Assembly (NCBI RefSeq): GCF_031326345.1
Contig: NZ_CP133671.1
Coordinates: 2,480,001 to 2,544,000, forward strand
Reading direction: 5' to 3'
Source of the DNA: Aureispira sp. CCB-E
GTDB lineage: Bacteria > Bacteroidota > Bacteroidia > Chitinophagales > Saprospiraceae
DNA: 64,000 nucleotides
A program made the translations under genes and the position numbers. This document shows, piece after piece, positions 1 through 64,000 of the stretch. The notes under the pieces were generated by a model that was not told where the DNA came from, searched no databases, and worked only from the letters and a program-made list of their open reading frames with translations. Position 1 is the stretch's first letter, and the number at the start of each line of letters is the position of its first letter.

Positions 1-758
1 TGGACTTCTTTTTGTTCTGCTCTTAAAAAGATTAATCCAACAAAAAAAAGATCAATACTTAAGGTGACACTAGGGTGTGCTTTGATCGTTTCCCAAGCCA
101 GTTGCATTTCTTCTGACCAATAGATGTCGTCCAAGACAAAAACCGTATCTTGATGGCTGTATTTTAGGCAAGTCTCAAAATAGGATAGGGTAGGTTTCAT
201 TTGATGGTTGCCATCTATAAAAACATAATCCAAGCGCTGCATTTTTTCTAAAGCCTGTGGTAAGGTATGGTTAAAGTCACCAACAAGCTGTTGGATTTGA
301 GTGGCTTTCAGTTTCTTGAAATTAGATGCAGCTACTTGAGCGATATTGGGGCAGCCTTCCAAGGTATAAAAAGGTGCTTTTCGTAGAGGGATGTATTGAT
401 ACAAGCTGCTAATGCCTAAAGAAGTGCCTAATTCTAGTCGATTTTTAGGTTGCAAATAATGTACAAGGCGGAAGAGAAATTCGCATTGCCATTGGGGAGA
501 AACGGCACTTTTTACAATGCTAGCGATACTTCTAGATGCTGTATTGTTTACCCGAGAACCAGCGCCTAAATCCGTGACGTTTAAGGTCGTTGTGTTTCTT
601 TCTGAAATGATTCTAAGACGTTCTAATGCACTAAAGTCATAATACCTTCGGTTGTCTTCAATGACTTCTTCAATCAACGAAAATACAAAAGGTGAATGAA
701 TCGTATATTTTGTTTGTGCTTGCCAATAGAATTTGAGAAAACGTTGCCCGATACTCAC
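1..758 (-). CDS. Class I SAM-dependent methyltransferase (3' end cut by window)
   Basis: Translating the minus strand gives an uninterrupted frame to the window edge. It shows an N-terminal helix with the motif TIHSPFVF, a glycine-rich SAM-binding segment (TDLGAGSR), a second conserved stretch (RLELGTSLGISSLY) and FIDGNH followed by FVLDDIYWS. These match the TylF/macrocin O-methyltransferase-like proteins common in Bacteroidota, which transfer a methyl group from SAM to an unknown substrate. No ATG lies in frame between a stop at 831-833 and the conserved region, so a GTG at 758 is the best start; it gives a first residue run MSIGQRFLKF. Only a few C-terminal residues seem to be missing. Substrate is not predictable. 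Confidence 0.8.
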   Translation of the reverse strand, partial: MSIGQRFLKFYWQAQTKYTIHSPFVFSLIEEVIEDNRRYYDFSALERLRIISERNTTTLNVTDLGAGSRVNNTASRSIASIVKSAVSPQWQCEFLFRLVHYLQPKNRLELGTSLGISSLYQYIPLRKAPFYTLEGCPNIAQVAASNFKKLKATQIQQLVGDFNHTLPQALEKMQRLDYVFIDGNHQMKPTLSYFETCLKYSHQDTVFVLDDIYWSEEMQLAWETIKAHPSVTLSIDLFFVGLIFLRAEQKEV

Positions 759-882
759 TGTTAGAGGATTGTAGATAGCTAATGTAAATAGAGGATTTAA
801 AAACGAACATTCTAATAGATTTTTAACGAACTATTGACGTGTTAGTTTTCAAATCCTCTCATAGTAGTATGATTGTAATTGC

Positions 883-3300
883 TTAAAATGTAAAGTCAGC
901 TCTTAGACTAAAGTTTCTAGGTGCTTCTACTTTTCCTGGTTGGATAGCGTACTCATTGTTCAGCACGTTATTCATCAAGAAAGAAACCTTGACAAACTTT
1001 GCAATTTGATAAGCTAACCTTGCATTTAAAACAAAAGAACCATTGTTGTGTTTTTGTCTAAAGTAGTATATTTTGGTAAGTGGATCTAATGATGGGGAAG
1101 TGCCTCCGATTAAAAATTTGTCAATCGCTTCCATAAAAGAAAGGTATTGGACTGTTACTCCTGCTGAAATTCCTTTGTAAGTGACTTGCCCATCAAACTT
1201 TATAGTATGTCTATTTCTATATTTTAAAATATTTTCTTCAGATGTTGAGAATTCCTTAATATCTGCTTGAACAATACTATCTTGGAAGTTTTTATACTGA
1301 GGATTTAAAAAGGTGTATCCCGCTAGTAAGGCTACTTTGAAGTCACCTAAATTACCTTGACCTGTTACACTAACATCAATTCCTGTGATACGAGTATTGC
1401 CAATGTTTTGAACTTGAAAAGCAATAGGAGCATTAAAATACTGTGAGTTGATTTCACGAGAAGCTTGAAATTCCATCATGTTTTCATATTCCGACCAGAA
1501 ACCTGCAATATCCAAAAATCCTTGCCATTTGCCAATCTTAAATCCTTGTTTGACACCAATTTCTGCACTCCAACCAGTTTCTGAGACCAATCCTGGGTTG
1601 GGAGCAACAGTAATACCTCCAGCGGTTGTAGAAATGAATTTTTCCAATACAGTAGGGAAACGATAACCTTGTCCCCAAGAAGCACGGAAGAAGGTGGCTT
1701 CTCCTAATTGATAACTAGCTCCAAAACGGAACACAGGTCTATGTTCTATCGTATCACGCAAAGCAATATGTCTATCTCCGTTACGAAGGGGAGTTCCTCT
1801 TAAGGTTAATGTATAATGGATAGAGTCAGGATAAGCTGTTGTGTTTATCTCGTAACGGGCACCAAATGAAAGGTTTAGGCGTTTGAAAAACTTTTTATCT
1901 AATTGTAGATAAGCAGCAAAATTATTGTGTGTATAACTTTCATTTCCATAAACTTCAGCAGTTGACATCACTGAACTTGCTACAACACCAGCGGCCAATT
2001 CGAGACCATCCAATGCTTCAAACTTTCTTTGGAATTGATATTCTCCATATAGTGTATTAGAATTGTTGCTTTGCTTGCCTTCGTTGTTATTATCAATATA
2101 AAAATAACGGAACTGAAAACGATGGCGATTGCTAAGCTTATCGTAATAAGTAACCGCAGGGTCAATCGTCATTCTAAAGTTTTGTCCGCGGGGAGCAGGA
2201 TCAAAATCTGTTTCGTAAAGACCTAGATTAGGTTTTGCACGGTTGTGAAATAAGAACACACTTTGACTTCCCATGTTGATATTTGTATTCAGCGTGAAAA
2301 TTAAATTCTCAGAATGGCGATATCTAGTATTTAGTGTGATTCTTGCACGGTTATTATAACCTGGCATAGAATCAATTGTATTGGCATCTACTTGTTGATA
2401 TGAACGCATATAATGTTGGTTATAAGCTAGATTAGAACCTAATACGATATCAAATTTTCCAATTTTCCTACGATGTGCGAATTGCAAGCCTGTCTCAAAA
2501 GGCATATTTTTAGCCGTCCACCACTTGTTAGCAGGATCGGCAGGATCGCCATAAACAGTTCCAAAAATACTTACTTTAGTCAATGGTTTGTTCAAAGGAT
2601 AAGCTGTGCGAATATTGATAACACCATTCATAGCAGAAGAGCCGTAGAGTGCAGATGCCGCTCCTTTTAGTACTTCCATCTGAGCAATGTTTTCAGTTGG
2701 CAAATCTCCCCAGTTAGGAAGCCCTGCATCTGCTTGCATGACGGGCAAGTCGTCCATTAATATAAGAACACGACTTCCAGTACCTTGTGCAAAACCTGAA
2801 CCGCCACGAATGGTTACCTGATCTCCCATTGTATTGACCCCAGGAACCTTGTCTAATACCTGATTAACGGCATTGGCATTGGTGTTTTCAATTAGGTCAG
2901 GTGAAACCACACTTAATGAGACCGTTACTTCACCTAGCGATTTAGCAAATTTACTAGTCGTTACAGTAGCTGTTTCTAGCATAGTCGCTTCTTCGCCAAG
3001 ATAAATGTTCATGACAACCGTTTTGCCAGCTTCAATAGTTACCATTTGGCTTTTGGTTGCATAGCCCAAATAGCTAAATTGTATGGTATGTTCTCCCTCT
3101 GGGAGTTCTAAAGTGTACTTTCCATCAATATAATCACTTGTTCCCGCAAATGTCCCTGCACGGACATTAACACCCAGTAGCGATTCTTGAGTTAGCGAAT
3201 CGGCTACAATTCCTGTAATAGTACCCGTATTTTGAGCGAAAATAGAAGAAGTGAAAATGGTTGTAAATAGAAGAAAAATAGTACAAGTAAAACTTTTCAT
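883..3300 (-). CDS. TonB-dependent outer-membrane receptor
   Basis: The 805-residue protein starts with a signal peptide ending near AQ at residues 22-23. It is followed by a carboxypeptidase-regulatory-like beta-sandwich (about 25-110), a plug domain (about 120-235) with QVTIRGGSG and EVLKGAASALYGSSAMNGVI, and a long beta-barrel ending in an aromatic residue (RADFTF), as expected for BamA insertion. Family members take up siderophores, cobalamin or oligomers across the outer membrane using TonB energy. Neither a SusD partner nor a ligand-specific gene is adjacent, and I see no clear riboswitch upstream, so the ligand is unknown. The gene is transcribed alone, divergently from the 3715 gene. 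Confidence 0.93.
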   Translation of the reverse strand: MKSFTCTIFLLFTTIFTSSIFAQNTGTITGIVADSLTQESLLGVNVRAGTFAGTSDYIDGKYTLELPEGEHTIQFSYLGYATKSQMVTIEAGKTVVMNIYLGEEATMLETATVTTSKFAKSLGEVTVSLSVVSPDLIENTNANAVNQVLDKVPGVNTMGDQVTIRGGSGFAQGTGSRVLILMDDLPVMQADAGLPNWGDLPTENIAQMEVLKGAASALYGSSAMNGVINIRTAYPLNKPLTKVSIFGTVYGDPADPANKWWTAKNMPFETGLQFAHRRKIGKFDIVLGSNLAYNQHYMRSYQQVDANTIDSMPGYNNRARITLNTRYRHSENLIFTLNTNINMGSQSVFLFHNRAKPNLGLYETDFDPAPRGQNFRMTIDPAVTYYDKLSNRHRFQFRYFYIDNNNEGKQSNNSNTLYGEYQFQRKFEALDGLELAAGVVASSVMSTAEVYGNESYTHNNFAAYLQLDKKFFKRLNLSFGARYEINTTAYPDSIHYTLTLRGTPLRNGDRHIALRDTIEHRPVFRFGASYQLGEATFFRASWGQGYRFPTVLEKFISTTAGGITVAPNPGLVSETGWSAEIGVKQGFKIGKWQGFLDIAGFWSEYENMMEFQASREINSQYFNAPIAFQVQNIGNTRITGIDVSVTGQGNLGDFKVALLAGYTFLNPQYKNFQDSIVQADIKEFSTSEENILKYRNRHTIKFDGQVTYKGISAGVTVQYLSFMEAIDKFLIGGTSPSLDPLTKIYYFRQKHNNGSFVLNARLAYQIAKFVKVSFLMNNVLNNEYAIQPGKVEAPRNFSLRADFTF

Positions 3301-3430
3301 AGCTTTTACTTTTGTGTTATTACTTTATATGGAAAATCTAACCTCTACAGAGGAAGGTATAAAGTTTACTGTTATAAAATTCTTTGAAAGTAGGCTATAA
3401 TTTATTGGGGTAACCTTCTTTTTTAGCGGG

Positions 3431-3439
3431 GTAAAGGTA
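3431..3439 (-). promoter_or_regulatory. Possible -7 element for the TonB receptor gene
   Basis: On the minus strand this reads TACCTTTAC, one base from the Bacteroidota TAnnTTTG element, 130 nt upstream of the receptor start. No good TTTG at the -33 position is visible, so the call is weak. The rest of 3301-3640 is AT-rich and shows nothing else I can name. Confidence 0.3.
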
Positions 3440-3644
3440 CATATTTCTTTTTAAGAAAAAGTTTTTAATCTCCTTTTTTTAGATGCTATGACCATTCTAT
3501 TTAAGTGTATTTGATTGGTTTTTAATTGGTTGTTGTTGGCTTGTTGACTTTGTTAAAATTATTGTGCCGAGGTGAAAAAAGTCTCCAAAATGCTAAATTT
3601 GACAATACAGTCTAAAAATCGTAAATTTACTATGCTATAAAACA

Positions 3645-3673
3645 TTTGGGAGATTTTTTTGTTGATACCTTTA
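3645..3673 (+). promoter_or_regulatory. Bacteroidota-type promoter for the 3715 gene
   Basis: TTTG at 3645-3648 and TACCTTTA at 3666-3673 are separated by 17 nt, close to the consensus TTTG-N17-23-TAnnTTTG. Transcription would start near 3680. That rules out a TTG start at 3646 for the downstream reading frame and favours ATG at 3697 or 3715. Confidence 0.6.
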
Positions 3674-3714
3674 CGGTATACCTCGTCTATCCCAAAATGA
3701 TAAAATACTTGCTT

Positions 3715-4482
3715 ATGAATAAATACATATACATATTAATATTGGTAATGGGTGTGGCTTCATGTTGGGGGCAATCCAAAAGGTCGTCCAAGTTTTCTGA
3801 AGAAGAACTTCCTGTTCATAACGAGTTATTTGTAGGAGGAGGAATTAATACAAGAGGCTTTCAAGTTAATGTAGCCTATAGTTTAATTCAAAGTCCATTT
3901 AGAACCTTGTCTTTTTTTGTGGATTTTGGGGAAATAAAACACACCAAAGAACGTCGTCAAACGTATGATGGGTTATCAATCGTAGGAGGTGCGCCCAAGG
4001 CATTTATTTACGGCAAAAAAAATAACTTGTTTTTCTCAAGAGTAGGTTATGGTGAAAAATATTATTTGTCTGCTAGAAATAGAAGGCTTGTCTCTCTTGG
4101 TTTTACTTACTCGGGAGGATTTTCATTAGGAATGGTTCGACCTTATTATTTAGATTTAATTTACAGAGATAATGGAGGTCGTCCAAACATAGTTCCTGAA
4201 AAGTATAGTGAAGCGAACTTGCTCAAGTTTTTAAACCCTCAAGAAGTAGATGGTCCTTCGGGAGCAGCTTACGGGTGGGATGAATTAGACTTAGTGCCAG
4301 GTTTTTTTGTTAAGGCTGGCTTGTTGATCGACTGGGGAGCATTTGACAATGTGTTAAAAGATATTGAAATTGGAATTGCTGCTGATTTTTATTTTGAAGA
4401 AATTCCTATTATGATTTTTGAAAAAAATACTCCAGTATTCGTAAATTTGTATATCAATATACATTTAGGACATCGTTGGTAA
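3715..4482 (+). CDS. Exported protein, probable small outer-membrane beta-barrel
   Basis: Unknown protein of 255 residues from the chosen ATG at 3715; an ATG at 3697 is the alternative. The frame stays open further upstream to a TTG at 3646, but that lies inside the promoter. The N-terminus is a hydrophobic export signal (MNKYIYILILVMGVASC); VASC could be a lipobox, though WGQ just after it could be a signal peptidase I site. The rest has alternating polar/hydrophobic strands (for example YSLIQSPFRTLSFFVDFGE) and ends in W, as outer-membrane barrels often do. I do not recognise a named family. The gene stands alone between the receptor and lipA. Confidence 0.65.
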   Translation: MNKYIYILILVMGVASCWGQSKRSSKFSEEELPVHNELFVGGGINTRGFQVNVAYSLIQSPFRTLSFFVDFGEIKHTKERRQTYDGLSIVGGAPKAFIYGKKNNLFFSRVGYGEKYYLSARNRRLVSLGFTYSGGFSLGMVRPYYLDLIYRDNGGRPNIVPEKYSEANLLKFLNPQEVDGPSGAAYGWDELDLVPGFFVKAGLLIDWGAFDNVLKDIEIGIAADFYFEEIPIMIFEKNTPVFVNLYINIHLGHRW

Positions 4483-4730
4483 GCAATATGCAAATAAAAT
4501 CGTTTTCCAATAGATTCATAATGAACTTAATGAAAAGAATAGTTTGATTTTGACAAACTATTGTAACCAAACAATACTTCGTAAGACAATTCTATTAATT
4601 TGATCATTAACAAGGTAACGTTTAGATATTCAAAATATTAAAACACAGATAATCAAATTGAGACAGAGATGCTTTTGGGGTTTGCGATAGCAAAACAAAA
4701 AATCTACGAAGTACTAACCAAACATAAATT

Positions 4731-5606
4731 ATGTTAATAGAGCTTCCAATCGTACAGCCTAAAGCTGAACGTAAGAAAAAACCAGATTGGTTAAGAGTAA
4801 AATTGCCAATGGGTGAGAACTACAAGCGAGTTCGAAAATTAGTAGACGAATACAAGCTACACACCATTTGTCAAAGTGGTCATTGTCCTAATATGGGAGA
4901 ATGTTGGGGAGAAGGAACGGCTACGTTTATGATTCTAGGAAATGTATGTACCCGCTCTTGTTCTTTTTGTGCAGTAGCTACTGGGCGTCCGCCAGAATTG
5001 GATACTGACGAACCGCAACGTGTGGCAGAAGCCATACAATTAATGGGAGTTAAACACGCTGTAATTACTTCTGTGAATAGAGATGAGCTCAAAGATAAAG
5101 GAGCACAAATATGGTTTGATACCGTTCGATTGGTCAAAGAGTATTCGCCTACTACTACCATCGAAACATTGATTCCTGATGTGCGTGGAAAATGGGATGC
5201 TTTGGAATTGATGATTAGTGCTGGACAAGAAGTCGTATCACACAATATGGAAACGGTCGAAAGCCTTTATAGAAAAGTGCGTCCTCAAGCAAAGTATCAA
5301 CGTAGTTTAGAACAAATTAAACGAACTAAAGAATACGGCAAACGAACCAAATCGGGGGTTATGGTAGGATTGGGTGAAACCAAAGAAGAAATGATGAAAA
5401 TCATGGATGATTTAGTAGCCCATGGTTGCGATGTGCTTACAATAGGACAATATTTGCAGCCAACCAAACGTCATATTGATATTGCAGATTATGTTCATCC
5501 TGATTTGTTTGCAGAGTACAAAGAAATTGGTCTATCCAAAGGCTTTGATTATGTAGAGTCAGGACCTATGGTTCGTTCTTCTTATCATGCAGAACGCCAT
5601 ATTTAA
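4731..5606 (+). CDS. lipA: Lipoyl synthase LipA
   Basis: Radical SAM enzyme that inserts two sulfurs into protein-bound octanoyl groups to make the lipoyl cofactor of 2-oxoacid dehydrogenases and the glycine cleavage system. Both iron-sulfur sites are visible: the auxiliary cluster cysteines C47, C52, C58 ([12 protein letters not shown]) and the radical SAM CX3CX2C at C73, C77, C80 (CTRSCSFC). The C-terminus [10 protein letters not shown] includes the serine that ligates the auxiliary cluster in characterised LipA. Length 291 is normal for the family. No lipB neighbour is present. A strong terminator follows and is shared with the convergent hisS. Confidence 0.97.
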
Positions 5607-5629
5607 ACAGACCAATCCATAAAGAGTAA

Positions 5630-5659
5630 CAGGGCAATTTGAAAGTTCAAATTGCCCTG
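5630..5659. terminator. Bidirectional terminator between lipA and hisS
   Basis: Perfect inverted repeat: 14-nt arms at 5630-5643 and 5646-5659 with a 2-nt centre, followed by TTTTTAT on the plus strand. It lies between the convergent stop codons. The inner stem GGCAATTTGAA / TTCAAATTGCC recurs in another terminator at 44245-44280. Confidence 0.9.
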
Positions 5660-5680
5660 TTTTTATAAATAATCTATAGA

Positions 5681-7042
5681 TTAGCTCAGTATTTTGATAA
5701 TATCTTCAATACTCAACGCTTGTTGTTCTCCAGTTTGCATATTTTTGAAACCTAGTTGTCCGCTTTCCATTTCTTTATCGCCAATGATAATAACATAAGG
5801 AACCTTTACTTTATCAGCATATTTCATCAACTTTTGAAACTTCCAAGCTTTAGGATAAATGGTTGAAGAAATACCAGCGGCACGAACTTTTTGAAGTGCT
5901 TTAAAACCATACTTCAAGGCATCCTTGTCCATTGCTAAAAATAATACTTTGCTAGTATTGAATTCAACAGTGTCAAATAAATTCAATTCCTCCATGACAT
6001 CATAAATTCTAGCTGCTCCAAATGAAACACCGACACCCGACATATCTTTTAGTCCAAAGATACCTGTTAAGTCTGCATAGCGACCACCGCCACCGATGCT
6101 TCCCATTTTGATATTCTTCTGGCTTTCAATAGATGTATCTACCTCCACTTCATAAATACAGCCCGTATAATAGCTTAATCCACGAGCTAGAGCAAAGTCA
6201 ACCTTCAGTTGGTTGCTAAAGTTATAACCTTCCAAAAATTCTAAAACAGTTTCCAATTCTTCAATACCTTTTAACCCTATTTCGATCCCTTCAAACAAAG
6301 TTTTTAGGGTAGCTATATTAGGCGCATTGATAACTTGCTTTACCTTTTCAAAACCTGCTTGATCGATTCCCATGCGACTCAATTCTTGCTCGACACCATC
6401 CCAACCTATTTTATCTAATTTATCAATAGCTACGGTAATCTTTGCAAACAGTTCAGGATAGCCTGCATATTGAGCCAAGCCATCTAAGATTTTTCGATTG
6501 TTCAAACGAATAACAACACCTAAGTTTAGTTGGGCAAATGCTTCATCGTAAATCTGACACAATTCTGCTTCGTACAACAAAGAATCCGAACCAATAACAT
6601 CAACATCACATTGATAAAATTCTCTGTAGCGTCCTTTTTGAGGTTTGTCTGCTCGCCAAACGGGTTGAATTTGATAACGTTTGAAAGGAAAAGAAATGTT
6701 ATTCTGATTTAAAACAACATACCGTGCAAATGGAACGGTTAAATCATAGCGCAAAGCTCTTTGAGAGATAGAAGCAGTTAACCCTTTTGAATCTTTATTG
6801 GCTAATGCGTCCGTATCTGCCTTTGCCAAATAATCGCCATTATTTAAAATCTTAAACAAAAGCTGATCGCCCTCGTCCCCGTATTTCCCTGTTAAGGTAC
6901 TCAACTCTTCCATAGCGGGAGTTTCCAGAGGGTTGAAGCCATATTTTGTAAAAACTTTTCTCAATGTTGAAAAAATGTAATTTCTCTTATTGACTACCTC
7001 AGAAGAAAAGTCCCTAGTCCCACGTACTAACTTTGGTTTCAT
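5681..7042 (-). CDS. hisS: Histidyl-tRNA synthetase
   Basis: Class II aminoacyl-tRNA synthetase that charges tRNA-His. The 453-residue protein begins MKPKLVRGTRDFSSEVVNKR, typical for HisRS. It carries YDLTVPFARYV, the class II motif 2 region (PQKGRYREFYQCDVDVIG), the histidine-binding LARGLSYYTGCIYEV, motif 3 GGGGRYADL, and a C-terminal anticodon-binding domain (about 360-453). It is convergent with lipA and divergent from the small 7273 gene. The 230-nt upstream spacer is AT-rich and offers no clear promoter. Confidence 0.97.
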   Translation of the reverse strand: MKPKLVRGTRDFSSEVVNKRNYIFSTLRKVFTKYGFNPLETPAMEELSTLTGKYGDEGDQLLFKILNNGDYLAKADTDALANKDSKGLTASISQRALRYDLTVPFARYVVLNQNNISFPFKRYQIQPVWRADKPQKGRYREFYQCDVDVIGSDSLLYEAELCQIYDEAFAQLNLGVVIRLNNRKILDGLAQYAGYPELFAKITVAIDKLDKIGWDGVEQELSRMGIDQAGFEKVKQVINAPNIATLKTLFEGIEIGLKGIEELETVLEFLEGYNFSNQLKVDFALARGLSYYTGCIYEVEVDTSIESQKNIKMGSIGGGGRYADLTGIFGLKDMSGVGVSFGAARIYDVMEELNLFDTVEFNTSKVLFLAMDKDALKYGFKALQKVRAAGISSTIYPKAWKFQKLMKYADKVKVPYVIIIGDKEMESGQLGFKNMQTGEQQALSIEDIIKILS

Positions 7043-7240
7043 GGTATATTATTATTTATAGTATGATTCTGTTTATAAATGAATGGTGTTTGATTCAAAA
7101 CATTTTGAATTATTATACTATAATATATAGTGTAATAAAAAAGACTTGAAGAAACACAACATAAAAACTGCTTTTAAAGGCTCCAAAAGTACACTACATA
7201 AAACTATATCCAAAATAACTAAGATAGAAAAATCAAAAAC

Positions 7241-7271
7241 TTTATTTTCTCAATAGTAAATCTTACTTTTG
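7241..7271 (+). promoter_or_regulatory. Promoter-like sequence overlapping the 7273 gene start
   Basis: TTTA at 7241, 19 nt, then TACTTTTG at 7264-7271, an exact TAnnTTTG element. It ends one base before the ATG at 7273, so a transcript from it would begin just inside the reading frame. Either the true start lies elsewhere or this match is not used as a promoter. Confidence 0.35.
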
Positions 7272-7272
7272 C

Positions 7273-7659
7273 ATGGATATTAATCTTCTTAAAAATAATC
7301 AGACAATTGTGAAAACCTTGGAGCAAGATTCAGAAATTTTAGGAGCACTAGAAGTAGCAATCAAAAAAGACAAAGAATGGTTCCTCCAAACCATTAAAAC
7401 AATTCAAGATGAAAATGTTTCCAATTACCCGATCTTGGTAGCCTTTCCTTCTTTTACAACTGTAAATATTGGTCTTCCTATTGTGGAAGGAGAGAAGTTG
7501 TCATTTAATGCAACCACCTTAGAAGAGTTGGCAATGAAAAAAGTTGTTTCTTTAGAGAAGATTGATGAGTTTAGAAAATTATACAAAGAGAAAAAAAATA
7601 GCTTTTGTATTTTTCTATTAGAGAAGCCTGCTCCTCAATTTATTTTTATTCCCGTATAA
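7273..7659 (+). CDS. Small conserved-looking protein of unknown function
   Basis: Soluble-looking protein of 128 residues with no signal peptide or membrane segment. The sequence has a helical, charged N-terminal half (ALEVAIKKDKEWFLQTIKTI) and a C-terminal half with short hydrophobic strands ending FIFIPV. I do not recognise a family. Codon use and base composition match the neighbours, so it looks like a real gene. It lies between hisS (divergent) and the giant gene, with a 317-nt spacer downstream. Confidence 0.6.
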   Translation: MDINLLKNNQTIVKTLEQDSEILGALEVAIKKDKEWFLQTIKTIQDENVSNYPILVAFPSFTTVNIGLPIVEGEKLSFNATTLEELAMKKVVSLEKIDEFRKLYKEKKNSFCIFLLEKPAPQFIFIPV

Positions 7660-7868
7660 GTTTTTATTTAAACCAATATAAATACTATCTTAACAGTTGG
7701 TATTAAAGGAATGTTAAGATTTCAATTCTAAAAAGAGGAAAACTTTGAGCAACAAAAAAATATCCAACAAAGTCTCAGGAGTCCCTTTTTATTAGTAAAA
7801 GTAAAAAAAAAGCAAGTTTCTAGAATCCTTAAGGCAACAAATCATTTTTGGAGTGCGTTATCTTTATA

Positions 7869-7903
7869 TTTGGATTCTATTATGTCCAGTAGTTAAACTT
7901 TTG
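7869..7903 (+). promoter_or_regulatory. Candidate promoter of the giant secreted-protein gene
   Basis: TTTG at 7869-7872, a 23-nt spacer, then AACTTTTG at 7896-7903, one mismatch from TAnnTTTG. It sits 74 nt before the ATG at 7977, which would leave a leader of about 65 nt. The remainder of 7660-7976 is AT-rich without other visible structure. Confidence 0.4.
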
Positions 7904-7976
7904 TAAAAACTATCTATACATCATTGGGAGAAAACTCGTACTTTATCCGAATGATTCACAGAGTAGAAAAGTAAAT

Positions 7977-10900
7977 ATGTTAAAAATTTTATACTTACAC
8001 GCAAAACAGTCATACCCTATGTTACGTTGTAAACAATTACTTGTCCCGTTGCTTAACGTCTTTCTGATGTTAGGCATTTTCTTGTTAGGGACACAAGAAG
8101 CAAATGCTACCCACGCAAAAGGGGTAGATGTTTCCTATGTTTGTCTGGGTCCTACGGCTAGTGGGATGCAATATGCACTGACATTAAACATCTACCGGGA
8201 TTGTAATGGTATCGGTTTGCCTAATAATCAGACCATAAGTTATACTGGTACTTCCATTAGTACGGGAAACCCGTGTACAGGATCGGTGAGCTCCTCTCGT
8301 CAGAGTATAGAGGATATTACCCCAAACTGTAGCACGCAACAATCTTCTTGTGGTGGTGGTAATGGATCCTTTGGTGTAGAAAAACACACCTATACGGCAA
8401 CCATTACAATACCTTTTGATTGTTCTAATATCGTATTTTCATGGCGACTGTGTTGTCGAAACAATTCCATTACTACTTTGGTAGGTAGCCCAGCAATGTA
8501 TGCTGAGACACGGAATATTTTTAACAATGCGGCAACGTGTAATAACTCGCCTATTTTCTTAAATCCTCCAGCGGCTTATACTTGTATTGGACAACAAGTA
8601 TTTTATAACCACGGAGCAATTGATTACGATGGCGATTCATTAAACTACTCTTTAGTGCCTTGTTTGGAAAATGCAAATGACCCAGTTCCATATCAACCTG
8701 GTTTTTCTGGAACGGCTCCTTTTGGTCCTTCTGACCCAGTTACGATTGATGCACAGACAGGAGCGATTGCTTTTACACCAACGTCTTTACACGTAGGTGT
8801 TTTGTGCGTTTTGGTTGAAGAGTATCGAAATGGTATCTTGATTGGATCGACAATGCGAGACATTCAATTTGAAGTATTGAACTGTAATAATGCCAATCCA
8901 ATCTTATCAGGAGTGAATAACTCTGGTCAAGGAAGTGTTAACTTTACTACGTCAACTTGTTTTGGTTCTCAATTGTGCTTTGATATTGTCGGGTCAGATC
9001 CTCCAAATCCAGGAGATGTTTTATCTATGTCTTATGACCAATCAATACCTAATAGTACGTTTACTGTTTCTGGTCCAGGAGTTCCTTCTGGAAATCAGAT
9101 TACAGGTACATTCTGTTGGACGCCAACAGTATTTGATATCGGGACACATACATTTACAGTAACCATACAAGATGATGCTTGTCCTTTGGTCGGCTCCAAC
9201 ACATTTACATATACGATAAATGTAATCTCAAATCCTAACGACCCTGTAGATGCTGGTCCAGATGCAAGCATTTGTTTGGGCGATTGTACACCTTTATCGG
9301 CTACGACAACTTCTCCTAATGGAGTTAGCTACTCTTGGTCACCTACAATAGGATTATCCGACCCTAATATTCCAAATCCTGTAGCTTGTCCTCCATCTAC
9401 AACAACGTACTCTGTTGTTTTAACATATAATGATGGTTGTACATCAACAGATCAAGTAACGGTTACGGTAGAGGATGATCCGCCATTGGCTGTAGCACCT
9501 AACAATATCAATGCTTGTGGAGGTGCTCCTTTAGTATTGACAGCAACAACGGATGCTCCCTCTATGAACTTTACGTTTACAGAGTTGCCACCTTTAGGAA
9601 CGGCAACAGTACCCAATACGGTAACTGGTCCAACAGCGACGGCACCAGTTACAATACCCAATGCACCTGGTACATATCAATGGAATGTTGAGGTAGCTAA
9701 TCCTTTTACAGGATGTAGCTCTTCTGAGATTATTACCATAACAGTTGGGGATTCTGTAGCGGAGCCAGCTTGTCGAAATATTTATGTTTCTACATCTGGT
9801 AGCTCATCTGCGTCTGGTTCTCAATTTGATCCAGTAAATATTCAAGAAGCTTTGAGACGTGCCGCTTGTAATAATTCTGTTATCAAACTAGCAACAGGTA
9901 CCTATAATATAGATACTGCTTTAAATATAACTAGTAACCTAACAGTTGAAGGTGGTTTTATTGAAAATCAAGCTTGGTTGAAAACGTCAGAAGTTGGAGC
10001 GACGACTATTAATAGAACAAGGAACAATGCTGGAGGTGTTCTAAATGCAGATCGACATCTAACAGCTGTAGAAGTCTTTGGCTCTAGTTACTTCCGCTTA
10101 CAAGATTTAACAATTACAACAGATGATGCTGTTGTTCCAGGAACCTCTACCTATGGTATCTTTATGAACAATGCATCTAATTATAATATTACACGTGTTA
10201 ATATAGAACCAGGAAATGCGACCAATGGTACGAATGGAACAACAGGTTGTTCTGGAACCGATGGCCAACCTGGTACGAATGGACAAGATGGTCTACCCAA
10301 TGGTCAAAGTGATAATATCCAAGGAGGAAATGGTGGTTTTGGAGGAAATAGTTGTGGATCGTTTGCCGTGATCTTTGGTGGTGGCGGTGGTCGTAATGCC
10401 GATCTTGGAAATGGACTTGGTGTTGGAGCAGATGGAGCAAGTGCTTCTGCTGGTGTTGTCGATGGTGGCGCCGGTGGTGGTGGTGGACGAGGTGGTAATG
10501 CCGATGATGGTGCTGCTGGTGGTTCATCTGGACGTGGAGGAACTCCATTAAGCCCACCTGCTGGTTGTTCTGCAACAGGATCTGGTCTAGGTTCTGCTGC
10601 TTCTGGAGGACTAGGAGGAGGTAGAAATACCTTAGGAGATGGTCTCGCCTTTAATAATGGTACACCGAATGTTGGTCAACCTGGTACTCCTGGTATTGCT
10701 GGAGTTGTGGGTTGTGCTGGTGCAGATGGTGCTCCTGGTTTGCAAGTTGCTTGTCGTTATACTGTAGGTGCTCAAGGTGCTACTGGTATGTCTGGATCTG
10801 GTGGATCTGGCGGTGGCGGCGGCGGCGGCGGTGGCGGCCAAGGTGGTCCTTGTGGATGTGTGAATGGTACTGGTGCCGCTGGTGGCGGTGGCGGTGGCGG

Positions 10901-13900
10901 TGGCGCCGGAGGTCTAGGCGGAACTGGTGGTTTCGGTGGTGGTGGCTCTTTTGGAGTCTATATGTGTTCAAATGGAGCTAATGGATTTATAGAGCATTGT
11001 CATATTTCTGCAGGTAATCCTGGTGCTGGTGGTATCGGAGGTGCTGGTGGTGTCGGAGGAAACGGTGGTGCTGGTGGAAATGGAGGAAATGGAACTGCAG
11101 CAGAAGTTCAGAATGGTGGTGCTGGTGGCGCTGGTGGTGCCGGTGGTTCTGGTGGTGTTGGTGGAAATGGTCAACCTGGTATTGCTGTTAACATCTTTTG
11201 GGATGGTGGCGGAACCGTTCCAGTAGCACAAGATTCAACTTATGAATTATACAACCAACAAATCATTTATGTAGAAAATACAAACTGTACCAATGCAGAG
11301 GTTATGTTTTGGGATTCTTCGAGAGTTGCTTCTCATCCAAATACAACTGCATTGCCTCAAATTATTCCTGTTGGTTTGCCAAATACAACGGTAACAAACT
11401 GGACATTTGATGCTGTTGGTTCAAATACTGTTCCTCCAACAGGAACATTCAATGCAGATACAACACGATATAATAATGTAGGTCGTTATAGCATTATTCA
11501 CAATACTTGTGTCGGTTGTCCTGCTTCAGGTGGTGCTGCTGGAAACGCCCTAGAAGAATATCGAGGTTTCCACAATATTGCCTTTGACAAAGCTTTCAAA
11601 CCAAACATTATCACTAGTGCCAATGTTATAGGTGTTGATACCTTCCAATTATGTGTGGGAGATTTTGCGACTTTTGGAAGCTCAGTTTTTGGAGATACAA
11701 CCAGATGGGAATTTAATGGAGCAATTCCAAATCCTGGAAATGTTCAAAATATACCTAGTACACAATTTAATGTATCTGGATTCTTTATGATTGAGTTATT
11801 CCTAATTACAGATTGTTGTGGGGATACACCGACAGATACAGCTTATTTATATGTAGACCCAGTACCAAATGTAACTGGCAATGGAAATCAAACAGTTTGT
11901 TTGGGAGATTCTGCATTATTAACAATAGGAGGTCTATCAGCAACGGATACTGTAATATGGTCTCCAACATCTAATCTTGCATTTATATCAGAGGACAGTG
12001 TACTTGTTAGCCCAACAGCTACAACAACGTATACGGCATCTGTTTATTCTTTGGTTACAACTGGTGGACAAACAAGGTTGTCTTGTCCTGTATCATTGAG
12101 TTATACAGTTAATGTTAACCCATTACCAGACCCTGCAATGTCTTCTACAGATGTTGTTTGTAACAACGATGGTACTGCAACTGCAACACCTGCAGCAGGT
12201 ACCTATGACTTTGTTTGGTCAAATGGATTGACAGAAAATGGTGTTGCTACAAGTACAATTGTAAATCTAGCAGCAGGCACTTATTGTGTTACTGTAACAA
12301 ATACTGTAACTGGTTGTGTAGATACAGGTTGTGTGTTCGTAGCACCAGCAGTGGCTGTTCCAGGAGTATTTGCAACAAATATTACCCCTGTTACTTGTGC
12401 TGGCGCCAATGATGGTACTGTAACTATTGGAACATTAAATGGTACCGCTCCTTATACTTATGTATGGGATACAATAGTTCCAGGTATCGTTAGTCCAACA
12501 TCAAGCAACTATACAGTGACTGGATTGCCGCCAAGAGATTATACTGTTACTGCAACAGATAACAATGGCTGTCAATCTCAAATAACGTTTAATATACCTA
12601 CACCAGATCCTTTGACGATTGCGATCATTGATACGACACATCCTGTTTGTCAAAATGATACAGGAAGAATTGAGATAGAAGGTCAAGGTGGTACTGGATT
12701 AATTACTTACATCTGGTCTAATGGAACAACAACATCAACAGGGATTCTGTCAGGAATTGATACAGGGTTTTATTGTGTAACTGTTGTTGATGATAATAAC
12801 TGTACAAATACTCTTTGTATCAACTTAGATGCACAACAAGTTTTAACAACAGCAATTGATATTGCTTCTCCAATTCTTTGTAACGGAGGAACAGCTTGTA
12901 TAGGTGTGAATGCTACAGGAGGATCAGGTTCATATACGTATAGCTGGTCTGGAGGCGGTATTACACCGTTCACTACAGGATCAGATACAGCATGTAATTT
13001 CCCTGCGGATGCAGGTGCTTATACTGTTTTAGTTACAGATAATACTTTCGGTTGTACTACAACTGCTGATATATTTGTAACGGAACCACCATTACTAACT
13101 TCTACCATTTCTTCGCAAAGTAATGTAAGTTGTAATGGCGACTCAACAGGTATTGCTACTGTAAGTGGTACAGGAGGAACAACTCCTTATACTTTCTTAT
13201 GGGATGCTAATGCCAATAACCAAACTACTGCAGCAGCAACTAACCTACCTGCTGGAACTTATTGTGTAACAATTACAGATTCTTTAGGTTGTACCGCAGT
13301 TTCTTGTGCTACGATTACACAACCAGCAACAGGAGTAGATGTAAATGCTTCTGTTACAACTCCAATTTCATGTTTTGGAGGAGCAAATGGAGAAGCAACA
13401 GCAGTAGGTGCTAATGGCACACCTGGGACTACAGGATATACTTATACTTGGTCAAATGGTCAAACGGGAGCTGTGTTAATAGGTGGATCTGTTGCAGGCA
13501 GCCCTTATACTGTTGTGGTGAGAGATTCTCTAGGTTGTGAGGATAGCACCACAATAAGCTTTACACAGCCATCTGCCGTAACAGCAAGTATAGCAAGTAC
13601 AATTAGTGTTACTTGTTTTGGAGATTCAACTGGACAAGCTACAGCAGCAGGTACAGGAGGAACAGGACCTTATACGTTCCAATGGGGATTAAATACAGGT
13701 AACCAAACAGGACCAACCGCAACTGGTTTGAGTACTATTGGAGGTCCATACTGTGTTATTGTGACAGATGCGAATGGTTGTACAGATTCAATTTGTGTAA
13801 CAATTCCTCAACCAGGAAGTGCATTGACTTCAAGTGCAGGTGTTATTGATAACGCTAATTGTGCGGGCGCTTCTGATGGAATTGCTTTTGCAACAGGAGC

Positions 13901-16900
13901 AGGTGGAACAGGAGCTATCTCTTATATTTGGGATGGTGGTACTGCTACGGGAGCAACAACAGATACAATTACAGGATTGGCAGCAGGTGTTTATTGTGTA
14001 ACCGTAAGCGATGCCAATAACTGTGAAAATACACATTGTGTAACTATTACAGAACCAAGTGCAGTAACAGCAACAATTTCTGGTTTTACAGATGCTTTAT
14101 GTTTTGGCGATTCAACTGGAACGGCAACAGTGGTTGGTTCTGGTGGTAATGCAGGGACAGCATATACTTATCTTTGGTCAACAACTCCTGCACAAACAAC
14201 GGCAACAGCAACTAATTTAGCTGCAGGAACTTATACCGTGACTGTTTCAGATGATAGTTTATGTGTTGGTACGGCTTCGGTAACAATATCTCAACCAAGT
14301 CAAGTAAATGTTATTGCTTCAGTAATTAGCAACTTTAATGGTTCTCAAGTAAGCTGTCCAACTGCTAGTGATGGTAGTGTTACAGCTAATGCTTCAGGTG
14401 GAACTGGAGGATATACCTTTGGTTGGAGTCCTGCAGGAGCTGGTCAAACATTAAATGGTGTTGATACAGGAATGTACATTGTAACGGCAACCGATGCCAA
14501 TGGTTGTACTGCATTAGATACAACGAATGTTGTTCCGCCAGCGCCAGTAGTTGTTACAATTACTTCTACAACAAATGTAAATTGTTTTGGTACTGCAACA
14601 GGTAGTGCTACAGCGAATGGAACAGGTGGTTCTGGAGGTCCTTATACTTATGTTTGGACGGATGGTTCTACAGGTGCAACAAATTCAAATCTATCTGCAG
14701 GTGTACACTGTGTTACAGTAGAAGATGTGAATAATTGTCCAGTAGTAACTTGTGTAACAATTACACAACCTTCTGCTGCTGTCTCTGGAGCGATCACAAT
14801 TGATACAACTATTAGTTGTAATAATGGAAGTGATGGCGATATTCATGTAGTAGCAACAGGTGGTACGCCATTTACAGTAAATCAACCGAACGGAACAGGT
14901 TATACTTATGTTTGGACAAATGGTTCTACTGATACTTCAGCTATGAACTTAGCTGTTGGCCAACACTGTGTTACGATTACAGATTCATTAGGTTGTTCTT
15001 TTGTAAGTTGTGTAACATTAACAGAGCCAACAGCCGTAACAGCAACAATCAGTGCAACACAAGATATTGATTGTACAGGTGACTCAACAGGAACCGCAAC
15101 AGTTGTAGGTTCTGGTGGAACTCCTAATGTTCCAGCACCAGCCTATACTTTTGAATGGTCTGATGGTCAAGTAACTCAAACAGCAACAGGCTTAGCAGCA
15201 AATACGTCTTATTCTGTGACGGTATCTGATGCGAATGGTTGTCCAGCAGTAACTAATATAACTTTAAGTCAACCTGCTAATGCAGTAGATGTAGGAACAG
15301 CTGTTATCTCTGACTACAATGGTCAAGATATTAGTTGTGTTGGTGCATCTGATGGATCTGCAGTAGCCACAGGTTCTGGCGGAAGTGGATCATATACTTT
15401 TGATTGGGGATTGACAACTAACGACACCTTATCTAATGTAGGAGCAGGAACATATATGGTTACAATCACCGATTCACTAGGTTGTACAGATACGGCTTCT
15501 GTTACTTTAGCTAATCCTCCTGCGCTTACAGCAACAATTACTGCTCAAAGTGATGTGTTGTGTAAAGGAGATTCTACAGGTAGTGCAACCGTAACTGCTG
15601 GTGGTGGAACAGGAGTATATAGCTACTTATGGTCTGATGGACGTACTGGAGCAACGAACAACAATTTGCCAAATGGTACGCATACTGTTACTGTAACAGA
15701 TGCTAATAATTGTACGGTTTCTACTTCAGTAACAATCAATGAACCTGCTTTAGCTTTAACATTTGCTACGATTGTAATTGATTCTACCGTGAGTTGTAAT
15801 GGAGGAAGTGATGGAGGAATCACAGCATTTGGAGCAGGTGGAACAGGAGCCTACAGCTTTGCTTGGGATAATGGAGCATCAACAGCTTCTATCACAGGTA
15901 TTGATGAAGGAACATACTGTGTGACCGTAACGGATGCGAATGGTTGTACAGCAGATACCTGTGTAATAATGACGGAACCAACACCAGTAGTAGCGACAAT
16001 AAGTGGCTCTACGAATGTATCTTGTTTTGGAGACTCAACAGGAACAGCAACGGTAACAGGTTCAGGTGGAACAGAATTGGGTGCTTATGACTTCTTGTGG
16101 TCTGATGGTCAAACAACAGCAACGGCAACAGGTTTAGCAGCCAACACACTATATCAAGTAACCGTTACAGACGATAATGGCTGTACAGGAGTTACTAATA
16201 TAACACTAACTCAACCATTAAGTGCTGTCAATGTAGGAGCAAGTATTATCTCTGACTACAATGGTCAAGATGTAAGTTGTGCTGGTGCAACGGATGGTGC
16301 AGCTGCAGCGGTAGGAGCAGGTGGAACAGGAGCTTACATGTTTGATTGGGGATCAACAACAAATGATACCTTATCTAATATTGGAGCAGGAACTTATACT
16401 GTGACAATCACGGATGCGAATGGTTGTACAGATACAGCTTCTGTTACTTTAGCTAATCCTCCTGTACTTACAGCAACAATTACTGCTCAAAGTAATGTAT
16501 TGTGTTTTGGAGATTCTACAGGTAGTGCAACTGTAACTGCTGGTGGTGGAACAGGAGCATATAGCTATTTATGGTCTGATGGACGTACTGGGGCAACGAA
16601 CAACAATTTGCCAAATGGTACGCATACAGTTACTGTAACAGATGCTAATAGTTGTACAGCAACAGCATCTGTAACAATCAATCAACCAGCTGCTGCTTTA
16701 ACATTTGCTTCTGTTGTAATTGATTCTACCGTGAGTTGTAATGGAGGAAGTGATGGAGGAATCACAGCATTTGGAGCAGGTGGAACAGGAGCCTACAGCT
16801 TTGCTTGGGATAACGGAGCATCAACAGCTTCTATCACAGGTATTGATGAAGGAACATACTGTGTGACTGTAACGGATGCGAATGGTTGTACAGCAGATAC

Positions 16901-19900
16901 CTGTGTAATAATGACGGAACCAACACCAGTAGTAGCGACAATAAGTGGCTCTACGAATGTATCTTGTTTTGGAGACTCAACAGGAACAGCAACGGTAACA
17001 GGTTCTGGTGGAACAGAATTGGGTGCTTATGACTTCTTGTGGTCTGATGGTCAAACAACAGCAACGGCAACAGGTTTAGCAGCCAATACACTATATCAAG
17101 TAACCGTTACAGACGATAATGGCTGTACAGGAGTTACTAGTATTCTATTAACTCAACCAACAGCAACATTAACGGCAGGAGCAACTGTTAACACTAATTA
17201 TAATGGACAAGATGTAAGTTGTAATGGTGCAACAGATGGTGAAATTAGTGTTGTAGGTTCTGGCGGTACTCCATTTACAGGATCAAATCCTTATACATAT
17301 AATTGGAATACGACAGCTACTAATGATACATTAACTGTAGGAGCAGGTACTTATACTGTAACTGTAACAGATTCATTAGGCTGTACAGCAGTAGCAACAG
17401 TAACTGTTAACGAGCCAGCCTTATTGACGGCAGCAATAGCAAATGGTCAAACTAATGTAGCATGTTTTGGAGACTCAACAGGTCAGGCTACTGTAAATGC
17501 TAATGGAGGTACAGTAGTTGGAAACTACAGTTTTGTATGGGACAATGGTGTTACTACTGCATTAAATGGAAATTTACCTGCAGGAGTTCAGTGTGTAACA
17601 GTAACCGATGCAAACGGATGTTTGGCAACAACTTGTGCTACAATTACACAACCATCTAGCGCAATATTAGTAGCCAATGCTACCGTTAATTCAAATGTAT
17701 CTTGTAATGGTGGTAATGATGGCGAGGCAACTGTAACGGCATCAGGAGGAACACCAGGTGTAGCAGGATATAACTTTAACTGGGCTGGTTTAGCTCAAAC
17801 AACAGGAAATATTACAGGTTTATCAGCAGGAACTTATTGTGTGACAATCACAGATTCTTTGGGTTGTGCTATCGATACTTGTATAACTATAACTCAACCA
17901 ACTCCAGTAACAGCAACAATTACTAATATTAATAATGTAAGCTGTTTTGGTGATTCAACAGGATCAGCAACTGTAACTGGTGGAGGTGGAACAGTATTAG
18001 GGGCTTATACTTTCTTATGGGATGCAAATGCTGGAAATCAAACAACAGCAACGGCAACAGGTTTAGCTGCTAATACTTCGTACTGTGTAACTGTAACAGA
18101 TGATAACGGTTGTACAGCGACAACTTGTGTAACATTAACACAACCCAATCTTTTAACAGTAAGCGGTTCAGAAGTTACTCCAGTAGCTTGTGCTGGTGAG
18201 AGCAATGGTTCTATACAAGCAACAGCAACAGGAGGATCTGGTACACTTAACTACACTTGGGGAGCGAATACAGGCGGTGCAACAACCGATACTGTAACAG
18301 GTTTATCAGCAGGTGTATACTGTGTAACTGTAACTGATTCTTTGGGTTGTACAGCAACAACTTGTGTAACATTGACAGAACCTTCTGCAATAACTGTGAC
18401 GGCAACAGCTGTTGTAGACGTAGTTTGTAGAGGAGATTCTACAGGAGAAATTACTGTAGCAGCAACAGGTGGAGCTGGCGGATATACTTTCTTGTGGGAT
18501 GCTGCTGCTGGTAACAGAACAACAACTACTGTAGCAGGCTTAGGAGCGGGAACATATTGTGTTATCGTAACCGATGCTAGTGGATGTAGAGATTCACTTT
18601 GTGTAACATTAAGTCAACCTGCAACAGCAGTAGATGTAACAGCGAACGTAATTTCAAATTATAATGGTTCACAAATAGAATGCTTTGGTGATTCTTCAGG
18701 AGTAGCAGTGGCTATGGCAACAGGTGGTACGGCAGCTGTAGATTATCAATATGCATGGACAATTACTTCTCAAACAAGTGATACAGCAGTAGGATTGCCA
18801 GATGGTACATTCTGTGTAACTGTAACCGATGACTTTGGTTGTACAGATACTGCTTGTGTAACAATCGCAGAGCCTACACCAGTTGTAGCAACAATAACTG
18901 CAACAACAAATGTAGCTTGTTTAGGAGAATGTACAGGTACTGCAACCGTAGCTGGTTCAGGAGGAACAGGAAGTGCTTATACTTACTTGTGGGATGCTAA
19001 TGCAGGAAATCAAACGACTGCAACAGCTACAAACTTATGTACAGGTTTATATGGAGTAACTATTTCTGATGTGAATGGATGTGTAGGAGTTGCTACAGTA
19101 TCTATTTCTGAACCTAATACAGCGGTTCAAGCAACGGCGATTGTTAGTTCAAACTATAATGGTCAGGACGTAAGTTGTAATAATGCCTTTGATGGAGAAG
19201 CAACTGCGTCAGCAGTAGGAGGAACTCCTGGTTCTGGCTATACTTTCCAATGGAATGGTGCTGCTTCAGGTCAAACGACGGCAGTTGCAACAGGTTTAGG
19301 GGCTAATATTTTATACTGTGTAACTGTAACAGATGCTAATGGATGTATTGATTCTGCTTGTGTCACATTAACAGAGCCAACAGCGATTATACCAACTGTA
19401 GATACGACTATTAATGTAGCATGTTTTGGTGATTCTACTGGTGCTGCAACTGTTTCAGCAACAGGTGGTGTTGCTCCTTACTCTTACTTATGGGATGCCG
19501 CTGCTGGCAATCAAACAACAGCAACAGCTGTAGGTTTGGCTGCAAATTCTTATACGGTAACCGTAACAGATGCCAATGGATGTCAAGGTGCTGCTGTTGT
19601 AGTAGTGGGACAACCTTCTGGTCCAATAGATGTAGATGCAGTTATTACTTCTAGTTATGGAGGTGGAACACCTCTACAATGTTTTGGTGATTCTTCTGGT
19701 TCTGCTTTAGCAACTATTTCAGGAGGAACAGCACCATATACCCAAATCTGGGGTCATGGTCCAACAACATTAGCTGTAAATAACTTATCTGACGGAACTT
19801 ACTGTATCACAGTAACTGATTCTCTAGGATGTATGGATACAGCCTGCGTAACGTTATCACAACCTACTCAAGTAACCGTTAGCTTAGTATCTACTACTGA

Positions 19901-22900
19901 TGCTTCTTGTAATGGTGGATGCGATGGTACTGCTACAGTAGTAGCATCAGGAGGAATTCCTGGATATACTTATCAATGGGATGCCGCTGCTGGAAGTCAA
20001 ACAACAGCAACTGCAACAGGTTTATGTATTGGTGTTTACGAAGTTAGCGCAACAGATGCTAATGGATGTATTGCTACATTTAATGTAACTATTTCTGAAC
20101 CTGCAACTTCAGTTGTAGCTAGTGCAATTGTAACATCTAACTACAACGGTGCTCAAGTATCTTGTGTTGGATCTAGCGATGGACAAGCTACTGCAACTGC
20201 TTCAGGAGGAACAACTGCTGTTGCTGGCGTTTATACTTATGTATGGACAAACGGTACTATTAATAGTACATTAGATAGTGTACCTGCTGGCGTTTACTGT
20301 GTAACTGTTTCTGATGATAATGGTTGTAGTGATATTGCTTGTGTGACAATTACAAATCCAAGTCAAGTTACCGCCACAATTACAACTACAAATGATGTAG
20401 CTTGTTTAGGTGATAGTACAGGAAGTGCAACTGTAACGGCAACAGGTGGTACAGGAGGCTATACTTATTTGTGGGAAGCTGCCGCTGGAAGTCAAACAAC
20501 AGCAACAGCTACAAATTTGGCTGCTGGATCTTATATTGTAACAGTGACAGATGCTAATGGATGTACTTCTCAAGCAATTGCAATCATTAATCAACCATCC
20601 GCTACATTAGTGGCTGGGGCAACAATAACAAATAACGTAGCGTGCTTTGGAGATTCTTCTGGAGCTGCTCAATTGAACATAATTGGTGGTACAGCACCTT
20701 ACAGCATCGCATGGAATCATGGCCCAACGACTGCAACTATAACAGGTTTACCAGATGGTACATACTGTGCAATCGTAACCGATTCTTTAGGATGTATGGA
20801 TACTGCTTGTGTCACTTTACTAGAACCTACACCAGTAACGGCTAGTGTAACAACAACACCTGCTGATTGTAGAGGTGCCGCAACAGGAACAGCTACTGTA
20901 ACAGCTAATGGAGGTACTCCTGGTACAAATGGATACACTTATTTGTGGGATGCGAATGCAGGCAACCAAACAACAGCAACAGCTACTGGTTTATCTGCGG
21001 CATTAAGTCCTTATACTGTAACGGTAACAGATGGTAATGGATGTACAACAACTGCTTCAGCAATTGTTACAGAACCAGCGACCTCAGTTAATACTGCTTT
21101 GGTTGTACTATCTAACTACAATGGTGCTCAAGTAAGCTGTAACGGTTCTTCTGATGCCATTGTTGGTGTAACTTTATCAGGTGGAACGACTCCTTACACT
21201 TACTTGTGGTCAAATGGAAGTACTAATGATACGTTGACAGGAGTAGGAGCAGGACAACATTGTGTAACGGTAACGGATGCCAATGGATGTTCAGATATCG
21301 CTTGTATCACAGTAACAGAGCCTTCTGTAATTACGGCAACGATTTCTGCTACCAATAATGTAGCTTGTTTTGGTGAATGTACAGGAACAGCTACTGTGAG
21401 TGGAGCAGGAGGAACTGAAAATGGTACTTACAATGTATTGTGGGATGCAAATGCAGGAAACCAAACAACTGCAACTGCAATTAACTTGTGTGCAGGTTCT
21501 TACAATGTAACTATAACAGATGATAATGGATGTACAGCAGTAACAACTGTAATTATTACAGAGCCATCAAATGGATTGGCTGCAACAATTACTGCAACGT
21601 CTAATTATAACGGTCAACAAATATCTTGTGCAGGTGCATCAGATGGTGAGTTGACAGCAACAGCAACAGGAGGAAGCGGAGCAGGTACTTATTCTTTTGC
21701 TTGGGTTTCTAATCCTTCTGTTACAAATGTAGCAACAGGCTTGTCTGCTGCTGGTAACCCTCATTGTGTAATTGTAACAGATGCTAATGGATGTGTTGAT
21801 ACAGCATGTTTCAACTTAGTTGATCCAACTCCATTAACAGCATCTAGTACACAAACGAATGTAAGTTGTAACGGTGGTTCTAATGGTACTGCAACTGTAG
21901 TTCCAACAGGCGGTACTGGTACCTATACTTATACATGGGATGCCAATGCTGCTAATCAAACAACTGCAACTGCAACAGGCTTAGCAGCAGGTCCTTACTG
22001 TGTAACGGTAACGGATGCTAATGGTTGTCAAGTAACAACTTGTGTCAACATTACAGAGCCTACTTTATTAACAACAACAGCAACAATTGCTTCTAACTAC
22101 AATGGTCAAAATGTAAGCTGTAATGGTGCTAATGATGGGATTGTATTTGCAACACCATCAGGAGGAACAATGCCTTATACTTATGCTTGGTCTACATTAG
22201 GAGCAGGAACTGGTGATACTATCACAAATGCTAGTGCTGGACAAGTAATTGTTATTGTAACGGATTCTTTAGGTTGTACGGCAACAGATACAGTCGTATT
22301 AACAGAACCAACTCCAGTTACAGCATCAATTACAGCATCTACCAATGCAACATGTAATGGTCAATGCGATGGTTCTGCAACCGTTTCGGGAGCAGGTGGA
22401 ACAGTAACAACTGGATATACCTTCTTGTGGAGCGCGACTGCAGGTAGTCAAACAACAGCAACAGCGACGAACTTGTGTGCTGGAACTCATACAGTAACGG
22501 TTACCGATAATAATGGATGTACGAATGTAACCTCTGTTACTATCACAGAGCCTTTATTGGGAGTTTCTGCTACTGCAACTGTAACATCTAACTTTAATGG
22601 TCAAGATGTAAGTTGTAACGGTGCTTGTGATGGAACTGCAACAGCAACAGGAGCAGGTGGAACAGTAACAACTGGATACACGTACTTGTGGGATGCAAAT
22701 GCAGGCAACCAAACAACAGATACAGCATTCAACTTATGTGCTGGTACTTATACTGTAACGATTAGTGATAACGGTGGATGTTCTAACACAGCTACAGTGA
22801 CAATCACAGAACCTTCTACAGTCGTAGCAACTATCTCTTCTACAGTAAGTGTAAGTTGCGGTGGTGGTTCTGATGGACAAGCTACAGTAACTGGTAGTGG

Positions 22901-25900
22901 AGGAACTACTTCTATCGCTGGATATACGTACTTGTGGGATGCAAATGCAGGCAACCAAACAACAGCGACAGCTACGAACTTGCCTGGTGGTGTTCCAATT
23001 AGTGTTACTGTAACAGATAACAATGGCTGTACTGGTGTGACTACTGTGACAATTGCTCAACCAGCAAATGTATTATTAGTAAACCCAGTTGTTACATCGA
23101 ATTACAATGGTCAAGATATTTCTTGTAATGCAGCGTGTGATGGAGCAGCACAAGTTCAAGTAACTGGAGGTATCCCAGGATACAACATTACTTGGTCTAC
23201 AGGTGCAACAGTAGATTCTATTGCAAACTTATGTGCAGGAACTTATGCTGTAACAGTGACAGATAACGGTGGATGTACCGTTGTAGATTCTGTAGTAGTG
23301 ACAGATCCTGCTGTATTGACAGCTGGAATTGTTACTCAAAACAATGTTTCTTGTACTGGTGGTGCAGATGCTTGTGTTGAGGTTGGAGCATTAGGAGGAA
23401 CACCTGGATATACTTACGCTATCCAACCTGGTGTCACTCAAGCAAACAACGGATTGTTCTGTAACTTACCTGTGGGTACTTATACTGTAACAGTTACTGA
23501 CTTGAACTTCTGTGCAACTACTGTTGGCGTAACAATTACAGAGCCAGCGACATTACCAACAACAACAGTTAGTGTAACATCAAATTACAATGGACAAGAT
23601 GTAAGTTGCTTTGGAGCTTGTGATGGTATTTTGACGGCAACACCTAGTGGAGGAACAGCGCCTTACACGTACAGTTGGTCAGGAACAACACAAACAACAC
23701 AGACTGTAACAGGAATGTGTGCAGGTACTTACTCTGTATTGATTACAGATTCATTAGGATGTACAGCATCTGCTGTAGTAACGATCAACAACCCTGCTCA
23801 ATTGACAGCATCGTTGACAAATACTGTAGATGCATTATGCTTTGGAGATTCTACAGGTTCAGCAACCTTTACAGTAACAGGAGGAACAGCTCCTTATACT
23901 TATAGTGCAGGAGGAAACTCTGTGACGACTGTAAATACATCAGCAACAGTTAATAATTTGGTAGCAGGACCTTATACTGCATCTATCACAGATGCTAATG
24001 GATGTACGGTTCCAGTTTCCTTTATTATTTCTTCTCCACCACAATTGATTGCAACAGCAACCGTAACTTCTTCTTACCAAAATGGATCGGTAATTAGTTG
24101 TGCAGGTGCTTGTGATGGAGCGGCTACTGCTGTAGGTGTAGGTGGTAACCCAGGAAGCACTTACAACTTCTTATGGAGTTCAAGTGCAGGCGGTCAAACA
24201 ACCTTTACAGCAACTGGTTTGTGTGCAGGAACACATACTGTAAGCATCACTGATCAAAATGGATGTGTGGCTGTAGATACAGTAGTTCTTGTAGAACCAC
24301 AACCATTGACAGCAACAAGCACGCAAGTAAATGTGAACTGTTTTGGAGATTCTACAGGATCTATCCAAATGACAGCAAACGGAGGTACGCCAGTATATAC
24401 TTATACATTAGGTGCAGAAACGAACTTTACAGGTCTATTTACAGACTTGACAGCGGGAACATACTGCATCACAGTTAGAGATACGAATGGTTGTAGTATC
24501 ATAGAATGTGTTACTATAACTCAAAATACACAGCTGCAAACAGTAACCTTAGTTACTTCAAACTACAATGGTGCACACACAAGCTGCTTTAGCAGTGCAG
24601 ATGGTGCGGCTAGAGTAAATGTAACAGGAGGTCAAGCAGCTTACAGTTACCAGTGGTCAACAACACCAGTTCAAACAACACAAGTAGCAACTGGCTTGAT
24701 GGGAGGTACTTACTATGTTACCGTAACCGATACTTTAGGTTGTGTTGCGATAGATAGTGTTGTGGTAACCCCAGCAGATAGCTTGATTCTAAATGTTGTC
24801 GATACAGTACATGTTGCTTGTTTCGGTCAACCTACAGGATCATTTACAGTAGCTGCTAGCGGAGGAGTTGGACCATACTTGTACTCATTTGATGGAGGGG
24901 CTACCTTTACCAATACAGTACAATACACGAATTTGCCAGCGAATATGATTGGAGCTGGATACTGTGTGATCGTTAGAGATGCGAATGGATGTGAAACAAC
25001 AACTTGTATCCGTATCAATGAGCCTACTCAATTGCAAGGCTTGGCAGATAGCTTGATTATGGTAAGTTGCTTTGGTGGAGCAGACGGAATTATTGCTGTA
25101 ACAGGAGTGGGCGGAACAGCACCATACTTATACAGCTTTAATGGTGGTTCTTTCGATACGACTAGAATCTTTACAGGATTAGCGGCACAAAACTACACCA
25201 TCGATATTCAAGATGCTAATGGATGTATCTTCTCGATGACCAACCAAATTATCACACAACCAGCAGAGTTGATCTTAACCGTAGATACACTACGTAATCC
25301 AACTTGTACGGGACAATGTGATGGTGTGATTGAGTTGAGTGCAGTAGATGGCACTCCTGGATACGAGTTCTCTATTGATGGTGTCAACTATCAATTGTCA
25401 GGTATTTTCTCTGGCTTGTGTGCGGGAGGTTATACGGTATACGTAAGAGATGCTCAAGGATGTATTACTAGTCGAACAGTAATTTTAGTACAACCTACAC
25501 CAGTAGTTGCCAATGCAGCTGTCACTTCATTCTACCCAGCAGGATCAAACATTCAATTTAATGTTTCTTGCTTTGGTGAGTGTGATGGTTCTGCAGTAGC
25601 AACACCAACTGGAGGTACACCAAGTACAGCAGGTACTTATACTTACCAGTGGTCTTTAGGTGGTGCAACAACAGATACAATTACAGGTCTGTGTGCTAAT
25701 ACAGTATACACAGTAACTGTAACCGATATTAATGGATGTACAGCAGTTGATTCTGTTGTTTTGACAGAGCCAACAGAATTGGCAGGAGTATTTACTCAAG
25801 TAACACCTGAAACTTGTGCAGGTAATGACGATGGAGTTATCGTTGTAACAGCAACTTCAGGAACAGGCGCAGGATCATATACTTATGATATCGGTGCAGG

Positions 25901-28900
25901 ACCAGTAACCAATGGTGTCTTCACCAATCTTGCAGGTTCTTTGACAGGTACTTCTTACTCTGTGACAATTACAGATGCAAATGGATGTACAGCAGTTCTA
26001 GACACATTAATCTATGAGCCAGCATCCGTTACTATTTTGCCAACAAGTGGTGTAACTAGCGACTACAATGGATTTGATATCTCTTGCTTTGGTGCAGCAG
26101 ATGGAGAGTTAACAGTAGTTCACACAGGAGGAACAACTCCAATTAGCTACTTGTGGGATGTTAATACAGGTGCTCAAACAACAGCAACTGCAACAGGATT
26201 GAGAGCTGGAACTTATTGTGTGACAGTAACAGATGCCAATGGCTGTGCCGTTGATACTTGCTTGACATTGACACAACCAACACCATTAACAATGACTGCA
26301 ACAACTGATTCTGCAGGATGTACTGGTGCTAATGGAGGTAGCGTTTCTGCTATTCCTTCTGGAGGAACGGGAGCATATACTTATGCAATAGATAGCACAG
26401 GATCTGGAATTCCTAGCGTGTTTGGAACAGACAGTACATGGTCTAACTTGACAGCTGGTACTTATACAATTTACGTACAAGATACCAACGGTTGTGGACC
26501 AGTTCAACAAACAGTAACTGTTGGTCAAGGTGCGCCAATCGTACCAAATGTAAATGTACTAACACCATATAATGGGCAACAAATCAGTTGTAATGGTGCT
26601 ACTGATGCAACGGCAACTGTCACGGCTACTGGTGGTACTGTTGGAGGTATCTTCTTTACTTATCAATGGGATGCTGCAGCAGGTAACCAAACAACTAGTA
26701 CGGTTACAGGATTAGGAGCAGGTACTTACTTTGTAACGATTACAGATACAGTTTCTAACTGTACTGAAGTTGTCTCAGTAGTAATAACAGAGCCAACAGC
26801 TGTAACGCTAGCAACAGATACCGTAATTAATGTTGGATGTAATGGAACAGCAACGGGTGCTGTTCAAGTAACAGCAACAGGAGGAACTCCTGGTTACACA
26901 TACAGTACAAGCTTTGTGGCAGCAGGAACGAATACAACAGGTATCTTTACGAACTTGCCTGCTGGAACGTATGATGTTTATGCAATCGATCAAAATGGAT
27001 GTGGGGATACACTATCTGTAACTATTATAGATGCAAACCCAATTACAATTGACTTAGATTCTGTTAACATTTCTTGTTCTGACTTAGTTGATGGACAGGT
27101 TGTAGCAACAGTAACAGGTGGAACACCATTTACAACAGGATTTGGATACACCGTATCTTGGACTGGTCCTTCTGGATCAATTACCGCAGTAGATACTTTA
27201 TTCAATGTACCTGCAGGAACATACACTATGACAGTCTTGGATGCGGCAGGATGTACGCAAACCGCTAGTACTACAGTATTGGCACCAGCGCCAATTGTGG
27301 TAACGGCAACAAGCGTAACGCCAGCAACATGTGGAGATTCTACAGGAGTAATTACATTGACAGCTACTGGAGGTCCTTCTGTACTGGACGGTGTATTGGG
27401 AGCATACGAGTTCTCTTTAGACGGAGGTACTACTTTCACTAGAGGAACGAACCCAATTACTTTCAGTAACTTGGCAAGTGGTAGTTACCAAATTGTTGTA
27501 AGAGACACTAATAATACAGCTTGTATTGATGTAGAAACAGTTGATTTGGGTAGCAATAGCGATATCTCTGGATTCACTACAACTACCAATGAAACTTGTG
27601 ACGGCTATGCAGATGGTACTGCAACAGCATTTGCTACAAGTTCAGCAGGAGGATTTACTTACCAATGGTATTCTAGTAATGTACCTGGAATCATCTTTAA
27701 CACAAACCAAACAGCTACAAACTTAGCAGGTAACGTGTCAGATGTAGACGGAGACGGAATCTTAGATACTTTGTTCACTTACTATGTAATTGTAACCGAT
27801 GCTAGTCCTTGTGTGGATACATTCCCTGCATACATCATTGGACCTGATTCATTGACAGTGAATGCTAGCTTAGTACAAGATGTAAGCTGCTTTGGTGGCA
27901 ATGATGGAGCGGCAACGGCAACAGTTGTGGGTAGAGATACTAGTGTAGTAACCTTCTTATGGAATAATGGTGCTACAACAAACTTTGCTAATGATTTGAG
28001 CACAATGGGCTTAGATTCTATGCCATACATTGTAACTATTACAGATACTGCAGGATGTATGAGTTCAGATACCGTATTTGTATCTCAACCATCACAACCA
28101 GTAACGGGAGCTTATTCAGGTAGTACAGTAACTTGTGCAGATAGTAGCAATGGAGTAATAACAATTGATTCAGTTGTTGGTGGAACAGCACCATATTTGT
28201 ACTCTTTTGCAGCAATTGGACCTTATGGTTCTGATGCAATCTTATCACAAGGTTTACCAGCAGGTATGTACACCGTTTATACACAGGATGCCAATGGATG
28301 TATTGATTCTACGGAGAATATTATTATCCGTGATACAATAGACTATATTGTAACTGCGTTTATGGATCAAACCATCAACATGGGAGAAACTGTAACGCTT
28401 TATGGAACAGTTAACAATTCAGGAATTGATAGTTCATTAGTAACATGGTCTCAATTAGATCCGAATACAGGAATTATGAGTATTGTCTCTACAGGAGCTA
28501 GCTCTCTTGAAGGATTTACTCCTGATACCTTCTTTACAGATATGCAATTTGTTTTATCATTGAATAATGGATGTGGAGACAGCTCAATTGTAACCATTGA
28601 AGTGAATCAACAACAAACAGTATTCGTTCCAAATGCCTTCTCACCAAACGGTGACGGTACAAACGATATCTTTACGGTGTATGGTTCAAGCGATGTGAAG
28701 AGAGTTAAATCATTCATGGTATTTGATAGATGGGGTGAATTAGTTCATATCGGAGAGGACTTCGCACCAAATAGTATTGATCCTAACCACGGATGGGATG
28801 GTACATTTAGAGGAAAAGCAATGAATCCAGCAGTATTTGTTTACTTTGCTGAGGTTGAGCTAACCAACGGTGAGACAGTAATCCGTAAAGGTGACGTAAC

Positions 28901-28913
28901 TTTGATCAAATAA
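7977..28913 (+). CDS. Giant T9SS-secreted SprB-repeat adhesin-like protein
   Basis: The 6,978-residue product (about 700 kDa) has a signal peptide ending ...GTQEANA; ATG at 8019 is an alternative start. Domains in order: N-terminal module (45-300, with DYDGDSLNYSL), cadherin/Ig-like region (305-420), PKD/Ig-like domains (419-598), right-handed beta-helix start (about 599-740), Gly-rich/collagen-like insert (741-1075), further Ig/PKD-like region (about 1080-1382), about 66 SprB repeats (1383-6785), linker, and a gliding-motility-associated C-terminal domain (about 6881-6978, FVPNAFSPNGDGTNDIF ... FDRWGELV ... VYFAEVEL) that marks type B T9SS cargo. SprB of Flavobacterium is a mobile surface adhesin for gliding. 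This protein is probably a surface adhesin or filament; its exact role is unknown. A PorP/SprF gene follows. Confidence 0.93.
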   Translation: MLKILYLHAKQSYPMLRCKQLLVPLLNVFLMLGIFLLGTQEANATHAKGVDVSYVCLGPTASGMQYALTLNIYRDCNGIGLPNNQTISYTGTSISTGNPCTGSVSSSRQSIEDITPNCSTQQSSCGGGNGSFGVEKHTYTATITIPFDCSNIVFSWRLCCRNNSITTLVGSPAMYAETRNIFNNAATCNNSPIFLNPPAAYTCIGQQVFYNHGAIDYDGDSLNYSLVPCLENANDPVPYQPGFSGTAPFGPSDPVTIDAQTGAIAFTPTSLHVGVLCVLVEEYRNGILIGSTMRDIQFEVLNCNNANPILSGVNNSGQGSVNFTTSTCFGSQLCFDIVGSDPPNPGDVLSMSYDQSIPNSTFTVSGPGVPSGNQITGTFCWTPTVFDIGTHTFTVTIQDDACPLVGSNTFTYTINVISNPNDPVDAGPDASICLGDCTPLSATTTSPNGVSYSWSPTIGLSDPNIPNPVACPPSTTTYSVVLTYNDGCTSTDQVTVTVEDDPPLAVAPNNINACGGAPLVLTATTDAPSMNFTFTELPPLGTATVPNTVTGPTATAPVTIPNAPGTYQWNVEVANPFTGCSSSEIITITVGDSVAEPACRNIYVSTSGSSSASGSQFDPVNIQEALRRAACNNSVIKLATGTYNIDTALNITSNLTVEGGFIENQAWLKTSEVGATTINRTRNNAGGVLNADRHLTAVEVFGSSYFRLQDLTITTDDAVVPGTSTYGIFMNNASNYNITRVNIEPGNATNGTNGTTGCSGTDGQPGTNGQDGLPNGQSDNIQGGNGGFGGNSCGSFAVIFGGGGGRNADLGNGLGVGADGASASAGVVDGGAGGGGGRGGNADDGAAGGSSGRGGTPLSPPAGCSATGSGLGSAASGGLGGGRNTLGDGLAFNNGTPNVGQPGTPGIAGVVGCAGADGAPGLQVACRYTVGAQGATGMSGSGGSGGGGGGGGGGQGGPCGCVNGTGAAGGGGGGGGAGGLGGTGGFGGGGSFGVYMCSNGANGFIEHCHISAGNPGAGGIGGAGGVGGNGGAGGNGGNGTAAEVQNGGAGGAGGAGGSGGVGGNGQPGIAVNIFWDGGGTVPVAQDSTYELYNQQIIYVENTNCTNAEVMFWDSSRVASHPNTTALPQIIPVGLPNTTVTNWTFDAVGSNTVPPTGTFNADTTRYNNVGRYSIIHNTCVGCPASGGAAGNALEEYRGFHNIAFDKAFKPNIITSANVIGVDTFQLCVGDFATFGSSVFGDTTRWEFNGAIPNPGNVQNIPSTQFNVSGFFMIELFLITDCCGDTPTDTAYLYVDPVPNVTGNGNQTVCLGDSALLTIGGLSATDTVIWSPTSNLAFISEDSVLVSPTATTTYTASVYSLVTTGGQTRLSCPVSLSYTVNVNPLPDPAMSSTDVVCNNDGTATATPAAGTYDFVWSNGLTENGVATSTIVNLAAGTYCVTVTNTVTGCVDTGCVFVAPAVAVPGVFATNITPVTCAGANDGTVTIGTLNGTAPYTYVWDTIVPGIVSPTSSNYTVTGLPPRDYTVTATDNNGCQSQITFNIPTPDPLTIAIIDTTHPVCQNDTGRIEIEGQGGTGLITYIWSNGTTTSTGILSGIDTGFYCVTVVDDNNCTNTLCINLDAQQVLTTAIDIASPILCNGGTACIGVNATGGSGSYTYSWSGGGITPFTTGSDTACNFPADAGAYTVLVTDNTFGCTTTADIFVTEPPLLTSTISSQSNVSCNGDSTGIATVSGTGGTTPYTFLWDANANNQTTAAATNLPAGTYCVTITDSLGCTAVSCATITQPATGVDVNASVTTPISCFGGANGEATAVGANGTPGTTGYTYTWSNGQTGAVLIGGSVAGSPYTVVVRDSLGCEDSTTISFTQPSAVTASIASTISVTCFGDSTGQATAAGTGGTGPYTFQWGLNTGNQTGPTATGLSTIGGPYCVIVTDANGCTDSICVTIPQPGSALTSSAGVIDNANCAGASDGIAFATGAGGTGAISYIWDGGTATGATTDTITGLAAGVYCVTVSDANNCENTHCVTITEPSAVTATISGFTDALCFGDSTGTATVVGSGGNAGTAYTYLWSTTPAQTTATATNLAAGTYTVTVSDDSLCVGTASVTISQPSQVNVIASVISNFNGSQVSCPTASDGSVTANASGGTGGYTFGWSPAGAGQTLNGVDTGMYIVTATDANGCTALDTTNVVPPAPVVVTITSTTNVNCFGTATGSATANGTGGSGGPYTYVWTDGSTGATNSNLSAGVHCVTVEDVNNCPVVTCVTITQPSAAVSGAITIDTTISCNNGSDGDIHVVATGGTPFTVNQPNGTGYTYVWTNGSTDTSAMNLAVGQHCVTITDSLGCSFVSCVTLTEPTAVTATISATQDIDCTGDSTGTATVVGSGGTPNVPAPAYTFEWSDGQVTQTATGLAANTSYSVTVSDANGCPAVTNITLSQPANAVDVGTAVISDYNGQDISCVGASDGSAVATGSGGSGSYTFDWGLTTNDTLSNVGAGTYMVTITDSLGCTDTASVTLANPPALTATITAQSDVLCKGDSTGSATVTAGGGTGVYSYLWSDGRTGATNNNLPNGTHTVTVTDANNCTVSTSVTINEPALALTFATIVIDSTVSCNGGSDGGITAFGAGGTGAYSFAWDNGASTASITGIDEGTYCVTVTDANGCTADTCVIMTEPTPVVATISGSTNVSCFGDSTGTATVTGSGGTELGAYDFLWSDGQTTATATGLAANTLYQVTVTDDNGCTGVTNITLTQPLSAVNVGASIISDYNGQDVSCAGATDGAAAAVGAGGTGAYMFDWGSTTNDTLSNIGAGTYTVTITDANGCTDTASVTLANPPVLTATITAQSNVLCFGDSTGSATVTAGGGTGAYSYLWSDGRTGATNNNLPNGTHTVTVTDANSCTATASVTINQPAAALTFASVVIDSTVSCNGGSDGGITAFGAGGTGAYSFAWDNGASTASITGIDEGTYCVTVTDANGCTADTCVIMTEPTPVVATISGSTNVSCFGDSTGTATVTGSGGTELGAYDFLWSDGQTTATATGLAANTLYQVTVTDDNGCTGVTSILLTQPTATLTAGATVNTNYNGQDVSCNGATDGEISVVGSGGTPFTGSNPYTYNWNTTATNDTLTVGAGTYTVTVTDSLGCTAVATVTVNEPALLTAAIANGQTNVACFGDSTGQATVNANGGTVVGNYSFVWDNGVTTALNGNLPAGVQCVTVTDANGCLATTCATITQPSSAILVANATVNSNVSCNGGNDGEATVTASGGTPGVAGYNFNWAGLAQTTGNITGLSAGTYCVTITDSLGCAIDTCITITQPTPVTATITNINNVSCFGDSTGSATVTGGGGTVLGAYTFLWDANAGNQTTATATGLAANTSYCVTVTDDNGCTATTCVTLTQPNLLTVSGSEVTPVACAGESNGSIQATATGGSGTLNYTWGANTGGATTDTVTGLSAGVYCVTVTDSLGCTATTCVTLTEPSAITVTATAVVDVVCRGDSTGEITVAATGGAGGYTFLWDAAAGNRTTTTVAGLGAGTYCVIVTDASGCRDSLCVTLSQPATAVDVTANVISNYNGSQIECFGDSSGVAVAMATGGTAAVDYQYAWTITSQTSDTAVGLPDGTFCVTVTDDFGCTDTACVTIAEPTPVVATITATTNVACLGECTGTATVAGSGGTGSAYTYLWDANAGNQTTATATNLCTGLYGVTISDVNGCVGVATVSISEPNTAVQATAIVSSNYNGQDVSCNNAFDGEATASAVGGTPGSGYTFQWNGAASGQTTAVATGLGANILYCVTVTDANGCIDSACVTLTEPTAIIPTVDTTINVACFGDSTGAATVSATGGVAPYSYLWDAAAGNQTTATAVGLAANSYTVTVTDANGCQGAAVVVVGQPSGPIDVDAVITSSYGGGTPLQCFGDSSGSALATISGGTAPYTQIWGHGPTTLAVNNLSDGTYCITVTDSLGCMDTACVTLSQPTQVTVSLVSTTDASCNGGCDGTATVVASGGIPGYTYQWDAAAGSQTTATATGLCIGVYEVSATDANGCIATFNVTISEPATSVVASAIVTSNYNGAQVSCVGSSDGQATATASGGTTAVAGVYTYVWTNGTINSTLDSVPAGVYCVTVSDDNGCSDIACVTITNPSQVTATITTTNDVACLGDSTGSATVTATGGTGGYTYLWEAAAGSQTTATATNLAAGSYIVTVTDANGCTSQAIAIINQPSATLVAGATITNNVACFGDSSGAAQLNIIGGTAPYSIAWNHGPTTATITGLPDGTYCAIVTDSLGCMDTACVTLLEPTPVTASVTTTPADCRGAATGTATVTANGGTPGTNGYTYLWDANAGNQTTATATGLSAALSPYTVTVTDGNGCTTTASAIVTEPATSVNTALVVLSNYNGAQVSCNGSSDAIVGVTLSGGTTPYTYLWSNGSTNDTLTGVGAGQHCVTVTDANGCSDIACITVTEPSVITATISATNNVACFGECTGTATVSGAGGTENGTYNVLWDANAGNQTTATAINLCAGSYNVTITDDNGCTAVTTVIITEPSNGLAATITATSNYNGQQISCAGASDGELTATATGGSGAGTYSFAWVSNPSVTNVATGLSAAGNPHCVIVTDANGCVDTACFNLVDPTPLTASSTQTNVSCNGGSNGTATVVPTGGTGTYTYTWDANAANQTTATATGLAAGPYCVTVTDANGCQVTTCVNITEPTLLTTTATIASNYNGQNVSCNGANDGIVFATPSGGTMPYTYAWSTLGAGTGDTITNASAGQVIVIVTDSLGCTATDTVVLTEPTPVTASITASTNATCNGQCDGSATVSGAGGTVTTGYTFLWSATAGSQTTATATNLCAGTHTVTVTDNNGCTNVTSVTITEPLLGVSATATVTSNFNGQDVSCNGACDGTATATGAGGTVTTGYTYLWDANAGNQTTDTAFNLCAGTYTVTISDNGGCSNTATVTITEPSTVVATISSTVSVSCGGGSDGQATVTGSGGTTSIAGYTYLWDANAGNQTTATATNLPGGVPISVTVTDNNGCTGVTTVTIAQPANVLLVNPVVTSNYNGQDISCNAACDGAAQVQVTGGIPGYNITWSTGATVDSIANLCAGTYAVTVTDNGGCTVVDSVVVTDPAVLTAGIVTQNNVSCTGGADACVEVGALGGTPGYTYAIQPGVTQANNGLFCNLPVGTYTVTVTDLNFCATTVGVTITEPATLPTTTVSVTSNYNGQDVSCFGACDGILTATPSGGTAPYTYSWSGTTQTTQTVTGMCAGTYSVLITDSLGCTASAVVTINNPAQLTASLTNTVDALCFGDSTGSATFTVTGGTAPYTYSAGGNSVTTVNTSATVNNLVAGPYTASITDANGCTVPVSFIISSPPQLIATATVTSSYQNGSVISCAGACDGAATAVGVGGNPGSTYNFLWSSSAGGQTTFTATGLCAGTHTVSITDQNGCVAVDTVVLVEPQPLTATSTQVNVNCFGDSTGSIQMTANGGTPVYTYTLGAETNFTGLFTDLTAGTYCITVRDTNGCSIIECVTITQNTQLQTVTLVTSNYNGAHTSCFSSADGAARVNVTGGQAAYSYQWSTTPVQTTQVATGLMGGTYYVTVTDTLGCVAIDSVVVTPADSLILNVVDTVHVACFGQPTGSFTVAASGGVGPYLYSFDGGATFTNTVQYTNLPANMIGAGYCVIVRDANGCETTTCIRINEPTQLQGLADSLIMVSCFGGADGIIAVTGVGGTAPYLYSFNGGSFDTTRIFTGLAAQNYTIDIQDANGCIFSMTNQIITQPAELILTVDTLRNPTCTGQCDGVIELSAVDGTPGYEFSIDGVNYQLSGIFSGLCAGGYTVYVRDAQGCITSRTVILVQPTPVVANAAVTSFYPAGSNIQFNVSCFGECDGSAVATPTGGTPSTAGTYTYQWSLGGATTDTITGLCANTVYTVTVTDINGCTAVDSVVLTEPTELAGVFTQVTPETCAGNDDGVIVVTATSGTGAGSYTYDIGAGPVTNGVFTNLAGSLTGTSYSVTITDANGCTAVLDTLIYEPASVTILPTSGVTSDYNGFDISCFGAADGELTVVHTGGTTPISYLWDVNTGAQTTATATGLRAGTYCVTVTDANGCAVDTCLTLTQPTPLTMTATTDSAGCTGANGGSVSAIPSGGTGAYTYAIDSTGSGIPSVFGTDSTWSNLTAGTYTIYVQDTNGCGPVQQTVTVGQGAPIVPNVNVLTPYNGQQISCNGATDATATVTATGGTVGGIFFTYQWDAAAGNQTTSTVTGLGAGTYFVTITDTVSNCTEVVSVVITEPTAVTLATDTVINVGCNGTATGAVQVTATGGTPGYTYSTSFVAAGTNTTGIFTNLPAGTYDVYAIDQNGCGDTLSVTIIDANPITIDLDSVNISCSDLVDGQVVATVTGGTPFTTGFGYTVSWTGPSGSITAVDTLFNVPAGTYTMTVLDAAGCTQTASTTVLAPAPIVVTATSVTPATCGDSTGVITLTATGGPSVLDGVLGAYEFSLDGGTTFTRGTNPITFSNLASGSYQIVVRDTNNTACIDVETVDLGSNSDISGFTTTTNETCDGYADGTATAFATSSAGGFTYQWYSSNVPGIIFNTNQTATNLAGNVSDVDGDGILDTLFTYYVIVTDASPCVDTFPAYIIGPDSLTVNASLVQDVSCFGGNDGAATATVVGRDTSVVTFLWNNGATTNFANDLSTMGLDSMPYIVTITDTAGCMSSDTVFVSQPSQPVTGAYSGSTVTCADSSNGVITIDSVVGGTAPYLYSFAAIGPYGSDAILSQGLPAGMYTVYTQDANGCIDSTENIIIRDTIDYIVTAFMDQTINMGETVTLYGTVNNSGIDSSLVTWSQLDPNTGIMSIVSTGASSLEGFTPDTFFTDMQFVLSLNNGCGDSSIVTIEVNQQQTVFVPNAFSPNGDGTNDIFTVYGSSDVKRVKSFMVFDRWGELVHIGEDFAPNSIDPNHGWDGTFRGKAMNPAVFVYFAEVELTNGETVIRKGDVTLIK
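10198..11200 (+). other. Gly-rich / collagen-like low-complexity segment of the giant gene
   Basis: This in-frame segment encodes GGX and GXX-type runs such as GGGGGGGGGGQGG and GTNGQDG. It is locally much richer in G and C than its surroundings. It interrupts a beta-helix: rungs (YFRLQDLTI, YNITRVNIEPG) precede it, and a further rung (GFIEHCHISAG) sits inside it between two Gly blocks. The frame stays open through the whole segment. Confidence 0.8.
12124..28330 (+). repeat. Array of about 66 SprB repeats inside the giant gene
   Basis: By hand count there are about 66 units of roughly 75-95 residues. Each has the pattern (V/I)SC-G-DG-ATV, GGT-YTY-W, a linker, then AG-Y-VTVTD-NGC and ITEP. 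Nearly every unit has a cysteine near its start and one in NGC. Optional extra cysteine pairs define three classes. From about 18657 to 24561, long units beginning SNYNGQDVSC alternate with short units. Confidence 0.9.
15773..17139 (+). repeat. Recent internal duplication (two 425-bp near-identical blocks)
   Basis: 15773-16197 and 16715-17139 are offset by 942 bp (314 codons) and differ at four bases, all third positions that keep the residue. They are part of a larger four-repeat unit (about 15300-16241 versus 16242-17183) that is more diverged in its first two repeats. Confidence 0.9.
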
Positions 28914-28922
28914 TAATAAATA

Positions 28923-28948
28923 GGAGCTGCCGAAGTTTTGGCGGCTCC
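28923..28948 (+). terminator. Hairpin after the giant gene (terminator or attenuator)
   Basis: Stem GGAGCTGCC (28923-28931) pairs with GGCGGCTCC (28940-28948), with one G-T pair and an 8-nt loop, followed by TTATTCTATT. It begins 9 nt after the stop codon and lies upstream of the PorP/SprF gene, so it may set the ratio between the two products or stabilise the 21-kb transcript. Confidence 0.65.
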
Positions 28949-29081
28949 TTATTCTATTAAAAAATCAAGTTTATATAAAGTAAGGCTCAGTCTTGAATTG
29001 AGCAGTAAGTAAATCAAAATAAATTGCAGGTTGATACCAAACCTGCCTTCCCAAAAGGAGAAGAATCAAAATCTAAAGATT

Positions 29082-30152
29082 ATGAAATTAGGGAAATTTT
29101 TTACATTTATTATTATAGCACTTGTTGCTAATCTTAACTCTGCGCAAGCGCAAGACATCCACTTCTCACAGTTTTACGTGTCAAACCTGACCTTAAATCC
29201 TGCTACGACAGGGGTGATGAGTTGCCAAATGCGTGTGTCTGCTATTTATAGAAATCAGTGGGCAAGTGTGATGGGTGACAATGCTTTTAATACTTTTGGT
29301 CTTGGGGTGGAAGGAAAATTTGAAGCAGGAAACAAAGATTTTGTAGGGGCTGGATTGTCCGTATGGGTCGATAGAGCGGGGGCATCTGCATTTACTGCGG
29401 TACAGGCTAGCTTATCTGGTTCTTATTTGAAAAAGATTGGCGGAAGACGTTCAAATGAGCACTTCTTAGTAGCTGGAGGTCAAGTAGGCTTTGTACAACG
29501 CAGTATTCGTATTGATCAATTGCGTTGGGGAACTAATTGGGATGGAACTAGTTTTAATGGTTCTTTGCCAGACAATGAGAGTATTTTTAATAGTACTTTA
29601 GCTGTGGCAGATGTCAGTGCAGGTCTTTTATGGTTTAGTGCTTTAGATAAAGATAATAAGAGCAATGTTTATGCAGGAATTGGATTCCAACATTTGACAA
29701 AAGCAAATTTGTCATTTATGAATCCAGGTTCAGAACCTCTTTTCACAAGATTCACTATTCATGGTGGGGCAGAAGCTCGTATTGCTCGCCGTTTGGCAAT
29801 TGTACCTAACTTTGCTGTAATGGTTCAAGGTCCTTCTACACAAATGAATATTGGTACAGGAGTGAAATTTGATTTCAGTAAAAAATCGCAATCTAGCCAA
29901 GCATTTACAATAGGGGCATATGTTCGTGGTGCCAATCAAGCACAGGTAAACACAGATCAAGGAACTTTTGGTGTAGATGCGATTGTTGCTTTGTTGCGTT
30001 TGCGTTTTGGAGGCTCTCATATTGGGTTGAGTTATGATATTAATGTATCTAAATTGGCAGCTGCAACAAATGGAAATGGTGCATTTGAATTTTCTTATGT
30101 TTACACACTTTGTAATAGCAGAGGTCGTCGTTTGGGATGTCCTACTTTCTAA
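29082..30152 (+). CDS. PorP/SprF family T9SS outer-membrane protein
   Basis: The 356-residue protein from ATG 29082 has a signal peptide MKLGKFFTFIIIALVANLNSA. It then carries the family hallmark QDIHFSQFYVSNLTLNPATTGV and a beta-barrel with IYRNQWASV, ending in an aromatic residue. An upstream TTG at 29031 would put 17 residues before the signal peptide, so ATG is preferred. In Flavobacterium, SprF is encoded just downstream of sprB and is needed for SprB to reach the surface; related proteins are thought to anchor type B cargo with the CHU_C domain. This gene follows the giant SprB-repeat gene by 168 nt and is its likely partner. Confidence 0.93.
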   Translation: MKLGKFFTFIIIALVANLNSAQAQDIHFSQFYVSNLTLNPATTGVMSCQMRVSAIYRNQWASVMGDNAFNTFGLGVEGKFEAGNKDFVGAGLSVWVDRAGASAFTAVQASLSGSYLKKIGGRRSNEHFLVAGGQVGFVQRSIRIDQLRWGTNWDGTSFNGSLPDNESIFNSTLAVADVSAGLLWFSALDKDNKSNVYAGIGFQHLTKANLSFMNPGSEPLFTRFTIHGGAEARIARRLAIVPNFAVMVQGPSTQMNIGTGVKFDFSKKSQSSQAFTIGAYVRGANQAQVNTDQGTFGVDAIVALLRLRFGGSHIGLSYDINVSKLAAATNGNGAFEFSYVYTLCNSRGRRLGCPTF

Positions 30153-30170
30153 TAGTTGAAATATAAATCT

Positions 30171-30233
30171 TAAGTAATCGTTCAAAAAAAATAATCCCAT
30201 TTTTTGTTCTTATTTTTTCTGACCACTTACTTA
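30171..30233. repeat. MITE-like short element, copy 1
   Basis: A 63-bp element whose ends are inverted copies: 21 nt at each end (30171-30191 and 30213-30233) match at 17 positions. The left end starts TAAGTAATCGTTCA; the right end is TTTTTTCTGACCACTTACTTA. The same pair of ends bounds 56060-56221, and a single right end lies at 61891-61912. Confidence 0.5.
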
Positions 30234-30237
30234 TTAC

Positions 30238-30279
30238 AAAAAAGAACGCCTTTCGAATTTTCGAAAGGCGTTCTTTTTT
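30238..30279. terminator. Strong bidirectional terminator
   Basis: Perfect 19-nt inverted repeat (30238-30256 and 30261-30279) with a 4-nt loop, A-tract on one side and T-tract on the other. It separates the plus-strand PorP/SprF gene from the convergent membrane-protein gene. Confidence 0.93.
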
Positions 30280-30342
30280 GTAGGGACATCGCATAGGAAT
30301 TGCCTCAGTACTTCGTGTATTTTTTGTGAAAAACTATATTGC

Positions 30343-31008
30343 CTAAGACAAAATAAAAAATAGAATAAGTAGAAGATTAATAGGCAGTAAAAGCTTCGTC
30401 CAGAACGGAAAAGCTTTGGTAGGAATTGTTTGCATAAAGCGATCTATTTTTAAGGTTAACTGTTGGGTTAGTTCTTTGGGAGTAGTGGTGTTTTTCATCC
30501 AATTCGTATCAAGGAACAAAACCCAATCTTTGATAGGAGTAAGCTTCAGAAAAAAGGCAACAATTTTAGCTAGAGGAGTTGGTAACGTGTGTATTTGGGC
30601 ATTGAGCCAATAAAAAGCCTTGTCTTCGATGCAATCACTTTCTTTGGCGGCTTGTTTTAAATTACCTGCAATTTCGTATTGAAGCTGCTTTTTTTTCTCC
30701 CATACTAATTCTGTTAATAATTCAGCAAGTGAGGGAATCCATTTTTTTAGCAATTTATTATACAGCCAACTATAGGTTCTCGATACACTATATTGTATAG
30801 CAATTATCATATAAGAAAAAACGGAAAATAAGACGATTATTACAGTAGTATTAGCAATTTGAGTATTGCTCCATTCTTCTTGTTTTGCCAGCCAAGTCAG
30901 CATCAGCAAACAATTTAAAATACTTCCAGCAACTAAGATTATTATGAAAGTAATAAACGTATATAAAATGAGATAGGAGGCTTGGGGGACAGAATCGGAA
31001 TCGTGCAT
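30343..31008 (-). CDS. Membrane protein of unknown function
   Basis: The 221-residue protein has two N-terminal membrane segments (about 12-39 and 52-74), a charged central region of about 125 residues and a C-terminal hydrophobic segment (202-220). The central part, with EKKKQLQYEIAGNLKQAA and WVLFLDTNW, is probably cytoplasmic or membrane-peripheral. I do not recognise a family. It lies downstream of the nuclease-helicase gene on the same strand, separated by 108 nt that hold a dispersed repeat, so co-transcription is uncertain. Confidence 0.65.
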   Translation of the reverse strand: MHDSDSVPQASYLILYTFITFIIILVAGSILNCLLMLTWLAKQEEWSNTQIANTTVIIVLFSVFSYMIIAIQYSVSRTYSWLYNKLLKKWIPSLAELLTELVWEKKKQLQYEIAGNLKQAAKESDCIEDKAFYWLNAQIHTLPTPLAKIVAFFLKLTPIKDWVLFLDTNWMKNTTTPKELTQQLTLKIDRFMQTIPTKAFPFWTKLLLPINLLLILFFILS

Positions 31009-31031
31009 ATATGTTAGTTTAATATTAGTTC

Positions 31032-31095
31032 ACTTCGTGAGTGCTTTGCTTTTAATTAACTTTATTGCTCCTGACGGTCGTGAGCTTGCGCAGCT
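31032..31095. repeat. Dispersed intergenic repeat, copy A
   Basis: A 64-nt stretch beginning ACTTCGTGAG and containing CGGTCGTGAGCT matches the reverse complement of 50106-50169 at 50 of 64 positions without gaps. It lies in the spacer upstream of the 30343 gene. Confidence 0.75.
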
Positions 31096-31116
31096 AAGTA
31101 CTATTATTAATAAATA

Positions 31117-34100
31117 TTAAGGATTGACGCATCGTTCTTGTATCCAGTCAATTAAGGCAGCATAACGCTTATCTAAACGCATTAGGTGCTCGTTTCCAAT
31201 TAAAATTAAATGCCTGCGGGCTCTTGTGAGGGCAACATTTAGCTTTCGATCTACAACCTCGTCATCAGATAAGGAGATGACGCTTTCTAGTTGGTAGGCA
31301 TCATTGAGACAAAGTGAGATGATAATAATTTCTCGAGCACCGCCTTGATAACGTTCGACCGTATCAATGGTACAATTTTCATAATCTTGCCCATATTGAG
31401 TTAAAACACTTCTTATCTGGGCAATTTGCGCTCTAAAAGGTGTAATGACTCCAACATCTTCAGGCTTGAGTGTTTGATTATTGGCTTTGTAAATAGCATT
31501 AAAACTGTTAATAATCTTGCCAACCATTTGGGCTTCATCCAAATTCGTTTTAGGGTTTCTAAAGCGGTTAATGGTGCTGTTAAAAAATAACATTCTGTTG
31601 CGAGTTAAGAGTTGTTCTAGTTCGCTTGAATTAGGGGGCAACTGATAGTTTAAGGTCTCCTTTTGCCAAACACTAATAGGAAGTTCTTCAGGTAGTAATT
31701 TAAGTTCATTATTATAAAAATATTTGCTTGGAAAACGGCAAATATCCTCGTGCATACGTCCTTGGTGGTGCAGTTGATCAAATGCCCAAGTCCACTTATT
31801 TTTTTCAGCTTGATTATACAATCTTTCAAATAATGAGTTGCGCCTATTGTATAGACCAATTTCGTTCAAAGCTTTATTGTCTACTGCCGAACGCGTTTTT
31901 TCTTGCAAGACAACCGCAGGCAATTGCTTGTGATCACCAATTAGCACAAAACGTTTGAAATAGGGAAGCATACCAATCAACATTGGTTCTAGAATTTGAG
32001 AGGCCTCATCAATAATTGCAGTATCAAATTGCTTTAACTGTAGCAAGCTTGCTTTGCTTGCAATAGAGGCTACGGTAGAGACAAAAATTCGATGAGAAAC
32101 AATTTTTTGCACTAAATCTTTTCGTTTACTAATATCTTTCGTTTGCTCTGAAAATAATCGACCATGAAAATGTGGATGTGTCGAGTATTTGGAGCCAATA
32201 CGGAGGTAGTCCTCCTCTGCAAAGTCATGAATAGCCTCACAAATTTCATCAACAGCTCGATTGGTATACGCTAATAATAGAATTTGTTCTTGGGTATTTG
32301 TCAATAAATAACGCACCATTTCCGCCAGCATAAACTTCGTTTTCCCTGTGCCAGGAGGTCCAACTAGCAAAAAATAATCTTTGGCTGCAATGGCTTTGTG
32401 TAAAACCTTTCTTTGCTCTACACTCAACTGTGGGTTGCCGAGCCGCAATGGCTTGACAGCTACTTCTTGAGGTGGTGTAAGGGTTAATAGCAAATTTCTA
32501 TTATAAGACTTCGTTTTTAGAAAACTGTACAAAGCACGGTATTGAACTTTGAAACTGCTGTCCATCATATCATGCTCGATATGCCAAAACAAATCTTCCT
32601 CAAACAAACTGTGGTTAAATTGACGATAACGCAACTGAACACAGACCGTATCTTCGTCGATATGGGTGATAGACCCTTTAAAAATTTGATCGTTGAGAAC
32701 ATTGTGCCCCGCTTGACGATATGGATAAAATACAATAATATCTCCTTGTCTAAAATTGGCGAGCGGGTTGGTTTGCTTGGTGCGTTGAAAATGAATGAGC
32801 GGTTGTTCGTCACCAGATTTATCTTCTTGAATTTTGAGAAATCCTAGCACTTCAAATGCCTCATTTTTTTCTTCTAAATCACTCAACCATAAAGCTGCTA
32901 AACCATTGCGGTTTTCTTTGCCTGCTTCTCCTGTTTTTGCCAATTGGTGCTCTCTTGCTGTAAAGCTGATAAAATGTAAAAAGTACAATCGTTCAAGGGG
33001 AGAGGCGGTATGAATTGTTTGAGCAAAATTTTGCAAGTCTCTTGCTACAAATCCTTTGGCTCTAGGCAAACGCTCTGGTGCCAACTGGTCTAAGATGGTG
33101 AACACATCTTCCAAGTCTTCTAAATCTAAATCGGCTAATTTTTTTTCAATTGAAATAATATCATTTCTAACTTTTATAGCTTCGTATTGTTGTGATTTGA
33201 ATGGTGGTGCAGGCTTTAGGTGATCGTGGTCTATACCTGAGTATAAAATATAGGTAGGAGAGTTGAGCTTTTTGCCAAAAGTAGAGCGAACGAGCAAATC
33301 ATATAAATTAGTTTGAGTATAGTGATTGTGGCTTAGTCCCAAGTGATTAGGGGCAAAGGGTTTCCCACTTTTTAACTCTATAATCGCTGTTTTATCAGAT
33401 TTAGGGGTAGAATCTTTGTACCAAACATCCAAACGACCTTGGATGCCATATTTTTCAGAATAAAAAGAAGGCTCTAAATAACAGTCTTCAGGAGTAATGT
33501 TATTTTCTTTTAATTTAACCTTTATCGTAGTTTTTAGATTGGTAAAATGTTTTTGACTCTTTCTATAAATTTGCAAAATTTCAGCATCTGTAAACGTGGC
33601 AAATGCTAATGGATTGAGCGCAAAAGCTTTTGGAAAAGTATCTGTAAAGGTAGCATTCGGATCTGTCATTAACTCATCCAAAAAGAAGTTGGCAACATTT
33701 CCTAACATCAACGGGATGGAGTAGGAAAACGGGAGAAATTTTTTGAGTAAATACAAATCGGCTGCGGCTCCAAAGTTCTGAAAGCACTCTGATATACTAC
33801 TGACATCCACCATATAATCTGGCTCGATGACAAAAGCATGCGGAATATAAATGCCTTTTGAATTAATAACAACATCAATTAAATTCAATGTAACATGGTT
33901 GTGAAAGTTTTGTTGAATGCTATGAATAGTAGAATTAAAATTCTCATTATGTCCCGTTACATTATATTGTACATGGATGGTCGTATCAGGTTGGGCAAAA
34001 GGCTTGCATATCAGCCATTCTTGTTTGCGGTCGGCATCAACCACCATGACTCGACATTCATCCAATCGCTCTACTTGCTCAATAGGATTGTTGTGTTCGG

Positions 34101-34488
34101 TTCGATCTTCAAAATCATCAACGAGTGCTTTTAGTGTTGGAGTGGCAGACGTTTGGCAAAATGCGGCAATAGCATAAGTAGCCGTTTTTAAACTTGTTAA
34201 ATAATCGTTTTCTGCAAAGTTAGCTTTGTTGGCCAGAACTGCTTTCTTTTTTTTTCGAACTTGATGAATACGCCATTGTAAGGCATTGCTAATTTGATGC
34301 TCATGAGAGGCAAAGGCAATGCGAGATAACATGGTTGTGAAAGGAATATTTTTACTTCTCGTGATGTCCACAAAGAAGGAAGTTAATAAACGATCTAATG
34401 CGGCAATTTTATCATTATAAGAAGTATTTAGTGCATGTATTTTTTCAAATTCTCTAAAAAGTAAGTTAGCTAACTGTGGATTTTTCAT
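31117..34488 (-). CDS. Dna2-like PD-(D/E)XK nuclease fused to SF1 helicase
   Basis: Single protein of 1,123 residues. About residues 340-400 show a RecB/Cas4-type nuclease core: GIQGRLDVW, AIIELKSGKP and a following QTNLYDLL. The C-terminal half is an SF1B helicase of the Dna2/UPF1 group: Walker A GPPGTGKT (near 705), IIDEASQ, LIGDHKQLPAV, VERYQGGAREIIIIS and NVALTRARRHLILIGN. The order nuclease-then-helicase is that of eukaryotic Dna2. No Fe-S cysteine cluster is obvious. Likely roles are DNA end processing, replication-fork repair or defence against foreign DNA; the neighbours do not decide between them. An alternative would be an RNA/DNA helicase with a decayed nuclease, but the key acidic residues and the lysine look intact. 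Confidence 0.85.
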   Translation of the reverse strand: MKNPQLANLLFREFEKIHALNTSYNDKIAALDRLLTSFFVDITRSKNIPFTTMLSRIAFASHEHQISNALQWRIHQVRKKKKAVLANKANFAENDYLTSLKTATYAIAAFCQTSATPTLKALVDDFEDRTEHNNPIEQVERLDECRVMVVDADRKQEWLICKPFAQPDTTIHVQYNVTGHNENFNSTIHSIQQNFHNHVTLNLIDVVINSKGIYIPHAFVIEPDYMVDVSSISECFQNFGAAADLYLLKKFLPFSYSIPLMLGNVANFFLDELMTDPNATFTDTFPKAFALNPLAFATFTDAEILQIYRKSQKHFTNLKTTIKVKLKENNITPEDCYLEPSFYSEKYGIQGRLDVWYKDSTPKSDKTAIIELKSGKPFAPNHLGLSHNHYTQTNLYDLLVRSTFGKKLNSPTYILYSGIDHDHLKPAPPFKSQQYEAIKVRNDIISIEKKLADLDLEDLEDVFTILDQLAPERLPRAKGFVARDLQNFAQTIHTASPLERLYFLHFISFTAREHQLAKTGEAGKENRNGLAALWLSDLEEKNEAFEVLGFLKIQEDKSGDEQPLIHFQRTKQTNPLANFRQGDIIVFYPYRQAGHNVLNDQIFKGSITHIDEDTVCVQLRYRQFNHSLFEEDLFWHIEHDMMDSSFKVQYRALYSFLKTKSYNRNLLLTLTPPQEVAVKPLRLGNPQLSVEQRKVLHKAIAAKDYFLLVGPPGTGKTKFMLAEMVRYLLTNTQEQILLLAYTNRAVDEICEAIHDFAEEDYLRIGSKYSTHPHFHGRLFSEQTKDISKRKDLVQKIVSHRIFVSTVASIASKASLLQLKQFDTAIIDEASQILEPMLIGMLPYFKRFVLIGDHKQLPAVVLQEKTRSAVDNKALNEIGLYNRRNSLFERLYNQAEKNKWTWAFDQLHHQGRMHEDICRFPSKYFYNNELKLLPEELPISVWQKETLNYQLPPNSSELEQLLTRNRMLFFNSTINRFRNPKTNLDEAQMVGKIINSFNAIYKANNQTLKPEDVGVITPFRAQIAQIRSVLTQYGQDYENCTIDTVERYQGGAREIIIISLCLNDAYQLESVISLSDDEVVDRKLNVALTRARRHLILIGNEHLMRLDKRYAALIDWIQERCVNP

Positions 34489-35072
34489 CAGTAAGTTGGT
34501 TGGTCAAGCAAGTAAGTGAATGTCTTGAATAAAGAATAAGCAAATGGTCAAAAAAATATATCCTAAAAATAGTTCTTTTTTAGGGGACACGTTTGAACAA
34601 TTACTTAATAGCATAGATCAGACACTTTTGCAAAAATAAGGGATTAAAACAAAGAAATGTAGTTCTAGCATAGGAGTTTTATTTCTTTTTTGGAGCAGAG
34701 ATATTTTAGTGCAGTACCCTATCATCTAAAATTTATGGAGTGCGTTTTGTAGATCAATAGTTCGTTGAAACCACGCAGTAGCAGCGAAGCTAAACTTTAT
34801 TAGTTTGATAATTAATAAGTTGCATCTTCGTTGTGTTTTGTATTAAAACTTTGATTATCAAGCTAATATAAATGTGCTTTTTTATCTTTTTGGTAAAAAA
34901 GTAAAAAAGCAACGAACTACTAGTAGATAGTAAACATTGTTATTTCAAGAATAAAAGGTTATTTTTCATTGTAAGAGGAAGTGGAATAAAAATTGAGGCT
35001 ATTAAGAATTTCTAACCAACTAGTTAACCCTCTTTATATCAAGGTGTTTGCTATCTAAAATTATAATGTATA
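34489..35072. other. 584-nt spacer with a dispersed repeat
   Basis: Divergent spacer between the helicase and hydrolase genes. It is AT-rich, carries dispersed repeat copy B (34751-34796) and no convincing reading frame. I could not pick a confident promoter for either gene. Confidence 0.5.
34751..34796. repeat. Dispersed intergenic repeat, copy B
   Basis: 34751-34788 (AGATCAATAGTTCGTTGAAA then CCACGCAGTAGCAGCGAA) matches 50065-50102 with 3 mismatches in 38. 34769-34796 also matches the reverse complement of 49815-49842 with 4 mismatches in 28. Confidence 0.75.
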
Positions 35073-36365
35073 ATGCGAATTGTATACTTCATATTCTTTC
35101 TTTTGAATAGCTTTTTGTTGATGGCTCAATCTTCGACACCAATTCTTGTTAGTTACGAACTAGTAACAACTTACACAAAGGAGGCTTTGCAGCAAAAATG
35201 GAAAGAACAAGGAGTGCCACAAGCAGTTGCCCCTGTTCGCTATAGCATAGATGTTTATGAAATTATCTATAGAACAAAGTGGCATGATGGCAGTACCATC
35301 CAAGCTTCTGGTTTGTATTTTGTGCCAATAGATACTACAAAAGAGGAGCGTATGCCTATGGTTTGTTATCATCATGGTACGCAAATTAAAAGAGACCGAA
35401 AGGTGCGATTGGGAGGGGAACAAGCTATCTGTGTTGGATTTGCAGCGGATGGCTATTTAGTTGCTCGTCCTGACTACATCGGTTTAGGTAAAGGAGAGAA
35501 GAAGCACTTATACCATCATGTGCCAACCCAAAGCGGTGCTTCTATGGATTTGCTTCGAGCAATAAAAGAGCTAAATCCTAGAATTGGTGTTGTGCAAAAT
35601 GATTTATTGTTTGCAACAGGATATTCTCAAGGAGGCCATGCTACCATGGGATTTCATAAAACGGTGCAAGAAGCTTATAGCGATGAGTTTAAAATTACAG
35701 CTTCAGCTCCTATGTCGGGGGCATATGACTTGGCTGGTGTACAAGAAGAAACTATGTTCAAAGAGTATTCACATCCTGGTTATCTGCCTTATTTGTTCTT
35801 TTCCTTTCAGGAAGTGTATGGTTTTTATGAGAATATTTCGGAAATTTTTAAAGCGCCATATGATACAATTTTACCGCCTTTATACAAGGGAAAACATTCC
35901 ATGGGATATATTAATCGATTGATTCCTAGTGTCCCTAAGGATGTAATTCGCCCTGAAGTTGTAGAGCAATATTTAGCAAACGATGATTTCCCATTTAAAA
36001 AAGCATTAAGAGAAAATAGCGTACACGACTGGAAACCAGAACAGCCTGTATTACTTTGTTACTGCCAAGCAGATGAACAGGTAAGTTATAAAAATTCTTT
36101 GGTGGCTTATGAACAAATGAAGGCTAATGGTAGTGAATTGGTGCGTATCAAGCATGTTAACAAGCATCTTGGGCACAACGATTGTGCTATGTTTGCGGTC
36201 ATGCATACCAAAATGTTTTTTGATAGTTTCCGAAAGGGAAGCAAAAAGGGAAATGCGGGACCTTTGACAAAACGTTTTTTAATTGGAATAGGAAAGTCTA
36301 GCGTTGCTAAAAAAGCCAAAAAACGTCGTAGATTAAGAGCAAAAGCTTTGGCTACTCAAGAGTGA
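35073..36365 (+). CDS. Secreted alpha/beta hydrolase (lipase/esterase-like)
   Basis: The 430-residue protein starts with a signal peptide MRIVYFIFFLLNSFLLMAQ. The alpha/beta-hydrolase core has CYHHGT near the oxyanion loop, the nucleophile elbow GYSQGG, LLCYCQADEQV (likely acid region) and KHLGHNDC (likely catalytic His). It resembles the secretory-lipase/PF03583-like and prolyl-oligopeptidase-type esterases; the substrate is unknown. The last 25 residues are strongly basic (KKAKKRRRLRAKA), which is odd for an exported enzyme and might help bind surface polyanions or nucleic acid. No T9SS C-terminal domain is visible. The 36428 gene follows closely. Confidence 0.8.
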   Translation: MRIVYFIFFLLNSFLLMAQSSTPILVSYELVTTYTKEALQQKWKEQGVPQAVAPVRYSIDVYEIIYRTKWHDGSTIQASGLYFVPIDTTKEERMPMVCYHHGTQIKRDRKVRLGGEQAICVGFAADGYLVARPDYIGLGKGEKKHLYHHVPTQSGASMDLLRAIKELNPRIGVVQNDLLFATGYSQGGHATMGFHKTVQEAYSDEFKITASAPMSGAYDLAGVQEETMFKEYSHPGYLPYLFFSFQEVYGFYENISEIFKAPYDTILPPLYKGKHSMGYINRLIPSVPKDVIRPEVVEQYLANDDFPFKKALRENSVHDWKPEQPVLLCYCQADEQVSYKNSLVAYEQMKANGSELVRIKHVNKHLGHNDCAMFAVMHTKMFFDSFRKGSKKGNAGPLTKRFLIGIGKSSVAKKAKKRRRLRAKALATQE

Positions 36366-36427
36366 GTTGGATAATAGAAGGGAGCATTAACAACAATGAA
36401 TACTCAAAGAACGGAAATTATCAAGTG

Positions 36428-37018
36428 ATGAAACTAGTGCTTAGAATATCTTTATTTTGTTTAATAATTGTAGGGATTCTTGTTTCTCTTTTTGGACGTA
36501 GTTACTTTTATAAACACCCGTCAGTAGATGAAATTGTCAAAGAATTAAATCAAAATAAGGGAACTTCTGAGTGTGCTCAAGGCTTTGATACACTTGCTTA
36601 TTTAAGAAAACTAAATTTGAGGGAGGAGGTTAATGAACTAGAAAATACTGTGGGTGAAAAACTAGATACATTCATTTTGCAAAATATGGCATTTGCTTGT
36701 TTTTGTCCCAGTTGGTTGAAAGTCAATAGTCTCAAGGGGGGCAATTATTATAAATATGGTTATTATTTGAAACCTGCTAGTGAAAATTTAACATTGCCCG
36801 ATTGTTTTAGGGCAGGAACTATTATTACTTTTGTTGGTAAAGTATCTCATAGAGAATCAGTTGATGAATATGAACAGGGAAATGAACTAACGTATTATTA
36901 TTATAAGATTCACCGCCCATACTTTATTTGGGGAGAGCGATGCTTTGATGAGTATGTTGTGAATGCATTTGATGAAATAGATAGTATTTATTTGCCTAGG
37001 CAAATAGTGGTTGAGTAA
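36428..37018 (+). CDS. Membrane-anchored protein of unknown function
   Basis: From ATG 36428 the product is 196 residues with one N-terminal membrane segment (KLVLRISLFCLIIVGILVSL) and an extracytoplasmic domain. A GTG at 36362 overlaps the hydrolase stop by four bases but would place 22 hydrophilic residues before the anchor, so it is less likely. The domain contains FCPSWLKVNS and YYYYKIHRPYFIWGERCFDEY. I do not recognise it. The close spacing suggests co-transcription with the hydrolase. Confidence 0.6.
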   Translation: MKLVLRISLFCLIIVGILVSLFGRSYFYKHPSVDEIVKELNQNKGTSECAQGFDTLAYLRKLNLREEVNELENTVGEKLDTFILQNMAFACFCPSWLKVNSLKGGNYYKYGYYLKPASENLTLPDCFRAGTIITFVGKVSHRESVDEYEQGNELTYYYYKIHRPYFIWGERCFDEYVVNAFDEIDSIYLPRQIVVE

Positions 37019-37148
37019 ATAACAACAAAATACAAGTATATAGAAATAATCTGGTACAAGGTATTTATATCTACCAACTGAAAGGAGATCGTAACTTAAT
37101 CTGTACGGGAAAACTGATTGTGAAATAAGGGATAAACCATAATTTTGT

Positions 37149-37179
37149 ATCGGGAACATAGGTCACCTATGTTCCCGAT
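37149..37179. terminator. Hairpin between convergent genes
   Basis: Perfect 14-bp stem (37149-37162 and 37166-37179) with a 3-nt loop in the spacer between the 36428 gene and the convergent M23 peptidase gene. T-tracts are weak on both sides. Confidence 0.75.
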
Positions 37180-37203
37180 TATCAGTTTTATATCAAAAAA
37201 CAC

Positions 37204-38145
37204 CTACTTGTCAAACAAAAACTCTGTGCTAGATCCATTCGATTTTAATAACATACAATGAGCATGAGGCGATTGAGCACCTGTGCCGCCTAGTTTTGCG
37301 ATTGGTTGCCCCGCAGATACATAATCATTTCTTTGTACCAATGGTTGCGACTGAATGTGACCATACATAAATCTCACATAAGAACTACCGTAGTCTTGTC
37401 GAACAATAATTTGATAAGCCGTTCCATAGCTTGTAGAATAAGTGCTAATGTTTTCTACTCTTCCATCGACAGGCGATTGTAGTATTCTTCCATTATCAGC
37501 AGAAGTACCACCATGAAGCCAATTCCAATTCCAATCTTGACTATAATAATGATTTCCTGTATGTGCATAACAACCATGCCCACAATCCATCGTCCATAGT
37601 TTTTGATCACTCCAAGAAGACCCATCTTCTTCGCCAAATGGCCATAGAAGGTGACTAATTCCATTGGTATTAATTCTTACTTTTGTATTATCCACATAAG
37701 AACTCCATCCAAATAAATCTTGATTGTTATTACTGACATATCGCCAGTACCAATGCCCTGCTAATGGTAACGAGCTATACCAGTACCACATATTGCCATT
37801 ACTATGTCTGATCATAGTTGCATAGTAAGTTTGGTGATTAGGACCATAAAGACGAACTTTAGGGGGCGAAGATAAACTACCATTGTCTGTAATAATCCAA
37901 ACATATCTAAATCCAGGGTCTTTGACAATTTTGTCATTAAAAGGACCTCGATATGGAGTGAGAGAACTTCTTGATGTGTGCCGTGACATAGAGTCAATGA
38001 TATTGTTGACGGTTCGATCTAATTGACTACTTTTTAAGTGTAGAATCTCCTGATTAACTGGGCTCTTTTGCAAGGACTCTTTTTCACAAGAAAGAACACA
38101 AAGAATAATAGATAAACTGAATGCTAAAATTGCTAACTTTTTCAT
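37204..38145 (-). CDS. M23 family metallopeptidase lipoprotein
   Basis: The 313-residue protein has a lipoprotein signal (lipobox VLSC, lipidated C20). Residues 70-165 form a beta-rich N-terminal region. The LasA/lysostaphin-type zinc peptidase domain (about 185-313) shows HTGNHYYSQDW (His ligand and D204), YGH (H263) and PHAHC (H294, H296). Such enzymes cut peptidoglycan cross-bridges or glycine-rich proteins. Here it is probably anchored to the outer membrane and may act in wall remodelling or on other bacteria. It sits directly downstream of a LytTR response-regulator gene on the same strand, 144 nt away, so it might be a target of that system. Confidence 0.88.
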   Translation of the reverse strand: MKKLAILAFSLSIILCVLSCEKESLQKSPVNQEILHLKSSQLDRTVNNIIDSMSRHTSRSSLTPYRGPFNDKIVKDPGFRYVWIITDNGSLSSPPKVRLYGPNHQTYYATMIRHSNGNMWYWYSSLPLAGHWYWRYVSNNNQDLFGWSSYVDNTKVRINTNGISHLLWPFGEEDGSSWSDQKLWTMDCGHGCYAHTGNHYYSQDWNWNWLHGGTSADNGRILQSPVDGRVENISTYSTSYGTAYQIIVRQDYGSSYVRFMYGHIQSQPLVQRNDYVSAGQPIAKLGGTGAQSPHAHCMLLKSNGSSTEFLFDK

Positions 38146-38289
38146 AGTATTGTATTTAAGTGTATAATAATGTCAACTCAAACATATACTATTAAAGTTT
38201 ATGAATAAAGCAAAACTCATCGAGTGAGGATGAAACGCATTGAAAATTTTGATATTTTATTCAGTGATGTTTTGTGTGCGTTTTTAGAG

Positions 38290-39141
38290 TCAAAATCTAG
38301 ACTTTTTTTTCTCTAAATGAGTTTCTAGTTTTTTAGAAATAGTTGGAATATATCTTTTGTTAAACAACTTCTTAAGAATAACTTTTTCTTCTAGGAAGTA
38401 AAGTTGAATATCTTGATAGGTTTTGCCTTCTTTTTTTATGCTCGTATTTAACTCGAATTTGTCGAATTGCTGTATATTAAGACAAAAACCATCAGCTATT
38501 TTGACAATACCACTTCCTTCAACTTTCGCCATAAAATCATCTATTTTTCGCATACCATAAGTCGATGTATATGTTTTGTTGACGGTATGAGCTGTTAGCT
38601 TACCTCTAGCCGATTCTACCATCAAAATATCAGCAACATGAACAGTTTCTACCTGTATTTCTCCATCTACTTGTTTGCTAAATTCTATATCATCATGCAC
38701 GGTTTGTATGTTTCTTCTATTGACTCGATGCAATTCTTGTTGATGAAGTTTCAGCAGAATTGCGTTCACAAGAGCTTCTCGTGTGATGGGTTTGGAAAGA
38801 AGGCTGTTCAATCCTAAATCAGGTATGAATTGCTTGCCATAAGCAGTTGTGTATATGACAGGAATCGTATCGTCTAATTCATGTATTTTTTTTACCAATT
38901 CAAGCCCACCAGTTGTATAATTAGAATAGGATGGGGGCAAGGTAGAACTATCAGATAGGTTGATGTCTACTAAAATCAAACTTGCTTTAAGAATGGTTGT
39001 TATATTACTAATAGCATCTTCGTAAGACAAGTATTTTTTGCAATAGAAGCTGTTCAGTCTCTTATCAAAAGAGATAATATTTTCCCTATTCTTCGCTTGA
39101 ATTAGATCATCTTCTATAATTACAATTAGTCTTTGTTCCAT
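38290..39141 (-). CDS. LytTR-type response regulator
   Basis: The 283-residue regulator has a receiver domain (1-125) with acidic pocket E10/D11/D12, phospho-acceptor D59 in LVDI, T98/T99 and K117 in SKPI. A LytTR DNA-binding domain follows (about 150-260, with VADILMVESARGKLTAHTV). LytTR proteins bind direct-repeat promoters of wall and surface genes. Its start overlaps the end of the histidine kinase gene by 16 nt, so the two are translationally coupled and form a cognate pair. Confidence 0.93.
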   Translation of the reverse strand: MEQRLIVIIEDDLIQAKNRENIISFDKRLNSFYCKKYLSYEDAISNITTILKASLILVDINLSDSSTLPPSYSNYTTGGLELVKKIHELDDTIPVIYTTAYGKQFIPDLGLNSLLSKPITREALVNAILLKLHQQELHRVNRRNIQTVHDDIEFSKQVDGEIQVETVHVADILMVESARGKLTAHTVNKTYTSTYGMRKIDDFMAKVEGSGIVKIADGFCLNIQQFDKFELNTSIKKEGKTYQDIQLYFLEEKVILKKLFNKRYIPTISKKLETHLEKKKSRF

Positions 39142-41045
39142 AAAATAGAGTTATTAGGTAGTGTAAGAATGTATTGTGTTCCTATATGATGACTATTAAG
39201 TTGTATGTCTCCATTTAATTTAAGATTTACGATTTCTTTGACCAAAGAAGTACCAAGAGATTTATTAGATTGTTCTATTGCCATGCCTTTTCCATTATCT
39301 TCAATAATAATCGTTGTTTGTGTTTGTTTTTGATTAAAATGGACATTGATACATGGATTTAGAGTCTGTTCAAAAGCATATTTTAGAGAATTGCTAATGA
39401 GTTCCATAAAGATGTATGCCAAGTAACTTATAGACTGGCTAGAATAGAAAACATCAGGTGCATTTTTAATATGAATATCTACGGTTTTAGCGCCTAATTT
39501 TTTGTAGGCAGATTCTAATTGCGAGAAAAAATATTTCGCATTAATTCTGGAATCTGCATTTTGGTTTTCTAATAACGTATATAGTTCTGCCAATGCTTGT
39601 ATATAGGAACTGATTCTGAACAAAACCAAGTGAGGTGAAGTATCATTTTCTTGTTCTAGCAATAATTCTTCTGTATCAACAATCCCCTGTAGTATACTTA
39701 AATTATTTTTTACCCTATGTTTAAGTTCTATTCTTAAAAAACGTTCTTCTTCTTCTCGTTGAGATAACTCGATGTTGAGTTGTTTGATTTGGTTGTTTTG
39801 TTTTTTGAATAAATAACTAACCAGTAAAACGATAGCCATCACAAATGAGAGAACTACTATAAATAATTGTTTTTGAGCATTGGCATTGGTCAATACTTTT
39901 TCATTCATTTTAGCTATTTCGAGTTCTCGCTCTTTCAGCTTTTCTCTAAACAGGCTTAATCCTTTGATTTGCTCTACTAAAAATGTATCGTTAGATTCTT
40001 TATATTTTTCATGCCACTTTAAGGCTTTTTCATAATCTTTCTCATCTTTGTACAATTGATAAAGGTTATAGTAGGGCTCTTTTAGATCAAGCTTTAAACC
40101 TAATTCTTTTAGAATAGAAATGCCTTCTAAAAAATTACCCTTAGATAGTTGGTTACTCCCTTCTTTTTTATAACAATCTGCCAAATTAAGTTTTGTTAAG
40201 GCAAAACTCTCTCGATCTCCAACTTTTTCACTAATTGCTAGGGATTGCTCGAATAGCTTTATAGCTGCGGTACAATTATTTTCTACACGTTTAATTCTTC
40301 CAATATTATTATAGATGTACCCCTTTTGCTGGATTAAATGATTTTTGTCAGCAAAATCTAGCGCTTTTTTGAAAAAAAACATTGCGCTATCGAGCTGGTT
40401 TTGTTTTTCATAACAAGCACCAATACCTACTATTGGAATACAGCAGCGACTTTCTTGCATATCTAGATTACCACATAAGTTATACGATTTTCGATAATAA
40501 TTCATTGAAGAATCTAGACTTTCCATTTTAAAGTAGGTTTGCCCAATGTTGTTATTGGCAGAAATCTTGTTTTCTGCTTTTTTTATAAATGCTTTTTGTT
40601 GAAAAAAATGATCAATAGCTTTTTTATAATCTCCTTCCAGACGATAAACAAGACCTATGTTTCCCAAGCAAGAACTAATTGCTGTACTGTCATTTAATTG
40701 TTTGGCCAAAAGGAGAGCGTGATTGCTAAAGACAATGACACTATCAAAATTACTGGTCATTCCATTCAAAACAGCTAATTGTAGTAGTACTTCCATTTCA
40801 CGCTCTAGATTACCTGTTTCTTGAGTTAATTTTAAGTTCTCTAGAGCATAAAATTTTGCTTTATTAGGATTACGTCGCCCTAAATGATGCACAACAGTTA
40901 TCCCCCAAATTATTTTGGTAGAATCTGTCTTACTATGTTCGTAGATACGAATAAGACTATCCATTGTTATGGTCGATTCTGATTGTCCTTTGCTATGATT
41001 ATTGATAGCAATAAAGCAAAAAAAGAGGAAGATACTTCTTAACAT
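39126..41045 (-). CDS. TPR-containing sensor histidine kinase
   Basis: The 639-residue protein has an N-terminal signal, periplasmic TPR repeats (about 40-370), a membrane segment (LFIVVLSFVMAIVLLVSYLF, about 393-413) and a HisKA_2-type dimerisation domain. The predicted phospho-histidine is H443 in ELKHRVKNN. A HATPase_c domain follows, with N-box MELISNSLKYAF, G1 EDNGKGM and G2 LGTSLVKEI. This TPR-kinase plus LytTR layout is common in Bacteroidota. The signal is unknown; TPRs suggest protein or peptide sensing. Translation is coupled to the overlapping regulator gene. Confidence 0.92.
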   Translation of the reverse strand: MLRSIFLFFCFIAINNHSKGQSESTITMDSLIRIYEHSKTDSTKIIWGITVVHHLGRRNPNKAKFYALENLKLTQETGNLEREMEVLLQLAVLNGMTSNFDSVIVFSNHALLLAKQLNDSTAISSCLGNIGLVYRLEGDYKKAIDHFFQQKAFIKKAENKISANNNIGQTYFKMESLDSSMNYYRKSYNLCGNLDMQESRCCIPIVGIGACYEKQNQLDSAMFFFKKALDFADKNHLIQQKGYIYNNIGRIKRVENNCTAAIKLFEQSLAISEKVGDRESFALTKLNLADCYKKEGSNQLSKGNFLEGISILKELGLKLDLKEPYYNLYQLYKDEKDYEKALKWHEKYKESNDTFLVEQIKGLSLFREKLKERELEIAKMNEKVLTNANAQKQLFIVVLSFVMAIVLLVSYLFKKQNNQIKQLNIELSQREEEERFLRIELKHRVKNNLSILQGIVDTEELLLEQENDTSPHLVLFRISSYIQALAELYTLLENQNADSRINAKYFFSQLESAYKKLGAKTVDIHIKNAPDVFYSSQSISYLAYIFMELISNSLKYAFEQTLNPCINVHFNQKQTQTTIIIEDNGKGMAIEQSNKSLGTSLVKEIVNLKLNGDIQLNSHHIGTQYILTLPNNSILWNKD

Positions 41046-41376
41046 TTTTGATGATTTATATAATTGAGCAAGAAAAAAATCTTTTGAATGATCAAGCCTT
41101 ATCTTAGGTTCTTATAGTATGTAGTTATCTGTTAATGTTTCGTAGGTACTTTGTTATAATATTGTTTTAGTAGAGAAAACTTAGTGTAATTGAGCCTTTA
41201 TACTGTTAAATACGAAAAAAAAATGTATATGTGAAGCTTGTGTGTAACAAAAAAATAAACAAATGGCTAATAAAGAGATAGATATGCTTTAAGATAGTTT
41301 TCTTTATGGACTTCAATAGTGTTGATATTAAGAGAAATAAAAGTAGTAAAACCAAAGTAGTTCGCTAGAAAACATT

Positions 41377-41384
41377 AACTTTGC
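41377..41384 (+). promoter_or_regulatory. -7 element upstream of the 41415 gene
   Basis: TAACTTTG is an exact TAnnTTTG match, ending 30 nt before the ATG. No TTTG is found at the expected -33 position. The remaining spacer 41046-41376, between the divergent kinase and this gene, is AT-rich with nothing else evident. Confidence 0.45.
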
Positions 41385-41414
41385 GGGATAAATAATCCTT
41401 AAACAAAAAACCAC

Positions 41415-42275
41415 ATGATCCGATTCTTTTTGCTTTTGTTATGCTTTGCAAGCTATTATAACACTTACAGCCAAATCCCAGGATATCAAGGAAAGCGCTT
41501 TTTTGTAGAAGTAGGCACTTCTTTTTGGTTTAATTCGTTTAATCCTAGAGCCAATAACGTAGGACCCAATGCCTTTCCAAGTGACGATACAAGGCAGTTT
41601 ACCTTACAAGAGCATTATTTTTTGAAACCAAGTTACGTTCTATCTCGAAAAATTCTATTTTCGTTAGAATACGAATACTCTAAAACGGGGCTACACATTA
41701 GAAACAATCCAGAAGTTTATGATTATAATAAAGACGTAGGAGCAATTACCCCCAGTCGGTTGATTTATGGTTTAATGGATCAGCACAGTTTATTTTATCA
41801 TTTGTATGCCCATAAAATCAATTTTTCGTTTAGTCATTATTTTAAACCGAATGCCAATTTAGCACCATTGGGTTGGTATGCCGAATGGGGAGTAGATGCT
41901 GTCTTTGCACAAGGAGTCTTATTAGATCAGAAAGTTACTTATGGTCATGATGCCAATTTTAATGGAAATAAACCCTCTAAAGAATATACCAATCCGACTG
42001 GAATTAATGCTGAGCAGGTAGCTTTCTTATTGGGAGTGCACGGAGGAATAGGTTATCGAACTATTATAGCGAATCGAATTGTTTTTAGTGGCGCGTTGAG
42101 AATGACATTATTTCCTCAAATGTGGTCGATAGATACCGTTCAAATCAATTCAGCAGAAAGGGAGCAACGGTATGCCGATCGAAATAACATCAACTATAGA
42201 CGCCGAGTTTATCAGCGGGTACAAGCACATTATTATCTAAATGTAGTGATTGGAATTGGAGTACTGCTCTTTTAA
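41415..42275 (+). CDS. Probable outer-membrane beta-barrel protein
   Basis: The 286-residue protein has a signal peptide (MIRFFLLLLCFASYYNTYSQ), amphipathic strands throughout (FFVEVGTSFWFN, KILFSLEYEYSK, NFSFSHYF, ALRMTLFP) and a C-terminal phenylalanine, all consistent with an outer-membrane barrel. No specific family is recognised. The downstream lipoprotein gene starts 11 nt after its stop, so the two are an operon and probably interact at the outer membrane. Confidence 0.72.
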   Translation: MIRFFLLLLCFASYYNTYSQIPGYQGKRFFVEVGTSFWFNSFNPRANNVGPNAFPSDDTRQFTLQEHYFLKPSYVLSRKILFSLEYEYSKTGLHIRNNPEVYDYNKDVGAITPSRLIYGLMDQHSLFYHLYAHKINFSFSHYFKPNANLAPLGWYAEWGVDAVFAQGVLLDQKVTYGHDANFNGNKPSKEYTNPTGINAEQVAFLLGVHGGIGYRTIIANRIVFSGALRMTLFPQMWSIDTVQINSAEREQRYADRNNINYRRRVYQRVQAHYYLNVVIGIGVLLF

Positions 42276-42286
42276 ACCTAAAACAT

Positions 42287-43231
42287 ATGAAAAAGCAATT
42301 CATTTTATTAGTTGTAATGGCATTGTTGTTACACAATTGTCAAAAGTACGAAGCACAATATGGAATAGAAACCGCAGAAGAAACGGTTTTAGGAGGAAAT
42401 ACGTACGAAATTGCCTACTGCACAGAAGAGGGCGTATTTCTGTTGACAGGAAATATGAAGCGTGCTAAGAAAGTAGTTTCTTTTGCCAATAAATTATATC
42501 CTGAAGCCAAGCATGTTGCCTTGAGTATTCAAAAAGATAGAGTCGCTTATATTGACCCTGATACTCGAACTCCTGTTATTGTTGATACGATGGGAAATGT
42601 ATTAGAGGAGTTGACACAGTATACCAATACAAATGATTTAGGTTGGCATAATGGAGATAGAACGCTGTACATTCTCGCTAACAATCAAGTTCATTTTTAT
42701 GGAGAGGCACTTAGTTTGCCGAATGCATTATTTGTACAGCCTCCATCAAGCTATGATTATGAAGTGACGAGTTTAGATATTAATGATGATTTGGATGTTG
42801 CTTATGGAGCTATTTATTACAAAGCTTCGGGAAGCTATAGAAATTGGTATTATAGTTATCATTACAATTACAAAGCACCTAACAAAACAGATGAGTCGCA
42901 TGTAAATTCGTATGGTTCTTATCATTTCTTTCAAAACGTAGGAGCAGATACCAAGCGATTTTATCATACCATCCGCTTTTCTGAGCCCGAATATAGTTAT
43001 ACCAATAGAGATGCAGTCGTAATAGTTTATGGTCTCCGAACCCAATCAGAAGAGAGGTTTGATAGAGATTATATCCTTAGAAAAAATAATTTCGAATTAA
43101 GTGTAAGAGCAGAAGGCTCATTGTTTAAAAAGCCTTTTCAAAATTATTCGAATAACTTTATAGCAACTATTTGGAGCATAGATCTTGACTACGATGAACC
43201 TATGTATGTAGATTGGGCAATTGGATTTTAG
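42287..43231 (+). CDS. Lipoprotein of unknown function, possible beta-propeller
   Basis: The 314-residue protein has a lipobox LLHNC near residue 18. The mature part has repeated short strands with patterns such as EIAYCTEEGVFLLTG, HVALSIQKDRVAYIDP and RTLYILANNQVHFYG, which suggests a TolB/WD40-like propeller. This is inference, since no family signature is clear. It is co-transcribed with the 41415 barrel gene and ends 56 nt from a convergent gene. Confidence 0.65.
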   Translation: MKKQFILLVVMALLLHNCQKYEAQYGIETAEETVLGGNTYEIAYCTEEGVFLLTGNMKRAKKVVSFANKLYPEAKHVALSIQKDRVAYIDPDTRTPVIVDTMGNVLEELTQYTNTNDLGWHNGDRTLYILANNQVHFYGEALSLPNALFVQPPSSYDYEVTSLDINDDLDVAYGAIYYKASGSYRNWYYSYHYNYKAPNKTDESHVNSYGSYHFFQNVGADTKRFYHTIRFSEPEYSYTNRDAVVIVYGLRTQSEERFDRDYILRKNNFELSVRAEGSLFKKPFQNYSNNFIATIWSIDLDYDEPMYVDWAIGF

Positions 43232-43286
43232 AAAATATATAGAGCACATTCTTCCATAAATGCTTTCATTTTACTGGACCGTGTTC

Positions 43287-44210
43287 TTAGCCCCTGTATT
43301 CAAAGTTTTGCATAAATACCTTGTCATTACTTAACTTAAGAATTAGTTGCTGCTTTGATTTTGGATTGTTTAGAACTTGCATAATGCGTTCCACTTGCCC
43401 TTCAGGAATAGCAAATTCAACATTAAAATTTTTGATGTGGGAGGGTTGGACAATTTCACTAGAGTGGTGTGGTGCATAACTCCCTTTGGTTCCCCAAATT
43501 TTAACGGCAGGGCATTCACAATCTTTGTGTTGAGATAAGGCAATTATAATGCTATAATCTACGATAGCAATTGGTCGTTTTCCTGCATTTTCTACGGTAA
43601 ATTTGATGGTGATAATATTTTCAATAGGTAAAATAGATAGTTTGAACACATCTGTAAAAACCCTATAGTCTGGTTCAATGTTTTTTCTATCGTAATACAT
43701 CAAATCAACATCGTACTTAGTGGCAGAGAAAGTTCCTGTATTCTTGCGAACAAAAACCTTTTGATGGTATTCTTTTTTGACCTTATTGTTTTTGGTAAAT
43801 GTTTGATAGTTACGAATAAAAAAAGGCTTTTCCCAAGCAGGAGGAATGTGCAGCACACTCAAAGGGTGTCCATCAATCATAATATCATAACTATTCAGTT
43901 CAAATAAATGGCTGATGCGTTTGATAATAATTTTATTGAGTTCATTGGTATCTTTTAAACCACAATCCTCAAACTTTACCTCCTTGAATAATTTGCGTCG
44001 ATCGTCAAAGCCAATGACGATAAAGCCATCTAAACCATAGGTGTTCGCCATGGCAGAAGTATCTTTAAGAAACTCATTGATGCCTTTGAGGCTAGTGAGG
44101 TCATACCACTCGTATTTAAAATCAAATTTGAGGCTTTCTTTATCTAGGTTGAGAAGGGCGTGTTCTAAATGCTCGTGCACAATGGAATGAATCCGATCAA
44201 TGTCCAACAT
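43287..44210 (-). CDS. Schlafen-type AlbA_2 domain protein
   Basis: From ATG 44210 the product is 307 residues. The N-terminal half matches the AlbA_2/Schlafen nucleotide-binding fold: FDFKYEWYDL, INEFLKDTSAMANTYGLDGFI, VIGFDD. The C-terminal part (about 190-307) is a separate beta-rich domain with KFTVENAGKRPIAIVDYSI. A TTG start at 44249 would run into the terminator hairpin of the upstream gene, so ATG is favoured. AlbA_2 proteins act as transcription regulators, nucleases or defence factors; which one applies here is unknown. Confidence 0.75.
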   Translation of the reverse strand: MLDIDRIHSIVHEHLEHALLNLDKESLKFDFKYEWYDLTSLKGINEFLKDTSAMANTYGLDGFIVIGFDDRRKLFKEVKFEDCGLKDTNELNKIIIKRISHLFELNSYDIMIDGHPLSVLHIPPAWEKPFFIRNYQTFTKNNKVKKEYHQKVFVRKNTGTFSATKYDVDLMYYDRKNIEPDYRVFTDVFKLSILPIENIITIKFTVENAGKRPIAIVDYSIIIALSQHKDCECPAVKIWGTKGSYAPHHSSEIVQPSHIKNFNVEFAIPEGQVERIMQVLNNPKSKQQLILKLSNDKVFMQNFEYRG

Positions 44211-44244
44211 AATCGTATTTGGGATATTTATGGTTAGAAAAGCA

Positions 44245-44280
44245 GGCAATTTGAAGATACTGTATAGGTTTCAAATTGCC
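44245..44280 (-). terminator. Terminator of the transglycosylase gene
   Basis: 11-bp perfect stem (44245-44255 and 44270-44280) with a 14-nt loop. In the minus direction it is followed by TGCTTTTCT. The stem GGCAATTTGAA is identical to that in the lipA/hisS terminator at 5630-5659. Confidence 0.75.
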
Positions 44281-44288
44281 AAACGATA

Positions 44289-45260
44289 TTATTCTTCAAC
44301 AGGAATTTTGATCTGATAAGTCTTTTTATACTTGTTGGTTAAAGATGTGTTGCGCAACCATGGATTGTATATTTTAAGCATCCTGTAAGTTGTTTTATGC
44401 TCTTTGGCAAATTCTGCAAAACTAGCGACACTACCTTTGACGGTTACGGTTTTGAATTTAGGCATAGGAGGGTATAAGTCCTTAGGTTCCAAATGAAAAC
44501 CATATTTAGTTGGATGTTGCATAATCTCTTTAATGGCCATGATTCTCAGCACATATCTTGATGTTTCAGAGTTTAAATGGAGGTCAAAATAAGCAGAACC
44601 TCCTTGTTCTCGTATGCGCTTTCTCAAACCACCTTTTCCCATGTTGTAAGAAGCAGCGGCAAGCGTCCAACTTCCAAAGTCATTGTACGCCTCTTTTAAG
44701 TATTTACAAGCGGCAACAGTTGCTTTTTCTAGGTGGTAACGCTCATCAACCTCGCTATTCACTTCTAAACCTCTTTCTTTGGCACTGCCTGACATAAACT
44801 GCCAGAATCCTCTAGCACCAGCAGGTGAAACGGCATTAGAAAGTGCTGATTCGGCTACTGCCAAATATTTCACATCATCAGGAATTCCATTGGCTTTTAG
44901 AATCGGCTCTATAATAGGGAAGTAACGATTGGCTTTTTTGAAGAATAAAAAAGTAGCAGAGTGGCGAAAACAGTTAGAAATTAACTCACGATCAAAACGT
45001 TCTTTGGCATCAAAATTATCCATTGGTAGATCTTCTCCAGCAAAATCAACCGATGTTGGCATTTCAGGAGCGTGTACTTCCTGTGCTGGATGATTAGGTT
45101 TGGGGGCTGCTTCAGTCGTTGTTGTGGTAGAACCATTGTTAGGGATGGTCATAGAACCATTTCCAGAACTATCAGGTTTTGTATAAGACGTTAACATTAT
45201 AATTGTAATAACCGTAGCGGCTCCAAGCCCATAAAAAATCAAGTTCTTTAGTTGTTGCAT
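44289..45260 (-). CDS. MltD-like lytic transglycosylase
   Basis: The 323-residue protein has an N-terminal membrane anchor (LKNLIFYGLGAATVITIIMLT) and a low-complexity linker (30-70). An SLT domain follows (about 95-245) with catalytic E137 in AVAESALS, then GARGFWQFM and AAASYNMGKGG. The C-terminus (about 268-323) resembles a diverged LysM-type glycan-binding motif (KTTYRMLKIYNPWL). It cleaves the MurNAc-GlcNAc bond of peptidoglycan to give anhydro ends and is probably periplasmic. It has its own terminator. Confidence 0.9.
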   Translation of the reverse strand: MQQLKNLIFYGLGAATVITIIMLTSYTKPDSSGNGSMTIPNNGSTTTTTEAAPKPNHPAQEVHAPEMPTSVDFAGEDLPMDNFDAKERFDRELISNCFRHSATFLFFKKANRYFPIIEPILKANGIPDDVKYLAVAESALSNAVSPAGARGFWQFMSGSAKERGLEVNSEVDERYHLEKATVAACKYLKEAYNDFGSWTLAAASYNMGKGGLRKRIREQGGSAYFDLHLNSETSRYVLRIMAIKEIMQHPTKYGFHLEPKDLYPPMPKFKTVTVKGSVASFAEFAKEHKTTYRMLKIYNPWLRNTSLTNKYKKTYQIKIPVEE

Positions 45261-45379
45261 ATTTGTTTCTAATTAATAGCTAAGAATTAACGCTAGATGG
45301 ACTTGCTCTTGTAAGTCTATCTAAGGTCCTTTATAATCGTCTTATCTGGTCTTGTCTTATTGTATATAGAAATTGTTCA

Positions 45380-45421
45380 TGCTGCTACTTGTGATCATTA
45401 AAATGATGGAGAGTAGCAGCA
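45380..45421 (-). terminator. Hairpin downstream of the DUF2480 gene; dispersed-repeat copy C
   Basis: Perfect 10-bp stem TGCTGCTACT / AGTAGCAGCA with an inner GATCAT/ATGATG pairing, 25 nt beyond the stop codon at 45446. The right arm plus flank (45412-45430) matches 50185-50203 at 18 of 19 positions, so the hairpin belongs to the dispersed intergenic repeat family. Confidence 0.6.
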
Positions 45422-45445
45422 CAGCCAACTGTTTGTTTTTATAGT

Positions 45446-45955
45446 CTACTTCTTTTTGTATAGAGGAACCATAGAACAAGGCTCTCCATACATGATTTTT
45501 TTAGCAACAGGAGTTAACAATCTTGCTAACTCAGTATAGGCTGAAATCGGTACGGGTTTTTCGCTACAGCCCTTTATGACAATTCGTTGATCTTGATACG
45601 CTTCTAAATCAAGAGTTGCAAGGGTTTTGTTGTAATGAGCAACTACAAAATCGGCTTCGTTGCCATGAACAATTGCTTTGGCATAAGGAGCCGCATGAAC
45701 CGTTGCCAATTGGTAAGCCCAAATAGGTACAATAGCATCGGTAGAACAATAAATAGCTAAGTTTTTGCCCGTATATTGTGCCCAATCATGCTCTGCGACT
45801 ACTGCTCTAAAGTCTTTTTCACGAAGAATAAGACCTTTGAATAAATAGTCCTTAATATCAAAAACAAGAATTTCTTCTTGAGGGTAGTAATTTTCTAAGT
45901 TAATAGTAATGATACCACTTTTGGCGACTCTATTAACCAATGGTTTATCTTTCAT
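45446..45955 (-). CDS. DUF2480 family protein
   Basis: From ATG 45955 the protein is 169 residues and matches the Bacteroidota DUF2480 family end to end: VNRVAKSGIITINLENYYP, FDIKDYLFKGLILREKDFR, HDWAQYTGK, STDAIVPIWAY, VIKGCSEKPVPISAY and MYGEPCSMVPLYK. A TTG at 46033 would add 26 unmatched residues and is rejected. The function is unknown; the conserved cysteines in IKGCS and GEPCS could bind metal. It lies 87 nt downstream of the 46043 gene on the same strand. Confidence 0.85.
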   Translation of the reverse strand: MKDKPLVNRVAKSGIITINLENYYPQEEILVFDIKDYLFKGLILREKDFRAVVAEHDWAQYTGKNLAIYCSTDAIVPIWAYQLATVHAAPYAKAIVHGNEADFVVAHYNKTLATLDLEAYQDQRIVIKGCSEKPVPISAYTELARLLTPVAKKIMYGEPCSMVPLYKKK

Positions 45956-46042
45956 TGAACGATTTTTATAATTTTTTGAGTTTGATTTTGACAAGGCAAT
46001 GCATTTAAAATAAGATAAATATGTTTTGCCCAATCTGAATAT

Positions 46043-46459
46043 TTATAGTGTTAATAAATAGGTTACTAATACTATAATACCAATCAATCGAATAAGTGTT
46101 GCGTATTTTGGATTTTTTAAGAAAAAGCTAACAATAAAAGGAATTGCTGCTTCTGCAAAGATAATAATATCATGCAATAATTCCATCCATTTGGGATAAG
46201 CTAGAAGTTCCATAAGGTGAACAAACAACAGAATAAACGAAATTGCCAAGGCAATACCAAATAGTGCTTTGCCCTCAGTACTAGAGGGTTCACTTTGCTC
46301 CAATTGAATTTTTAGTCGTTCAATAGTAGCGTCATAATCTTTGGGTAGTTCTTTGGACGTTCCTTTAAAGTAGGGTAGTTCTCGATGGGCGTCTTTTACG
46401 ATTTCATTGGGGGTGTGTTGTTCTTCTGGATTATTTTCCATAGCGTTATTGTGGCTCAT
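46043..46459 (-). CDS. Small membrane protein of unknown function
   Basis: The 138-residue protein has a hydrophilic N-terminal 60 residues (DYDATIERLKIQLEQ is probably helical) followed by three membrane segments (about 64-88, 95-114, 120-138). I do not recognise a family. It may share a transcript with the DUF2480 gene 87 nt downstream. Confidence 0.6.
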   Translation of the reverse strand: MSHNNAMENNPEEQHTPNEIVKDAHRELPYFKGTSKELPKDYDATIERLKIQLEQSEPSSTEGKALFGIALAISFILLFVHLMELLAYPKWMELLHDIIIFAEAAIPFIVSFFLKNPKYATLIRLIGIIVLVTYLLTL

Positions 46460-47000
46460 TTTAGTCGTTCGTTAGTAATTCGATTAATTTTGTATTGTTA
46501 ACGGATTATTAGATACCAAGCTATTTTGTCAAGTTGCAAAAATGTTGAATGGTTCAACATTAATTTCTTAGTTAGAATAACCCGTTATCATACTATATAT
46601 ATGAACGTTTAAAATTGCTATAATATACATTAATAGTCTGTTGGGAAAATGTATGAAGAGGATAGTATTTTTGTGTTTTGAAAATTTCTAAACTATTAAG
46701 GATATAATATGTGCAAAACATTGAGCCAAATATTGGAGTGAGATTGTTTATAAAAATAAGAGTATATTTTTCCAAATTCAAATTATAGCTCTAAAAAAGT
46801 AAAGAATAATACATTCGTATTCCTAAATAACTAACATCTTGTTTATCATATATAAAACGAAACGACCTTTTATGTTCCTATAAGTTCGTAGGAATAATAC
46901 TATATAACAAGCAAATTTTTTTTATCTTTATGAATTGGCAAAAGTAGAAGTTTAACAGGATGACTACTTTAAATGCTATTGTAAACCAAAATAGGATAGG
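46460..47000. other. 541-nt AT-rich divergent spacer
   Basis: No convincing gene, repeat or hairpin. A 62-codon minus-strand frame inside it (46593-46781) has random-looking composition. The promoters of both flanking genes must lie here, but I could not single them out. Confidence 0.45.
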
Positions 47001-48281
47001 GTGGATACCTCTCAAAACATAAATTTAAAGACAAGAGAAGAAATTCTAGAGACTAAGTTAACTTTGCAACAGTTACAATTTAATCGTGTGCTTGAAATTA
47101 CACAAGCGATTAATAATAATATTGCGATTGCAGACTTGTTTAACCTATACAAAGGGTTGTTAACTTGGGAGATGGGCATAAAAAAGTTTGCTCTGTATAC
47201 TAGAAATAAGGATGCATGGGTTTGTGCTACATCGGCAGGAATAGAAGAAAAATGTTTGAAAGAAAATATTGAAGCTTATTTGCCTCATTATCAACGTCGA
47301 CAATCTGTTGATGAACCTAGTCATCCTTTGCTACAACATTTTTCGGTGGTGGTACCTGTTTACCACAAAGAGTATGCAATTGCCTACACATTCTTGGGAT
47401 CAGATACCTTAGATGATTTAGATTCTCAAGGATATGATCCTATTTCCTTAATTTCAGCAATCACCAATGTCATTGCCGTAGCAATCGAAAATAAGCGTTT
47501 GTTTAAGCGTCAACTCGATCAAGAGCGTTTGAAGCGTGAGATGGAATTGGCGGTGCAGGTTCAAAATATGCTTATTCCAAGCGAGCTACCGAATAACGAT
47601 CAATACGAGTTTGCAGGAATTTACCAGCCGCATGAAGGAGTAGGTGGAGATTATTATGATTTCTTTGAAGTAGGAAGTGGTGAAGTTGCTTTTTGTATCG
47701 CTGATATTTCGGGCAAAGGAATTGCTGCTGCTTTATTGATGTCTAATTTTCAAGCAAACTTGCAGACTTTAGTGCACCGAAAATATTTGAGTGTCAAGAA
47801 GTTTACCAATCGCTTGAACTCTTTAGTATTACGAACAACGCAAGGGGATAAGTTTATTACCTTTTTTATTGCTAGATACCATGTTCGTAAGAAACGCCTT
47901 CGTTACTTGTGTGCAGGGCATAATCCTCCGTTCATGTATACGCAAGGCAAAATCCAACGACTAGATAAAGGTTGTACTATTTTAGGAGCATTCCCTAAAA
48001 TTCCAGTGATTGAATTTGGAGAAATCTTCTTAGAAGACGATGCTTTGTTCTTGTTATATACAGATGGATTGACCGATTTGCAGAATGAAAATGATGATTA
48101 TTTTGATGATGATCATGTTGAACAATTCATTCAAAAAAACAGCGATTTGCCTGTAAAAGCTTTTAATGAGAAACTAATGGAAGAAGTCAATACATTTAAG
48201 GGAAAAAGAAGTTTTCCAGATGATATTTCTGTTCTTACAGGTCGTTTGTTTGTCAACTCAAGTAAGAATACCGAAGCGTAA
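47001..48281 (+). CDS. GAF-like / SpoIIE-type PP2C serine phosphatase
   Basis: The 426-residue protein has an N-terminal GAF-like sensor region (about 20-175), a coiled linker (KRQLDQERLKREMELAVQVQ) and a PPM/SpoIIE phosphatase domain (190-415). Metal-binding acidic motifs are intact: GVGGDYYDFF, CIADISGKG, LYTDGLTD and FPDDISVL. Such enzymes dephosphorylate anti-sigma-factor antagonists (STAS proteins) in partner-switching. A STAS/SpoIIAA-like gene lies at 61465, but no link is shown. The start is GTG at 47001, since a stop lies in frame at 46992-46994 and no early ATG follows. Confidence 0.92.
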   Translation: MDTSQNINLKTREEILETKLTLQQLQFNRVLEITQAINNNIAIADLFNLYKGLLTWEMGIKKFALYTRNKDAWVCATSAGIEEKCLKENIEAYLPHYQRRQSVDEPSHPLLQHFSVVVPVYHKEYAIAYTFLGSDTLDDLDSQGYDPISLISAITNVIAVAIENKRLFKRQLDQERLKREMELAVQVQNMLIPSELPNNDQYEFAGIYQPHEGVGGDYYDFFEVGSGEVAFCIADISGKGIAAALLMSNFQANLQTLVHRKYLSVKKFTNRLNSLVLRTTQGDKFITFFIARYHVRKKRLRYLCAGHNPPFMYTQGKIQRLDKGCTILGAFPKIPVIEFGEIFLEDDALFLLYTDGLTDLQNENDDYFDDDHVEQFIQKNSDLPVKAFNEKLMEEVNTFKGKRSFPDDISVLTGRLFVNSSKNTEA

Positions 48282-48468
48282 TTTTGTCCTTTTTTACTAA
48301 GGTTTTGTTAACAAAAATCGTCATTTTGGCTATTTGAAATGCTGCTATATAGACGTTTTGGCAGTTTTTTGAACATGGTGCATCCTTTGATTGTTATATA
48401 GGTGTAGATAGAATTTTATTTATAGATGTTATTTTTAAAATTCTAATTGTTGACCAATTTAACCTATT

Positions 48469-48750
48469 ATGACAGCGATATTCTTAATTTTTTTCAGTGT
48501 TCTTTTTTATCAATTATTGATTAAACTAGCGTTTAATCCAACAACAATTCCTCATACGAATAGTAATTATAGCCGAGTACAGCAAGATGAAAATTTTATG
48601 CGCATGTGGCGTAATTTGCAACAATTTCAAGAAGAACGGAAAGAAAGAAAAGAGAAAACTAAGACAAAACAAGCCCAGAAAGAATCAGGTTCTAATAGAC
48701 GTCCTGAAGGATTTCAAGGAGGAGAGTATATTGATTACGAGGAAATTTAA
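48469..48750 (+). CDS. Small membrane-anchored protein, DUF4834-like
   Basis: The 93-residue protein has one N-terminal membrane segment (about 2-21), a charged helical middle (QEERKERKEKTKTKQAQKE) and the C-terminal motif GEYIDYEEI. Size, layout and that C-terminal motif resemble the DUF4834 family of Bacteroidota, though I cannot confirm membership. The role is unknown. It is followed by a terminator shared with a convergent hydrolase gene. Confidence 0.65.
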   Translation: MTAIFLIFFSVLFYQLLIKLAFNPTTIPHTNSNYSRVQQDENFMRMWRNLQQFQEERKERKEKTKTKQAQKESGSNRRPEGFQGGEYIDYEEI

Positions 48751-48810
48751 ACTCCTAGTCTAGACAAAAAGAAAGCAACTTCTATATCGAATACAATAAA
48801 AGAATAGAGT

Positions 48811-48842
48811 AGCCTTATTAGATGAATGTATCTGATAAGGCT
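48811..48842. terminator. Bidirectional terminator
   Basis: 13-bp stem with one G-T pair (48811-48823 and 48830-48842), 6-nt loop, followed by ATTTTTATTTTTT on the plus strand. It separates the convergent 48469 and 48847 genes. Confidence 0.88.
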
Positions 48843-48846
48843 ATTT

Positions 48847-49695
48847 TTATTTTTTCTGCAAAAAAACCATTAAGTCTTTCCCCGAAAGAGCAGGAATTTC
48901 TTCCATGGGTAAATGTCCAACACCTTCGTAAATGACTAACTCGGGGTTAGGGAGCATTTTTTCAAATAGATAGGCATGTGCGGCACTAATCCAAGCGTCT
49001 TCTCTTCCCCACATAACCAAAGTAGGATGTTCAATTTGCTTCAAGAAATCGGTATTGTCTTGAAAAGGGGCATTGACCAAATCAATAAACGCTTGACTAT
49101 TTCCTTCTCTAGTAAATAAATCAAAATAACGATCTACCAATTTGGTATTTACTTTAGAAATATCATAATAGACTTGTTTGACAAATTGCTCTAAAATAGA
49201 TTTTCGAACAATAAATTTTAAAACGCGTCCAGCCAGTGGCGATTGAGCTAGCTTGAAGGGCAAAGGCATGGTCTCTCTATCTACAAAGCCAGCAGCATCT
49301 ATCAAAATAAGCTTGTGAATTCGTTGAGGATAACGGTATGCAAATTCCCAAGCCAACCAGCCTCCAAGGGAACTTCCGCCTAAATGTGCTTTTTTTAGCC
49401 CTAGGATATTAAAAAATCGCTTGAGTACGCGAATATGATTTCCTATGGTATAGTCACCCGTACTATTAGGACCTGTTAGACCAAAACCCATCAAATCTAA
49501 AGAAATGACTCGATAACGTTTTTGTAGAATCTTGGACCAATCATTAAATGTATGTAGGGACGAAAAGGCACCATGCAATAATACGATAGGAGTTCCTTTT
49601 CCCTCGTCTCTGTAGTGCACTAGCATATCGTCAATGACAAGAAATCGAGATTGATCGGTTGTGTATTTGTGAATTAATTCTTGAAATGTCGCCAC
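48847..49695 (-). CDS. Alpha/beta hydrolase
   Basis: The 282-residue cytosolic protein has oxyanion motif LLHGAFSS, nucleophile S109 in GGSSLGG, acid in MWGREDAW and histidine in GVGHLPMEE: a complete catalytic triad of the esterase/epoxide hydrolase/C-C hydrolase superfamily. The substrate is not predictable. The start is GTG at 49695; the next in-frame Met (residue 24) lies inside the first strand. It is transcribed alone. Confidence 0.87.
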   Translation of the reverse strand: MATFQELIHKYTTDQSRFLVIDDMLVHYRDEGKGTPIVLLHGAFSSLHTFNDWSKILQKRYRVISLDLMGFGLTGPNSTGDYTIGNHIRVLKRFFNILGLKKAHLGGSSLGGWLAWEFAYRYPQRIHKLILIDAAGFVDRETMPLPFKLAQSPLAGRVLKFIVRKSILEQFVKQVYYDISKVNTKLVDRYFDLFTREGNSQAFIDLVNAPFQDNTDFLKQIEHPTLVMWGREDAWISAAHAYLFEKMLPNPELVIYEGVGHLPMEEIPALSGKDLMVFLQKK

Positions 49696-49814
49696 AGTAA
49701 TTCGCTTTGTAAAATAGTAATTGATTGTACTTCATTTAAACCAATAAACCTTACATTTGTTTTTGTAATACTTCGTGGCTTTTTACAAAAAAACTAAAAA
49801 AGTATTTTTGGATT

Positions 49815-49842
49815 AGTTTAACTACGCTACTACAGCGTGGTT
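49815..49842. repeat. Dispersed intergenic repeat, copy D
   Basis: The reverse complement (AACCACGCTGTAGTAGCG...) matches 34769-34796 with 4 mismatches in 28. It lies in the 657-nt spacer 49696-50352, which also holds copy E and no visible gene. Confidence 0.65.
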
Positions 49843-50064
49843 TTTACGAAGTAATATTCATTAGTCAATGAAGGAGAAGTGTCACATGATACGACATATT
49901 TCTTATTTAGACAATATTGTTTTGATAAATTAGGCGCACTATTCATTAAGTTAGTCAACGAATTAAGCATCGTATTCGATTATTTATTTTATAGACTCTG
50001 TTCCATGAGATTGTTTTGTTAGCTATATAATCAGGCTGATGCAATTTTATCCTGAAACAATGTA

Positions 50065-50205
50065 AGATCAATAGTTTGTTGAAATTACGCAGTAGCAGCG
50101 AACCGAGCTATGCGAGCTCACGACCGCAGGGAGTGACAAAGCTAACTAAAAGCGCAGCGCTCACGAAGTAATTAACGACCACGAAGTAGCAGCACAGCTA
50201 ACTAC
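50065..50205. repeat. Dispersed intergenic repeat, copy E (longest)
   Basis: Composite copy. 50065-50102 matches copy B (35 of 38), 50106-50169 matches copy A in reverse (50 of 64), 50158-50190 matches copy F in reverse (29 of 33), and 50185-50203 matches copy C (18 of 19). It includes small palindromes such as AGCGCAGCGCT. It lies upstream of the exonuclease III gene. Confidence 0.8.
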
Positions 50206-50352
50206 TATGAGATGCAACAAATCTTAAAATAATTGCCTGCCATAGTTTTGTGAATGGAAGGGCTTATTATAAAATAAAATCTATAGTTCTTGAAGGATGG
50301 TGTGAAACTCATTATTGCTTTTAATTCAAGAACTCAAATTATTAAAAATAGA

Positions 50353-51135
50353 ATGAAGGATACATTAAAAATTGTTTCTTATAATTTAAATGGCATTCGT
50401 GCCGCTATCAAAAAAGATTGGATCAATTGGGTTGGAGAAAATGATTTTGACATTATTGGAATACAAGAGACCAAAGCACAAGAAAATCAAGTAGACTTAG
50501 AGGAGTTAAAGGCACTGGGATTTGAACATTTATACTGGCACTCTGCTGAAAAAAAGGGATATAGTGGGGTAACTATTTTTTCTAAAATAAAGCCAGACTA
50601 CGTTGAAATAGGAATGGGTGTAGAGCGATTTGATAAAGAGGGGAGAGTGATTCGAGCAGATTTTGGGGATTGGACTTTACTAAACTGTTATTTTCCCTCA
50701 GGTACTTCTGGTGATATCCGCCAAGATGTGAAATATGATTTTTTAGATACGTTTTATGATTGGGCTCAAACGTTAAAAAAAGAACGCCCCAATTTAATTA
50801 TCCAAGGCGATTACAATATTGCACATACCGAAATGGATATTCATAATCCTAAAAGCAATAAAAAAACCTCTGGCTTTTTGCCAGAAGAACGTGCTTGGAT
50901 GGATAAGTGGTTTTCGGAAGGTGGTTTTGTGGATGCCTTTAGAAAGCAACATGCCGATTTAGAAAAATATAGCTGGTGGAGTTATCGGGCTGGTGCTAGA
51001 GGCAAAAACAAAGGTTGGCGCATCGACTATCAAGCTGTTGCAAATAGCATGGAGGATCGAATTGTCGCAACAGATTTGCTAAATGATGCCGTTCACTCAG
51101 ATCACTGCCCTTGTTTACTAGAAATAAAAATATAA
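50353..51135 (+). CDS. xth: Exodeoxyribonuclease III / AP endonuclease
   Basis: From ATG 50353 the enzyme is 260 residues and begins MKDTLKIVSYNLNGIRAAI, the usual start of the family. A frame beginning at 50290 adds 21 unmatched residues. The endonuclease/exonuclease/phosphatase fold is complete: N11/N13 in SYNLNG, metal ligand E39 in IQETKAQ, GDYNIAHTEMD, and the catalytic SDHCP near the end. It incises abasic sites and removes 3'-blocking groups in base excision repair. It stands alone after a long repeat-bearing spacer. Confidence 0.95.
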   Translation: MKDTLKIVSYNLNGIRAAIKKDWINWVGENDFDIIGIQETKAQENQVDLEELKALGFEHLYWHSAEKKGYSGVTIFSKIKPDYVEIGMGVERFDKEGRVIRADFGDWTLLNCYFPSGTSGDIRQDVKYDFLDTFYDWAQTLKKERPNLIIQGDYNIAHTEMDIHNPKSNKKTSGFLPEERAWMDKWFSEGGFVDAFRKQHADLEKYSWWSYRAGARGKNKGWRIDYQAVANSMEDRIVATDLLNDAVHSDHCPCLLEIKI

Positions 51136-51334
51136 AATACATTATTCCGTTTTAAAAAAAAACATCTTGTATTAGTATATATATATATTAACTTTTTATT
51201 CATAAATTAGCCTTATTAAATAATAATCCATTGACTGGTTAGAGTAATTGTTTGATTTTTAATAAGTTATTAATGGAGGGTTGCCAGAGTTTTATTAAGA
51301 ATTAGAGCAACTCATAATAAGAAACAATTAGAAT

Positions 51335-52075
51335 ATGAAAAGTTTAGTTGGGTGTTTTACGGTTTTAGTAATTTTGTTAGGCGCTACGGCTTGTCAAACC
51401 ACACAAGGATTACAAAAAAAGCTTCCCGATGCTTTGGTATACCAAAAAGCAATAGAAGATGCTATGTACGCTACAGAAGAGAAAGTTTATGACAAATTGG
51501 TCGTTATAGACAAGCAGAACAAAGATTTGGTTTGGAAAGAAATTAATGGTGAGGACTATTTGTTAGTCGTAACGTGGAAGCAAAATATTTCTTATTACGA
51601 AAAATACTTAGACTCTAGTTTTTATAACACAGGAAACTATCCCATTTGGATTACAACAGCTCCCGAATTGCTGAACAGAATGAAAAAAGACCCAACAACT
51701 GATGTTAATCGCCGATTAGTTCAGTTGTTGGGTTTGCCGCCGAATGCTACCTATTCTTATTTTGTCGAATTTTGGGTAAAACCTGAAGATTTATTTCGTC
51801 CTTGTCCAGATCCAGAAATTACAGACTCAAAATGCTCTGTTTGTTTTCCTTCAAAAATAGATGAAAAACACATAACGTGGATTAACCAAAGCAGAATTGA
51901 CCGTTATTACCCTTGTGATTTATACGATCAATACCCTTGGTCACAATTAGGGTATACGTATGACTGGAACCCTAAGAATACTCAACATATAGGACTTAGT
52001 GAGTTTGTTATTGGGAAGAATAAAAAAATCGTTGTGCATAAGATTTATACAACGGAAGAATATCTTAAACAGTAG
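51335..52075 (+). CDS. Lipoprotein of unknown function
   Basis: The 246-residue protein has a clear lipobox GATAC (C20) after a hydrophobic signal. The mature part has cysteines clustered at CPDPEITDSKCSVC and YYPCDLYDQYPW, suggesting a metal site or disulfides in the oxidising periplasm. I do not recognise a family. It ends 14 nt from the convergent thioesterase gene. Confidence 0.65.
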   Translation: MKSLVGCFTVLVILLGATACQTTQGLQKKLPDALVYQKAIEDAMYATEEKVYDKLVVIDKQNKDLVWKEINGEDYLLVVTWKQNISYYEKYLDSSFYNTGNYPIWITTAPELLNRMKKDPTTDVNRRLVQLLGLPPNATYSYFVEFWVKPEDLFRPCPDPEITDSKCSVCFPSKIDEKHITWINQSRIDRYYPCDLYDQYPWSQLGYTYDWNPKNTQHIGLSEFVIGKNKKIVVHKIYTTEEYLKQ

Positions 52076-52089
52076 AAAAGGGATATTAT

Positions 52090-52512
52090 TTATTCTTTTA
52101 CATAGGTTTCGGCTACCTGCGTAGGCTTTCTATTTTCATCAATCGCAACAAACGTAAACATTCCCGTAATTGCTTTCATCCGACTTTCTTTGTACATTTC
52201 TTCTAAGTAAATCTCAACTTGGACTTTGATGCTTGTATTACCAACGTATACGACTTTGGCAACTAACTCTATCAAGGTGCCAGCAGGAATAGCATGTTTG
52301 AAATGAATTTGGTCTGAAGTTACCGTAACCATTCGTTTGCGGGCAAATCTTGTGGCACAAATAAAGGCTACCTCATCCATCATTTGCAAAGCTGTTCCAC
52401 CAAATAAAGTGTTGTAGTGATTGGTCGTATTAGGCAATACTGCCTTGAATATTCTAGTAATAGAATTCTCAATTTTATCTTTTACTGTCATGTGATTGTC
52501 TGTTTTTGCCAT
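52090..52512 (-). CDS. Acyl-CoA thioesterase, hotdog fold
   Basis: The 140-residue protein is of the YciA/cytosolic acyl-CoA hydrolase group: NHYNTLFGGTALQMMDEVAFICA carries the conserved LFGG and the catalytic aspartate of MMDE, followed by VTVTSDQIHFKHAIPAG and EIYLEEM. It hydrolyses acyl-CoA to free acid and CoA; chain length is unknown. Single gene, cytosolic. Confidence 0.9.
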   Translation of the reverse strand: MAKTDNHMTVKDKIENSITRIFKAVLPNTTNHYNTLFGGTALQMMDEVAFICATRFARKRMVTVTSDQIHFKHAIPAGTLIELVAKVVYVGNTSIKVQVEIYLEEMYKESRMKAITGMFTFVAIDENRKPTQVAETYVKE

Positions 52513-52577
52513 TTATAATATAATTGGAGAAACTGCGTGTATTAGATTAGGGGAAGACTTTTGCAAAGCTAGTCTTT

Positions 52578-52613
52578 TTTGTGAAAGAACCCTATTTTTG
52601 AAAATTAACTTTG
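52578..52613 (+). promoter_or_regulatory. Candidate promoter of the VOC gene at 52677
   Basis: TTTG at 52578-52581 and an exact TAACTTTG at 52606-52613, separated by 24 nt, one more than the usual upper limit. The -7 element ends 63 nt before the ATG. Confidence 0.35.
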
Positions 52614-52676
52614 ATAACCTTCTATCGATCTAATTCCATTATTCAACAGAAATAGAAACCAAACCAAAAGCTTAAG

Positions 52677-53066
52677 ATGTTGGAACTGAATAAAATTCAC
52701 CATATTGCAATTATTAGTAGTAATTATAAACGATCAAAATTTTTTTATACAAAATTACTAGGATTAACCATCAAAAATGAAGTCTATCGGGCAGATCGAG
52801 ACTCTTACAAATTAGATTTGGAACTGAATGGCGAATATATTATTGAATTATTTTCTTTTCCAAAACCGCCCGCACGTTTGTCAAGACCAGAAGCAACTGG
52901 ATTAAGGCATTTAGCTTTTGAAGTAAAGGATGTGGCGCAAGCCGTTCAGCAATTAGAGGATAATAATATAGAAGTGGAACCCATTCGAATAGACCCTTAT
53001 ACACACAAAAAGTTTGCTTTTTTTACAGACCCAGATGGCTTGCCTATTGAGATTTATGAAGAATAA
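52677..53066 (+). CDS. VOC family protein, YaeR-like glyoxalase
   Basis: The 129-residue protein carries two beta-alpha-beta-beta-beta modules of the vicinal oxygen chelate superfamily. Likely metal ligands are His in KIHHIAI, Glu in YIIELFSF, His in LRHLAFEV and Glu in PIEIYE, the pattern of the YaeR/glyoxalase-I-like subgroup. It probably acts as a lyase or dioxygenase-like enzyme on a small metabolite that cannot be named. Single gene with a candidate promoter just upstream. Confidence 0.85.
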   Translation: MLELNKIHHIAIISSNYKRSKFFYTKLLGLTIKNEVYRADRDSYKLDLELNGEYIIELFSFPKPPARLSRPEATGLRHLAFEVKDVAQAVQQLEDNNIEVEPIRIDPYTHKKFAFFTDPDGLPIEIYEE

Positions 53067-53143
53067 TTGTACCCGTTCTAGCTCTACTGACAGATAGTTG
53101 TCAGTGGTCGAGTTTATATTTGTATCGTAAGTTATTATAGTAT

Positions 53144-53176
53144 GCTACTTCGTGGTCGTTGTTTACTTCAGGAGCG
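53144..53176. repeat. Dispersed intergenic repeat, copy F
   Basis: GCTACTTCGTGGTCGTT and its flank match the reverse complement of 50158-50190 with 4 mismatches in 33. It lies in the short spacer between the 52677 and 53225 genes, followed by AAGCTAACTATTGATTAG, which is also typical of the family. Confidence 0.7.
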
Positions 53177-53224
53177 AAGCTAACTATTGATTAGTAAAAC
53201 TAAATTTTAAATGCACTATAGGGG

Positions 53225-53590
53225 ATGATAAGAGAGTTAGATCAGTTTTATGCTAAAAAAGAAGAACCCAATAAAAGTTGCTTGTTGGCTTTAAGAACCA
53301 TTATTTTGGAACAAGATGAGGCTGTTTCTGAAACAAGAAAGTATGGGATGCCTTGTTTTTGTTATCAAGGGAAAATGTTTTGCTACTTATGGGTAGACAA
53401 GAAGACCACAGAACCTTATTTGTTGATGGTAGAAGGAGATAAATTAGAGCACCCTGAGTTGGAACAGGGGAGTCGTAAGCGAATGAAAATTCTGAGGGTT
53501 AATCCAACAAGAGATTTAGAGATCGAACGAATCCAAGTCATTTTGCAAGATGCCCTAGATTTGTATCGAAAGGGAATTGTTAAAATTTAA
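53225..53590 (+). CDS. DUF1801 family protein
   Basis: The 121-residue soluble protein resembles the DUF1801/YdhG group: ETRKYGMPCFCYQGKMFCYLWVDKKT, EPYLLMVEG and GSRKRMKILRVNP. Members have a small alpha/beta fold and no established activity. It lies upstream of an AlkD-like gene on the same strand with a 96-nt spacer, so shared transcription is possible. Confidence 0.78.
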   Translation: MIRELDQFYAKKEEPNKSCLLALRTIILEQDEAVSETRKYGMPCFCYQGKMFCYLWVDKKTTEPYLLMVEGDKLEHPELEQGSRKRMKILRVNPTRDLEIERIQVILQDALDLYRKGIVKI

Positions 53591-53686
53591 TAACAGGTAA
53601 TTTGAAAAAAAAATCGGAGTATCCTTTACACGACTACATGACAAAATAGACTTATATATTGCACCTATCAAACTTAATACAGAACT

Positions 53687-54397
53687 ATGAAACCGACCGT
53701 TGCTGCTGTTATAAAGGAATTAAGAGCGTTAGCTAATCCAGAAAAAGTTGATTTTAAACAAAAAAAGTTTGGTGTAATTGCTCAGAATGCTTTGGGCATT
53801 TATCAAAAAGATTTGAAAGAATTAGCAAAGGAAATAGGCAAAAATAGCACGTTGGCAAAAGCACTTTTCGAGACCAATATTTACGAAGCAAGATTGCTGT
53901 GTAGTAAATTGTTCAACCCAAAAGATTTGACAGAAGATTTGATGGAAAAATGGGTGGTGACGTTTGAGAATTGGGAAATTTGTGACTCTTTTAGCATGGG
54001 AGTTTTTGCTCGAAGTCCTTTGGCAATTCCCAAGGCAATCGAGTGGAGTACTCGAACAGAAGAGTTTGAAAAGCGAGCTAGTTTTGCCACGATAGCAGGC
54101 TACTGTATGGCAGATAAAAAAGCAGCGAACAGTACTTTTGAACAATTTTTTCCTTTGCTTTATCAAGCTGCAGACGATCAACGTATTTATGTGAAAAAAG
54201 CGGTTAATTGGGCTCTAAGAAGTATTGGAAAACGCAATGTGGACTTGAATAAGCGGGCAATAGAAGAAGCTCAAAAAATAAAGCAATTAGAATTTAAATC
54301 AGCTCAATGGATTGCTAAAGATGCTTTAAAAGAATTGGAAAAAGAAACGGTTAATATCTTAGATTATCCTAGATCAATTTATAGACCCAAGAAATAA
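53687..54397 (+). CDS. DNA alkylation repair protein (AlkD-like)
   Basis: The 236-residue all-helical protein has HEAT-like repeats as in AlkC/AlkD DNA glycosylases: LWLFNPK-type spacing in SKLFNPKDLTEDLMEKW, ENWEICDSFS, EWSTRTEEFEKRASFATIAGY, VKKAVNWALRSIGKRN. AlkD removes bulky or positively charged alkylated bases. The conserved VNWALRSIGKRN region and the DSFS aspartate are present. It is convergent with the TetR gene 20 nt away. Confidence 0.88.
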   Translation: MKPTVAAVIKELRALANPEKVDFKQKKFGVIAQNALGIYQKDLKELAKEIGKNSTLAKALFETNIYEARLLCSKLFNPKDLTEDLMEKWVVTFENWEICDSFSMGVFARSPLAIPKAIEWSTRTEEFEKRASFATIAGYCMADKKAANSTFEQFFPLLYQAADDQRIYVKKAVNWALRSIGKRNVDLNKRAIEEAQKIKQLEFKSAQWIAKDALKELEKETVNILDYPRSIYRPKK

Positions 54398-54416
54398 ATT
54401 GAACGTTGTACACGTA

Positions 54417-54977
54417 TTATTTGCTATAAGGCAGCACAGTCTCTATTAAGGTGTTGATAATTATTTTTTTTGAAACAGGCAGCGCATTGCCCATCAAGGA
54501 ATAGCCCTCTACATAAGGCATTAATAAGCTAACAATTACCGCTGGTTGGGTACTATAAGGAGCTAGTTGTTGGCATAGCCAATCGTTGTATTGTTGATAA
54601 TAGGAACGAACCAGTTCTGCTATACTTGGCATTTTAGTTGCCAGTGCCCAAATTTCTCGAAACATAGCACAGCGAGGGCTTGAATTGCCATCTATCAGTG
54701 ATTCTTCTAATATGATTTCTAATAAATTAGAGAAGGTAATATTATCAGGAAGTATCGCCAAATTTTCTGTTACGACCGCTTCATTTTGACGAAAATAATC
54801 TTCAATCGTTGCCTCTAACAAGGCATCTTTGTCCTTGTAGTAATATTGCAAGTTACTTAGCCTTATGTCGGATAGTTTGGCAACTTTCCGCATCGTTAAG
54901 CCACCAGCTCCTTCTGTGCAAAGAATTTGAATGGTAGTTTGTATAATTTTAGATGTCTTTTCTGTTCGCTTGCTCAT
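54417..54977 (-). CDS. TetR/AcrR family transcriptional regulator
   Basis: From ATG 54977 the protein is 186 residues. The N-terminal HTH (about 8-55) reads KIIQTTIQILCTEGAGGLTM, RKVAKLSDIRLSNLQYYYKDKDALL; the rest is the ligand-binding/dimer domain. It is divergent from an NAD(P)H-dependent oxidoreductase gene, and two palindromic operator-like sites lie between them. The simplest reading is a repressor of that gene that responds to a small, perhaps electrophilic or quinone-like, molecule. Confidence 0.92.
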   Translation of the reverse strand: MSKRTEKTSKIIQTTIQILCTEGAGGLTMRKVAKLSDIRLSNLQYYYKDKDALLEATIEDYFRQNEAVVTENLAILPDNITFSNLLEIILEESLIDGNSSPRCAMFREIWALATKMPSIAELVRSYYQQYNDWLCQQLAPYSTQPAVIVSLLMPYVEGYSLMGNALPVSKKIIINTLIETVLPYSK

Positions 54978-55151
54978 TTCTTTCAATTATGGAAATCATT
55001 ATGCCAAGTAGTCTGCTAAAAATCGTATTAGGAGGCGGTTGATTTTTAAATGACAGATGCTAAGGTACAAAGTATTTTTGATTAGTTGTTGGTCGTCTTG
55101 AACACTTTTGAGAGGTATTATTAGACAAAAGTAAGTATAAATTTGCAAAAG

Positions 55152-55195
55152 TTGGTCGAATGACCTATGTTTGTAAAAGTTGGTCATTTGACCAA
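55152..55195. promoter_or_regulatory. Double operator for the TetR regulator
   Basis: 55180-55195 is a perfect inverted repeat TTGGTCA-TT-TGACCAA. 55152-55167 is a weaker copy, TTGGTCG-AA-TGACCTA. The centres are 28 bp apart and both are preceded by TTTG(C/T)AAAAG. A TTTG at 55187-55190 inside the second site could be the -33 element of the oxidoreductase gene. Confidence 0.7.
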
Positions 55196-55272
55196 TTTTA
55201 TTTTTGTTCTAATATTTACCAAAGTTTGTCTAGTTAATTAGGCTACTAGATAGGCGATTAACAATAAAAACA

Positions 55273-55848
55273 ATGAATGTATTAATTATTAATGGGCACC
55301 CAAAAGAGAAAAGTTATAATGATGCGCTTGCCCATGCGTACGAACAAGGTGCCTTGAGTTCCAATGCAGCTGTAGAAGTCCTGACACTTCGAGATTTGAA
55401 ATTTAATTTAAGTCTAGAAAATGCTTATGAGAAAGAAATGGATTTGGAGGACGATTTAAAAATGGCGATAGAAAAAATAAAATGGTGTCATCATATGGTT
55501 TGGGTGCATCCGTTATGGTGGGCAGGTTATCCAGCTCTTATGAAAGGATTTATAGATCGAGCATTTTTGCCTGGAGTAACTTACAAATACGAAGGTAAAT
55601 CCATTTTTCCTACCCCCTTGCTTAAAGGAAAAACAGCTCGAATTATTTGTACTGCCGATTCACCAAGTTGGTACAATACTTTGTTATTGGGAGCGCCGGC
55701 AACCAAGCAGCTCAAGAAGAATACATTAGAGTTTTGCGGCGTAAAACCTGTTCGTACGAATTTTATTGGACCAATTCGAAACTCTACAGTAGAATTTAGA
55801 GAAAAGTGGTTGCAAAAAATTACCAATTTAGGAGCGCATTTGAGTTAA
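55273..55848 (+). CDS. NAD(P)H-dependent oxidoreductase, flavodoxin-like (MdaB/KefF group)
   Basis: The 191-residue flavoprotein has the FMN/FAD-binding start VLIINGHPKEKSYNDALAHAY, the conserved HHMVWVHPLWWAGYPALMKGFIDRAFLPG and a C-terminal EFCGVKPVRTNFIG. These enzymes reduce quinones or other electrophiles by two electrons with NAD(P)H. The gene is divergent from the TetR gene and preceded by the double operator, so induction by the substrate is likely. Confidence 0.92.
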   Translation: MNVLIINGHPKEKSYNDALAHAYEQGALSSNAAVEVLTLRDLKFNLSLENAYEKEMDLEDDLKMAIEKIKWCHHMVWVHPLWWAGYPALMKGFIDRAFLPGVTYKYEGKSIFPTPLLKGKTARIICTADSPSWYNTLLLGAPATKQLKKNTLEFCGVKPVRTNFIGPIRNSTVEFREKWLQKITNLGAHLS

Positions 55849-56059
55849 TAAAATGTACAAGTAGTCAATTGGCAAATGTTTTTACTTATCTTAAAGCAAG
55901 AACCATACTTGAGATGAATGACAAGGCAACAAGCAAGTGCATTGCAAATAAACAACAGAAAAGGTTTTAAGGATAGGAGAGGAATATTGATATTTGTATT
56001 GTAAAGATGCCACGCCTTTTGAAAGAATAGTTGGTAGCGGTTCTTGTGGTATAGATAAA

Positions 56060-56221
56060 TAAGTAATCGTTCATAAAAATTTATAGGCAAAATAGAATTC
56101 TTTTTGCACTGTTCTTCATCAAAAAATCTCGTTTTAGCCCGCTAAAACTTCAATTCTTTTCTTTGAACAGCACTAAAAACAATTACATTTTTAACTATAC
56201 TTTTTTCTGTCCACTTACTTA
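56060..56221. repeat. MITE-like short element, copy 2
   Basis: Bounded by TAAGTAATCGTTCA at 56060-56073 and TTTTTTCTGTCCACTTACTTA at 56201-56221, the same two ends as 30171-30233. The ends are inverted copies of each other at 15 of 21 positions. The interior is longer than and unlike that of copy 1. It fills much of the 399-nt spacer 55849-56247; the rest shows nothing I can name. Confidence 0.45.
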
Positions 56222-56247
56222 CATTGAAAAATTAAACGATATAGACA

Positions 56248-56661
56248 ATGAAACAGTACATTGCAAATGTTGCTTTAGTTGTAAAAGATTACGACGAAGC
56301 CATTGACTTTTATACAAAAAAACTGAATTTTAAATTACTGGAAGACACCCAATTGTCAGAGACTAAGCGTTGGGTTGTTGTTGCTCCTCCTGGAGCTAAA
56401 GAGTGTTGCCTTTTATTGGCAAAAGCAGCAAAAGCAGAACAAGTAGCTGCTATCGGAAATCAAACTGGTGGTCGAGTTGGCTTCTTTTTGTTTACAGATG
56501 ATTTTTGGAGGGATTACAAAGAAATGCAGGCGAAGGGAATTCATTTTGTACGAGAAGCGGTAGAAGAACCACATGGATGGGTGGCGGTGTTCGAAGATTT
56601 GTATGGCAATTTGTGGGATTTTATACAGCCTAGTCCTCAAAATAAAACTCGTTTGGTTTAA
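56248..56661 (+). CDS. VOC family protein
   Basis: The 137-residue glyoxalase/bleomycin-resistance-fold protein reads NVALVVKDYDEAIDFYTKKLNFKLLED at the start and EEPHGWVAVFEDLYGNLWDFIQ at the end. The usual first-strand metal His is replaced (N-V-A-L-V), so it may be a binding protein rather than a metalloenzyme. The ATG lies 26 nt after a MITE-like element end. Single gene. Confidence 0.85.
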   Translation: MKQYIANVALVVKDYDEAIDFYTKKLNFKLLEDTQLSETKRWVVVAPPGAKECCLLLAKAAKAEQVAAIGNQTGGRVGFFLFTDDFWRDYKEMQAKGIHFVREAVEEPHGWVAVFEDLYGNLWDFIQPSPQNKTRLV

Positions 56662-56825
56662 CCCAGCTCATAAATAAGGACTTGTATAGGAACACCCCAA
56701 CGATACAGTAGTATGAAGTTAATTGTTAGTTACCTATTGAAAAAATAGTATTCTGTCTTTTATCTGGTACGAACGGCATGATTCTAGTTCTAATTTAGAA
56801 TAGAATGGATTAAACCCGTATTGAG

Positions 56826-57560
56826 ATGGAAAAGGAAAATAAAACTATCATAAATAGTCACAGCTCCATACTTAGAAAGGTATTAGCAGTTACTATCCCT
56901 ATATCATTTTTTGGAGTTTCTTTATGGCTAATTGCATGGATTGCTGATGGGCTAATGCTGCGAAATGCCAAAGAAACTCCTAAAAGCAAACGAGCGGTAT
57001 TGGCAATACGAGATAGCGTACCCTCTTACGAGCAATTTGGGACAGAAATTTTTACAGAGCCTTACTTAAATGCGTATTACGACGAATCGTATTATTTTAC
57101 TCAAAAAGGACGTTATGACCAAAAAGAATTGATTCTAGAAAGCCTAGAACGATTGACAAAGGATTATGAGTGTGTGGATATTTTTATTCTAGCGCATACC
57201 AATCCTTATCTATATTGGTTCGAAACTTTGCCTAAAAAATTGCGTAAAAAAATACGATTGGTTTATAATACTGGTTGTAAAAATGCCAATCAAGGAAAAC
57301 GATGGCTAAAATTAGGTGCTCAAGCTTATATTGGTCATAAAGGCAAAACTAGTCTGTCGCCTTTCTTCTATGTTTACTTCTTGAGGCGTTGGGTCAGTGG
57401 TTATCGCCTAGACAGAGCTGTAAAGGAATCGAACAAAATAGCTAGGGACGAAATTAACTTGTTTAAGGATAAATTGCCTGATCCTGGTGAAATGGACTAT
57501 ACCGTACAAACTCATGCCCACCTTTTTGGTGTGCCCACCTTGCAAATTGATGAATTATGA
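56826..57560 (+). CDS. Membrane-anchored protein with caspase/CHAT-like core (tentative)
   Basis: The 244-residue protein has one membrane segment (about 18-42) and then a soluble domain. Its core resembles clan CD proteases: a hydrophobic strand ending in H124 (VDIFILAHTN), another ending in C151 (IRLVYNTGC), then WLKLGAQAYIG, a segment FFYVYFLRRWVSGYRLDRAVKESN, as in CHAT domains where the GA-x-V-x-G strand and an F(Y)..w..G..l..A pattern follow the Cys. This assignment comes from pattern reading only. The gene overlaps the next by 4 nt (ATGA), so the two are translationally coupled. Confidence 0.6.
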   Translation: MEKENKTIINSHSSILRKVLAVTIPISFFGVSLWLIAWIADGLMLRNAKETPKSKRAVLAIRDSVPSYEQFGTEIFTEPYLNAYYDESYYFTQKGRYDQKELILESLERLTKDYECVDIFILAHTNPYLYWFETLPKKLRKKIRLVYNTGCKNANQGKRWLKLGAQAYIGHKGKTSLSPFFYVYFLRRWVSGYRLDRAVKESNKIARDEINLFKDKLPDPGEMDYTVQTHAHLFGVPTLQIDEL

Positions 57561-57898
57561 GGCATAAGGCACTGCTGCATAAAATTTTGAGAAAAACGCC
57601 TTGGGCGTTGCTGTCCTTGCTCATTCAGCTATTCGTTGTATGGGCAGCTTACTATTTGTATATCAATGATTATGGTTATGCTAGTGGTCGTTCTTTTAGT
57701 TACTTTTTATCTTTTAGTTATTTTGTGTTAGGAGTTGCAGGAATATTAGGACTTTGTTGCAGTTTGATTGGAATGAGTTATTCCATATTAACAGAACCTT
57801 GGTACAAAGTTTTGTTTAAACTACTATTTTATGTGCCTTCTTTATTTTTATCTGTAGTGTGGTGTTATCTATGGTTGGTTTTACTAGCTTGGATATAG
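57557..57898 (+). CDS. Small three-segment membrane protein
   Basis: The 113-residue protein has three membrane segments (about 16-36, 50-75, 86-111) and very short loops. It starts inside the stop codon of the caspase/CHAT-like gene (ATGA overlap), so it is made with it and may be its membrane partner. No family is recognised. Confidence 0.65.
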   Translation: MRHKALLHKILRKTPWALLSLLIQLFVVWAAYYLYINDYGYASGRSFSYFLSFSYFVLGVAGILGLCCSLIGMSYSILTEPWYKVLFKLLFYVPSLFLSVVWCYLWLVLLAWI

Positions 57899-57938
57899 GG
57901 ATATAATTTAGTTTTGTAGGATGATTCTTATATAGAGC

Positions 57939-57991
57939 AAAAAAGGAGTGATCGTTCGGCACTAAAATACACGAACTACCACACCTTTTTT
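57939..57991. terminator. Imperfect bidirectional hairpin between convergent genes
   Basis: AAAAAAGG (57939-57946) pairs with CCTTTTTT (57984-57991), and GTG with CAC further in after one mismatch. The inner part pairs GTTCG with CGAAC. A- and T-tracts flank the stem, so it can end transcripts from either side. Confidence 0.65.
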
Positions 57992-58007
57992 ATCGCTTCA
58001 TTAGCTG

Positions 58008-59933
58008 TTAGTTGGATACACCAGACAAATGTTCTTCAAATACAAAATCAAATTTCAAATCAGGATTATGTACTAAGCTACTCTTAAACAAATCAACCTC
58101 ATTTTGATTGAATCGAATGTCAAGCTTTCCTTCTGTATTGGTATAACAAAGTAGTTTAAGCAAGAAATTTCCTTTAACCACAACATCTTTTTCTTTTACC
58201 TTATGGCTATTAGATGAGGATTGAGTGCTTTTTTTAGCAGTTATTTTCTCTTCGTATTCATTAATTACTTTTTCGTAATTTTCTTGTGCTTTTTCAAGGT
58301 CTTTATCTTCTACTTTTAGCGCTATAGTAGTTTCGCCAGAAGAAGAACTGCTGCCTTTTCCAACGCCACCATTGCCAACAATGACACCCTTTGCATCAAC
58401 TTCTAATTTAAGTGCTAACATAACCTTTGTTTTTACTTCATTGGTTAATGCGGTGCTGAATTCGACAGACCTTGAGTCAATTTCAGAGAGAACCAGTTTC
58501 CAACCTTTGTGTAACTGAACAAGTAGCTCTTTAAGTTCAGTTTTGGTGGTTGTAATAGTTTTTGGAGAAGCATCCTTCTTTTTGAACATGTCGTAAAGTT
58601 GCAAAATTTTGTTATTGACTGTCAGCAAAGTGTTGATGCGTCCAATAGGCAAAATTTTAATGATCTTACGCAAATAGTTCATTTTTTTAGGAATCGGTAG
58701 AATGTTGAGAATATTCTTGATTTTATCAATCTTACGCAAGACCTTTACCCATCTAGGCTCTTCGGTGCCCTTGGTTGGCGTTTCAACAGAAGTTACTACT
58801 TCTTTTTGTTTAATATCTAAGGTGGTATCGTGCAATACCGTAATTTCACGAATAAAGTTTTGAGTAACAGTTAGTGCATTAGAGTATTCTGTCGAAAATT
58901 TATGTTGAAAATCAGCTTTGGTACTACCATCCAATTTGGCTTTTACACTGGCTCCCAATCCAAAATTAAGTCCCCATTTGCTTTGCTTGGTTTTGCTACT
59001 ACGTTTATCTTTTACATCATTATAACTTTTGTGCATAAATTCCTGCATAATCTTAAACGATTCTTTGCGTTCCTCTTCCCATTCTTCTGTTTCGGTAGTG
59101 CTAAAAACGTGTGTAGCACTTTTAGATTTTTCACTGGTCAAGTCCAACTCATCCATAGCAAGCGCAAAGTCAGATTCTATCGAAAAGAAGCCTTCTTTCT
59201 TATTGTATTGCGTAGTATTTTTGATGATAATATCATCAATGAACGACTCTCTTAGAATTTTGTCGGTATTGTCATTAATCAAATACCAATGCCCTTCCTT
59301 GTCTTTTTGAAAATTGAATTTATATTTCAAGTTGGCAACCGTCTTAATACCATGTAGCGTACGAGTAACAGCAAGCTTAAAGTAGCGCTCTGTTTGATCA
59401 TAAACAATATCATTAAAGAGAATTTTCCAATCGGTATCTACCTTTTTAATTACCTCTTCAATATGTTGTAAATGATCTTGATATTTGCCAATAATCTCTT
59501 TGCTTTTTGTAATCTTATCTTTGGAATTTTTGAATGCCAACTGGCGATTTTCGGAAATTTTCTTTTTCTCTTCAACTAGAGCTTGATAAGAAGTATTAAA
59601 ACTATAAATCACGCCGTCCAATAGGCTATATTGAGGTTCTAACTCTTTAAGAGTCTCCATTTTTTGTCGAGAATGCTGCATATTAGCAAGACTATTCAAC
59701 AACTGCCCAAAGATTTTTTCAGATTTTTCGAAGGCTTGTTTTGTTTCCGTAATCAGTTGTTTATGCTCTTTGATAGCCTCTACAAAAGCACTGCGATTGG
59801 ATTTTTTGTAGCAAACCTCACGAACCATCTTGAATACCTTTTCTTGAGGATAATCGGTAATTTTTCCACCACCTAAGTTTTTAATAACTAATTTCTTAAC
59901 TTCCTCGATGTTTAAATTTATAATTGGTAACAT
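58008..59933 (-). CDS. Unknown large protein, coiled-coil plus beta-rich (second gene of an operon)
   Basis: From ATG 59933 the product is 641 residues; a TTG two codons upstream is possible. No signal peptide or clear membrane helix. Residues about 60-185 are coiled coil (KLKELEPQ region, KDKITKSKEIIGKYQDHLQ). Residues 200-380 are strand-rich with an alternating polar/nonpolar stretch (GASVKAKLDGSTKADFQHKF) that would suit an amphipathic hairpin. A Ser/Gly-rich loop (GVGKGSSSSSGE) precedes another helix, and the C-terminus is mixed. No family is recognised. It begins 10 nt after the stop of the 59943 gene, so the two are one operon and probably act together. Confidence 0.65.
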   Translation of the reverse strand: MLPIINLNIEEVKKLVIKNLGGGKITDYPQEKVFKMVREVCYKKSNRSAFVEAIKEHKQLITETKQAFEKSEKIFGQLLNSLANMQHSRQKMETLKELEPQYSLLDGVIYSFNTSYQALVEEKKKISENRQLAFKNSKDKITKSKEIIGKYQDHLQHIEEVIKKVDTDWKILFNDIVYDQTERYFKLAVTRTLHGIKTVANLKYKFNFQKDKEGHWYLINDNTDKILRESFIDDIIIKNTTQYNKKEGFFSIESDFALAMDELDLTSEKSKSATHVFSTTETEEWEEERKESFKIMQEFMHKSYNDVKDKRSSKTKQSKWGLNFGLGASVKAKLDGSTKADFQHKFSTEYSNALTVTQNFIREITVLHDTTLDIKQKEVVTSVETPTKGTEEPRWVKVLRKIDKIKNILNILPIPKKMNYLRKIIKILPIGRINTLLTVNNKILQLYDMFKKKDASPKTITTTKTELKELLVQLHKGWKLVLSEIDSRSVEFSTALTNEVKTKVMLALKLEVDAKGVIVGNGGVGKGSSSSSGETTIALKVEDKDLEKAQENYEKVINEYEEKITAKKSTQSSSNSHKVKEKDVVVKGNFLLKLLCYTNTEGKLDIRFNQNEVDLFKSSLVHNPDLKFDFVFEEHLSGVSN

Positions 59934-59942
59934 GATCAAATG

Positions 59943-60950
59943 TTATTTTGTAGCGTTTAGTGTTTCGTAAATGGCTTTTAGACGTTTTAAATCGGCTTGA
60001 AATTGATTGTGATTGTTGTTGAACTCACCCTCAATGGCTAGTTTAGTTTTTTCAATCCCTTGATCTTTCAACTCGGATTTCAGCTCCTTTTTTAAATCTT
60101 TGTCTTCTTCTTTATCTAAATCCAGATTGTTGAGATAATCTCTAATCTCTTGAATATCTTTATTAAATTTAGCAGCTAGCTTTTTGACCTGTTCTGCTGC
60201 TTTGTCAATGGTGTAGTCGACTCCTTGTGCTAGTTTTCTATCAACATCCTTTTCAATGTCTTTAAGAATAGAGCGTACTTTTTTAGGTCGAATTGTGTTT
60301 GCCTTTAGTTTTGCTACCAGTTCTTTTAGTTCTGTTGCAATACTTTGCGCATTAGCTTTTAGAGTATTTTGAAGGTTTTCTAAAGCAATTTTTTCTGTTT
60401 GTAAAGCCTCCTTCTCAATAGTGTTGTCATAGTCGTTGGTCTCAGAGGTGTAGTCGTTAACTTCGTCTAACTGAATGTCCTCATCGCTAGTTGTATTGGT
60501 ATCTTCCGAATTTTCAGATTTGGGATCTACATTTCCAGTAGCATCCACAAAACGCAACTGAAGTTTAGCCAAAGGAACAACCTCTTTAAAGCTTTTTCGA
60601 ATTTTTTTGAATTGTTTTTTTGTTTTTCCTTTTTCACAATAAATAAACAGCTCGATATGATTTCCATTTTCAGCTGGAGCGGCATAACATAATCCACTAA
60701 CAGATTGTTTGCTTTGATCTGCAACGGATTTTTTAACATATGACCTCCAACCAGTTAAACGACCAAAGACCATTAAGCAATAGGTTTTGTCTGGACTATC
60801 ATTGTATTGAGCATTCAGGTCAAAATAAAAGGAAACAGCATTCTCAAAGTTATTGGCAACTTTTGATAATTTTTTAACCTGTTTTAAAAAATTACCCTTA
60901 AAAAAACTAAAGGAGCGTTCTTCTTGAGGCGATTTAAAAATTGGTTTCAT
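59943..60950 (-). CDS. Unknown protein with globular head and coiled-coil tail (first gene of an operon)
   Basis: From ATG 60950 the product is 335 residues; a frame from 60989 adds 13 residues that look like leader. The N-terminal 140 residues are a compact domain (YCLMVFGRLTGWRSYVKK, GNHIELFIYCEKGKTKKQ, PLAKLQLRFVDATG). Then comes an acidic linker (about 140-185) and a long helical, coiled-coil region to the end (KELVAKLKANTIRPKKVRSI, KKLAAKFNKDIQEIRDYL). No signal peptide. The function is unknown. It is followed within 10 nt by the 58008 gene. Confidence 0.65.
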   Translation of the reverse strand: MKPIFKSPQEERSFSFFKGNFLKQVKKLSKVANNFENAVSFYFDLNAQYNDSPDKTYCLMVFGRLTGWRSYVKKSVADQSKQSVSGLCYAAPAENGNHIELFIYCEKGKTKKQFKKIRKSFKEVVPLAKLQLRFVDATGNVDPKSENSEDTNTTSDEDIQLDEVNDYTSETNDYDNTIEKEALQTEKIALENLQNTLKANAQSIATELKELVAKLKANTIRPKKVRSILKDIEKDVDRKLAQGVDYTIDKAAEQVKKLAAKFNKDIQEIRDYLNNLDLDKEEDKDLKKELKSELKDQGIEKTKLAIEGEFNNNHNQFQADLKRLKAIYETLNATK

Positions 60951-61464
60951 AAGATAGGTTTGATTAAATTTTAATAAAACAAGCTGCAATATGGAGGAAA
61001 GACCTATTGATGCCCTATGCCTATATTACAAGCTTATTTAGCTCACTGAATAAAAGACAATATCCTTTAAACAGTGTTGTTTATAAGTTAACTGGATATG
61101 TGCAGTTGATGTTAATATCTCAACTACATAATCTATTTCTAGTATCAAAGAGCAAATATAAATGAATTAATCATTTAAGTCAAATAGAAAAAACAAATTA
61201 GTGATAATCCTAGCCCCTCAAATTTTACTAAAAAAAGAATTGCAAGCCAATATAATTAAATGTTTTTCTATGCTATTGTATTGATAAACAGAGCTAGATC
61301 TGTTTTTAGAGAATGATTTTTTTGTGATAAAAAAGATAGGTGCAAATAGCTTGAAATTAGGAAGAAAAAATAACCTTTTAACATTTTTTGAAAGACAAGG
61401 AGAGGTGTATTGGTCCAATGACGAGATTATAGACCATAGAAAGCAAGACTGTAAAAAACTTATT
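60951..61464. other. 514-nt spacer upstream of the unknown operon
   Basis: AT-rich, no convincing gene, repeat or strong hairpin. A plus-strand 70-codon frame (61324-61536) begins at GTG and runs into the 3' end of the opposite-strand gene; I do not count it. The operon's promoter should lie here but is not obvious. Confidence 0.45.
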
Positions 61465-61881
61465 TTACTGCTTTTTAGCAGCCAAGTGTTCCAACAACCA
61501 TTTGATGGCAGCCTCTTTGTCTCTGAATACTTTTGATGGTTCTGGCGTTTCATTTCGCAATGTTAAGACTCGGCTTCTCATTGTTAATAGTAAATTACCA
61601 ATGATTTGAGAGGAAAAAGAATGGGTTAACATGGCAACAGCAACAACTTCTACATCTCGATTGGAGGCATATCCTTTTATGATACTTTTTTTTACATAAA
61701 AAGAAGGCATATGCATGAGCGCAGCTTTGGGGGCATTGGTAGAATGATGGACTTCATTAGTTGCAGCGATGACTTCGGGAACGCCTTCTAAGCTTAATTC
61801 TGTAATATCGTCATTGACTTTTGTTTCAACAATATTATCAGGACGAAGTGTAACGGTGATTTCTTTTGTTTTGCGTTGCAT
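61465..61881 (-). CDS. STAS/SpoIIAA-like small protein
   Basis: The 138-residue protein resembles the STAS/SEC14-like regulators of Bacteroidota: VTLRPDNIVETKVNDDITEL, a helix, APKAALMHMPSFYVKK, VEVVAVAMLTHSFSSQIIGNLLL and the C-terminal EAAIKWLLEHL. Family members may bind partner proteins or lipids. The usual phospho-Ser of true anti-anti-sigma factors is not evident. It lies downstream of a lipoprotein gene, 29 nt away on the same strand. Confidence 0.7.
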   Translation of the reverse strand: MQRKTKEITVTLRPDNIVETKVNDDITELSLEGVPEVIAATNEVHHSTNAPKAALMHMPSFYVKKSIIKGYASNRDVEVVAVAMLTHSFSSQIIGNLLLTMRSRVLTLRNETPEPSKVFRDKEAAIKWLLEHLAAKKQ

Positions 61882-61890
61882 TTTTTTCTA

Positions 61891-61912
61891 TTTTTCTCTG
61901 CCCACTTACTTA
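61891..61912. repeat. Solo right end of the MITE-like element
   Basis: TTTTTCTCTGCCCACTTACT plus TA matches the right ends of the elements at 30213-30233 and 56201-56221. It overlaps the stop codon of the 61910 gene. No matching left end is found within 200 nt. Confidence 0.45.
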
Positions 61913-62404
61913 TTTTTTCAATTGACCACTATTTTTAATAGAACTGATAATATCATGGTACTGGTGCAGCATTTCGGGAGAAGTTTCAGCTTCTTTGTAA
62001 GTGATTGAAATTAAAACCAGTACATTTTTTTTTCGATTGAGCCAGAATTCCCAAAGAAACTCACCTTCTTTAGAAGTTTCTTTGCAGGTTTGTTTCCAGA
62101 CATTTTCCCTAATCTTAACAGGTTCACTAGTTGGTTCGTAGCGTTCAGTAAACATATTTAGTGTACTGACCATAATTTCATCTGTGACACCTTGTGCAAA
62201 GTAATAACTAGCTACAGTCATTGCGGAGCTGTTGTCGCCAGGGTTGATATTTAAGATATTCTTTTCGTAGGTCTGTTGAAGGGTTTCTGGGTATTCCAAA
62301 GAATAAAAACCATTGGCACTTTTAAACTCCTTTTTGACAACTTCGGATGCACAACTACTTATAAAAAAACAAAAAATAAAAAGGAATTTAAAATATTGGA
62401 ACAT
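61910..62404 (-). CDS. Lipoprotein of unknown function
   Basis: The 164-residue protein has a lipobox ISSC after a short hydrophobic signal. The mature part reads FKSANGFYSLEYPETLQQ, then strands and WEFWLNRKKNVLVLISITY, ending with a helix (MLHQYHDIISSIKN). This layout resembles PsbP-like/DUF-type small beta-sandwich lipoproteins; no exact family can be named. It is followed by the STAS-like gene on the same strand, and its last codon lies inside a MITE-like end. Confidence 0.65.
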   Translation of the reverse strand: MFQYFKFLFIFCFFISSCASEVVKKEFKSANGFYSLEYPETLQQTYEKNILNINPGDNSSAMTVASYYFAQGVTDEIMVSTLNMFTERYEPTSEPVKIRENVWKQTCKETSKEGEFLWEFWLNRKKNVLVLISITYKEAETSPEMLHQYHDIISSIKNSGQLKK

Positions 62405-62498
62405 AATAAAATATTAAAAATGGTATCTAAAAAATAAGTATGTCATTGTAGCATTTTGTAGCTGTTTGATTTTTTGTCCAAACAACTACAAAATAATG

Positions 62499-64000
62499 TT
62501 ATTCAAAACGTTTGCTTAATTCTACCAAATCCATAGAAATAAACGTTTTATGTCCATTGGGACCAACATAAGGAACTTGACAGGCAAATAACTCATTAAT
62601 TAATTGTTGCATTTCAACAGGCTCTAATGGTTTACCTGCTTTGATAGAAGCTTGATAGGCGAGAGAACGTGCAATATTATCATAAAGATCAATTTTTAGA
62701 TCAATATTTTGCTTGAACTGTTCAATCAATTTGGTAATAATGGTTTGTTCATTTTGTTGGCTTAGCTCACTAGGCAAGCCGTGAACAATAAAGCTATTGG
62801 TACCAAACTCTTTAATATCTAAGCCCAACTCATTTAATTGTGGCAGCAAATCTTTAAGCAAGGTAGCATCAGATACCGAAAGCTCTACAGTTTGCGGAAA
62901 TAGAAGTTTTTGAGTGGTAGCTCGTTTGTTTTCAAATTGATATAAATAGCGTTCGTACATGATGCGCTGATGTGCTGTATGTTGGTCTATCAGCAAGAAA
63001 CCAGACTTAATAGGACTGACAATATAGCGATTGTGCAATTGATATAAATGCTTGGTTGTGGCACTATCTACTGCTTGTTTAGTAGGGGGAGGTGTCGCAG
63101 AGGCTTTGCTAGAGAAAGTCATTTCTTGCGAGTTATCGTTGTCCTCGTGTCGTTCCTCGTCCCCAATAGCAGAAGAAAAGAGTGTTTGTTCCTCTTGTTC
63201 TAATTTTTGTCCTTGTTCCAGGGCCTCATTCTCGATATTTTCATACAGTTTCTCCCAATTTTGCAAATTGGAGAGTTCTGTTTCTGATTTTTGACGCTTG
63301 TGTTGCGTTGAAAAAGGCTGTTTGGAGGCACTCATTTTAGAACTAAATGTTTGTCCTTCTTGTGCCTCTTTTTTCGAAAAATTAAGATTTAATGCTGTTA
63401 GATCTAGGTTAGCATCGTCTAAGTGCTGCGAAATACCACTTTCTACTTCAAAGTCAAGGGTTGGAGTAATGCTGTTTTGAGCCAAGGCATGGCGAGCGGT
63501 AACTCTCAAATAATTGTAAACCAAACGTTCGTCTTCAAACTTGATTTCTTGTTTGGTAGGATGAACATTAACATCAATTTTCGCAGGGTCAATTTCAAAA
63601 AAAACGACATACAAAGGATAGACTTTTTCAGGCAACAAATCCTCGTAAGCACTTAAAATAGCATGATTTAGATAACCACTTTTGATGTATCGATTATTGA
63701 CAAAGAAAAACTGGTCCCCTCTAGTTTTTTTAGCCGCATCGGGTTTCCCAATATAGCCTTTGATTTTGATAATATCGGTATCTTCTTGGATTGGAATTAA
63801 GTTCTTATTGACCTTGTTGCCCAAAATACCGACAATACGTTGTCGCAAATTGGAAATAGGAAGGTGGTATAACTTAGCAGAGTTATGATGCAAAGAAAAG
63901 AAAATATCAGGATGAGCTAAGGCCACGTGCTGAAACTCATCGATAATATGTCGCATCTCAACCGTATCAGACTTTAAAAAGTTACGACGAGCAGGGACGT
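62499..64000 (-). CDS. mutL: DNA mismatch repair protein MutL (5' part beyond window)
   Basis: The frame is open to the window edge and reads VPARRNFLKSDTVEMRHIID, so the ATPase domain continues outside. Visible parts are the end of the GHKL/transducer domain (RGDQFFFVNNRYIKSGYLNHAI, DVNVHPTKQEIKFEDE), a variable linker and the C-terminal dimerisation domain (FLLIDQHTAHQRIMYERYL to VGPNGHKTFISMDLVELSKRFE). MutL couples MutS mismatch recognition to strand removal. The usual endonuclease motif DQHA-x2-E-x4-E reads DQHT-AH-Q-RIMY-E here, so nicking activity is doubtful. Confidence 0.95.
   Translation of the reverse strand, partial: VPARRNFLKSDTVEMRHIIDEFQHVALAHPDIFFSLHHNSAKLYHLPISNLRQRIVGILGNKVNKNLIPIQEDTDIIKIKGYIGKPDAAKKTRGDQFFFVNNRYIKSGYLNHAILSAYEDLLPEKVYPLYVVFFEIDPAKIDVNVHPTKQEIKFEDERLVYNYLRVTARHALAQNSITPTLDFEVESGISQHLDDANLDLTALNLNFSKKEAQEGQTFSSKMSASKQPFSTQHKRQKSETELSNLQNWEKLYENIENEALEQGQKLEQEEQTLFSSAIGDEERHEDNDNSQEMTFSSKASATPPPTKQAVDSATTKHLYQLHNRYIVSPIKSGFLLIDQHTAHQRIMYERYLYQFENKRATTQKLLFPQTVELSVSDATLLKDLLPQLNELGLDIKEFGTNSFIVHGLPSELSQQNEQTIITKLIEQFKQNIDLKIDLYDNIARSLAYQASIKAGKPLEPVEMQQLINELFACQVPYVGPNGHKTFISMDLVELSKRFE

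Follow-up and report, generated by a model that had tools for sequence, protein, structure and literature searches.

Covariation of cysteines points to disulfide staples between neighbouring SprB repeats in a giant surface protein of Aureispira sp. CCB-E

SprB of Flavobacterium johnsoniae is a gliding adhesin. It has the same repeats (PF13573), the same T9SS type-B tail and the same kind of neighbour gene, of the SprF family, as the protein described here, and the likeness between the two is one of sequence features. The question that we address is how gliding adhesins that are hundreds of nanometres long can exert traction without unravelling. In Gram-positive pili and adhesins, isopeptide bonds lock Ig-like repeats and thereby make the tandem domains inextensible. 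Those bonds are formed within domains, whereas the bonds proposed in the present work are disulfides between domains; what the two have in common is the placement of covalent bonds on tandem Ig-like domains.

Disulfides between SprF and GldK and between PorG and GldK have been described in the gliding and secretion machinery (PMC12635249). These bonds are force-carrying and belong to the same machinery as the SprB staples that we propose. They are, however, periplasmic and connect different proteins, while the SprB staples would be extracellular and connect repeats of one adhesin.

The best structural match to our model of the repeats is grappling hook protein A (GhpA) of Aureispira sp. CCB-QB1 (PDB: 9flp, 9flw, 9fly). 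Its profile match to the SprB units has an E-value of 1e-45, and its PKD-like domains carry cysteines of the C1 and C5 types found in the SprB units (see below). A PDB sequence search with one segment of the array gave no match, and a structure-library search (viral) with the model returned generic Ig-like and SprB matches only. GhpA and the present protein are encoded by separate genes. The possibility that the array is itself the grappling hook was considered and is ruled out, as the GhpA orthologue of the CCB-E genome is located in another ORF of 5.9 kaa near 6.83 Mb (L187, G000:C1:6823000-6842900), which matches at 99% over the tested part and has PKD-like domains with C1- and C5-type cysteines. 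A literature search, the scope of which did not extend to the GhpA paper (Lien 2024), where the staple may already be noted, returned no description of cysteines or disulfides in SprB repeats, and none of disulfides that link the domains of arrays of this kind.

The locus and its repeat array

The window, i.e. the whole stretch of DNA that was analysed, comprises 64,000 nucleotides. The following features define the locus:

7977-28913, + strand: SprB-repeat surface protein of 6,978 aa (ORF call; PF13573 SprB, PF13585 CHU_C, TIGR04131)
12141-28325, + strand: 66 SprB units (u01-u66), each with the cysteines C1 (in VSC) and C5 (in NGC)
28626-28910, + strand: T9SS type-B C-terminal sorting domain (CHU_C), without cysteine
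29031-30152, + strand: gene of a PorP/SprF-family outer-membrane protein (TIGR03519, PF11751)

The SprB profile PF13573 matches the protein with 399 bits over 1,700 aa in 16 stretches, and the units, each of about 80 aa, span aa 1389-6783. The C-terminus matches CHU_C and TIGR04131, as is characteristic of T9SS type-B substrates, and the SprF-family gene lies 3' of the ORF, in the position of the adjacent carrier in the SprB gliding adhesin system. Judging from the sequence, the PorP/SprF-family protein is likely the carrier and anchor of the repeat protein. N-terminal to the repeats there is a long stretch rich in glycine and alanine (aa 740-1080, nt 10194-11216), and at 31117-34488 on the minus strand the window encodes a large protein that resembles helicases and is related to those of the IGHMBP2 type and of the PLuB system.

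SprB repeats are found in about 29 ORFs of the CCB-E genome. Four of these proteins, of 3.1-4.2 kaa (L009, L013, L016 and L033, near 0.956, 1.807, 2.233 and 7.103 Mb), have identical-score units in common and are therefore probably recent gene copies. The units of the window array and the order of their classes recur, nearly all identical, in Aureispira sp. CCB-QB1. Within the array, u16-u17 and u20-u21 (aa 2595-2747 and 2909-3061) are 97% identical, which marks a recent segmental duplication.

Two optional cysteine pairs

All 66 units of the window were aligned and six cysteine columns, C1 to C6, were tabulated. C1 is present in every unit and C5 is aligned in 65 of the 66, the apparent gap in the remaining one (u63, '..NTACIDV') being an alignment shift. 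The preliminary description, made by eye, of about 66 repeats that each carry the VSC and NGC cysteines is thus borne out for all 66. Its estimate of about 25 units with an additional C4 and C6 becomes exactly 25 on the alignment (class I: u1, 3, 5, 7, 8, 11, 12, 16, 20, 23-28, 30, 32, 34, 36, 38, 40, 41, 51, 53 and 58). For the second pair, C2 and C3, about 12 units had been counted; ten share one register (class II: u29, 33, 39, 43, 44, 46, 48, 50, 55 and 56), and the number 12 is reached if two units with a shifted pair, which we call class II', are included. The features concerned are:

18876-25772, + strand: zone u29-u56, which holds all ten class II units (C2 in the AB loop, C3 before strand F)
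12843-13088, + strand: u04, a class II' unit (TACIGV ... TACNF) with the pair shifted by 3 on both strands
23313-23546, + strand: u47, the second class II' unit (ADACVEV ... LFCNL)
23064-24527, + strand: u46-u51, AlphaFold2 model (pLDDT 91) of seven-strand Ig-like units

The concentration of class II in the middle of the array, at 18.9-25.8 kb, holds as originally described if u04 is not counted. In u04 and u47 each cysteine has moved by three residues, in opposite directions, such that the position sum is unchanged and the register is kept. Neither half pairs nor units combining classes I and II occur among the 66 units of the window, nor among the ca 294 fully aligned units of the CCB-E genome, which agrees with the earlier observation that the members of a pair are jointly present or absent. 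For the window, the chance of zero overlap between the two classes is about 0.0016 (hypergeometric, with duplication ignored).

The pairs were also examined in a larger set of 2,346 SprB units, 1,994 of them of good quality, collected from the CCB-E genome, a phylum sample and 80 named genome contigs. Here, both extra pairs occur together in three units outside Aureispira, all of them without C1, where about 20 such units would be expected within arrays. The claim that no unit carries both pairs therefore stands for the window and for Aureispira, while absolute exclusivity is ruled out; the exclusivity is strong but not absolute. Seven units have C6 only (L104 units 26, 30, 34 and 37; L121 unit 32; L181 units 16 and 24); in two cases the next unit has a cysteine at the start of strand A, and the others have no evident partner. 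These units count against the model proposed below. A further optional pair is seen in L104, L121, L063, L069 and L142, where one unit carries a cysteine at the start of strand A and another early in strand G (e.g. AALVC ... TTVCMV).

Mean-field direct-coupling analysis (mfDCA) was performed on 1,723 adjacent unit pairs, covering about 11,600 column pairs. The strongest intra-unit couplings are those of the optional cysteines, with C2-C3 at rank 1 and C4-C6 at ranks 3 and 4. Both fall on regular ladders between strands. The B-E ladder has a position sum of 71 and includes class II (18-53), the shifted form (21-50) and a strong coupling at 23-48, while the F-G ladder has a position sum of 130 and includes class I (58-72) and a coupling at 56-74. 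In the AlphaFold2 model of u46-u51, both pairs are cross-strand rungs, class I between F and G and class II between B and E. The couplings and the predicted fold thus support the original suggestion that the optional pairs behave as disulfides.

Covariation of the base cysteines between neighbouring units

Since the base cysteines C1 and C5 are invariant in the window, their pairing could not be read from the window alone. The array by itself fits the arrangement suggested in the preliminary description, namely self-contained modules with a C1-C5 disulfide inside each unit and one of two optional pairs added. The larger set gives a different result. Among the 1,994 good-quality units, joint loss of C1 and C5 from one unit is seen once and loss of only one of them 94 times (odds ratio 0.86, p=1), i.e. 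the two are lost independently, and their coupling lies at background (mfDCA ranks 298-491). In the AlphaFold2 model, the AB loop holds C1 and the FG loop holds C5, which places the two at opposite ends of the domain. We consequently regard an intra-unit base bond as very improbable.

We now turn our attention to neighbouring units. In the adjacency test, with 1,723 adjacent pairs of quality-filtered units from about 145 loci, C1 of unit n and C5 of unit n+1 are both present in 1691 pairs and both absent in 14, and only 18 pairs are discordant, 4 with C1 only and 14 with C5 only. The association has an odds ratio of 423 (p=5e-24), and the 14 joint losses are spread over 8 loci. In the mfDCA this pair of columns is at rank 8 with a z of 13.9, and at rank 5 after removal of Aureispira. 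When the units are instead paired as n and n+2, or at random, the z drops to 2.2 and 1.9, respectively, so that the covariation is confined to the offset of +1.

All 18 discordant pairs have a local reason. In 11 of the 14 'C5 only' pairs, an extra cysteine, located at the same interface, stands at the beginning of strand A in the unit bearing C5; in the other three, the residue at C1 is unreadable (X). All four 'C1 only' pairs have a second cysteine 3-4 residues from C1. The gain of a cysteine at the start of strand A in unit n+1 where C1 of unit n is missing is seen in L135, L129, L066, L177, L103 and L089. This cysteine is apparently a replacement partner for C5 of unit n+1.

The couplings 9-73, 12-75 and 15-77 indicate that strands A and G are parallel and run side by side. 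C1 is thereby placed close to where the chain leaves its own domain at the C-terminal side, ten residues further along strand G than C5. Taken together, C1 of each SprB unit appears to bond C5 of the next unit and not its own C5. Another option considered was a bond between C5 of unit n and C1 of unit n+1 across the linker, prompted by units in which these are the only two cysteines left. It was rejected, the coupling having a z of 0.1.

The ends of the arrays were treated separately, and the features involved in the window are:

11874-12140, + strand: PKD-like domain before u01, with a C1-type cysteine at aa 1308 (TVCLGD)
28134-28136, + strand: C1 of u66, aa 6720
28344-28631, + strand: cap domain after u66, with a C5-type cysteine at aa 6866 (LNNGC) and none at the C1 position (INMGETVTL)

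Arrays often start without C5 in the first unit and end without C1 in the last. A cysteine at the expected upstream place is found for 0 of 12 first units that lack C5 and for 78 of 97 that have it (p=5e-8); the remaining 19 first units with C5, which count against the rule, have no cysteine in the fixed window upstream. The matching test for last units gives p=1e-4. When 30 C-terminal regions are aligned, the C5-type cysteine of the cap proves nearly invariant, as does C1 of the last repeat, and the cap domains of several other proteins likewise have C5 and lack C1. In a few proteins (L072), the last unit, with C1, runs straight into a sorting domain that has a single cysteine. By these sequence statistics, the array ends follow the same rule as the interior. 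For the present protein we propose that aa 1308 of the PKD-like domain is the partner of C5 of u01, and that aa 6720 pairs with aa 6866 of the cap domain, which sits just before strand G.

An offset of one unit could also result if C1 and C5 of neighbouring units were bonded between the chains of a multi-chain bundle, because parallel chains would give the same covariation; a heptamer is reported for GhpA (PMC13319060), the closest relative with a solved structure. Against this, the couplings 15(n)-65(n+1), 14(n)-63(n+1) and 78(n)-63(n+1), weak as they are (z 2-3), surround the peptide linker, and upon loss of C1 in unit n it is often unit n+1 that acquires a cysteine where its own strand A begins. 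There is, moreover, no evidence of SprB filaments as bundles. Bonding between chains is in our judgement unlikely.

It is important to point out that the array has grown through duplications, as the 97% likeness of u16 to u20 and of u17 to u21 shows, and one could therefore think of unbonded thiols that bind a metal or a ligand and co-occur by shared ancestry of the units. In a tree of the 66 window units built without the cysteine columns, class I requires at least 19 changes and class II at least 9, the two members of a pair always changing together. The tree has few well-supported branches, which leaves room for the ancestry explanation and makes these counts soft; sign tests on the supported branches gave no significance, with too few pairs. 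The couplings, on the other hand, survive both reweighting and the removal of Aureispira. Shared ancestry cannot yield an offset of exactly one unit, and it is also at odds with the replacement partners that arise when one cysteine is lost. This explanation is scarcely credible to us.

A proposed stapled chain with optional rungs

The reading that we prefer, and hold with high confidence, is that the Ig-like domains of SprB arrays are stapled by inter-domain disulfides between C1 of unit n and C5 of unit n+1, with capped ends, covalent rails and optional rungs. The covariation establishes, at the level of the sequences, the C1(n)-C5(n+1) pairing and the rule for the ends; that the cysteines are oxidised to disulfides, that the bonds are formed along a single chain and that the staples have a mechanical role is what we infer from it.

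In this model, each staple would join the far end of domain n, where the AB loop carries C1, to the near end of domain n+1, where the FG loop carries C5, and such staples would repeat along the whole array. The first C5 would be met by the C1-type cysteine of the preceding PKD-like domain, and the last C1 by the C5-type cysteine of a capping domain without a C1 of its own. In 82% of 1,637 cases, C5 of one unit and C1 of the next are separated by a segment of 25-26 residues, which would comprise strand G, the linker and strand A. Because of this short distance, the staples would create two interlaced covalent rails, G-A-S-S-G-A, that skip strands B-F.

At about 3.5 Å per residue, the covalent path would measure near 90 Å for two domains. 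Ig-like domains are generally 35-40 Å long, and the path would thus have little slack. A stretched array would then extend only little before the covalent path becomes taut, instead of unravelling. The class I rung would tie the load-bearing strand G to F and so fix it to the domain body, while the class II rung would tie B to E and fix the turn beside the C1 loop. Usually there would be at most one optional rung per unit, and if one rung is usually enough, this could explain the rarity of units with both. The three mechanically different modules originally suggested are in this way recast as a single stapled chain in which either sheet may carry an optional rung.

As to the formation of disulfides, it counts against the model that the families DsbB, VKOR and Thioredoxin_4 were not found in the CCB-E genome. 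The only DSBA-family protein found there has an apparent signal peptide and a CGWC motif (L218, 1399-2124).

We are inclined, with moderate confidence, to extend the model to arrays of SprB and related Ig-like repeats across gliding Bacteroidota. These would be interlocked disulfide ladders, in which each domain is tied to both neighbours and which, with two rails, matched caps and tuning rungs, would act as near-inextensible, force-transmitting cables. If this is true, staples between all neighbouring repeats would account for the way in which such long adhesins bear traction and do not unravel: the covalent path per two domains would be about 25 residues, as compared to about 160 without staples. 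The rule, C1 of unit n with C5 of unit n+1 and caps at the ends, is readable from the sequence and would aid structure prediction and disulfide assignment. It would also help crystallographers to select fragments, given that one unit cut out alone would have its cysteines exposed and without partners.
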